Of a DNA stretch of 41,506 bases, positions 1 through 41,506 are shown in pieces (positions within the stretch are counted from its first letter, which is position 1; each line of letters opens with the position of its first letter). The DNA is taken from contig BRYA01000143.1 in the NCBI GenBank assembly GCA_030267965.1, positions 16,744 through 58,249 on the forward strand, written 5' to 3'. Made by a program: the position numbers and the translations under genes. The stretch is from Triparma columacea. Lineage: Eukaryota > Sar > Bolidophyceae > Parmales > Triparmaceae. The notes under the pieces are model-generated. The model saw only the letters and a list, made by a program, of their open reading frames with translations. It made no database searches and was not told the origin of the DNA.

Positions 1-42
1 TTGTCCCTGTCTTCTCGCCCCCCCCCCCCCCCCCCTTTCCAG

Positions 43-255
43 AGCCACTTTAATCTCGAATTGACAGCCTTTGATAGAGAGCGTCTCGTGTCTATATCCG
101 GGTCATATTCCAAGGCCCGTTCTACCAACATGATCTTCCAAGGTGACAACGAGAGGAAGGATAAGGAGGCCTCCCCCATGGTGGTTGAGGCGGTCAGGGT
201 GTTCATGAAGGATACCTTTGACCAGCTAAAGAAGCTGGAGGATAAGAGAGGGTGA
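43..255 (+). CDS. 3'-terminal exon of an unrecognised gene (5' part outside window)
   Basis: The window opens inside what looks like an intron: a run of more than ten C followed by TTTCCAG ending at 42 is a good 3' splice site, and the open frame after it runs to a TGA at 253-255. It would encode about 70 residues, acidic and basic in alternation (FNLELTAFDRERLVSISG at the start, VRVFMKDTFDQLKKLEDKRG at the end), probably helical at the C-terminus. I recognise no family. The acceptor could also be two bases further on. The same C-rich tract in front of a splice acceptor recurs in other introns of the window, which supports reading this as an exon and not a short intact ORF. Confidence 0.45.
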   Translation, partial: SHFNLELTAFDRERLVSISGSYSKARSTNMIFQGDNERKDKEASPMVVEAVRVFMKDTFDQLKKLEDKRG

Positions 256-395
256 GGAGCCCCCCCCCCCCGGTGGTAGCAGCTAGTTCTGTAAATGTTA
301 CGCCGTTGTTGTTGTTGTTCATAGAAGTTAAAAAAAGGCCCCGCTCTTTTCCGCTCTTTTAAAACAAAACACAAAAAACCTGTCAACCCTCCTTT

Positions 396-1541
396 TCACC
401 CCCCTTCCATCCACCTCCATTTAAAGAATTCCCCCAAGTCCCCGCTGATCCATTCCCCCCACCCTCCCGGTCTTCTCCATCCCCACCATACCGTTTCCCA
501 TTTCCCCTCCCCCCACCCTTCCCCTATGATCTCATCAATCTCTTTAACGCATCCCCCCCTAACCTTATGATGGTTCTTCGTACCTACACTAACACCCTTC
601 AAGAGTCCGTAGTCAGTAATCCCCCCCCCAACATACCCCACCCCCCCCCCTCCCTTCGCTACAAGTTTCCCCATCGCGATATCCTCGCATTGTCCAATCC
701 TCTCAACCACGTCTCTAACATCTTTATACTCCTCCCCCCAGTACTCCCTCATCCTATCCCTCCCCACAAAGCTTGCTTTAGTAAGCACAGCTTGAAACTC
801 ACCCGTCCACCATACTCCAACCCATCCATGGTATTTACCTTTCTTAATAAGTCTAGGGTAGAACCCGACCATGCCACCGGTGTCTTTGTAACCACCGTTA
901 ACCCATACGTCATACGCGAGATTAACGTCTTTACAGGGAACGAATAGATCGTCATCGACTGTGAATATACCGGATGTTTGGGAGGTATTGTAAGCCTGGA
1001 AACGACCGTTTAAGGAAGGAGAAACGGGCACGTGGTACACGAGTGGGGGAATATTAGAGGTTGAGATGTGAGATTGAGATGACGAAGATGACGGAATGGA
1101 GATGGAGTTCTGGGGGATGTAATTGGGGGGTATTGTACCCTGTGGGAAGGTGACGATGATCTTGTGGACGTTTTTGCATTTTTTGTAGTTGTCGATTATG
1201 CCTTTTATTTCCCGAGTTCCTTTTGTGTTTATCATAATTGTGTACTTTTCCATCTTTGAAGGTTTTAAGTCGGGTTTTAAGTCGGGTTTTAAGTCACCTA
1301 ATCTAGTGTAGCTTGTCATGCTGTTGAGGTAGTCCATCAGTGCTAATGTGATTGCTGTTAGTAGTAAGATTTTTATTGTTTTTACTGTTTTTGGCGTAGT
1401 CTTTAGCGCAATCTTGTTTCTATCTACATTACTATCTACATTACTATCAGGGTTGGTATTATCTATACCTCCCTCGATATCCTCACATTGTTCAGTAGAA
1501 GGGTATACATCTCTGCGTCCTCTTCTTCTATTTCTATGCAT
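396..1541 (-). CDS. GT64 (exostosin/EXTL2-like) glycosyltransferase, type II membrane protein
   Basis: A single-exon 381-residue protein. A basic, polar N-terminus is followed by one hydrophobic segment at about residues 57-70 (IKILLLTAITLALMDYL), so it is probably a Golgi or ER type II protein with a lumenal catalytic domain. The catalytic region has the GT64 hallmarks: TVDDDLF (DDD at 196-198, the nucleotide-sugar/Mn2+ motif), VGFYPR at 225-230, VLTKASFV, and CEDIAMGKLVAK towards the C-terminus. GT64 enzymes transfer N-acetylhexosamines from UDP-sugars; the acceptor cannot be told from sequence. The stem holds three copies of DLKP (residues 83-94) made by a 12-bp tandem repeat. The C-terminus is Gly/Trp-rich. 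The family call is fairly sure, the exact substrate unknown. Confidence 0.8.
   Translation of the reverse strand: MHRNRRRGRRDVYPSTEQCEDIEGGIDNTNPDSNVDSNVDRNKIALKTTPKTVKTIKILLLTAITLALMDYLNSMTSYTRLGDLKPDLKPDLKPSKMEKYTIMINTKGTREIKGIIDNYKKCKNVHKIIVTFPQGTIPPNYIPQNSISIPSSSSSQSHISTSNIPPLVYHVPVSPSLNGRFQAYNTSQTSGIFTVDDDLFVPCKDVNLAYDVWVNGGYKDTGGMVGFYPRLIKKGKYHGWVGVWWTGEFQAVLTKASFVGRDRMREYWGEEYKDVRDVVERIGQCEDIAMGKLVAKGGGGVGYVGGGITDYGLLKGVSVGTKNHHKVRGGCVKEIDEIIGEGWGEGKWETVWWGWRRPGGWGEWISGDLGEFFKWRWMEGG
1261..1293. repeat. 12-bp tandem repeat inside the GT64 gene
   Basis: Nearly three copies of a TTTTAAGTCGGG unit lie head to tail. On the coding (minus) strand they give DLKP three times, in the stem between the membrane anchor and the catalytic domain, so copy-number change would keep the frame. 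Confidence 0.85.
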
Positions 1542-1877
1542 TGTATTGTATGTGAAAAGATTGAGAGAGAGAGAATGAGAGAGAATGAGAGAGATTGGAA
1601 GAGATTGGAAGGGCAGGCTCGAGGGGCAGGCTCGACGATGGGTCTAATCTTGTTGCTCAATTTGCTGCTCAACAACAACAACAACAATTTGCCGCCCAAC
1701 AATTTGCTGCTCAAGTATGGCCGCTAATTATGATCTAATAGGACCTAGGTCATATAGTCTTTTCTTCTAGGAATTAATTGCCCAGCAATTCACAAGGGTT
1801 AACAGGTCTGATCTCAAATAAGCGCACTTTCGCAATCCGTTTCCAGTATGAAAAGTGCATTAGCTAAGCTTTAACAC
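1542..1877. other. Intergenic stretch with nested short tandem repeats
   Basis: This lies upstream of the GT64 start and downstream of the membrane-protein stop. It contains nested small duplications: GAGAGAGA tracts with GAGAATGA repeats, AGAGATTGGA twice, GGGCAGGCTCGA twice, then an AAC trinucleotide run and repeated AATTTGC(T/C)GC(T/C)C blocks up to about 1715. Short ORFs across it are low complexity. I see no gene. Confidence 0.6.
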
Positions 1878-4286
1878 TCATCGATCCTCCTCTTCTCCAC
1901 CCCCGTCCCCACCTGCCGTCTGCGTCGCAAATATGTCCCCCAAGGAGCTTCGTCGCCTCTGTTCTATTATCTTTTTCACGTTATTCGTCCGGAGCCTCAC
2001 TAGGATCTCGGGGTCGGTCACGAAATCATCAGGTATGATGGATCGCTTATAATCGTTGAACCACTCTGGAGGTTCTTCCAACCACAATGGCAGCCTCTCG
2101 TTGATCCACGCCTCAACCTCTGCGCCAATCTTGTTCTCCCACTTGTGTCTATTTTTCGCGAAAATCCAAAATCTCTGTTCGTCTTCCTCGTTCTTGGTGA
2201 ATATCTCTTGAGTGCTTTCATTGCTTGTTTTCGTGCTGATGAAGGTATGCAGGTACTCTCTTTTCACCGACACTAGTAGAGTCGTGTAAGACGCCACCAC
2301 CCCAGCACATGCAAGCACCATGATTGTGACCACGGTGCTCTCCTCCAATCCGCTCTCTTCTCCTCCGACAATCTGATTATCCTCGCCCATGCCAACGTCC
2401 TCGAGGAACGTTGAGTTGAGGAACGTTGAGTTGGGCGAGGATATGACATCGTCGACTACCTTCTCATATTGCAGCGCTGCGACAACACCCATGACTATAG
2501 TCAAACCTAGACTGAAAGTGAAATACGCACCGCCAACCTCGTTAGGATGTCGAAATTGGACAACAGCGGTCCAGTCGACAATAACCTTGACCGCCCAACG
2601 ACCCAGCCACGAAGTGAACACTCCGAAACCACCGTATATAGGCGTCCAATACCAAAGATCTCGCCTCAGCCCTTTGATCACGAAGTAAATGAGGAGCTCT
2701 CCTCCCAGCAGCGCTGCCACCTCTGAAATCCCGCCCTTGATGTAGAAAAGAATACACGCAAAGCTGCGTGTAAGCAGGTTGAAAGCCGAAAGGAAGTATA
2801 GAGAAGCGAACACCTTCACCTTACCCTTCACATTGCTCGGAATATACCCGTAAAATGATCGATCCTTCTTCCGATTCTCCTTACTCAAATCCCAATCCCA
2901 TGACGTGATTGTCGACGTGAAAGCAGCCGTCAAGATGCAGAACGCAAATGAGAAAAGCGCGCTCCTGGTAAGCTTCGAATCTGACATCAATATCGCAGAC
3001 AGTTGGATAAGCGTCCCAGGGATAGCCTCTGCCACCAACTCAACACTCTTATTAAACGTCAACTCAAACCGTGCACTCACCATCTGTCCCTCCTCTTGTG
3101 CTGCCCCACTTGCAACGCGCCATGCGTCAACCCCTGGCTTCACAAGAGACCAGACAAAAAACTGCTCCTTTAATTGTCTCTGCCACGGCTTCGCTCTATT
3201 CTGAAGGAATGTAACAAGAGCTTGTAAAGTGAGGTTGATCAAGAGACTCGCAAGGGACGCCCATGCATACCCCCACAAGCTCCTTGTCTGAAAGTACTCC
3301 ACGATCATCATAATGTCCGTAATCAAATCTCCTATACTCAACGCCGCTGCAAAGAAAAGCTTAGCCTTCGCTAGCTTCTGCTTATCCCCGAGCCCTAATC
3401 TAATGACATGGACGTGCATTTCATGGAAACTCTCTACGACCTCGTTCAGCTCCTTCATGCACGGATAACTCTCGAAGAATTTCTCAAAAGCATCCTCCTC
3501 AGTAGCTTCCCGTTTCAGGGAGTACAGCATCCCATCGGCAAGTGTCTTCACGTCGCCCTTTGTCAAATCTTGCAAGCCCACATTACACACTGGCTTCTTA
3601 CCAGGGACGGGCCTCTGCATGTTGAGCTGCTTGATGTACGCAGATATGACTTCGGCGTTATTTTCCAGTTTGTCTTTCATAGTACGGGCGTGGGGAACCT
3701 TTATCACGTTGTGTGAGCCATTACCAGGGAGGGGTTTCGGCTTCAATTTTTGTTTCAAGAGACAGGAGTTCATCACATTAAATTGCGGCACGGTCCCGCT
3801 CAGCTCCCGCATGCACGGATAACACTCGTAGAAATTTTCAACAGCATCCAACTCATTGACTTCCTGTCTGAGGAAATAAAGCATCCCTCCAACAAGTGTC
3901 TTCACATCAGCCCTTGTCAAATCACTCAAGGCCGCACTACAAACGGGCTTCTCACGAGGGACAGACGTCTCTTCGGTTAGCACTTGGACATAAAAGCAGA
4001 TTACTTTGGGAACATCCAGTTTGACATCCACTGTTGAAGAACTGGGAGCCTTCATCGGTACATTGGCACCGTCATCACCGACAGCATCATCCTCGACGAT
4101 CACAGCTTCGTCGCCCTCGTTATCGGCGCCCTCGTTATCGGTGCCCTTTCCTTCAAAGGCCCTCTCGGGTGAGAATGTTTTTGATGGGTTGTTTTCACCC
4201 TCCTCTTCATTAGCGGCGATCATTTGTTTCGTGTCAGGCAGCTTATGTACGCCATCGGAAGGGTCGGATAGGGGAACGATCTTCAT
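1878..4286 (-). CDS. Large multi-pass membrane protein with an internally duplicated ~77-aa N-terminal module
   Basis: One uninterrupted 802-residue frame. Residues 1-90 are acidic. Residues about 95-171 and 213-290 are two copies of one module: both contain KPVC, then DLT+xDVKTL, GMLY.L+.E, DA.E.F.E.YPCM+EL, so this is an internal duplication. From about 305 on there are roughly nine hydrophobic segments (for instance LFFAAALSIGDLITDIMMIV, a segment with EAIPGTLIQLSAILM, and a last one VVTIMVLACAGVVASYTTLL), followed by a charged cytoplasmic-type tail of about 125 residues. The GDLITDI and EAIPGTLIQL motifs loosely recall XK-related (XKR) proteins, but I would not name it on that. It is transcribed divergently from the ferredoxin-like gene. 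Confidence 0.7.
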   Translation of the reverse strand: MKIVPLSDPSDGVHKLPDTKQMIAANEEEGENNPSKTFSPERAFEGKGTDNEGADNEGDEAVIVEDDAVGDDGANVPMKAPSSSTVDVKLDVPKVICFYVQVLTEETSVPREKPVCSAALSDLTRADVKTLVGGMLYFLRQEVNELDAVENFYECYPCMRELSGTVPQFNVMNSCLLKQKLKPKPLPGNGSHNVIKVPHARTMKDKLENNAEVISAYIKQLNMQRPVPGKKPVCNVGLQDLTKGDVKTLADGMLYSLKREATEEDAFEKFFESYPCMKELNEVVESFHEMHVHVIRLGLGDKQKLAKAKLFFAAALSIGDLITDIMMIVEYFQTRSLWGYAWASLASLLINLTLQALVTFLQNRAKPWQRQLKEQFFVWSLVKPGVDAWRVASGAAQEEGQMVSARFELTFNKSVELVAEAIPGTLIQLSAILMSDSKLTRSALFSFAFCILTAAFTSTITSWDWDLSKENRKKDRSFYGYIPSNVKGKVKVFASLYFLSAFNLLTRSFACILFYIKGGISEVAALLGGELLIYFVIKGLRRDLWYWTPIYGGFGVFTSWLGRWAVKVIVDWTAVVQFRHPNEVGGAYFTFSLGLTIVMGVVAALQYEKVVDDVISSPNSTFLNSTFLEDVGMGEDNQIVGGEESGLEESTVVTIMVLACAGVVASYTTLLVSVKREYLHTFISTKTSNESTQEIFTKNEEDEQRFWIFAKNRHKWENKIGAEVEAWINERLPLWLEEPPEWFNDYKRSIIPDDFVTDPEILVRLRTNNVKKIIEQRRRSSLGDIFATQTAGGDGGGEEEDR

Positions 4287-4428
4287 CTGCTTTTCGTCTG
4301 AATTGCAGGGAAAGAAAAAGAGGTTTAAGCTAAAGACGGATGCATTTCCAGCCAGCTCCAGCTAGCAAACTCATTATATGCCCATTCATTCTCCCAAATT
4401 GTTATACACATATACACACGCGTTTAGA
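4287..4428. promoter_or_regulatory. Short divergent promoter region (membrane protein / ferredoxin-like gene)
   Basis: Only about 140 bp separate the start of the minus-strand membrane protein (4286) from the likely start of the ferredoxin-like gene (4429), so both promoters must lie here or overlap the genes. I see no convincing TATA box; AT-rich tracts lie at about 4370-4415. Confidence 0.4.
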
Positions 4429-5380
4429 ATGAATATGATGACACATATAAGTCTAATAATAGTAATTATCTGCATAAACATGTCCACAATTACTCCTTTC
4501 CAGATATCTCCCTCGACTCATTCTTCATTTCAACCCTCATTTCAACCCTCTCTTCTTCACTTCAAATCAACAAGAACGCCAACTAAACTATTCGGCAAGA
4601 GCATAGTATCAGGTGGCTCAACAACCTCCACAGACACTGACTCTGTTGAGAGGGATCACATGGGAATGTTAAAGACATCATCCCCCCAATCATCACCCTC
4701 ATCATCCGCCGACACTCCTACCGACGATGAAATGATAAGAGTAAGGTTCATAAACATCCCCCCCCCCAAGGGCAGCCTAGCGCCACCTGACGAGGTGCTA
4801 GTACTAGCGAAGAAAGGTGACAACTTACTAAGACTAGGAGACAGCAACGGGGTCAAGGTACCCAGAGCTTGCAGGACGGGCCTGTGTGGTAAGAATAGAG
4901 AGAGAGCTGAGGGGAGGGGGGACGTGATAGAACAACAAGCTACAGTTACCACCACCACCACCACCTGAAAATAAATAAATAAACCAAGAGACACAAAAAG
5001 AAAACGACACACGCTAACCCCCCCCCCCACCCACCCCCTTAGGCACCTGCACAGCGACGTTAACAGACCCTACTTGGCCTGGTGACGAGGCTTCCCCCCC
5101 TGGATTTCAGACCATCCGTTGCTGCAACGCCGGTGCTATGTTACCCTCAGGCGCCGATGAGATGGTGGTTGATTTAATGCCCGGAGGACCTGATGGGGAG
5201 ACTGTTAATCCTATGAAGAGGTTTGACGATGGGTGGGAGACTAGTTATGTTAGTGATTATCAGAGAGAGGAGAGGGAAAATAGAGGGGTGGAGGAGGGGG
5301 GGGGGAAGGTTGTTAGGGATAAGGGACAGGAGAGTGTACCGAAGGACTTTAATGTTGCACCTTGGGATAAAATATGGTGA
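4429..5380 (+). CDS. Plastid-type 2Fe-2S ferredoxin-like protein (two exons)
   Basis: Exons 4429-4888 and 5043-5380 join in frame across a 154-bp intron (GTAAGA...TTAG). The donor cuts the codon after GLC, and the join restores the cluster motif ACRTGLCGTCTATL, i.e. C-x4-C-x2-C, with the fourth ligand in TIRCCNAGA about 23 residues on. This is the [2Fe-2S] site of plant-type ferredoxins. The N-terminus MNMMTHISLIIVIICINM is a signal peptide followed by STITPFQ and a Ser/Thr-rich stretch, as in bipartite stramenopile plastid presequences. I chose ATG 4429 so that the signal peptide is N-terminal; an in-frame ATG at 4378 would add 17 residues. The C-terminus (about 80 residues after the domain) is acidic and of unknown role. 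Probably an electron carrier in the plastid stroma. Confidence 0.75.
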
Positions 5381-5708
5381 ACGGTGAAGGAGGGAAGGTT
5401 TGGGAAGGTTGGAGGGGGAAGATAGGGAAGGGGGATGGTTAGGATGAAAGGGAGACCTTCAATTAAGAGAATTTTCACTGAGCAAATCTGGGTTTTTATT
5501 AATGAATGGAGGAGGCGGTAAAATGAAGACGATGAAGTATTGAAAGAAGAGCCAAAAGAAGGACAAAAAAGACAAAACAAGAGTCCGAAGAAGGAATCCG
5601 AAAAAAATTCCGGAATCCGAACGGAAGGTTGGGCAAACAAGTTTGTGCCAACAATTAAACTGCCAGACCCCTTCTTGGTAGTGTAACGCCACCACCCCCC
5701 CTATCCCG
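5381..5708. other. Intergenic stretch holding direct-repeat copy A
   Basis: Between the ferredoxin-like stop and the start of the + membrane protein. Most of it is the repeat described at 5425-5576; the remainder is purine-rich with TCCGAA repeats around 5580-5625. I see no gene. Confidence 0.6.
5425..5576. repeat. Direct repeat, copy A (partner at 8743-8889)
   Basis: About 150 bp that recurs in the same orientation 3.3 kb downstream. Shared landmarks in the same order are GGAAGGGGGAT, AGGATGAAAGGGAGA, AATTAAGAGAATT, TGAGCAAATCTGG, a 24-nt identical block beginning AATGAATGGAGGAGGCGG, and CAAAAGAAGGACAAAAA. By eye more than four fifths of positions agree. Copies A and B bracket the two membrane-protein genes exactly. 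Confidence 0.8.
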
Positions 5709-7396
5709 ATGTCTCTCCGAGTAGCCCCCTCCCTTGACCCAGCTGTACGGCCACAACAGACCAGGCGACGCTCGTCGATCGACATGTTCGTGCAGTCCGA
5801 CCCCAATGAAGCCAAAACCTCAACGGTGCAGCTGGACTTTGCTGGCGACGGATATGTTCCGACTGGAGAGGTGGTACCTGCCGGCTGCTTGAGCAAGGAG
5901 ACCAGTGACGTCCTTGTAAATATCATGCTTGGGGAGAAGCACCCCCAACACTCCGCAGCACAGAGCATGGCAGCTCTGGCTCTCGTCGTCATAGTTCCTC
6001 CGCTTTTAGGTGGAATGGTGTGGGGTGGGATGCCTTTGAAGGACCCCTCCTTCGGGTTCGTTGGATCGAGGTTTGTAGAGTTATTGGCAATTTTGCTTCT
6101 ACCCACGGGCAATGGACTGACTGCCATTTTGTGTGTCGCTTTGAAGGTGCCAACTAACCTGCCGAAAGTAATCGCGTTCACGCTCCCATGGACTCTCACT
6201 TATCTGCTCACTGTGTTCGTGCTGGGAGAGATCTGGATGTTCCCAGTCCGTGAGTACACCATCTTCGTCCTTTTTTACCCACCGCAGACTAACTCTACGC
6301 CCTCGCTCCCCTCTTCCCAGCAATGGGATTTATCCTTTCTGCCAGTGCAAGTTTGAGCGTCGCATGCCCAGTTCTGTTCTACATGATCTTCGGGAAGAAG
6401 ATCTTCGCCGACTTGGCCATGATAAAGCGCCTGCTTCCTCTCTTCGGGGTAGCACTGCTCCCAATCGTGTTAATTGTTGTGTTCGCATTCTACCGTGCGG
6501 CCTTCATTCAGATGGGTCCAGGCCAGCAGGCACTCTTCGGTCCCGTTTGGCCCCTCCTCAAGCTCGGTTTCAAGAAGGTGGCCACACTTCTCGTGGACGC
6601 GGGTGGCAATCCAGATGCGGCGCCATACATGCTGTGGGTCTTCGATGCCGTTTGTGCAATGTCTGGAAATTTCCTCTTCATCTCGGCCTCTAACATCAGC
6701 AGCGTGTTCACCATGATCAGCGTGGACGTCGTAGAAAACCTGTTCCTCGCGCTGCGGCTCGTGTTCAAAATCCAGCGCAGTAGAAACGCGACGCAGGAGC
6801 GGCTCACTCGCGAGAAGGACACGAAGCTCGCCAAAATCGAAGCTCGTCTGGCTCGCCTCGAGAACGTTGTGGTGGAGGTTCCCGATTCTGAAGACGCCGA
6901 AGCCTCTGAGAGCCAGCGCCTCTTGGACAATGACGATGACAGCCGTGAAGCTGCCATCGGCGAGGAGCAGCTGCACCTGCACCGCAGCTGCCGTCTCCTC
7001 CTTAACTTCATGGCGAGCGAGATGTCGGAGATGATCTGCTCAGGGTGGTGCATGATCATACTGCCGATCCTGTACTACAGCTCGAACAAGAAGTACTTCT
7101 ACACCATCGATGAGCTTGACGACGCAGGCTTCAAGCAGGCGCTCACATTCTCCGCCGTCGACTTCGTGCTTGAGGCCGTCACCTTCGCCGCTATGCTCGT
7201 GGTGTTCGCACTGCAAGCCAACATCAACGTCACAGCGGTGGGTGTCGAATACGTGCGTAGGAAGGACCTGTTCCTGCCCATCTTGGGCACAGGAGTGACG
7301 ATAACGTTTGGTTCATTCGCCTTCTTCGTAAAACACAATGGTGTGGACCCCGAGTTCAAATGGGACCAGTTCCAGGGGAACGCAACAGCATTATAA
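5709..7396 (+). CDS. Multi-pass membrane protein, lineage-expanded family (full-length member)
   Basis: Exons 5709-6249 and 6321-7396 join in frame over a 71-bp intron (GTGAGT...CCCAG), giving 538 residues that read through EIWMFPVPMGFILSAS at the junction. At least seven to eight hydrophobic segments are visible (for example AALALVVIVPPLLGGMVWGG, VIAFTLPWTLTYLLTVFVLG, LLPLFGVALLPIVLIVVFAF, ITFGSFAFFV), with a long charged loop at about 355-415 containing RLTREKDTKLAKIEARLARLE, probably a short coiled coil. I recognise no characterised family, but the converging gene at 7523-8685 aligns with its second half. The first 80 residues are soluble and include RRRSS. Function unknown; transporter or channel-like topology is an inference. 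Confidence 0.65.
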
Positions 7397-7522
7397 AGCT
7401 GAGCTCGACAGGGAAATGGACGTGGATAAGGACATAATAAAAAAGAAAACTATCTGTATTGAACAACACATACAGTCTCTTTCGTTATCCCTGCAAACGC
7501 TTATAAAAGGTCCTCGACATTT

Positions 7523-8685
7523 TTACTTCGTGGAAACTATGAGGACGACCGGTGTGAATATGAATATTGACCACAACTTTACTGTCAAACTCTTTGTCAG
7601 GTCGCCGATGGACGAACCTTGCTTTGCTCCCGTCTTGGTTGACCAGTAAGATGTATGTAACTTTATAAGCCCGCCGTTGACTTCAACGAACGTACAGAAG
7701 AAATCAAGGAAGAGCTCAGGCACGATCTGGAACATTGTGATGGTGATGACTTGATCTCTACCCACAGGCTCTGTGCTGAACTCGAAGGCACCTGTTGGGA
7801 CCAACCACACCAGCACGGCAGTAGCTGCAAGGGACGAGACATATTCTACGACCATATCGTTGCTGCCGTCCTGAACCCTCATTCTACCACGCTTAAAAAA
7901 GCGGTCTCGATCCTCCTCTTTCTCCTTCTTACCTCGTTGTCCCCGTCTTTGCAACCGTAGGCCCATTTTAAGGAAGTCCGTAAAGAAGAATACCCGAACG
8001 CCCATCTCTAAGTTAGCTCCGAAGAGGCTCATGAGCATTGCAGCAGTAGGGTCGGGGATACTCAACTGAAGCGAGTCGCACAAGGGGTTGCGTTAGTGGT
8101 TTACAATTGTTGCTGGGAGTTGTTCGTGCGAGGTTAAATATGTCACATGTCGATTCTCACCTGCATAATCCGACACAGCAACGCCGTGGAATACTCATAC
8201 ATAAACATCATAACGTCTTGTATCCACGAGGTCAAATCTCCAAGGTTGAGGAGCACCAGCAAGGCCTTGTTCCCGGTAACTTTAATGAGCAATCCAAGAA
8301 CAGCAACAGCGGCCTTCGCTGCGCTAGAATTGCTTGCATTGTATATCCTGAATATTCCTAGAGAATATATCGCAATGACTACCAAGATGAACGTGACAGG
8401 GAAGGAAATGATGAATGCCACCTTGGCACGATGGGCTCTGCTTGAATGCGTAGCTGCAGGGCCTTCGTTCGTCCCTTCAGACCGTGTCCGCGCTGCATCG
8501 GCAGCAACCCAGCTGGTGTCGTATATATAATACTTGGAGATTCCGTCCGTCACTAATCCTGTCGCAAAACCTCCACCAACACAGAATATAACTATGAGGA
8601 CTGTAGAATCAATATATTCTACTCCAAACGTATAACACAACACAGGGATAGCCGCAACCACGGAATATGCCGTCAAGTTCACCAT
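7523..8685 (-). CDS. Membrane protein paralogous to the neighbour, apparently lacking the N-terminal half
   Basis: Exons 8161-8685 and 7523-8065 join in frame (donor CAG|GTGAGA, acceptor CTTCAG, 95-bp intron; the product reads CRIMQLSIPDP) to give about 355 residues. It aligns with exon 2 of the 5709-7396 gene: PLVFAMVNLTAYSVVAAIPV against PMGFILSASASLSVACPV, the stretch TAAMLMSLFGANLEMGVRVF against NISSVFTMISVDVVENLFLA, and a shared DFL/VF...F tail. Nothing matching the paralogue's first 180 residues is found upstream: the frame stays open to about 8810 and then stops inside repeat copy B. The ATG at 8685 is therefore provisional. It is either a 5'-truncated copy or a gene whose first exon I cannot place. 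Confidence 0.55.
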
Positions 8686-8742
8686 CGCAAAAACCAGAGG
8701 CTTCTTAACCCCAAAAAAAAGCCCAACAAAGGTTTGGGCAAT

Positions 8743-8889
8743 GGGAAGGGGGATAGGATGAAAGGGAGAGGTAATTAAGAGAATTGTCAGCTGAGCAAAT
8801 CTGGTTTCTTATCAATGAATGGAGGAGGCGGTAAAATTTTTGACGGTGAAGAATGAAAGAAGAACCCAAAAGAAGGACAAAAAGACATA
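8743..8889. repeat. Direct repeat, copy B (partner at 5425-5576)
   Basis: Same orientation and same order of landmarks as copy A. It sits between the 5' end of the truncated membrane-protein paralogue and the first zinc-finger gene, about 70 bp upstream of that gene's ATG, so it may carry promoter sequence for the + strand as copy A does for the 5709 gene. Confidence 0.8.
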
Positions 8890-8908
8890 AATTATTTGAG
8901 ATTGAAAA

Positions 8909-9960
8909 GGGACCCTTGCAATCTATTTACTGGACAAATCCGATAAATACAAGAGTTCATGTCGTATGTGCCGTCGCCTTCTGGTGACCTAAGCTCGCAT
9001 ATCGACAAGTTTGCGCCAAATACCTCCTCAATAGATGAATTCAAGGCTGAAGAATTTCCATCTTCGGACCTTGGTATCCTTGCTGAGTTTCAAGGACGGA
9101 ACAAGAGTACATCGACAGCGGGTGGTGTCGAAGGAATGAGTAGAGAAGATATTGTTGAAGAGGATGACGTGGTACGCCATGATTTGCTTGTTTGCCAACC
9201 ATGTGATGAAGATGAGAATGTGGAGGTTGTTGCTGAAGGGAAGACCAACAGCAGGAGCAAGAAGCGAAAGAGAGGAATGACGATGGAATACTCTGATGAA
9301 TATGTCGATGATAATGACGAGAACGTTGACTCTCGGAATGGTGATGGTAATGGTGTGACCTGGCACCTCTGTGAGGACTGTGACTACAAAGCGAAGCGAG
9401 AAGACCATCTCAAGAGGCATCGCGCATGTATCCACAATAAAAACGTGACCTGGCAATACTGTAAGGACTGCGACTACAAAGCGAAGCTAAAAGGCAATCT
9501 CAATCAGCATCGTGCACTCATCCACAATAAAAACGTGACCTGGCACCGCTGTAAGGACTGCGACTACAAAACGAAGCAAAAAGGCCATCTCAAGCAGCAT
9601 CGCGCAGATATACACAACAAAAACGTGACCTGGCACTACTGTAAGGACTGCGACTACAAAGCGAAGCAGAAAAGTAATCTCAAGTCGCATCACGCTAGGG
9701 TCCACAAATGAAAAACCATGACCTTGGCAATACTTTGAGGAACTGAGACTAACAAAGCGAAAGAAGAAAAAAGCCGAACCTAAAAAACGACATGACGACT
9801 CCCAATGGATATGGCGACTCTCAATGAACATGGCACATCAATGCACTAAAATACATTTTGTTTTCCTTGTAAAGCAAAAATCTGCTGATTAACTCACGAA
9901 TCACCCCACTACCCTACATCGTCGCCCTTTCGCTCCCTCTTGTCCTAATAAGTTTTCCAA
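8909..9960 (+). repeat. Tandem gene duplication, unit 1
   Basis: A block of about 1.05 kb carrying the first zinc-finger gene with its upstream and downstream flanks. It begins at ACCCTTGCAATCTATTTACT and ends around the sequence CGTCGCCCTTTCGCTCCCTC. The same order of sequence recurs from about 10010 to 11130, so the whole gene with its flanks was duplicated head to tail. Confidence 0.85.
8959..9711 (+). CDS. C2H2 zinc-finger protein, four fingers (SGDLxSHIDxFAPN family), copy 1
   Basis: A 250-residue protein in one exon. The N-terminus carries SGDLSSHIDKFAPN, found again in the 10058 and 39730 genes. An acidic middle with a basic patch (KKRKRG, likely nuclear localisation) leads into four fingers spaced exactly 30 residues (90 bp). 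Each finger is C-x2-C-x12-H-x4-H, framed as VTWHxCxDCDYKAK....L+.H+A.IHNKN. The aromatic sits two residues after the second Cys (CDY), as in REST/Hunchback-type fingers, and the interfinger linker is eight residues, one more than the TGEKP type. Likely nuclear and nucleic-acid binding; target unknown. It ends ARVHK, TGA 9709-9711. Confidence 0.8.
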   Translation: MSYVPSPSGDLSSHIDKFAPNTSSIDEFKAEEFPSSDLGILAEFQGRNKSTSTAGGVEGMSREDIVEEDDVVRHDLLVCQPCDEDENVEVVAEGKTNSRSKKRKRGMTMEYSDEYVDDNDENVDSRNGDGNGVTWHLCEDCDYKAKREDHLKRHRACIHNKNVTWQYCKDCDYKAKLKGNLNQHRALIHNKNVTWHRCKDCDYKTKQKGHLKQHRADIHNKNVTWHYCKDCDYKAKQKSNLKSHHARVHK

Positions 9961-10057
9961 TCTCTGATAATAATGAGAGGATTTGGTTCGAATTTTGATG
10001 GATTGAAAGGACCCTTGCAATCTATTTACTGGACAAATCCGATAAATACAAGAGTTC
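9712..10057. other. Spacer between the duplicated zinc-finger genes
   Basis: The first part is the 3' flank shared with the region after 10900, including a decayed finger-like tail (ACCATGACCTTGGCA...GAGACTAACAAA). The last 50 bp is the 5' flank shared with 8909-8958. Between about 9960 and 10006 is unshared sequence, presumably the old junction. I see no further gene. Confidence 0.6.
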
Positions 10058-11130
10058 ATGTCGTATGTGCCGTTGCTTTCTGGTGACTTAAGCTCGCATA
10101 TTGACAAGTTTGCGCCAAATACCTCCTCAATAGATGAATTCAAGGCTGAAGAATTTCCATCTTCGGACCTTGGTATCCTTGCTGAGTTTCAAGGAGGGAA
10201 CAAGGGTACATCGACAGCGGGTGGTGTCGAAGGAATGGGTAGAGAAGATATTGTTGAAGAGGATGACGTGGTACGCCATGATTTGCTTGTTTGCCAACCA
10301 TGTGATGAAGATGAGAATGTGGAGGTTGTTGCTGAAGGGAAGACCAACAGCAGGAGCAAGAAGCGAAAGAGAGGAATGACGATGGAATACTACAATGACG
10401 ACGGCGACGATAATGACGAGAACGTTGACTCTTGGAATGGTGGTGGTAATGGTGTGACCTGGCACCTCTGTGGGGATTGTGACTACAAAGCGAAGCAAAA
10501 AGGCACTCTCAAGACGCATCGCGCAAATATCCACAATAAAAACGTGACCTGGCACTACTGTGGGGACTGTGACTACAAAGCGAAGCAAAAAGGCACTCTC
10601 AAGACGCATCGCGCAGCTATCCACAATAAAAACGTGACCTGGCACTACGTAATGACTGCGACTTCAAAGCGAAGCAGAAAGGTGATCTCAAGAAGCATTG
10701 CGCATTCATCCACAATAAAAACGTGACCTGGCACTACTGTAAGGACTGCGACTACAAAGCGAAGCTAAAAAGCTCTATCAAGCTGCATCGCGCATTGATC
10801 CACAATGAAAACGTGACCTGGCACCGCTGTAAGGAGTGCGACTACAAAACGAAGCACAAAGGTAACCTCAACAAGCATCAGCGCAATATCCACAAATGAA
10901 AAAAACCATGACCTTGGCACCGCTGTGAGGAAACTGAGACTAACAAAACGAAAGAAAAAGAAGCCGAACCTCAAAAACGACAGCGCTTCAATGGACATGG
11001 CAACTCAATGCACTAAATACATTTTGTTTTTCTTGTAAAAGCAAAAATCTGCAGATTAATTCACGAATCACCCCCCTCCCCTATATCGTCGCCCTTTCGC
11101 TCCCTCTTGTCCCTCTTGTCCAAAAAGTTA
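10010..11130 (+). repeat. Tandem gene duplication, unit 2
   Basis: Second copy of the zinc-finger gene block; start codons of the two genes are 1099 bp apart. It is longer than unit 1 because it has five finger units instead of four. The 3' flank again contains the decayed finger-like tail and the CGTCGCCCTTTCGCTCCCTC block. Confidence 0.85.
10058..10899 (+). pseudogene. C2H2 zinc-finger gene, copy 2, frameshifted in the third finger
   Basis: It is nearly identical to copy 1 over the N-terminal 120 codons (same SGDLSSHIDKFAPN tag), then has two intact fingers (CGDCDYKAKQKGTLKTH twice, the same contact residues in both). In the third finger, at about 10648-10650, one T is missing compared with the other repeat units (CACTACGTAATG against CACTACTGTAA). 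The frame then reads VMTATSKRS and stops near 10724-10726. In the shifted frame the remaining finger and two further intact fingers continue to a TGA at 10897-10899 that matches copy 1's stop. So it is either a recently inactivated gene encoding a two-finger protein or a one-base assembly error. Confidence 0.75.
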
Positions 11131-11326
11131 GTTTTTCAATCGTCCTACATTCGGAACAAAACAAGGACAAAAAGAAAGGACAAACCACCACCTCAATTTC
11201 CCGCTAATTATCCGCACCTTACCCCCACTATCAAATCAAACGTACTATAAAATCCATCCAACCTAGAAAATCCTTCAAACTCTCCGTATCAATCATAAAT
11301 AGCCACCCCCCTGCGACTTCATCTCC
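10900..11326. other. 3' flank of the duplication and promoter region of the RsmJ-like gene
   Basis: To about 11130 this is the duplicated 3' flank of the zinc-finger unit. The rest, to 11326, is C-rich with AAGGACAAAAAGAAAGGACAAA near 11165, which resembles the tail of direct repeats A and B. I see no coding sequence. Confidence 0.5.
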
Positions 11327-12218
11327 ATGAAGTCGCACCTAACCCTGCTCCTAACCCTCATCAACCTCATAACTCCGTCACACCCTCTCTCCTTCCACTC
11401 CCTACCCCCCTTAAACAACCCCTCTCTGTCCTGGATAACTTCCCCCGATTCCCTCTCGGTCCACGACTCCCTAACAAAGACAACGACCTCATTATCCTAC
11501 CCCTCCCTCCCCTCACTCCTTTCCTCCCCCCCCACATCCCGTTCCCTAATCCAAGCCTGTCTCCCCCCCTCCCTCCCATCCCACAACGTCCTCGACCTAA
11601 CCTTCGGTTTCGGTTCAGACTCACTCATCCTACTCTCCTCCTCAACACCTCAGAAACCCGTCACTGTACACGGGACGGAGAGAGACCCACGCGTTTTCGC
11701 ACTGGCATCTGAAGCGCTAGCTCGGTCCCCCGGTCTATCCTCCGTCCTAACCCTCTCACTCGTAGACGTTCTTTCCTGTCCCACTGTTGATTTTGTTTTA
11801 GGTTCAGAGTACACCGTGGTATACATTGACGTTATGTTCACTTCAGGGAAGAAGAATAGAGCCAAGGCTAAGGGGCACATGGAACTTCTGAGGACGCTTC
11901 ATGGGACGAAGGTTCAGACGGAGGAATGGAAGGTTAACGCTGAGAGGGAGGCGAAGGAACTACTCATGTTCGGACTGAGAATCGCTAGAGATAGAGTTGT
12001 TTGCAAGGTGAGAGGGAGATAAAGAAAGAGAGAGAGAGAGAGAGTGTGTGTGTGGGGGGAAACGGAGCAAAAGACGAAACTAACAAAATCACACACGACG
12101 CCATTACAACGCAACTATGCAGAGACCAAAGGGGGCTCCACCGGTAGGCGGTATGAAACCTTCTTTTGTTGTGGGTAAGAAAGGTGCGAATATAAGATAT
12201 GACGTTTACGTAACCTAA
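11327..12218 (+). CDS. RsmJ-like rRNA guanine-N2 methyltransferase, probably organelle-targeted (two exons)
   Basis: Exons 11327-12007 and 12123-12218 (115-bp intron, AAG|GTGAGA...ATGCAG) give 258 residues. Without splicing the frame stops soon after VVCK; splicing supplies RPKGAPPVGG and a terminal RYDVYVT, which is how bacterial RsmJ ends (KRP...PP..G, RxDxY). Upstream are the SAM-binding motif VLDLTFGFGSDSL, the acidic ribose-binding GTERDPRVFALASEAL, and the catalytic-region motif VVYIDVMFTSGKKNRAKAKG (bacterial VYLDPMFP..+KSA..K). RsmJ methylates G1516 (E. coli numbering) in 16S rRNA. The N-terminus MKSHLTLLLTLINLIT plus a Ser/Pro/Leu-rich stretch looks like signal peptide plus transit peptide, so plastid rRNA is the likely substrate (inference). 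Confidence 0.8.
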
Positions 12219-12280
12219 GTTCGTTCACCATGTTTGTTAAAAATCCTCTTTCCCCCTCTCCCCCCCGCTGAATCCTCTCC

Positions 12281-15200
12281 CTATTTCTTTTTCTCCCTGC
12301 TCTCCTTCAAGATCCTCTCCCTCTCCTTGTACCCCTCCACTCCCCTATTCTCCCATATCTCGCTGTCGATCGTGTCCTCGCAAATGTACTTATGGATGTG
12401 TACAGTCTTCTTCTGCCCGAACCTCCTGACCCTCCCAATAGCCTGCGTCTCGTACGCGTCGTACAGCTGCTGCTGCTGCGCCAGCAGCGGGTGCACGAAG
12501 ACCGCGTGGTTCGCGTGGGTCAGGTTAACCCCGCTGCTGCTCTCGTCGTCCATCGTCAACAGCAGGCACTTGGGGTCGCCCTTCCCGGGGACCTCCTTCT
12601 GCATTACGCTCAGGGCCTTGATCTGGGTCTGCACGGTCCCCTTGACCTGGAGGGTCTTGACGCCGCTGCTCTCCAGCGCCTCGGCGACCTTCTGCTTCAG
12701 ATCTTTGAACTGCACAAACACCAACACCCGGTCCCCTCCGTCCACCAGACTCTTAATGTTCTCGCAGATGGTCGTTAGCTTCTTCCCCCAGACCCCCCCG
12801 GCCTTGTGCTTCAAGTTGCAGCCCAAGCTAATACCAGAAACGATGTTGCTTGTCTTGGTCGGGATCCTGCAGGTTGGGTCGACGCACTCCTCCCTGGCAG
12901 CGCACGCCTCCAAGCACGCCAAGCTACCGGCGTGCCCGCAGCTGCTAAGCACTCCAGCCTGCTCGGCCGGGACCTCTGGGCCCGGGCAGCAGGTTCTCTT
13001 GTACTGGGATCCGTTGCACGGGACCATGGTTCCCTCTTCGTTGAACTTCAGCACCCAGGTGAAGTACCTCAAACTCCTGATCCTTCCCGCGAGCTCCTTA
13101 TTGAGTGTCCTGAGCTGATGGACGTGCTCCCTCAAGGAGTACTTCATAGCGTACTTGATCTCATCCTTTGGCCTCCCATCCGCCTTGGGCTTCTTCACCT
13201 TCTTCAGCACTGCCTCGTCCTCCTCGTCGCTCATGTAGTCGATGCTCTCGTTCACGTTTGCCATGGAGTACCTGCTAGATAACTTATCCGGTTTCTCCTC
13301 GGCCTCGGAGTGTGCCATCTTGAGAATTTTCTTGAGAAGCTCGTGGACCTCCTCATCCGCCCCGCCACTGACGCAGTTGCTGTTCTTGATGTCATCCTCG
13401 TACAGCCTGAGCCTGTCGTTGACCTCCCCGTTGTCCTCCCGCGTCATTCCCTTCCATCCTTTCTGCATCTTGCAGATGGCCGTGCGCTGCCTTTCGGCGG
13501 CAGCAATCTGCTTCACCAAATCCTTGATGCACTCGTCCTTCTGCTTCTCCCTCAACTGGATGATCTCCTGGCACGTCTCCACGGCACTTTGGCTGTTCCC
13601 TGCGAGGTCGAAGTGAGAGCACCTGGGAGGTGGGGAAAGGGGAGGAGGGGAGGTTAAGTCTTTTTTTGCGTTGTGGACTGTAAACCCCCCCCCCCCACAA
13701 TCCCCCCCCCCACCCCCCCTCTCCGCCACCACGTACGCACCTCTTCAACAAGGCCTCTTCTGCATCAGCACTGTCCTCCAAGACCTGTTGCATCCTCCTC
13801 TCCCTGTCTCCCTTACTACTCTTCTTGCTCTTCTTGGCCTTCTGGCTGTTCATCTCGAGGCTCTTCAGGTGCGTCTCGAGCTCCAAGTAGATGGCCCTCT
13901 CAGCGGGGGGGAGCGTGACCATGTTGATGTGCTCCTCCTGAGGGATTTCGTCAATCTCTGCGATGTTTTGACGAACGAACCTATCCAAGAACATCTGACT
14001 GAGGTTGTGCCTCCTCATGTGCCATTGGGTGCTCTTGACGTCCAGCATATCGCTGAACTTCTCAGTGCTGGTCTTGTCCTTGTCGGCTGCCTTGCTCCTG
14101 GCTCCACTCCCCTTACCGCCAGTCTTCATCCCACTGTCCTCGACTCCGAGGTGAATCCCGAGGAGCCTCGCCAAGCTGCTGACATCGTCAAAGCTAGCGT
14201 GGGGCGGGGTTCCGCTCAGGCACCACCTGAAGTTGCTCTTCAGGCCGAGGACCAGAGTAAGGACCCTGGCCCTGTCCTGCTTCTGGCTCAGGTAATGGAA
14301 CTCATCGATGACCACACGGTTCCAGCAGAAGAGCTCCAGGGGGGGGCACTGAAGTCTTCCCAGATCCTTCTGGACCTTGGACGTCGTGAGACCCCAAGGA
14401 TCCTTGTCGTTATCCTTCATCTTCCTATGGAAGTCGTCCTTTCTCAGCTTGCACTTCCTGACGGGCTCGTCGTCCTCCTCCTCCTCCTTCTCCTCCTCCT
14501 CTTCCACGTCCATGGCTGAACCATTCCCCTCAGCGAGGGCCTTAGCCTCTTCCTCAGACAGGCAGGCTCCCCACCTCTTCTGCTTCTTCTCTACGAAGGC
14601 CTCCTCAACAACGACCTCAACCTTAGTGTTCTCCTCACTGACCTTCTTGTAGACGCTCTTCTTCCTGTCAAGTCTCATTCCGAGGCCGGTCTTGGTAGCA
14701 ATCTGCTCCTCGTTCCAGTGGTTAAAGGCATCTTTCTCGATCCTCTCATACGCCAGGGCCCTGTTGCTCTTCAAAATCTCGCATCTGTTCTCGATCCCAG
14801 CTACACACTCCCCATAAACCGCGTTGAAGTGTCTTCCGCCTCTCTTACTTCCTGGGAGGCTGCCAGCGTTAGCCCCTGCAAGTCTCGCAAGCCTCTCGTG
14901 GTACTTGTCGTTGCTCAGAACGGTAAAGTTCACAATGACCAAATCGGCCTCCTTCACATCGTCGACGGTCAAGTTGTTGAAGCTAGACATGTCCTTGATT
15001 TCGACGACGTTCTTACTTTTTCCACAAAACTTGCGGACCTCCTCGGGCCACTGTCCCATCAAATGAGCAGGCACAATCACGAGGGTCGCGGGAGTCTCAA
15101 TACTAGCCTTGAGGACCTTCTCCGGGAACTTTGGGGGAGGGCCATTAACCCCCTCGGCAGCATCGAGCAAGCCAAGGGTAATCGCAGTCTTACCATAACC

Positions 15201-18200
15201 GACCTGGTCGGCGACGATACCACCCCTGACTAACACTGGCCTCCTCGTTCTCCCCTCGGCCCTCCACCCCAAGCTCCCGAGGATGTCCTCACTGACCTCC
15301 TCCTCCCAGTAGGGAACTTTAGTAGCCTCCTGGGATAGCATCCACTTGAGACTCCTGAGCTGCTCAGGACGGAGCGGAAACCTCTTGAAATTAGGAGGCT
15401 GTGCGGCGGCAGAGTCCTTTTTGTTGGAGGTGAGCTGAAGTTTGGGCAGCGCAGGTGGCTTTGAGAATGTCTCGTGCTCGCAAATCCTCCAGGAGAAGTC
15501 CCACGCCTTCTCCACACCATCGACGGCGCTCAGCGCAACCAGGGGGGCGCTGTCCTTGGGCAGGAGGGCCTTTGCCCTCTGACTTAGGCTGAAACCGTTG
15601 CAACCGAGCTGCATTAGCCCGACTTTCCCCTCCTTCTTGAGCTGGACCTTGAAGGGGCGGGGGCGCTGTTTCAGGGCCTGCTCGTAAGCCCCAGCCTCCT
15701 GGACATCTTCCTGGGGCTTGTAAGAGTGCTTCCCCCCCTGGCTAACGACCTTCCAGGCGACACCGGGAACCTTGGGGGCACACTTCAGGCAGTCGAACCC
15801 GTAGGGCTGGGAAACATCTGTGGAGAACTTGTTCCATGACTGGATGGCATCGGGGACATCCAGCCTCTTGGTGAAGAAGGCGAGCTGGTCAAAAACGGAC
15901 TTACTTTTCTGCAGGTTGATCTCAGTCCACTTCCCTTGGTTCTTCTCGGCGTCACACTTCCTCCAAAGCTTATTTTCGGCCATAACCTCGGTCAAAGGGA
16001 TTTTGACGCTAACGATCTCAGGAATCTTCTCCCAGGCCTTGGGCTTCATGTCAATGTTGATGTGAGCATTGGGGACCCTGACCGTAGTCTTATCTCCGTC
16101 ATCGACAACCTCGAGCTTGGCAGCGGTTGCCTTCCAGAAGCCGGGAACGGTGCATGAGACGGTGTGAGGTGCCTTGTCCTTCTCCGTCTTGATGGTGGGC
16201 CTCCACTTGGTGTCGATGAAGGCAACAGCACCTCTGTCCTCGCCGTACGCTAACCTCCTCTTGTTGTCCGAGAAAATGAAGCCATCCTTATCAGGGGTGG
16301 TACACCTCCCGCTCTCTAGGAAGAAGTACATGAGGTCTTTGTCTCCCCCCCTCCTCTTATGAAGGGAGCCACAGGCGGTTCCGCACTTGGGAAGGAGATC
16401 GTAGATGCCGGTGATGTCGTCAGTTAGCACGGCCGCACTGGCCTCGTCGACCTTAATGTTGATGGAGGAGTAGCGCTTGCTAGTCGCGAGCTCTCCCTGA
16501 AGGCCGATCCTTGCCTCCCAGGACTCGATGAGTTCTCCTTTGCCCTCGACTGTGATGTCGATGGTGGTCTCACCGGGAAGACAAAGCTCCCAGATACCTT
16601 CCAGGAGGCTCGAGGCGTCACCCTTGAGGCGCATGCGAGCTACGGGGCGCTCGAGAGCCGTGCGGAGCTTTCCAATGGTGGCAGGAGGGTCAATCTTGAG
16701 GAGCCAAATGGGCTTCCTCTCACTGAGGTACAACTCAAGCGTGGCACCAGGAGCACCGTATGAGACAATCCAAACCTCCCCACGGACGAGCTTCCTGAAG
16801 GTGAACTCGGTAAAGGCTGAGGCAGAAGGGTTCAAGGTGGACCTGAAGGTCTTGGTCCACTCCTTCCAAAGTTTCTCCTCAACTACCTTAGGTTTCATAT
16901 CATCGGCGACAGTGAGACCAGCGACCTTCACGCGCATGGGAATGGCCTTCATGAGCTCTGCGTGGAAGATTGTGGGAACGAGCCTCTCAGATACCATCTT
17001 CTTGTAGCTGTGCTCCTCGAACTTGCGAGGGGGGAGGGCGCACTCTATCGATGCAGAATTTCCGCAGTCCTCGCAGACGAGAATGTCCGGGTGCACCAGA
17101 TCCCTACCCTCCGAGGTGCATCTGCGGCAGCTCATGTCAGCTCTCTTGAGAATCTCCTTGACAGGTTTTGTCTCAAGGGGGGAGAGGCAAAGGCGCGAGG
17201 TGTTATAGTCTCCGAGTCCGTCGGTCACCTTCACCTGTCCGTCCTCGGGATCAAGCGCACGGGGCACGAGCGCGCCGACATGTCCACCCTTCACGTCTCC
17301 GGTGTAAGTCGGTTCGCCCTCAGGCTTGAGGGCAGTTTGCGAGACAATCATTGCGGCGAGCATGCAGGCCCCGACGACGGTGGTAGACATGGCGTTTCCA
17401 GCCAAGTCCTTGAGGTTATCCTCGGTCTCCCTGGTCAGGAGGAGATCGTCAGCAGGGATTCCCTGCAGCAAGAGCAACTCCTCTCCGACGAGGGGCCCGC
17501 CCCTGTTGCTGACGTACGGGACACCCGTCGGAGTCAAGCACTGGCACAGTCCGAGCTTCCCCATGGTGTCCCTGTCCACATTCTGGCTCAAGTTCCAGAC
17601 CATAGTCTTGTAGGTGGCGTCAACCCCCCCCTTGGCGAGGCGAAGAGTGTTGATGTCCATGAGGTCGTGGATCCTGTGAACTTGGGCGTTGGCCCAATCG
17701 TTCCAGCCGTACGACGGCAGGGTGGTGTTGCCGCTTTCGCTCCATCCAGTTAAGGGGCGTTTGTCGCCGAGCTCCTCGTCGGAGCGAGCGAAGAGGTGAC
17801 GGGCTTCACAGCGCGCCCAGTCGACGCGCCCGGTGCGTTCACCGGCATCCCCCCTGCCCGCGGCGAGACGCTCCCTCCCCTTGAGAACCCGGGGATCGTC
17901 GGAAGGGAACATGAATCCGTCGAGTGCGGCAGAGGCGTTGCGCTTGTAGGAGTCAAGCATGCTTTTCCATTCGGTGACGGCTGAACGTCCCACCCCGCGC
18001 TTCTTCTTCACAGCGAAGAGGTACCCACGTGATCTGGTCTGGGGGATATAGTACTTCTTAGTGTCGACCCTGGAGAAGGTGGCGTGATAGCCCATCTCCT
18101 CCTCAAAGATAGAGACCTTTTTCTCCCAGGGAGCGCCGGAGACATTCTCGAGGATGACGATCGGGGGCTCGTTCTTCTTGATCCAGTCAAGCATGCCGCG

Positions 18201-20385
18201 GAAGGTCTGCCCGGACTCTCCGGAACCATGAATCGTCTTCTTCTCGTTGTTCAGGTTGGAGTAGTCGACGCAGGAAGTACCTGCGATGAGCATGTCAACA
18301 CCCCCAGGGACGTCGACGAGGGAGCCGAAGGCAGTGATGGCCTGCTTCCTACCGAGCTCGCGAATGTCGCGAAAGAGGATGGGGGGCTGGAAGTTGCGCT
18401 GGATGTAGGCCTGCTTGAATGGCTCAATCTCGCAGGAGAAGAGGTGCTCAATTTGGAGCTTGGCTCCGTACTGGTCCTCGGCAGCCCTGCTCATCATGTC
18501 CAGCGCAAGGACGGGAGACTCCGTTCCTGAGCACATAGTGGCGATGCGCAGGGGGCGGTCCAGGCGCTTGATAACGTCGGCGAATTCGGGGGCCTTGGAC
18601 ATCATGTCATCAAACATTTCTTGGGGGTTGGACAGAATGGGGAGGCCGTCGCCATCGGTGTAGGCCCCCTTGAGCATTGCGTTGCGGTTGCTTGTGCCGG
18701 CCGCCCTGGTGGGCCTGGGGCCCGACGATGACTTGGGTGCCGAGCGCTTCTTCGGTGTGGGTGTAGTAGCCTTGGCCATTTGTTTCTGCGCGCTCTTGCC
18801 CATCATCATCGCGAAGGGGTTAATCTTCGTCGCAGTAGCAGTAGGAGCAGAGGGTTTGGGCTTGGAAGCAGCTGGCTTGGGGGGAGCATCGACTTCCATG
18901 GGAGTCGCTTCGTCGACGCCCTTGGGAGAGCTGTGAAGAGGGAGATACAAAATTAGTTAGATGCGCTTACTGCGTGAAGCCCCAGAACATCCATTCTCAC
19001 CTCTTCTCAGCGCTGCTAGTCTTCTTCTTCTTGGTGATGACCTCTTTCGCCTTCTTCGCGGCCTTCTTCTTGGGCTTGACAAAGTCATCGTCGGAATCCT
19101 CAGACTCACTCGCAATGAAAGATGCCATCTCCTCCTCGGCAGAAATCTTGGAGCGCTTGGAAGGCTGCCTAGTCTCTTCCTCCTCGTCCTCCTCCTCCTC
19201 CTCCTCAGACGACTCATCAAAGTTTGCCTCGGCTTCCTCATCATCTGAAGAGTCGAAGACGTCCTCTTCGTCACTGGAATCCGAAGGTGCTACCTCCTTG
19301 GCAGGCACAAACTCCTTCTCACCATCCTGCGAGAAACGAAGCGACGACCGAAGGGGGTTAGATAGATAAGAGCTCTGCCTACAGCACTATGGCCGCAATC
19401 ACCGCGATCGTCGCTTCGCTCCTTCAGGTCCATCTCGCATCATCTCACCTCTTCCTCACCGGACTCCTCCTCCTCCTCCTCCTCCTCCTCCTCCTCCTCC
19501 ATATCGGCAACATCATCCTCCCCCTTCAGGGCACAGACCATCTCCCTCACCTCTTCCTCGGGAAGCTGAGCGCTAGAGCCGTCGGCGAAGAGGATGGTGT
19601 AGAGCTTGGTCGCAGCGTCAAATTCCCTGACACTCCCACTCATCCCAGCGCTCTCGATGCTAGTACCACCGACGAAAAGAGGCCCGGCCTTTTTCTGATA
19701 CTTCTTCTTTTGGGCCTCCTTGTGCGCCCAGAAGGCGTCATCTGAGTCATCAGTATCATGGCCATCGCCCTTTCCCTCTTGCTGATTCTCCTTGTCCTCA
19801 GACTCCCCCTCCTCCTTCTCCTTTGGCGTCATAGAGACAGCCCTCTTGACGGCGAGAGCTGGATTCTTGTTGGGAGTTTCCTTGTCCTTTCCCTTGTCCT
19901 TCATCTTCTTGGCTGCAAGAGCCTTGAGCTTGTCCTTCTTGGACAAGTCCTTCTTGTTCATCATCTCATCAAAGATAAAGAAGCAAAAGGTTGAGTCAGG
20001 ATTATCTTCATCGAAGTCATCCTCCAACCTCGTACCTGAGAGTGCGTGGCGGGGATCGGAAAAGGGTTAACATGAATGTAGCTTGTCGGGGGGGAAACGG
20101 CAAGGAGCAATAAATACGCATGGGTCTTGAATTTCAGACGATACCAGCCGTAAATGGGACAATTATAGCAAGCTATCAACAGAACTACCAACAAAAGTCA
20201 GCCGTACCCCACAATTGACAGAGAAAACTTGTCAGTGGAAATTTGCCGCCGACCGAACCCCGCTTCAGATCCCATAACTTACTTAGAACCTTCTCAACCG
20301 CTTCAGCACCCAGTGCTGTGACATACTTGGTGTAGTCAATGTCGTAGCAGTCCTTAAGTAGGACCGTCACGGAATCCTCGTCCAT
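12281..20385 (-). CDS. DNMT5: DNMT5: DNA cytosine methyltransferase fused to RING and SNF2-family ATPase (five exons)
   Basis: Exons in transcription order: 20385-20283, 20035-19449, 19326-19001, 18930-13741, 13622-12281. All four junctions agree in phase with GT-AG ends, giving 2515 residues. Residues 1-340 are acidic, with a Tudor-like strand set at about 157-200 (VREFDAATKLYTILFADG) and a poly-Glu run. The methyltransferase follows: motif I MCSGTESP (~470), TSCVDYSNLN with the probable catalytic Cys at ~559 (a divergent motif IV in place of PCQ), and ILENV (~600). A Cys cluster (CRRC...CEDC) is at ~940-980. The SNF2 part has VADQVGYGKT (~1580), DEFHYLS (~1882), SGTPP, a RING-like Cys/His cluster (~2280-2310) and the C-terminal lobe with QAIGRVRRFGQ. 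DNMT5 is known as an ATP-dependent maintenance CG methyltransferase acting in the nucleus. Confidence 0.92.
13623..13740 (-). other. DNMT5 intron 4 with long G-runs
   Basis: A 118-bp intron (GTGCGT...CCCAG). The coding strand has successive G-runs of about 7, 10, 10 and 12, which is potential G-quadruplex sequence in pre-mRNA and DNA; the + strand shows the matching C-runs at 13686-13722. The length is not a multiple of three and retention would introduce a shift of frame. Confidence 0.75.
19469..19502. repeat. CTC trinucleotide run encoding poly-Glu in DNMT5
   Basis: About eleven CTC units on the + strand read as consecutive Glu codons in exon 2 of DNMT5, in the acidic N-terminal region. 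A similar, shorter acidic run is encoded at about 19180-19205. Confidence 0.8.
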
Positions 20386-20451
20386 TTGTGGTGTTTTTGG
20401 GGGAGAAAAGCCTGAAGATAGATGGGGGAAAAATAGCCTAGAGAGGAATAA
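20386..20451. promoter_or_regulatory. 66-bp divergent promoter between DNMT5 and the JmjC gene
   Basis: The start codons of DNMT5 (20385, minus) and the JMJD4-like gene (20452, plus) are separated by only 66 bp, including an A/T-rich tract (AAAAATAGCC...GAGGAATAAATG). Both 5' UTRs and core promoters must fit here or overlap the coding exons. Confidence 0.5.
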
Positions 20452-21783
20452 ATGAATTTGGTGGCTGTCGAGGGACTCCTTGAGGACCTCCATTCGATAA
20501 TATCGGGGTTTGAAGTCAATGGTAGGCTCATGTTTCCAAAAAGTCAAACAAATTCATCGATCCAGGCAGTAAATCCTTCTTTGCGACGGAGGGTCGAGAT
20601 ACCAGCTAGTTTTGAGGTGCCTGTTTTGGACGCTAGCTCTGCCTCAATTTATGAAATGATTGCTGCTAATGTTCCATTTCTTGTGACTGGAGACAAAACA
20701 TTCTCAAACGTTGTTGAAGCTTGGACTACCCCCACCCCTGGTGACCCTTCTTCAGCTTCTGCTTCCATCAACCTTCCCCACCTCGTAGATACTTACGGCA
20801 GTTGGGACATTCCTGTGAAAAAGAATTCAAACCCGGGGGTGCTCGATGCAGATGGGAGGGCGGTCGAGCCTGAGTGCGTGACTGTGACGATGAATGAGTG
20901 GGTGGAAGAGGTGAGTGATAACGATGATATTATGATATATTCTTAGGGCACTTATCCAATTTCTACTTACCCAACCTTGCCCACGAATCGCTTCTTTCGT
21001 CGCTTATAGTTGCGCCTGTTGCCCGATAACTATTTAAAAGATTTCCATCTCCATAATGCAGTCAAGAAAAGGTCCCCGACTGCGCCCCCCCTGTACGAGT
21101 CAACGGTCTTCTGTAGACACGACATTCTCAACCCGTTTCTCGACATTGTGACAGGAGGAGATTTCAGGTTCATGTACTGGGGGCCTCCGGGGTCTAAAAC
21201 TACGCTACACTCGGATGTGATGAACTCATTCAGCTGGAGCTACAATGTAGTCGGGGAGAAAGAGTGGACATTTTACAGGCCCTGGTTAGCTGACGACAAC
21301 GAGCCGATAGAATTTACTCAAGCACCAGGAACGACCGTCTTTGTGCCAAGTACTTGGAAACACGAGGTTGTAAACACTGCCGAGACCATCTCGCTGAACC
21401 ACAACTGGATAGCTCCATGTGCTGTCGACCTAATGCTTGCTTGTTTGCTTAACGAATCCTGCGCGGTGGACAAGGAGCTCGCAGCTTGGGGGTTGAGCGA
21501 GACTGTAACTTTGGAGGAGCGTGAAAAGATGATGTGCAGTGCCTGTGGCATGAACATTTCCATGTTCACCATAATGTTGGTCCGAGCCGCTGTGGGCCTG
21601 CTGGCACGCGCAGGCAATGACGCTGCGTCAGCATATGATCTCGCATCGTTGAAGAGCGCATTGACCATTGTGACATCCTCTCTTACTCCATCCGCCGAGC
21701 AACGGTATAGAGGCGTTCTCGGAGACGACATGGCGCAATTGCTCACATCCTTGATAGATAAAATACTCTTGTTTGTATCATAA
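20452..21783 (+). CDS. JMJD4-like JmjC 2-oxoglutarate/Fe(II) oxygenase (two exons)
   Basis: Exons 20452-20910 and 21010-21783 join in phase 0 (GAAGAG|GTGAGT, 99-bp intron) to 410 residues; the product reads MNEWVEELRLLPDNYLKDFH over the junction. The JmjC core shows YWGPPGSKTTLHSDVMNSFS (Fe ligands H220 and D222), then KEWTFYRP, then GTTVFVPSTWKHEVVNT with the distal His H271, then TISLNHNWI. This pattern (GPxGSxTxLHxD, W..N..G.K.W, VFVPS.W.H.V.N...TISINHNW) is that of JMJD4, which in animals hydroxylates a lysine of the translation termination factor eRF1. A Cys pair MMCSACGM lies in the C-terminal helical part. It is divergent from DNMT5 and converges with DRC7, whose stop is 68 bp away. 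Confidence 0.85.
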
Positions 21784-21851
21784 AACAAGTTCTCTTTAAG
21801 CACCAATACCCTCCCACCTCTCTCCCCCCCTTCACTTCCCAATCACCCTCC

Positions 21852-24794
21852 TTACCCGTGTCTCAGCACGCTCAACCTCGGGTCAGCGACCAGCTTATTG
21901 TCCATGTCCTTGTACTTCTTGAGCGCACTTTCCTCGTGCTGGACCAACCTCTGTTCCAAGATTTGGATTCTGAACATAGCTTCCGAGCACTCCTTCTCGA
22001 ACTGCTCTTCCGCGTCAGGGTCGTTGTCCCTCTGATTCCTCTGAAAGGCGGCCTGGTACTTGGCGAGCTCCTTGTTTTCTTCGTTGAGCCTGTTCTGGAT
22101 GATGTTGGCCCTCTCCAAAAGCCTGTCCTTGAGAGCCTTGAGGCAATTCTCTTTGACCTTCATGGCGTCCTCCCTCGTGAGGTCCTTCGGGTTTATGTTC
22201 ATCAGGAATGGCGTGAGGTAGTCTAGCTGCCTCTTGTCACCCTGCTCCTGCTCCTCCAGAATCTCTTGGACCTTCCTCTCCTCATCTCTCCTTGACGAGG
22301 CAGTCTCAAATACAGGCTGATCTATAATAATTTCCTGCTCCTCGTGCTTCCTCGTGGTGAGGAGATCCGCGGTTTCATTCTGAGCTCTCCGGGCCTCGCT
22401 CAGGCACTCCTTCTCCGCATCTCTCACAACCTCCAGCTGGTCCCCAACATCTTCAGCGCTCCTCTCCTTGTCGTGATTGATTGTATTTCTTGTGATACAG
22501 CTCTTGGCGTAATGGTATTGGGTCCTGACCTTGTTTTCCCTCACGTAAAAGGTCCTCTTGGCGACGTCTTCAGAGGCGTCCTTTTCGTCGTTCCTCTCGT
22601 ACTTCTCAGTCATCTTCAGCACGACTAGGTCAGGGCTGTGGGCTCCTCCTGGAAGAACGAAAGTTGAATTTCCGCTTTCGAGACTCTCCTTGACGGCGAT
22701 GCTCCTATACGTCAGTTTGTCCCCCCTCCCCTCGAACTTCTCCACAATCTTCTTACCCACATCCTCCTCCCTACAGAGCAGACCATCAAGCCTGGCGTTG
22801 ACATAAAAGTACATTTCCCTTCGCTTTCCCGCCCATTCGACGAGGTACTTGAGGCTGCTTGGCCTCCCGGGATCGAAACTCTCGTGAACCATCCTCTCCA
22901 GGGGTTTCCTGATCCTCTTCACTAGCTTATCACGCCTGTTGATAAAGGTCTCCACGCTCTCCTTCACTACGGTGCGAGCGACGTCCTTGAAGAGTGTGAA
23001 CCTGGAAACCATGCCTTGGTCGTGGAAGCTCTCGGCGAAGAGCTCCAACTTTGCCTTCTTGTAGAGGACCACCTTCTGACCGTGCGGTGGGTAGCGAACG
23101 TTGTACTTGCTTCTGTCAATCTTGAGCTTGTTGACCCAGCTCTCGGGAATGTCGAGAATATCGTCAACCTCCTCGACCTCCTCCCCCTTCTCTTCCTCCT
23201 CCTCGTTGGATTCCTTCTCCTCATCCACGATGGGGTCGTTGAGCATGTCCATCATGCTTCTCTCACCCTGTTCCTTCTCTACGAGGGCAATGGGCCCACT
23301 GTCGATGAAAACGAACTCCCAAAGGTCGTTATTCCCAAAATCGAAAGAATGACCAACGAGGTCCTTGTCAGTCTGCATGTTGACCCAGTAGTTCTTGGCG
23401 TTCCAGACGGCCTCGATGCCCTGGTAGGGAGACTCGGACACGGGGTAGATGCGGGCAGTGGACGGCTCAACAAAGAGCATCTCAGGCACGCCCCTCTTGC
23501 CGCCCCTAACGAGAACCCAGCAGTGCACCCTCTTGCCATAGAGGGGGTCTGAGGACGCGGCCTCGTTCTCCTCGACCTGCTTCTCATCTTCGTCGTCACT
23601 ATCCCACCTGATGGGTTGGGGGGTGAAGGCTTTGGAAATTGGGGCACCCCCGACTCCAGGATCGTCCTTGGAGTCGGCTTCTGCTGCACTCATCAAGAAC
23701 TTGGACTCGATAGCGCCATGGGTTTTCAGCTTGTACTCGCCACTTGGGGCGTCGAGCAGATCGTCCTTCTTCTCTTCAGAGGGAGGGGCCTCCTCGTCGG
23801 CATCGAGCGCGTCGTCGTTGTCGGAGCTCTTCGTCTCCGCAATCTCGTCATCACCAACATCCTGAGGGTTCTGCGAAGGGAAGGGGTACGGGGGGATTGG
23901 TGGGTGTGGTTTGAGGTGGCGATCAAATTATCGTCGTCTCTGGCCTATCGCCTATCGCCTATCGCCTATCGCCTATCGCCTATCGCCTATCGCCTATCGC
24001 CTATCGCCATCGTCATCGCCATCGCCATCGCCTTAGCCTCTCACCTTCTCGCCCTCATCCTTGGCTCCAGCCTCGTCACTAACATCAGTAACCAACGGAC
24101 AGACAGTTTGACTCTGGTCACACTCGCAAATGTACTTCGGAGCGTAGCCATGCACGACGTACGCATCGTACCCCGCACCTAGGAGAAACGAGGCGAGGAG
24201 AGTGGCGAAGTCAAATGAGTCCCCGACACCCCAATCCAACACTTGGGTTGAAGAGGGAAGCGTCGAAGGTGGCTCAACAGCGTTTTCAAGGGGCTCGTAG
24301 TCAAGGAAGTGGGCAACGAACTCAGCACATTTGTTGAGGTCGTAAAGCTCCCTGAACTGGAGCTGTGTCGGACGAATCGTGGTGCAAACAAACTTCTCAA
24401 CCTTGAACTCATTCTTGGCCGTCAAATAGAGTTCCTTGCGGTCTGGGAACAGTCTGACGAAATTTGAACGGAAGTTCTGCACGTATTCAAGGCAAAGGTT
24501 CTCCTTGTGGGTGTTTGAGATATAGCTACCGGGGTGTGGGGGGGTTGGGGGGTGGGGGTATGGTGAGGAGCTGGGGAAGGAGGAGGGTCGAAGGAGGAAA
24601 AACAAAAGGGAAAGACCGACACGTACAACGACCCCCCCCTCCCCCCCCCTTCCAAAACAAGGCCATTAAAAATGCACTCACCTGTCATCAGGAGACCGAG
24701 CCCCCCCATAAACTGCATTTTTCTCAGCATCCTTTGACCTTTTCACCTTAGTCGACCGGAGTCCGTCGATTGAAACCAACTTCGTAGCGTCCAT
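21852..24794 (-). CDS. DRC7: DRC7 (CCDC135/lobo), nexin-dynein regulatory complex subunit (three exons)
   Basis: Exons 24794-24682, 24525-24045 and 23870-21852 join in phase (GACAG|GTGAGT; GAGAAG|GTGAGA) to 870 residues, close to the animal protein (about 870). Exon 2 holds the transglutaminase-like region (LDWGVGDSFDFATLL..GAGYDAYVVHGYAP). Exon 3 has the conserved HCWVLVRGGKRGVPEMLFVE and YQGIEAVWNAKNYWVNMQ, and then a long charged coiled-coil C-terminus (ERANIIQNRLNEENKELAKY) ending VLRHG. DRC7 belongs to the linker between outer-doublet microtubules that controls ciliary beating, so the organism must at some stage build a motile flagellum. At the intron 2 acceptor two AGs nine bases apart (23870, 23861) would both keep the frame. 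Confidence 0.9.
23944..24006. repeat. Nine tandem copies of a 7-bp unit in DRC7 intron 2
   Basis: The unit CCTATCG is repeated nine times without interruption, then decays into CCATCG/TCATCG hexamers to about 24032. It lies wholly in the 174-bp intron 23871-24044 and makes up over half of it together with the hexamers. Confidence 0.95.
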
Positions 24795-25307
24795 CTTGAA
24801 ACAAATCGCAGCTAAAAAACTAACGGAGCAAACTCAAAAGGAAAGGGCTCTCAACTGCTCAACGAAATGTGGAAGGGGCCAAAAAAAAATGGAAAAAAAC
24901 AGAAGACACAAACTCACACTTCTTTATACTGACTTTTTGTGATGGGGTCCTGTGGCTCGAAGGAGAGCTCTGGAGCCCACTCCCCCGGCCTAACATTGAG
25001 GTCAACACCCCGTTCACGAAAACAATCGGAGGTGCCCAACGATAATACATCATGGAAATCTCGGATGTCCCAAAAGGTTGAGAATGGGGAGGTTTTGGGT
25101 GAGATCTTGGACGTTCGGTCCGTTCCTTGTGACGAAGACACTCCATTGGTCGCAAATACCACACACTGCATGTTTGTGGTTACTGGTAGCGACTTTTTCA
25201 CACTTTAATTTTCCTTCTGTTGTGAAACCGCTTTTCCCCTCCTTCAGAATCTTACAATCTCACACTTTTCTCCCACATTCCTGCGCTATCTCCCCCCTCT
25301 CCCAGTG
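24795..25307. promoter_or_regulatory. Divergent intergenic region between DRC7 and the MBL/cNMP-binding gene
   Basis: About 510 bp that must hold both promoters. Moderately long ORFs exist on both strands across 24914-25208, overlapping one another; none shows a known domain and none connects in phase to either gene through a good splice site. I see no recognisable elements. Confidence 0.4.
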
Positions 25308-28298
25308 ATGGACATTCAAAAGCTAGGAACCGAGCGCAACGCCCAATTATTGACGATGTCAGGAAGATTTCCATCAGGGAAAATGATCGGCCTGCATGAG
25401 ATGTACAAGGACGGTTGGACCGAAGAGGAAATCCAAAATGAGTTAAGAAAGCAGAGTGGCCATAGGCGGAGTGACCCAATAGGGGCCGCGGATTATTTGA
25501 GGAATAAGAAAGAAGAAACCAAGGAGGAAAATCTCTTGTTGGCACGCAAGGGAAAAAGTGAATCAAACTTGGTCGCAAAGAAGAGAGAAAACGAGGCGGC
25601 TGAGCGGTCCAGGCAAGAAGAACATGAAAAGATATGGAAAGATAAGACTATAGGGCGTCTTAAGTCTGGCGGACTGCACGAGGCCTATGCGGACCAACTG
25701 TCAGACGTGGAGGTCAAGGGGAACATGACCTTCCTCCCAAGGGGTGGCATTTTGGTTAAGACCAACACCCCGGACGACATAGACATTCAATTCGGGATCC
25801 CCCCTGAGACAATAAAGGACTCGATGATACTGGGTGTATCGGTCCCCAAGTACTTTGTGGTATCTCACGAAATGTTCGACAGGGTGGGTGGAACATCCAT
25901 GGCCGAGTTTGAGTTCCCCGCGTATTTCAACTTTTTTGTTTTGAAAAGGAAGGTCACGATCATATGCCGGGAGGGCCTCTCGGAGAGTATCAAGGCCATC
26001 TTCAAGGAGACTCTCATCGGTCCTGACAAGGAAGATTACATGTTTGACAAGGACTTTCCTCCTGGCACCGACCCTAAATTGTTCCCGAATTTTTGGGGCG
26101 AGGGCTTGTGCCTCGATCCCGCGCGAAAGAATCTGAAGGGCGAGGACCTGCTCGAGATCAGAGAGTTTGACGCCGCTGGGCAGGCCACGGTGGGGACGGG
26201 AGATTCAGAGGTAAAAATCAGGTTCCTTGCAAATAAGCAGGAGTACAGGGTGTACAAGTTCGACAAGAAGGGCAAGAGGGAACAGATCGCTACGGTTGCC
26301 GAGGACATCCGGCGGTACAAAGAGGACAAACTGGGGAATGTCAAGAGGTCGAAGCTCGAGTACCAGCCTCTCACCACACCTGAGTTTGGTGTCACTGTCC
26401 TGGGCGCAAGCCACGGCTTCGATCCCGCGGGATCGACGACTGGCTTCGTCATTTGGGTAAACGGGAAGGGAATGGTCGTGGATCCCCCCCCCGGAAGCTC
26501 AGACGTGCTCAAAAAGCTATCCATCCCAGACCGCGCCATCCACGGAATTATCCTAACCCACTGCCACGCGGACCACGACGCCGGCACCTTCCAGCGGATC
26601 CTAACCCTGAAGAATGTCAAACTCTACACCACCACTACCATATTTAACTCTTTCATAAGGAAATACAGTGCCGTGACTGGGCTGGACCGGCAATTCCTCT
26701 GCGGCCTTTTCACTTTCATGCCCTGCTTGATAGGCGTGCCGGTGCCGTTCCACGGTGCCCATTTTAAGCTCTTCTACAGTATACACACCATCCCTTGCAT
26801 CGGCTTCGAGTGTTCGTACGGGGAGACCAGCATGATTTATTCAGCTGACACCAACAGTGACCCGAGCCTTCCCACAAAGATGTTCGAGGAAGGGGTGATA
26901 AAAGAGGGAAGAAGAGACGCCCTTTTAAACAACGCTTTGAAGGGCAAGCACACGCTGATCTTCCACGAGGCCGGCGTTCCACCGATTCACACGCCCATGG
27001 AGCTTCTGGCGAACCAGCCTGACAGCGTGAAGGAAAGGTTGTACTTGGTTCACGTCAGCGAGAACAAGGTGCCGTCAGATGTAGGGCTTAGGGTCGCGAC
27101 GGAGTGGTCGACGATGGTCCTTCAGCAGTACTTGGATTTAGAAATGAAGGAGAGGATGAACATCAAACACACACTCTCCGCGACGGAACTATTTCAACAC
27201 GTCGAGGATGAGGAGTACGAGAAGTTTATCTTTAACAGCACGGAAAAGATAATGGTCCCTAGAGACACGGTTCTGTTTGACAGGGGGGAAGTGATGGAGC
27301 ACATGTATTATGTTTTGGCAGGGAGCGTTCTCGCCATCACGGACTCAAAAGTTTCGCAAGGCCATAGATTTCACGCCGGGCACCTAATTGGGCAAGAGTT
27401 TATCGTGGACGAGGGCAACGTTGCAGGCTACAAGGCCAAGAGCGAGACAGCGGTGATTCTCTACAAGATAAAAATTGAGGCAGCGAAGTGCGTCGTTCAC
27501 AAAAGGGAGGCCCTCAATTTGTTGAAAAACTTGGCCGATTTGATGAAGAGCAGGACATGGGACGCCTTCGCGTGCAACTTGCTGTTCAGGGAGTTCACCA
27601 TTAGGGAGAAAGTGGACCTCTTCAACATATTTTCTGAAGAGATCACCATCGAACCGGAGGGCCGCATTGATTGCCAGCAGAGAGGCTGCCTGGTCGTGGA
27701 CGGGATAGTTCACGTGCTGATGGATAGCACCGTGGATTCACTAGATGAAATGACGAATGAGGAAATAAGGGAAGAAGCTTACACGGACACGAAGGAATCA
27801 TCAGGTGGAGGGAAAGAGGGGGTTAGAAAAAAAGGAGAAGCAACTGGTGTCGTACCTGGGCAGACGGGCCGAGAAAGGTCGAACAAGAGAGAAAACCTTA
27901 GCCCCGCTGACCGATCCCGGAAGCTAATCGAGTTGGAAAGGAACGTCAGGCTATCGAAGGTGGACCTCCCCGGCTTCATGAGCGGTACGATTGAGCTGCT
28001 CGCGCAGAGGAGCGAGGCCAGCATAAACCTCAACAGCGAGTCCAAGAAAACAACTTTCCGGGGCAACCACATGAGGTCGGCGTACGTGGACGAGGTCGGG
28101 GAGACCGGGACGATGATACTTGACATCAACAGCCTCATACTTAGAGACCCGAGCTTGATGCAGGTGGAGGCCATCAGCAACACGAGGGTGAGGATGCTGG
28201 ACAGGAAGGCGGCTATCAACTTCATGAAACATAGCCCGGGGATTTTGGTGAAGCTACTGGATAGCTTCATGTCGACTGATTCTAAGATTGTGTGCTAA
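25308..28298 (+). CDS. Metallo-beta-lactamase protein with two cyclic-nucleotide-binding-like domains (candidate cNMP phosphodiesterase)
   Basis: A single-exon 996-residue protein; ATG 25308 is the first Met. Residues 1-380 have no family I recognise, except a helical GLHEMYKDGWTEEEIQNEL start. The metallo-beta-lactamase fold follows: VTVLGASHGFDPAGSTTGF, then the metal motif ILTHCHADHDAG (H418, H420, D422, H423), an IHTIPCIGFE strand, SADT and FHEAG. A cNMP-binding-like fold is at ~637-730 (VLFDRGEVMEHMYYVLAGSV, then GQEF), and a second one from ~765 (INFMKHSPGIL at its end) is split by a low-complexity insert at ~810-890. Neither keeps the FGE...RAA phosphate-binding motif, so nucleotide binding is doubtful. 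The architecture resembles Dictyostelium GbpA/GbpB phosphodiesterases. Substrate not determined. Confidence 0.75.
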   Translation: MDIQKLGTERNAQLLTMSGRFPSGKMIGLHEMYKDGWTEEEIQNELRKQSGHRRSDPIGAADYLRNKKEETKEENLLLARKGKSESNLVAKKRENEAAERSRQEEHEKIWKDKTIGRLKSGGLHEAYADQLSDVEVKGNMTFLPRGGILVKTNTPDDIDIQFGIPPETIKDSMILGVSVPKYFVVSHEMFDRVGGTSMAEFEFPAYFNFFVLKRKVTIICREGLSESIKAIFKETLIGPDKEDYMFDKDFPPGTDPKLFPNFWGEGLCLDPARKNLKGEDLLEIREFDAAGQATVGTGDSEVKIRFLANKQEYRVYKFDKKGKREQIATVAEDIRRYKEDKLGNVKRSKLEYQPLTTPEFGVTVLGASHGFDPAGSTTGFVIWVNGKGMVVDPPPGSSDVLKKLSIPDRAIHGIILTHCHADHDAGTFQRILTLKNVKLYTTTTIFNSFIRKYSAVTGLDRQFLCGLFTFMPCLIGVPVPFHGAHFKLFYSIHTIPCIGFECSYGETSMIYSADTNSDPSLPTKMFEEGVIKEGRRDALLNNALKGKHTLIFHEAGVPPIHTPMELLANQPDSVKERLYLVHVSENKVPSDVGLRVATEWSTMVLQQYLDLEMKERMNIKHTLSATELFQHVEDEEYEKFIFNSTEKIMVPRDTVLFDRGEVMEHMYYVLAGSVLAITDSKVSQGHRFHAGHLIGQEFIVDEGNVAGYKAKSETAVILYKIKIEAAKCVVHKREALNLLKNLADLMKSRTWDAFACNLLFREFTIREKVDLFNIFSEEITIEPEGRIDCQQRGCLVVDGIVHVLMDSTVDSLDEMTNEEIREEAYTDTKESSGGGKEGVRKKGEATGVVPGQTGRERSNKRENLSPADRSRKLIELERNVRLSKVDLPGFMSGTIELLAQRSEASINLNSESKKTTFRGNHMRSAYVDEVGETGTMILDINSLILRDPSLMQVEAISNTRVRMLDRKAAINFMKHSPGILVKLLDSFMSTDSKIVC

Positions 28299-28490
28299 GC
28301 GTTTGGAGCTGCCTTATATATTATATAGGAAAAAACACAAGAAAGTGAAGAAGGGTTATAATTAGTTCAGTTTGTTAGTTAAACAGGGTTGGGTTGATTT
28401 ACGTTGAGTTGAGTTGGGTGAGGGGGCTTTGATTTACATTGTGTGTGTTGGGCGGGGAAACACGGTGAGGGATGGGAGGGTTTTTTTGAA
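28299..28490. other. Convergent 3' region
   Basis: 192 bp between the stops of the MBL/cNMP gene (+) and AP-2 sigma (-). It contains CTTATATATTATATAGG and repeated GGGTTGGGTTGA-type sequence (TTTACGTTGAGTTGAGTTGG). No coding potential seen. Confidence 0.5.
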
Positions 28491-29409
28491 TCACTCCAAC
28501 TTCTCCAGCAGCCGTACCCTGTCCAAGATCTCCTTTTTGCTGCGATGGGGGGAGAGGGAGGGTCAAGGGTTGCGTTAGTGATCAGGGGCATCAAGCAGAG
28601 CATTACGGCGAGAGGATGGATGCACGAGCCTGCCCCTTAGCCCTTAATAAAATCAAATGAAATCAAAATCTCACCTTGTCTCCGCAATCTCCCCCGCCAG
28701 CATGTACTCGTCAAGTATGTTGTAGACCTTGTTGAAGTTGAACACAATGTCCAGCTCACACACGTTTGAGAAGTAGGAGTCGAGGAGCTCGACGAAGAGG
28801 TGGATGGTCTCGAGGTACGCGAGCTCGTTGTCGGTTATGTCAACGGCGATGGTGAAGAAGAGACCGGCGTAGCGGCGGTAGATCAACTTGTAGTTGTTGT
28901 ATTCAATGAAGTTCGTGTACTTCTTGTCCCTGGGTGGGTGGGGGTGGTAAAGAGAGGAGGGAGAGTGAGAGGGAGAAGGGACAAGGAAGGAGACGATACT
29001 GGTCGGTACACTGGTCGGTACACTGGTCGGTACTTCCTACCTACTAACTACCATTCTGTGTACCTCAGCTTCTATTCTCTTCTTCTCAGCCTCAGGAACA
29101 ACATAATACCATTTCGATAGGCGGGTTTTACCCTGCCTATTCTGGAGGAGAAAGAAACGGATCTGCGAGTATTTTGAGTGTATGAGGGGGAAAAGGGATG
29201 AGATTGGAGAGATATGTGGGACGAGAGGTATGAAAGGAGCTTAATGGCACATGAAATCAGGTCAAAGCAGGGAACCGCCACGAAGATTTGAGGTTGGATA
29301 TTTCACACAGGATTCATATTTACCACGAATTAGATGCTTAGACAGGATTATACGATTCCTACAATCTTCCAGAAGCTAACAGCGGCGTCATTGAGGCAAG
29401 ACCTACCAT
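28491..29409 (-). CDS. AP2S1: AP-2 adaptor complex sigma subunit (four exons, first coding exon is the ATG alone)
   Basis: Exons in transcription order: 29409-29407 (ATG only), 29162-29041, 28929-28675, 28539-28491. The phases (0, 2, 2) match and give exactly 142 residues, the length of animal and plant AP-2 sigma. The product begins [20 protein letters not shown], has [16 protein letters not shown] and then [20 protein letters not shown], and ends [18 protein letters not shown], all hallmarks of this highly conserved protein. It is the small chain of the clathrin adaptor at the plasma membrane and binds [DE]xxxL[LI] dileucine cargo signals. Donors are ATG|GTAGGT, AG|GTAGGA and AAG|GTGAGA. 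The isolated start codon depends on an intron of 244 bp and is the least certain part; the rest is firm. Confidence 0.9.
28999..29033. repeat. 12-bp tandem repeat in AP-2 sigma intron 2
   Basis: Three head-to-tail copies of CTGGTCGGTACA, the last incomplete, within the 111-bp intron 28930-29040 and ending only about 7 bp from the splice donor. Confidence 0.9.
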
Positions 29410-29515
29410 GGGGGGTGAACAAAGGTCCAGCAAAAAATCAGTGTCCCTCTCTTTCATCTTGATCCTCGTAGAAATGAAAGAAGCACATTATTATATATAG
29501 AACAATAAAAACAAA

Positions 29516-31642
29516 CTAATCCAGAAACTTAACATACTCGATTCTCACGCCTTCAACAAAGGCAGCCCCAACGATAGCCTCCCCAAGCAGCGGTACCTTA
29601 GTAAGCCTCTCCTCCTCAACCTCAAACCCAGCCTCTCTGGCACTCCTCACAGCCTCCTTCACGTTCTTCACAGTAATCGCAAGGGAGTTCAACAGTTCCC
29701 CCCCCTCCCTCTTCGTCTCTGGCTCAGTCCACTTCAGCAGCGTGATTGAAAAAACGTCGTTCGGTAGTTGGCACATCCTGACCCCGTCGATATGGGTTTC
29801 ACTCTCACTGAGGCCGAACGCAGGGAGGAGGTTCTTCTGGTGTTTATCACGGCCTACTTCATAGACAACTTTAGAGAACCCCAACTTCGCGTAGGAAGAC
29901 TTTGCGGTCTCAAAGTCGCTGGCTACGTTTATCGACAAGTGGAACATCATGGGATACTGCGCACCATACCATAGCCTTGTAATGTCGACAATGGGTCCAA
30001 GTGGTAGGTGGAAAACAATCAGGTAAACGACGAATCCATCAGGGTCTTTATATGCGGCGATCTGCTCACTCTTGCCGGCGAGGGGTGCATAAGGCTCAAG
30101 CCCAGCTGCTTTCAAGCGCCCGACTTGAACATCGAAGTCTGCAACGTAAATACAAAGACGCTGCATTCCGGCGGACCAACTTTCAGGACGCTTTAGTGGT
30201 GAACCTGTAGATGAGAGGAGCAGTAAAGGCTGCCACTTTTTGTGCGCCCCGCCTTTCAACATTGCTTGGGAGGAAGTCGGGTCACCGACGAGCGAGAACC
30301 CGAATTTCTGGTAGAATGCGATGGACTGAGAAAGGCTGCTAACCTTGATCGTTATATGGCTCACGACTCCCTCTGGAGGGGTGCCATGTTCGAGTGCGAG
30401 TGGTTCCTTCGCTGCTCCGAATGACATGGCGTAAAGGATGGAATCCCTCGTCCGATCGCTAAGCTTACTGAGGGGTTTAAACACCAGCCAGGAAGCCGTG
30501 CCCGTCGTGATGCGCGTGGGGGGTGATCGAAGCGTTAGAGCTGACAAGAGAGCCGATACCGTGAGTTCAGGAGACTGCGCGATGTCAGAAATTCCACTTT
30601 TCATAGCTTGCTTCACTTTCTCAGCCCACCCGTCGCCGTAGTTTGCACGGCGATCACTTTCGGCAGTTTCAAAAGAACGGTGCCAAGAGTCCGCGAATGC
30701 CATGGCGAGCGGAGTCCTCATGGTTGCCGGTTGTATTACAACCACATCGACTCCCCAAGGCAACATTTCGCATCGTAAAACGTCCGAGTAGGACTCCAGG
30801 GCATGCTTGGACGAGCAGTAAGCCGCGTTTGTCGGGAGGTTGATGAAGCCGTCGACTGATGTGACGTTTACCACACGCCCTTTGGCACGCTTGAGCGAGG
30901 GGAGGAGGGCATAGACAAGCTTCACTGGAGCAAAGAAATTGAGCTTCATCGTCGCCTCGTAAGTTGGAGGCTTAGCCCAATCAACGTTACCGGGCAACGC
31001 GACGCCTGCGTTATTCACCAGGCCGAAAAGACCCCTGACACCAATTCTTTGTTTTGTGAAAGCAACAACGTCAGAGATCCCCTCATCATCCGTCAGGTCC
31101 GCAACCACGGCGTAGACGTTCTCAATCTTGTCGTATTTTTTTGCACCATCCGTAGTATAACATGCCGCAACGACCTCAAAACCTTGGTCAGTGCAGGCTG
31201 CAACCAACCCGGAACCAAAGCCTGAGTCACAACCAGTGATAAGGACTACCCGGGCACCGAGGTCAGTGACAGGACAAATAGTTGGCCTTTTTCGAAAGTA
31301 GTAGAGTGTTAGTAGGACTATTGATGTGGCTAGAACAACAGAAATGGTAGAAAAGGTTAGCTCGGCTTGTGCTACCGAATCGAGAGTCAGGTATTTGAAT
31401 GGCGACTTCATCAACAAAGAAGAGGACTCGGTGGGTGAATTTGGGTTCATGGAACGTAGTCCTAGTGCATATAAAACATTTTCGAATCTCCCCATGGGTT
31501 GAAATTCTTCTCCAAAGTTAAGATACAGCTTGGAGTCACTCAAGTCTCCTCCTCTCCTCCTCAAGCACCAAAAAAAACTGAAACAAACCAATGAAACCAT
31601 CGCCAGCAGTAATCGAAACGCATTAACATTCCTTATCCTCAT
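29516..31642 (-). CDS. SDR oxidoreductase (retinol/steroid dehydrogenase type) fused to two VOC/glyoxalase domains
   Basis: A 708-residue single frame. Hydrophobic segments at about 10-26 and 97-116 (ISVVLATSIVLLTLYYF) suggest membrane anchoring ahead of the catalytic part, as in microsomal retinol dehydrogenases. The SDR domain has the cofactor motif VLITGCDSGFG (136-143; TGCDSGFG is typical of the SDR9C group), LVNNAGV (210-213), S262 and YCSSK (Y275, K279). It is followed by two vicinal-oxygen-chelate domains: VVSHITIKVSSLSQSIAFYQ with DPDGFVVYLIVF (~435-545), and MFHLSINVASDFETAKSSYA through FLD (~565-708). The combined reaction is unknown. The ATG lies only 7 bp after the stop of the PI3K gene on the same strand, so a downstream Met (50 or 65) might be the real start. 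Confidence 0.75.
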   Translation of the reverse strand: MRIRNVNAFRLLLAMVSLVCFSFFWCLRRRGGDLSDSKLYLNFGEEFQPMGRFENVLYALGLRSMNPNSPTESSSLLMKSPFKYLTLDSVAQAELTFSTISVVLATSIVLLTLYYFRKRPTICPVTDLGARVVLITGCDSGFGSGLVAACTDQGFEVVAACYTTDGAKKYDKIENVYAVVADLTDDEGISDVVAFTKQRIGVRGLFGLVNNAGVALPGNVDWAKPPTYEATMKLNFFAPVKLVYALLPSLKRAKGRVVNVTSVDGFINLPTNAAYCSSKHALESYSDVLRCEMLPWGVDVVVIQPATMRTPLAMAFADSWHRSFETAESDRRANYGDGWAEKVKQAMKSGISDIAQSPELTVSALLSALTLRSPPTRITTGTASWLVFKPLSKLSDRTRDSILYAMSFGAAKEPLALEHGTPPEGVVSHITIKVSSLSQSIAFYQKFGFSLVGDPTSSQAMLKGGAHKKWQPLLLLSSTGSPLKRPESWSAGMQRLCIYVADFDVQVGRLKAAGLEPYAPLAGKSEQIAAYKDPDGFVVYLIVFHLPLGPIVDITRLWYGAQYPMMFHLSINVASDFETAKSSYAKLGFSKVVYEVGRDKHQKNLLPAFGLSESETHIDGVRMCQLPNDVFSITLLKWTEPETKREGGELLNSLAITVKNVKEAVRSAREAGFEVEEERLTKVPLLGEAIVGAAFVEGVRIEYVKFLD

Positions 31643-31649
31643 CTCACGC

Positions 31650-34600
31650 TCACCCTTTATCGTGCTTGATTATGTGCAATAAATGCATCACCCTTGTTGT
31701 TTGACACTTTAAGCTCTCATGGATGAGTTTCTCAAACCTCCCCGCAGCCTCCTCGTCACTCTCCTGAACCTTCATGGTGTCCACGAGCCACAGCAGATCT
31801 TGGCTGCTCTCGAGCTCCGGAATCTGGCAGCCGATCATCAAGTTAAAAAGAACGAGGAAGGTGTTGCTATGCCTCCTCAGAATGTTGAAAGCCTGCGCGC
31901 AGCTGTCCTCAAACTTCCTGTACCTCTCCCCGACTCTCCGCCCCCCCAGCACCTGGGCCATGTGCTGCGTGAAGACGAACGGGGCCCTCTCTCTCTTGTA
32001 CCCGAACTTGCTCTTGAAGTTTCCGAGGAAATGCCCAAAGTCAATGTGGAAGAACTTCCCGTCCTTGGTTACCATAACGTTGTCGTTGTGCCTGTCACCG
32101 ATCCCAAGCACGTAGGTTGCAACCGCATATCCGGCGCAGCTCTTGGTGAAGTTCTCGAGCGCGTTGTACATCTTGGTCCCCTGCTGGATGGGGTTGACGA
32201 ACTCGATCTTTCTCTCCTCTGTCGGATCGTGCATCGAGTTCGGCTCCCTCTCGTTCACTTCGAAGCCTTTTGAGGGTTGGTCCACAGTCGGTACAGTCGG
32301 TGCCGAAAAGTCTACGAGCATCTCCCGGGCCGGTTTCGTTTCCTGGAGCAAATTGTCTGTCCTTTTCCCTCCATTGTGCCTCTCCAACCACCTCTCAATA
32401 CTCCCCCTCCCCTTCATGGTCTCCTTCGTTATCTCCAGCAACCTACCCCGCTGTCCCGATAGGCCGCTGCACGTGATCCCCGCAATAGTGGCGCTGTCTT
32501 GAACAACCTCTAACATGCCCTGTTCGAACCCGGTTGCGCTGCACCTGTACGTACTCATCTTCAAATCCAATCCCTCGTCCTTCCACAGCCGATCCATTAC
32601 CCTCATTATCTGCAAGGTCAGCTGATCTTGCCTCAGATCGTCTCCTGACTTGAAGAGGACCACGAAATTGGGCTCCCACGGGTCTTCCCTAACGAAAGTC
32701 AACCAGAGGGGCATCTTCTTGGAAGACATGACCCTGCACTTGCTTACGTCTATCCCCTTGCATGTCTTGTAGGGGTCGAGGGGGAGCTGGAACGATTTGG
32801 GGAAGACGATCTTCTTTAATTCATCCTTGAGGACATTCCCCCTATTGGTATTGTCCGCCTTCTTTACGATTTGACAAACCTCCTCGAGGCGGTTAACAAT
32901 GAACATCTGATGCCCAAGGCTCACCCTGTGTTCCCCGCAGTTCCTCAAGTACAACTCAAGAAGCACCCTGCAATGATGCTTCGTGTCAGCGACGTGCCTC
33001 TCGCTCTGGAGCATCCAAAAGAGAGTGTGCCCGCACACGAAAGGGTTGAGGAGCGACCTCCTGAGGAGGAACCTGCAAAGGGCCGTGTCGTAGTGAGGCT
33101 CGAATTTGAGCACCTGCACGAGCTGAAGCATCACCTCGGACAGCTCCTCATCTGTCATGACGTTGAGCATCCTCACGGCGTACTCCCTAACCTTGGGCGA
33201 CGCGTACCTCACGTCGAGTAACTGAAGAGCGTCCAGGGGATTCTCGGACTCAGCCCACTCCTCCATCATCGACTCCGCTTCCACAACCTGGTTGCGGTCG
33301 CCGTAGTCAACAGCAAGGAGAAGTGTAGGGAGGGCAGAAGGGTAATCCTTCAACTCCCTTCGAGACATCCACAACAACTTTTTCTCGTCTTCAGTGAGAC
33401 CCTCGAGATGAACTGACAGAATAATGTCCTTGACGGCGCTTGGAAGGAACTTAGAATGGGAGAGAACATCTGCGTCAGATTGCATTGACGACCTTTCCCC
33501 CCTCCTGCTGCTTCCAACTTTGTCTCTCTGGGAAGTCTTTTTTGTCACGGAAGACCGCCGCTTCTTCTTGGTATCACTGTAACCGGGCTGCATCAGCTGC
33601 TCCGTATCTATGTGCTTGAACTTTTCAACTAGCGGCACCGTCCCATTGTTTCTTTTGGACTTGACAACGCTGGCGCAGCCAGAGACAAAGTCCAGCGCCA
33701 TGTTCCCGCTTGATTCGGCTCCGACCGACTCGAACTCTCTCATGTGCTCGGTGAGCTCCGTATGCACAAATATCAGACTTTCCGACTGGAATGAGTGTAT
33801 AGTCTTATCCTCCGAGAAGACGGGGACGATAAAGTGTCCAATAATGCTTTGATTCTTTGCGTTGTGGCAAGTGACAATAATCTTGGAGGCCAACGGCAAA
33901 TTCCTCACGGTAATACCAAACGACGCGACGTCCCCGCCAAAGTCTGCGAAGCCGTCTCCCCCCTCAGAGTGGAACTGACTCTTGAGGGCGATCTCATTAG
34001 CATCAGAGCCCCGCCTCCCGTCAGATGCAGTGGTGCGGGCCAAAACTGGCGCCGTTGGGGACTGCGCGAATAGCGAATAGCAACAGTTAATGATAGCGAA
34101 GAGCAGCGCGTCGGAGAATTAATTTATAGCCCCCCCTCCATTAACAATAAGTCCCTCTTACCTGGTACTCAGTGGCGATAGGCTCGGTTCCATGCCAGAT
34201 ATTTATCCTGAGGAAGACCTCCCTCGCAACATGTGAGGGGAAGCGCGAGAGTGTTTCGAGGCGGAGGGCAAAAAACTCGTTGCACAGGTCGATGTCCCTC
34301 ACGTTCCCTATGCCCTCGATGATGTTGAGGTGCTCGTTCTTATTCCTGAAGACCTCCCCAACGTGGTTTGCCACGCTATTCAGAATGTCAATGTCTAAGG
34401 CTTCGAACACGTTCTGGGGGCGGTGGACAACAATGACGGCCCGAATATCGTTCAGGGAGCGTTGGGTTTGACTCTCGCTCTCGGAAAAGTACACGGGGGA
34501 AGCGATGAAGTTCACACCATGGTTATCAGTTTCCTTGAGGGGGAAAAACATTACATCTTCAGCGTTTTCCAGGCCTTCGGAGTTGGTCACTGGGACCCCG

Positions 34601-36089
34601 GAGGAGGCACAGTTGAGTGCAACCTGTTGGAGAGTCTGACTTCCGTCTCCCATGAGGTCAACGCAAGAAAGGAGGGAGAGGGGAGAGGAGGGTCTGCCTC
34701 CGTCATTATCTTCTTCGTCGGGGGTATTTCTCACGAGGTAGAGCGCGACGCTGCTCGCGAAGCTGAGCTGCAAGCTTGCCTGGATGTTGGCTATAATGCC
34801 CTTGATGTCGCTCTCGGGGTTGACGTTCTCGAGGATCTCGAGGACGACCTTCCCCTTCATACCCGTTGGGTTCTGGGAAGAGGAAGTCCTCCTCTTTGTG
34901 GCAGAATCAATTATCGGCCCGGCGGAGCGGACCTCGGTGAGTGCTTCGGTGTAAAGTCTGATGTGATTCTCGAGCTGCTGCACGGAGGTCGCCTTGAGAT
35001 CGTGCTCGTAGGCTTGAATTCTGTCTCCGAGGAGGTCCTGAACGCCAGAAAGGGCCTCGTTGAATGTCTCCGCGTCGAGCATCTGGCAGAGCACGCTGCC
35101 CTGAGCCGTGCAGGAGGCCGCCCTGGGCTCATCTGTGAGGAGGGCCCTCTCCCCAAAGTAGTCTCCGGGTCCGAGCGTCATGAGAGTTTTAGAGGTGAAG
35201 GGAAGGGGCTGACCGGGAGCTGAGGGCTACGAAGTGGGTTGCGTTAGGGGATAGGATGAGGTGCTTTCTGAGCTCTTTTACTTGTTGTTCGTTCTCACCT
35301 CAGAGGAAAACTCCTTGACTGTTACCACGACCTCTCCCGTCTCAATGACATAAAAGGTGTTTCCAGGGTCGCCCTGGTTTATGATGACATCGCCGTCCAT
35401 GAATCTCCTGGACTCGAGCGAGGCGGAAAGCTTGGAGAGCTGGGCCTCCGAGAGGGACTGAAGGATGGGGATGGACTTGAGGAAGGAGAAACCTCCGACT
35501 CGGAGCCCACCAGCTGAGATCCCACCGGAGTTGCTAAGGGGGGGGGGGAGGGGAGTCAGACAAATGAATCGCTCCGTGTGTATGGGGGGGTTTGGGGTTG
35601 CTCTCACCTCCCTGAAAGCTCAAGTCTCTGGAGCTTGTCCCGAAGTTCCTCTATCTCCGACAGGAGATTGTGGCACTTTTTCTCAAGATCCTAAGGGGGG
35701 GGTGAGGGGGAGGAGGGTTGTGTTAGGGTCGTGTAGAGCGCGTGGGATGTAGGGTTTCTCCCCTTCCATACCTGTCTCTTCCGCTTCTCCTGTCCCAGCA
35801 TCTTTCTCAATTTTTCATTCTCAAATGCTGATTCTGTCTTTCGCTGCGGCTTCGGTGCGTCAAGATCCCTAGATATCCTACTCTCAGATCTTTTCACGAG
35901 CTCCCTCCTACCCTTGGGGACAGTAAAACCTGTATCGAAATGAACCTTGTTTCCTGTCGAGTTGGAGTTCTGGGGTAATGACGAGGATGACTGATCATTG
36001 GAGGTTACCAAGGTCGATTTACCATTAAAAATGACCGATCGATTCCGGGGTGCCGTAGCTGGTGGAGGAAGGGGGGGGGGAAGGTCCAT
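31650..36089 (-). CDS. Class I-like PI 3-kinase with N-terminal coiled coil, cyclic-nucleotide-binding and GAF domains (five exons)
   Basis: Exons in transcription order: 36089-35772, 35690-35608, 35533-35299, 35208-34162, 34061-31650. Every junction has GT-AG ends and matching phase (0, 2, 0, 0), giving 1364 residues. Order: Pro/Ser-rich start; coiled coil ~90-132 (IEELRDKLQRLEL); cNMP-binding domain ~148-265 with an intact phosphate-binding cassette FGERALLTDEPRAAS (230-244); GAF ~333-503; C2 from ~540 (VFLRINIWHGTEPI), itself split by the last intron; helical domain ~765-920; kinase with KMPLWLTF, LFKSGDDLRQDQ (K1032), GIGDRHNDN (1214-1222), HIDFGHFLG and the basic activation loop KSKFGYKRERAPF typical of class I enzymes, which make PIP3 from PI(4,5)P2. 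No Ras-binding domain is evident. The start at 36089 could have further 5' exons. Confidence 0.85.
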
Positions 36090-36491
36090 GGCAGGCTCGA
36101 TGGTGAGGGGGGGTTGTTGTTAGGGTGGGAGGAAGAGGGAGGGGTTGACAGTTGGAGTGGTGAGACGTGGCGGCTTGGAGTTGGGGACTATGAGAGAAGG
36201 GGAAGGATTGAGGCCCGGAGGGGGTAGGTTTGAGGGGATTTGGGCTGATAACTGAAGAAGAGGAAGGCGGATTTTTCTAGCCAGAAAGGGGTGGTTTTTC
36301 AAAGGAATTCTTGGAACTTATTATACGTAGGGGGATGGTGGGTGTGTGCTTCAAATGTTTTGAATTTCAAAAGTCACAAGGGGCCGAGGTTCTTAAAAAA
36401 ATTGAATACAGAAGGCAACTTTTATCCTAAACGTCCATTCTTCCTCCCCCTTTCCTTTTTCTTTTCTCTTTCCCCCCTTACTTTTCTCTCT
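36090..36491. other. Intergenic region upstream of the PI3K gene
   Basis: About 400 bp between the PI3K start and the phosphomannose-isomerase stop, both minus strand. It holds a Pro/Leu-rich open frame without ATG (36120-36302, minus) that I take to be 5' UTR or promoter, and T/C-rich sequence with an AAAAAAATTG tract. I see no gene. Confidence 0.45.
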
Positions 36492-37727
36492 TCACCCAAC
36501 ATTCCTCATCCCTCTAACGAACTTAATGCCCTCCTCCCCCCCCACCACTTCAAGTTCAGTGTTAGCGCTAACAAAAACCCCGTCCCCGAACCCCACCTCA
36601 ATCTCCTCCCCTCCCGTCCCCCTCAGCGTTCCCCCCCCCTCAATCACCATAAGTATAGCCCCCGAGTCAACCCCCGAATCAACCCTCCCCCCCTCCCCCC
36701 CCTTAAACGTCGTTATCCTAACCTCAAAGTCCTCAACCGGTGGTCTGTACCTCCTAGTACTACCCTTCCCCCCTCCTTCCCCCACCTCCTCCCCTTTCCC
36801 TACCTCCGGTCTGTAAGTGTCGTACTTCAGGGACTCGCACAGCACACCGACGTCCTTGAACTTGGGGGTAAGTCCGCACCTAATAACGTTGTCAGACCTT
36901 GCCATGCATTCAATGATTTCACCAGATACGTACGCGTGGGGAGTGTTGGAACCTACGTATACGGACTCCCCTGGGGAACACGATATTACGTTTAGGAACA
37001 CGGGGGAGAGGACACCGCAGTCACCGGGGAATTGTTCGGCGAAATCAAGTACCAGGTTGTCTAGGTCAGTTTTATCCACCTTGTCGTTTAGGCGTGTTAA
37101 AACGGATGACAACGCGGGGGGACCTAGGGTCGGGAACATCTCCATGTAGCTTGTGAAGAGTGATTTAACAGCTTCCTTAACACCCGTGTCGAAATCACCA
37201 ACACCAACGGTCCGGTCGTAAGCACCGAGGACACCCTCCCACGCGTCTGGACCTACGACATCCATTATCTCGGGGTACGATAGGAGGTTGGTCCGGAGCT
37301 CGGTGAGGGGGCGGAAACCAAGCATTGCCGTGAAGGGGGTTAGGGCTACGGCCATCTCTGGCTTGTGGCAGGGGGTCTTGTAAACGTCGGGGTTTGAGGC
37401 GTGGAGCTTTTGGGCCAGGGCTGTGTCAGGGTGGGACTGGATTGATAGGACCTTGTGGATGGAGAGGACCTTGAGGAGGTAGGGTATGTCGGTTGTTGAG
37501 GAGACGGAACCGAGGTGGAAGGAAGGGTCAGACTCAATAAGCTGGAGGAGGGTCTGACCTGAACCACCTACAATTGAAGAGGGACCGTTTGGGTGAGTTC
37601 CCATCCAAAGCTCAGCGAAAGGCTCGTCGGGAGCTGATGAAGGGCTTTCGGTGGTAGAGGTGGTGGTGGAGGAGGCAAGGTGAAGACGCTTGACTAATGG
37701 CTCTGATGATGAGGGTTTTCCCCATTT
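36492..37727 (-). CDS. Mannose-6-phosphate isomerase, type I (PMI); first few codons on an unplaced exon
   Basis: The exon 37727-36492 encodes 411 residues in phase 0. It opens KWGKPSSSEPLVKRL, corresponding to the WGK...S.VA.L start of PMI, preceded by a splice acceptor (CTTCTTCCAG), so about 10-15 N-terminal residues including the Met lie on an upstream exon I could not identify. Zinc and substrate motifs follow: FAELWMGTHPNG, LSIQSHPD (Gln and His ligands), CHKPEMAVAL (Glu ligand), NTPHAYVSGEIIECMARSDN (His ligand and catalytic Arg region). PMI interconverts fructose-6-P and mannose-6-P in the cytosol, feeding GDP-mannose and protein glycosylation. A Gly/Glu-rich insertion (KGEEVGEGGGKGSTRRYR) lies near the C-terminal barrel. 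Confidence 0.88.
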   Translation of the reverse strand, partial: KWGKPSSSEPLVKRLHLASSTTTSTTESPSSAPDEPFAELWMGTHPNGPSSIVGGSGQTLLQLIESDPSFHLGSVSSTTDIPYLLKVLSIHKVLSIQSHPDTALAQKLHASNPDVYKTPCHKPEMAVALTPFTAMLGFRPLTELRTNLLSYPEIMDVVGPDAWEGVLGAYDRTVGVGDFDTGVKEAVKSLFTSYMEMFPTLGPPALSSVLTRLNDKVDKTDLDNLVLDFAEQFPGDCGVLSPVFLNVISCSPGESVYVGSNTPHAYVSGEIIECMARSDNVIRCGLTPKFKDVGVLCESLKYDTYRPEVGKGEEVGEGGGKGSTRRYRPPVEDFEVRITTFKGGEGGRVDSGVDSGAILMVIEGGGTLRGTGGEEIEVGFGDGVFVSANTELEVVGGEEGIKFVRGMRNVG

Positions 37728-38279
37728 CTGGAAGAAGGTGTGGGAGAGAGAGAGAGAAGTGTGGAGAGAGAGAGGAGAGAGAAAGGTGTAGAGCTTGGGT
37801 TAGACAGTTGTGACGATTGAGTAGTTGTTATGATTGATTAGTTTGTTATGGCTCAAATAAAGACAACAACAACCACGGGTAAGACATGATCTCCCCGTTC
37901 TGCCCATTCTTCTGGTGCCGGTAAGTCACACCGGCGACCGTTGCTTGCTCGTGGAGCTTGCGCTCCAGTGCTGCTGATGTTAGGGAGACGAGGGACTCAC
38001 GGAGAGCAGACCCTCACTTTGATCTGAGCTCCCTCACCCATCACTGCTTAGCGTGACCTCGCAAGTCCGTCTGATACCACCTCGTTGCTCACAAGCAGTG
38101 CATTATCATCATCGTACAGGCAGATGTGACCCACAACAAACCCCCACAACCCTGTTGTCGAAAACTTGGTAGCTGAAGTTTGGATTTAAATCACAATGAC
38201 TGACGTTAATTACTTCGTTTTATGATATACACACTTTGTATATACACTTAAACTACTTACATACTTCTGAACGCACCCT
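37728..38279. other. Long non-coding or unassigned stretch upstream of PMI
   Basis: From 37740 to 37795 it is GA-rich low complexity (TC on the PMI strand). From about 37880 to 38160 composition becomes balanced and unlike the flanks. A minus-strand frame from about 38012 to a TAA at 37846-37848 reads about 55 residues (including LERKLHEQATVAGVTYRHQK) without an early Met, possibly a relic of a mobile element or an exon of something unrecognised. The missing first PMI exon should lie here but I cannot fix it. The end towards 38280 is AT-rich. Confidence 0.4.
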
Positions 38280-38419
38280 ACTACCCTGTGGAAGCGTTTT
38301 GGGCCCATGTTTGTGTGATTCTCTCAAACTTTTTGCCATCACGGTCATCTTGGTCATGGATTCCAAGAGTCAAAATTAGAAGAAATAAAAATACATTCAA
38401 GTAACAAATAAGTACAGGT

Positions 38420-39730
38420 TCAACTCTCACTAGATGTCGCAACATCTTTGTGCCTACAAGAAATGTGCATCTTGACCTTACGTTTTTCCTTTGCCTTATA
38501 ATCGCATCCCTCAACAGTGCAATCATGCCAAGTAACCCCGATATCATGCGCGTAAGCCAGGTGCATCTTAACGTTCCCCCTCTGCTTCGCCTTATACTCG
38601 CATCCTTCCTGCGTGCATTTATGCCACACAACCCCGATATCGTGAACGTCTGAAAGGTGGGTCTTCACGCTGCTTCTACACTTGGCCTTGTACTCGCACC
38701 CTTCCTGCGGGCACGGAAGCCAGGTTACGCCGATGTCGTGGACGTGGGCGAGGTGGATCTTGACGCTGCTTGTGAACTTGGCCTTGTATGCGCACCCCTC
38801 TTGCGGGCATGTGTGCCAGGTTACACCGATATCGTGAACGACGGCAAGGTGCTTCGTGATGGCGCTTCTCTGCTTACCCTTATATTCACACCCCTCTTGC
38901 GGGCATGAGTGCCAAGTTACGCCGATATTGTGAATATCTGCGAGGTGGGTCTTGATATTGCCTCTCATCTTCGCCTTATATTCACAGCCCTCAATTGTGC
39001 ATGGATGCCACTTAACGCCAATATCGTGGATATTAGCAAGGTGCTGCCTAACGCTGCCTCTATCCTTCGCTTTGTATTCACACCCCTCTTGCGGGCATGA
39101 ATGCCAGGTTACGCCAATGTCGTGGATAATAGCAAGGTGCCTCTTGAGGTGGGAGTTCTTCCTCGCCTTAAATTCACACCCTTCTTGAGGGCATGGATGC
39201 CACGTTACGCCAATATCGTGCTTATCTGCAAGGTGCTGCTTGACGTCGCTTTTATACTTGGCCTTATATTCACACCCATCTTGGGGGCATGGATGCCAGG
39301 TTACACCAATATCGTGAACAACAGCAAGGTGCTTCTTGATTGCGCCTCTCTTCTTCGCCTTATATGCACACCCTTTTTGCGGGCATGTGTACCACGTTAC
39401 GCCGATATTGTGGACATGAGCAAGGTGGGTCTTGATATTGCCTCTCATCTTCGCCTTATATTCACAACCCTCTTGTGGGCATGTATGCCATGTTACGCCA
39501 ATATCGTGAAAGTTAGCAAGGTGCTGCTTGATACTGCCTGTCTGCTTCGTCTTATATTCGCACCCTTCTTGCGGGCATGTATACCATATTGTGCTAATAT
39601 TGTTGGAAGACTGGTTTTCATCAACTGGTTGGCAAACAAGGTCATGCTGTACTGGGAAATTGTTATTAGGCGCAAATCTGTCAATATGCGACCTCAGGTC
39701 TCCACTGGAAACCGTGTGTGGAAACGACAT
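38420..39730 (-). CDS. C2H2 zinc-finger protein with twelve fingers (SGDLxSHIDxFAPN family)
   Basis: One exon, 436 residues. The N-terminus MSFPHTVSSGDLRSHIDRFA shares the tag of the two genes at 9-11 kb, and HDLVCQPVDE matches their HDLLVCQPCDE. Then come twelve fingers in an exact 32-residue (96-bp) period, each C-x4-C-x12-H-x4-H in the frame HDIGVTWHxCPQEGCEYKAKxxxx(I/V)KxHLAxxH. The aromatic sits at C+2 (CEY), and the linker is eight residues. Framework residues are almost invariant, while the positions corresponding to helix -1, +3 and +6 vary from finger to finger. Likely a nuclear DNA-binding protein that could span up to about 36 bp if all fingers bind. It differs from the 9-11 kb copies in C-x4-C instead of C-x2-C. 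Confidence 0.85.
   Translation of the reverse strand: MSFPHTVSSGDLRSHIDRFAPNNNFPVQHDLVCQPVDENQSSNNISTIWYTCPQEGCEYKTKQTGSIKQHLANFHDIGVTWHTCPQEGCEYKAKMRGNIKTHLAHVHNIGVTWYTCPQKGCAYKAKKRGAIKKHLAVVHDIGVTWHPCPQDGCEYKAKYKSDVKQHLADKHDIGVTWHPCPQEGCEFKARKNSHLKRHLAIIHDIGVTWHSCPQEGCEYKAKDRGSVRQHLANIHDIGVKWHPCTIEGCEYKAKMRGNIKTHLADIHNIGVTWHSCPQEGCEYKGKQRSAITKHLAVVHDIGVTWHTCPQEGCAYKAKFTSSVKIHLAHVHDIGVTWLPCPQEGCEYKAKCRSSVKTHLSDVHDIGVVWHKCTQEGCEYKAKQRGNVKMHLAYAHDIGVTWHDCTVEGCDYKAKEKRKVKMHISCRHKDVATSSES
38463..39590. repeat. 96-bp tandem repeat array (finger units)
   Basis: Twelve head-to-tail units of 96 bp encode the fingers. Because the period is a multiple of three and stop-free on the other strand in places, it also creates long spurious antisense frames. 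Confidence 0.9.
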
Positions 39731-39844
39731 CAGCTCGTGTCTTTGTTGCAGCCAATTTCAAGTTCCCCAAAACTGGAGCCAAAATTTCTTTCCAGCAAAA
39801 GAAGCTTGGAGCCTTCCTTTCCTCAGCCTATTCATCTCCTTGCC
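39731..39844. promoter_or_regulatory. 114-bp divergent promoter region
   Basis: This separates the start of the twelve-finger gene (minus) from the start of the presequence-bearing gene (plus). I see no distinct element beyond CCAATTTCAAGTTCCCC, which contains a CCAAT box near 39760. Confidence 0.35.
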
Positions 39845-40495
39845 ATGAGGTCTACCCTCGCATGGACCGTTCTTCTTATAGGTATCCTCCACATAACAAG
39901 TTTCCAATTGTCTCCAAAATGCCTCTCATTATCCATATCATCACACACATCAGTCCCAAATTCCCGACACTTCTCAATAAAATCTCCAATTTCGACTCCT
40001 CTACCCTTCTTACTTCCCTCTCGCACCTTCTCATACCCAATTTATCTCAAATGTACCTCAGATATCCCCTCAACGCCTCCTGATAACTCTCCTCAATCCT
40101 CAGATACATCACCATCCTCTGATACTCCCTCTTTATACATCCCTGGTACATCCCCTACCTCTTCAACACCATCCTCAAAGCAAGAAGAGATGTTTTTATC
40201 CCAGCAGTCTTGGATGCAGAAGTCCAAAGCCCGAAACGTCGCTGCAAAGGAGAAATACTTAGCTGAAGTTGCTTTAGAAGAAGCTGAGGCTGAAGAACGT
40301 CGTTCTAAACGTAGTGAGAATACACCTACGTCATACGGTCCGGGGGAGGACTTGAGTGAAGTTGATGGGGGGGGAGATGGGTGGGAGGGTAGTATGAAGG
40401 ACGATGGGAGTGGACTTGTTGACTTCAACGAGAACAAGGTCGGGAAGATTATTACAGAGGAACAGGGTGGGGAGGGGGGCGGACTTATACTTTGA
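39845..40495 (+). CDS. Predicted plastid-targeted protein of unknown function
   Basis: From ATG 39845 the frame gives 216 residues. The first 20 (MRSTLAWTVLLIGILHITS) form a signal peptide followed by FQLSPK, which resembles the Phe-starting transit peptides of stramenopile plastid proteins, then about 100 Ser/Pro/Thr-rich residues. The likely mature part holds a helical segment (SKARNVAAKEKYLAEVALEE) and an acidic, Gly-rich tail. I recognise no domain. The frame is open further upstream, but only as an antisense reading of the zinc-finger array, so I start it at the Met that gives a signal peptide. Confidence 0.55.
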   Translation: MRSTLAWTVLLIGILHITSFQLSPKCLSLSISSHTSVPNSRHFSIKSPISTPLPFLLPSRTFSYPIYLKCTSDIPSTPPDNSPQSSDTSPSSDTPSLYIPGTSPTSSTPSSKQEEMFLSQQSWMQKSKARNVAAKEKYLAEVALEEAEAEERRSKRSENTPTSYGPGEDLSEVDGGGDGWEGSMKDDGSGLVDFNENKVGKIITEEQGGEGGGLIL

Positions 40496-40894
40496 TTGAT
40501 GGAGGATGACTTTTGAGGAAGGGAGGAAAGGGGTGGAAAATGAGAAGGAAACGAAAGGGACAGGATGGTGGGGTTGAGTGGAAGGCAATAGTCAGGCATT
40601 ACACTTTTGAACGAAAAACAAGAAACACTACTCTACTTCCGCCGTTCTCTCGAACGCATGAAACCGACACACTGGTTACATTTCGGTGCCTTCCCCTTGA
40701 GTTTTTTCGGTAAATTAAACACGTTTTGGCACATGTTGTGCAGTAAAAATAAAAAGCTCTTAGAGTTTCCCTAAATAAGTTTGAAGCCGTCCTAATTTTC
40801 TTAACCTACTTAACCTAAATGAGTGACAAACCGGGCAACACTGTTGTAAAAGCAACAAAGCCAGTTCGTTTCAATAATGAGCCGCAATGCACTC
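40496..40894. other. Convergent 3' region without a gene
   Basis: About 400 bp between two convergent stops. Purine-rich to 40570, then AT-rich with AAAAATAAAAAG near 40745 (possible poly(A) signal region). The short frames here look accidental. Confidence 0.5.
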
Positions 40895-41425
40895 TTAAAG
40901 GACGTTGTTCAAGATGGCAGCACCAGCTGCAGCCATCGCCAATCCAGAAATGGCGGTGGTGGCGCCTCCGCCACTTAAAGCATCACAAGAAGTTTCGATA
41001 GTATCCCAAGGGCATGCATCGCCACAACCCTGGTTCATATAAGTGGTCACACCGTCACACGCAGCAGCGACGCCGTTGTCGGTGCAACAGGAATCAACGG
41101 TTTCCGTAGTCCCAATAGCTGCGACGCACAACAACGCAGTCGAGTACTTGTAATCGCAGCTGCTGCTGTCGCACATGCCAGAAAAGGCCTTGAACGTGTC
41201 AGCAGTCGCCTTATCGACCGGGTCGCCGGTACCATCACAGGTGGAGATAGCGGATGCAACACTAGTACAGTAGTTTTCAGAGTACGTAGAGGGATCCAAT
41301 GGATTACTTGGCACGCCCCAAGAAGCGGTAGCCGCTGCCGCTTTCGAGCAGTCAGCAGTCTGGGCCCCGGCAAGGGAAGCGAAGGAGGAGGAGATCAAGA
41401 GGGTGCTAATGCTTGCAAACTTCAT
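40895..41425 (-). CDS. Small secreted Cys-rich protein, probably GPI-anchored
   Basis: 176 residues. A clear signal peptide (MKFASISTLLISSSFASLAG, cleavage probably after AGA/AGAQ) precedes an extracellular domain of about 125 residues with roughly fourteen Cys, including a CC pair and C-x3-C patterns, Thr/Ser/Ala-rich and acidic. The C-terminus ends in small residues (SGGG) followed by a hydrophobic tail to the last residue, which is the pattern of a GPI attachment signal. I recognise no named family; superficial likeness to oomycete elicitin-type Cys-rich domains is too weak to use. Probably at the cell surface. Confidence 0.7.
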   Translation of the reverse strand: MKFASISTLLISSSFASLAGAQTADCSKAAAATASWGVPSNPLDPSTYSENYCTSVASAISTCDGTGDPVDKATADTFKAFSGMCDSSSCDYKYSTALLCVAAIGTTETVDSCCTDNGVAAACDGVTTYMNQGCGDACPWDTIETSCDALSGGGATTAISGLAMAAAGAAILNNVL

Positions 41426-41506
41426 GGATACTTGTCTGTGCGGAGCGGTTAAGGTTAAGAGTTAGATATTTCGGAGCGTATGTTACGTAGGTGGCATCAT
41501 TAAATC

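Follow-up and report, generated by a model that had tools for sequence, protein, structure and literature searches.

A Class I-like PI 3-Kinase of Triparma columacea with a Cyclic-Nucleotide-Binding Domain and a Probable, Divergent GAF Domain

The stretch of Triparma columacea DNA analyzed here (41,506 nucleotides, hereafter the window) carries at 31650..36089, on the minus strand, a gene predicted to encode a class I-like PI 3-kinase (PI3K) that holds a cyclic-nucleotide-binding domain (CNBD) and a divergent GAF domain in the same chain. We refer to this gene and its product as the window copy. On balance, we favor the reading that the window copy and its relatives are cyclic-nucleotide-regulated, Ras-independent PI3Ks, in which the window copy would sense its ligand through the CNBD and a paralogue in the same genome would do so through the GAF domain.

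Gene Model and Domains of the Window Copy

A sequence-only reading had joined five exons of matching phase into one protein. A splice and phase check bears this out: GT-AG is found at every intron border, the phases of all five exons are compatible, and the spliced frame runs open for 1370 residues to a TGA stop at 31650. The features are as follows.

31650..36089, minus strand: whole gene, 5 exons, 1370 residues, CNBD-GAF-C2-helical-PI3K (splicing and phase check)
35772..36089, minus strand: exon 1, residues 1-106, N-terminal region with the beginning of a possible coiled coil
35608..35690, minus strand: exon 2, residues 107-134
35299..35533, minus strand: exon 3, first portion of the CNBD
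34162..35226, minus strand: exon 4, end of the CNBD, GAF and first C2 strand in an unbroken 355-residue frame
34062..34161, minus strand: intron 4, 100 bp, leading to a stop if retained
31650..34061, minus strand: exon 5, remaining C2, helical domain and kinase
35613..35843, minus strand: possible coiled coil interrupted by intron 1, residues 83-132 (sub-threshold Pfam matches, some to coiled-coil families)
35023..35487, minus strand: CNBD, residues ~150-280, containing intron 3 at 35298-35227 (Pfam PF00027, PDB matches)
35113..35157, minus strand: FGERALLTDEPRAAS, the phosphate-binding cassette with its Gly, Glu, Arg and Ala in place, residues 236-250
34309..34863, minus strand: divergent GAF, residues ~334-518, NKFDE motif lost (HR..F..DI)
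33615..34272, minus strand: PI3K-type C2, residues ~531-716, divided by intron 4 (profile of relatives)
32913..33455, minus strand: helical (PIK) domain, residues ~770-950 (Pfam PF00613, 2.8e-42)
31809..32663, minus strand: lipid kinase domain carrying the GDRHND and DFGH motifs and the class I-type loop GNFKSKFGYKRERAPF (Pfam PF00454, 5.1e-56; p110beta alignment)

Retention of any single one of the four introns would cut the protein off after 132, 134, 218 or 573 residues. In exon 5, no Met occurs before its residue 107, which falls within the C2 domain, so a complete PI3K of its own could not start in this exon. Exons 3, 4 and 5 are similar in GC3 (0.72, 0.71 and 0.72). The GC content of the window as a whole is 51.6%.

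The helical and class I-like kinase domains named in the earlier reading are both recovered by Pfam, as PI3Ka (PF00613) at residues 776-946 and PI3_PI4_kinase (PF00454) at residues 1034-1318. The catalytic residues are intact, and alignment shows the activation loop GNFKSKFGYKRERAPF to be nearly equal to GNFKSKFGIKRERVPF of p110beta; basic loops of this class I type are linked to PIP2 use. The protein thus combines the C2-helical-kinase core and the basic activation loop of class I enzymes. No Ras-binding domain (RBD, PF00794) was detected in it at E ≤ 1, as had been noted from the letters, nor was a p85-binding (adaptor-binding) domain at the same threshold. A C-terminal PX domain and a second C2 domain were likewise missing from the Pfam scan, and the chain ends ~50 residues beyond the kinase match. 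Class II identity is ruled out by the lack of PX and second C2 in that scan, and Vps34 identity by the class I type of the activation loop.

The CNBD is matched by Pfam cNMP_binding (PF00027) at residues 176-271 (1.1e-16), and its matches in the PDB are mostly cGMP-dependent kinase and PKA regulatory subunit (PKA-R) sites, with Epac as a weaker match. The cassette FGERALLTDEPRAAS, which had been called intact, is indeed complete and aligns to the cassette of a cGMP-dependent kinase; at the level of sequence, the window copy therefore carries a CNBD with the full cassette of PKA/PKG-type receptors. The cassette ends in RAAS, and for this reason its sequence is compatible with cAMP and cGMP alike. 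Ahead of the CNBD, the proposed coiled coil is plausible only: there are sub-threshold Pfam matches, but a crude heptad score was equaled by 33 of 1000 shuffles.

The GAF and C2 domains are more divergent, with 35% and 32% identity to the orthologue P0001 compared with 81% for the CNBD, and the Pfam scan of the window protein gave no GAF, C2 or RBD at E ≤ 1. A C2 profile built from relatives without the window sequence nonetheless scores the window protein at 36.0 bits, while 500 shuffles and the reversal reach at most 4.9, and a profile of the region that includes the window sequence matches the p110alpha/delta C2 in the PDB (1.9e-9). The claim that the last intron splits the C2 domain, leaving its first strand on the GAF exon, thus stands for the domain, but the strand itself ('..HG' on exon 4) is only a weak match (i-Evalue 1.5).

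The GAF assignment holds in part. Scored from its own letters, the window copy gives 11.0 bits, against 11.1 for the best of 500 shuffles and the reversal; the same domain of P0001 scores 25.6 bits. Profile to profile, the probability was 77.9% or 77.0% depending on the setting (E 2.2e-6 or 2.1e-5, reckoned for a single comparison), and a family profile that includes the window sequence matches CyaB2 and phosphodiesterase (PDE) GAFs (best 2.9e-16). With this profile and orthologue support despite a shuffle-level score of its own, we therefore regard the domain as a divergent GAF, the fold being partly confirmed. NKFDE is the motif of PDE-type GAF receptors, and the window copy has HR..F..DI in its place. 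The suggestion that the window protein has a second, GAF-bound ligand is accordingly poorly supported, since the NKFDE residues are absent and the GAF is barely detectable.

A Second Copy and a Wider Family

The genome assembly searched (37.85 Mb, 789 contigs) contains a second CNBD-GAF-C2-PI3K, on contig C145 (C145_B), with 8 GT-AG exons and 1463 residues. Its GAF match is strong (7.3e-19), the nearest PDB structure being the PDE5 GAF (1.6e-23), and its motif N-T..F..DE keeps most of NKFDE; its CNBD lacks the cassette Arg. The two copies show reciprocal decay, the window copy keeping the cassette without NKFDE and the paralogue most of NKFDE without the cassette Arg, and the idea of a GAF ligand fits the paralogue much better. 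This second gene, anciently diverged from the window copy, is new here. The only RBD in the genome lies on contig C365 (2.0e-11), in a PI3K that is class I-like, as is the window copy, but differs from it in having the RBD; no CNBD match was found on that contig. The genome also has a probable Vps34, 18 cyclase-matching and 14 PDE-matching stretches; PTEN_C2 gave no match in a genome search that was without a working positive control.

Looking for the same domain order in relatives, as the sequence-only reading had proposed, was productive. Among 56 distinct proteins from database searches, seven others rechecked with Pfam have both a CNBD and a PI3K catalytic domain: P0003, P0006, P0007, P0023, P0025, P0049 and P0051, one of them (P0025, Globisporangium splendens) from an oomycete. 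They share the order CNBD-(GAF)-C2-helical-kinase with the window copy, with an additional WW domain in P0006. Pfam shows no GAF in P0007 and P0025; both records are without part of the kinase, and P0025 is marked partial. In P0001, the CNBD, GAF-like and C2 sequence lies in one frame on a JGI contig, apparently predicted without splicing. No clear case of the two halves as separate genes, which had been put forward as evidence against a fusion, was found. The orthologue annotated in Triparma, P0002, is nevertheless without the CNBD; its model begins within the GAF domain and looks like a truncated gene model. The literature searched, which left out a key Phytophthora survey, yielded no earlier description of a PI3K with a CNBD and no functional description of the database proteins.

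The cassette is complete, with its Arg at the aligned place, in 8 of the 10 CNBD-bearing family members; the Arg is absent in C145_B and displaced by an insertion in P0023. These same two have F...DE in the GAF, which is seen in none of the seven cassette-intact members with a GAF (Fisher p 0.028, post hoc and uncorrected for kinship). P0051 is an exception to the split, with an intact cassette and NK..F..D in its GAF.

In the phylogeny, the family (ten rows, P0002 included) is set apart from p110 and the RBD-PI3K with support of 82/87, or 92/94 in a reduced set, so that its placement beside p110 has moderate support. The window copy and C145_B as close sisters are rejected (p-AU 2e-5). An alternative tree, with C145_B, P0006 and P0049 attached to the RBD-PI3K, narrowly escapes rejection (p-AU 0.057); these three group together in the reduced tree only (91/94) and not in the first tree. 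The PI3K CNBDs do not form one clade in a CNBD-only tree, where 5 changes are needed, and a single clade is not rejected (p-AU 0.43).

Proposed Mechanism and Alternatives

In the mechanism we propose, a possible coiled coil, the CNBD and the GAF would replace the N-terminal Ras and p85 input modules of a class I-like PI3K. Binding of cAMP or cGMP to the CNBD would relieve inhibition of the C2-helical-kinase core or bring the core to the membrane, and PtdIns(3,4,5)P3 or PtdIns(3,4)P2 would be made with no need of Ras. The CNBD would be the working sensor of the window copy and its GAF structural; in the C145 paralogue, the roles would be reversed, with the PDE5-like GAF as sensor. That a cyclic nucleotide directly gates PIP3 production, as the earlier reading suggested, can reasonably be inferred.

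The CNBD and GAF could instead be ligand-free scaffolds that dimerize the kinase or anchor it, for example at the flagellum or phagocytic cup, with no cyclic-nucleotide regulation. Some CNBDs, those of KCNH channels and trypanosomatid PKA-R, bind no cyclic nucleotide, and the badly eroded window GAF, the two family CNBDs of ten without the cassette Arg at the aligned place and the possible coiled coil would all suit a scaffold. We nevertheless consider it unlikely: conservation of the window CNBD far exceeds that of the GAF and C2, most of the family keeps the full cassette, and decay that seems to alternate between two sensor types would be needless in a pure scaffold. It is also quite unlikely that the kinase uses PtdIns or PtdIns4P rather than PtdIns(4,5)P2, yielding PI3P or PI(3,4)P2 for trafficking; the lack of an RBD in the window copy and the presence of an RBD-bearing PI3K in the genome would fit such a role, but the loop is almost that of p110beta. 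Gating through the CNBD by another ligand, such as a nucleoside, a different cyclic nucleotide or a metabolite, we judge improbable. CNBD folds with altered ligands exist and RAAS does not reveal ligand choice, but the cassette is canonical, its structural matches are mostly PKG and PKA-R sites, and cyclase and PDE sequences are present in the genome. Finally, the joining on paper of neighboring genes or of wrongly spliced exons, for which only the P0002 model (part of the GAF onward) speaks, is ruled out for practical purposes, as the earlier reading had argued, by exon 4, which by itself joins CNBD, GAF and first C2 strand, by the single frame of P0001, by seven separate homologues (the P0006 accession looks like a transcript) and by the second full copy.

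Relation to Known Systems and Significance

A broad survey of PI3K evolution places the RBD on class I and II catalytic subunits (PMC4617754), and its text is without the terms cyclic nucleotide, cNMP and GAF. The window copy shares its core, basic activation loop and catalytic motifs with p110beta and p110gamma (class IA/IB) and differs in having a CNBD and GAF where the RBD and p85-binding domain, neither of them detected, would be. With cGMP-dependent protein kinase and PKA regulatory subunits, it has in common the FGE..L...PR.A cassette, but those proteins have tandem CNBDs, whereas the window copy has one CNBD and a lipid kinase output. The best solved-structure matches of the family GAFs are those of PDE2/5/6/10 and the CyaB2 cyclase, from which they differ in being linked to PI3K and, in the window copy, in missing the NKFDE residues. 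CNBD and GAF domains in other proteins bind cAMP or cGMP. The proposed way of working may be likened to that of Epac, a CNBD-gated Rap exchange factor in which the cyclic nucleotide lifts the autoinhibition of an effector other than a protein kinase; only the CNBD is matched, and the output enzyme differs.

In animals and Dictyostelium, several intermediate proteins stand between cyclic nucleotides and PI3K. A link within one chain, if true, would convert one second messenger directly into another, and would do so in a class I-like PI3K that has no Ras-binding domain. Two paralogues with reciprocal decay would make the partitioning of sensors open to a clean test, and the family could supply a natural cyclic-nucleotide-controlled PI3K as a research tool. 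More tentatively, cyclic nucleotides might directly switch on PIP3 synthesis, perhaps in many stramenopiles, through an ancient, Ras-free pair of PI3Ks with different sensors (a PKG-like CNBD and a PDE5-like GAF), possibly with cAMP and cGMP each feeding separately into one lipid signal, for example in phagotrophy or flagellar steering.

A single frame joining a CNBD to a class I-like PI3K

The PI3K gene (36089-31650, minus strand) has five exons; all introns are GT-AG and phase-compatible, and scripted splicing yields a single frame of 1370 residues, as the sequence-only reading had proposed. If any single intron is retained, the protein ends after 132, 134, 218 or 573 residues; exon 5 has its first Met within the C2 domain, and GC3 is similar across exons 3-5. 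In Pfam, the cNMP_binding, PI3Ka and PI3_PI4_kinase domains score above cut-off, and no GAF, C2 or Ras-binding domain (RBD) is matched at E<=1, which agrees with the earlier remark that no RBD is visible. Passages of PMC4617754 place an RBD in class I and II PI3K proteins.

The phosphate-binding cassette of the cyclic-nucleotide-binding domain (CNBD), FGERALLTDEPRAAS, retains its Gly, Glu, Arg and Ala, so its description as intact stands. The CNBD finds its top PDB match (7.7e-44) in a large protein with multiple CNBDs that bears the label TGME49_219070; other matches include cGMP-dependent kinases (8e-38) and PKA regulatory subunits (∼1e-27). The kinase domain has an activation loop of GNFKSKFGYKRERAPF, compared with GNFKSKFGIKRERVPF in p110beta, and its catalytic motifs are intact by the same comparison; because of these two features, class I-like substrate use is predicted, and the class I-like assignment holds at the sequence level.

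A divergent GAF and a PI3K-type C2 domain

The GAF domain was assessed with a profile that excluded the window clade and gave 11.0 bits for the window protein, 11.1 for the best shuffle, and 25.6 for its orthologue P0001. In a profile-profile comparison the probability was 77.9% or 77.0%, and E was 2.2e-6 or 2.1e-5, according to the setting. A family profile that includes the window protein matches CyaB2 in the PDB at 2.9e-16, as well as the GAF domains of PDE10, PDE6, PDE5 and PDE2; one metal-dependent phosphohydrolase ranks second. The proposed GAF domain is thus recovered as a divergent one through the family profile and P0001, but not from its own sequence, and we conclude that it is apparently present by descent but eroded. 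P0001, from a JGI contig, has a single frame that contains a CNBD, C2 sequence and a sub-cut-off GAF match (0.0089); its tail goes out of frame like an unspliced prediction. Its identity to the window protein is 81% in the CNBD (123 positions), 35% in the GAF (165) and 32% in the C2 (180). P0002, from Triparma laevis, runs from the GAF onward without a CNBD, its gene model beginning inside the GAF; the kinase half of the window protein is 74% identical to that of T. laevis.

A C2 profile of six family members, the window protein among them, matches PDB structures of the C2 domains of p110alpha and p110delta (1.9e-9). Against a profile from which the window sequence was left out, the window protein scores 36.0 bits versus <=4.9 for 500 shuffles and the reversal. 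The C2 domain itself is therefore upheld; its first strand, placed by the sequence-only reading on the GAF exon (exon 4), ends in HG, or WHG in the window gene, and aligns weakly to PDB C2 domains (i-Evalue 1.5).

Relatives, paralogues and phylogeny

Because each of the three protein searches scored the ∼8000 best candidates, counts are lower bounds; the searches yielded 48, 6 and 4 hits, together 56 distinct proteins. At least seven of the 56 combine a CNBD with a PI3K catalytic domain: P0003, P0006, P0007, P0023, P0025 (the oomycete Globisporangium splendens), P0049 and P0051. For GAF, P0003, P0023 and P0051 score above the Pfam cut-off, P0006 and P0049 have sub-threshold matches, and P0007 and P0025 have none at E<=0.01. 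P0006 has a GECG01 accession, for which a literature search found no paper, and "ORF type:complete" in its EukProt name; it is taken to be a transcript assembly. None of these CNBD-PI3Ks, several of them unnamed, is a diatom-named record; diatom-named CNBD kinases were returned. Separately, P0052 contains hexokinase and CNBD Pfam domains, a possible cyclic-nucleotide-linked hexokinase.

The genome itself has five PI3Ka matches on four contigs.

PI3K-type genes of the Triparma columacea genome, by contig
C142: the window PI3K
C365 (L017): RBD, C2, helical and kinase domains; WW-like sequence by eye
C444: Vps34-like by activation loop, judged by eye
C145 (L020), 1918 to about 7019: CNBD-GAF-C2-PI3K with degenerate cassette and PDE5-like GAF

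The C145 gene has eight exons with GT-AG introns and encodes 1463 aa, with Pfam matches to cNMP (2.6e-9), GAF (7.3e-19), C2 (7.7e-10), PI3Ka (7.2e-56) and kinase (2.9e-58); the closest PDB match to its GAF is PDE5 (1.6e-23). The physical fusion of PI3K and CNBD is confirmed by the single frame, the seven or more other CNBD-PI3Ks and this second copy.

In a 14-row helical-kinase tree, the ten family rows, P0002 included, separate from p110beta, p110gamma and C365 with moderate support (82/87), which becomes 92/94 when three long rows are dropped. The resulting 11-row tree places the window protein with Triparma, P0003 and P0007 (99/99), and C145 with P0006 and P0049 (91/94), the latter a grouping absent from the 14-row tree. 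A tree constrained to unite C145 with the window protein and Triparma is rejected (p-AU 2e-5), making the duplication behind the two copies an old one. Joining C365 with C145, P0006 and P0049 falls just short of rejection (p-AU 0.057), so the fusion may have arisen a second time. A 46-row tree of the CNBD alone has poor resolution; its ten PI3K CNBDs need 5 changes (shuffles: mean 9.1, 0/500 as low as 5), and a single clade is not rejected (p-AU 0.43).

The NKFDE motif has a role in cyclic-nucleotide GAF domains. The window copy pairs its intact cassette with HR..F..DI, the C145 copy a cassette without arginine (FGEGSFTNRQAGSAAA) with N-T..F..DE, and P0023 an interrupted cassette (an insertion, and no arginine at the aligned position) with NK..F..DE; P0051 lies in between, with an intact cassette and NK..F..DM. 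Among nine members with both domains, F...DE occurs in C145 and P0023 and in 0/7 cassette-intact members (Fisher 0.028, post hoc and uncorrected for kinship), a pattern suggestive of reciprocal decay.

Genomic setting and interpretation

The genome contains 130 CNBD matching stretches, a large number for 37.85 Mb, with 18 cyclase and 14 PDE stretches (stretches, not genes), and 57 for chlorophyll-binding proteins. Passages of PMC10328945 report cyclic nucleotide signalling domains as enriched in Parmales genomes versus diatoms and predict phago-mixotrophy for Parmales. Within the window, a short-chain dehydrogenase fused to glyoxalase-like domains (29516-31642) shares the minus strand with the PI3K gene, its first ATG lying 7 bp beyond the stop codon of the latter. 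Another unusual possible CNBD fusion lies within a few kb of the PI3K gene: a 996-aa ORF (25308-28298, plus strand) that matches a metallo-beta-lactamase domain (1.8e-6) and, narrowly below the Pfam cut-off, a CNBD (27.1 versus 27.5 bits). A flagellated stage is suggested because the flagellar protein dynein regulatory complex subunit 7 is encoded at 21852-23693 (minus strand). A 1835-aa ORF (13392-18899, minus strand) has SNF2 and C5 cytosine methylase domains, the pairing known from DNMT5.

No CNBD-PI3K appears among the literature matches listed (the best 20 of 20,299 and 20 of 42 in two queries), or in passages of PMC3019232, PMC3823935, PMC3024228, PMC4617754 and PMC2837644; an earlier Phytophthora mention is possible. 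The PMC2837644 passages give PI3_PI4_kinase and cNMP_binding as each PX-associated, and do not place them in one protein. The CNBD-PI3K fusion is real, present in other lineages, and unusual. A scaffold role for the CNBD and GAF domains is the main rival to cyclic-nucleotide control; direct control of the PI3K by a cyclic nucleotide would be the likeliest reading, and one that we favor with some confidence.
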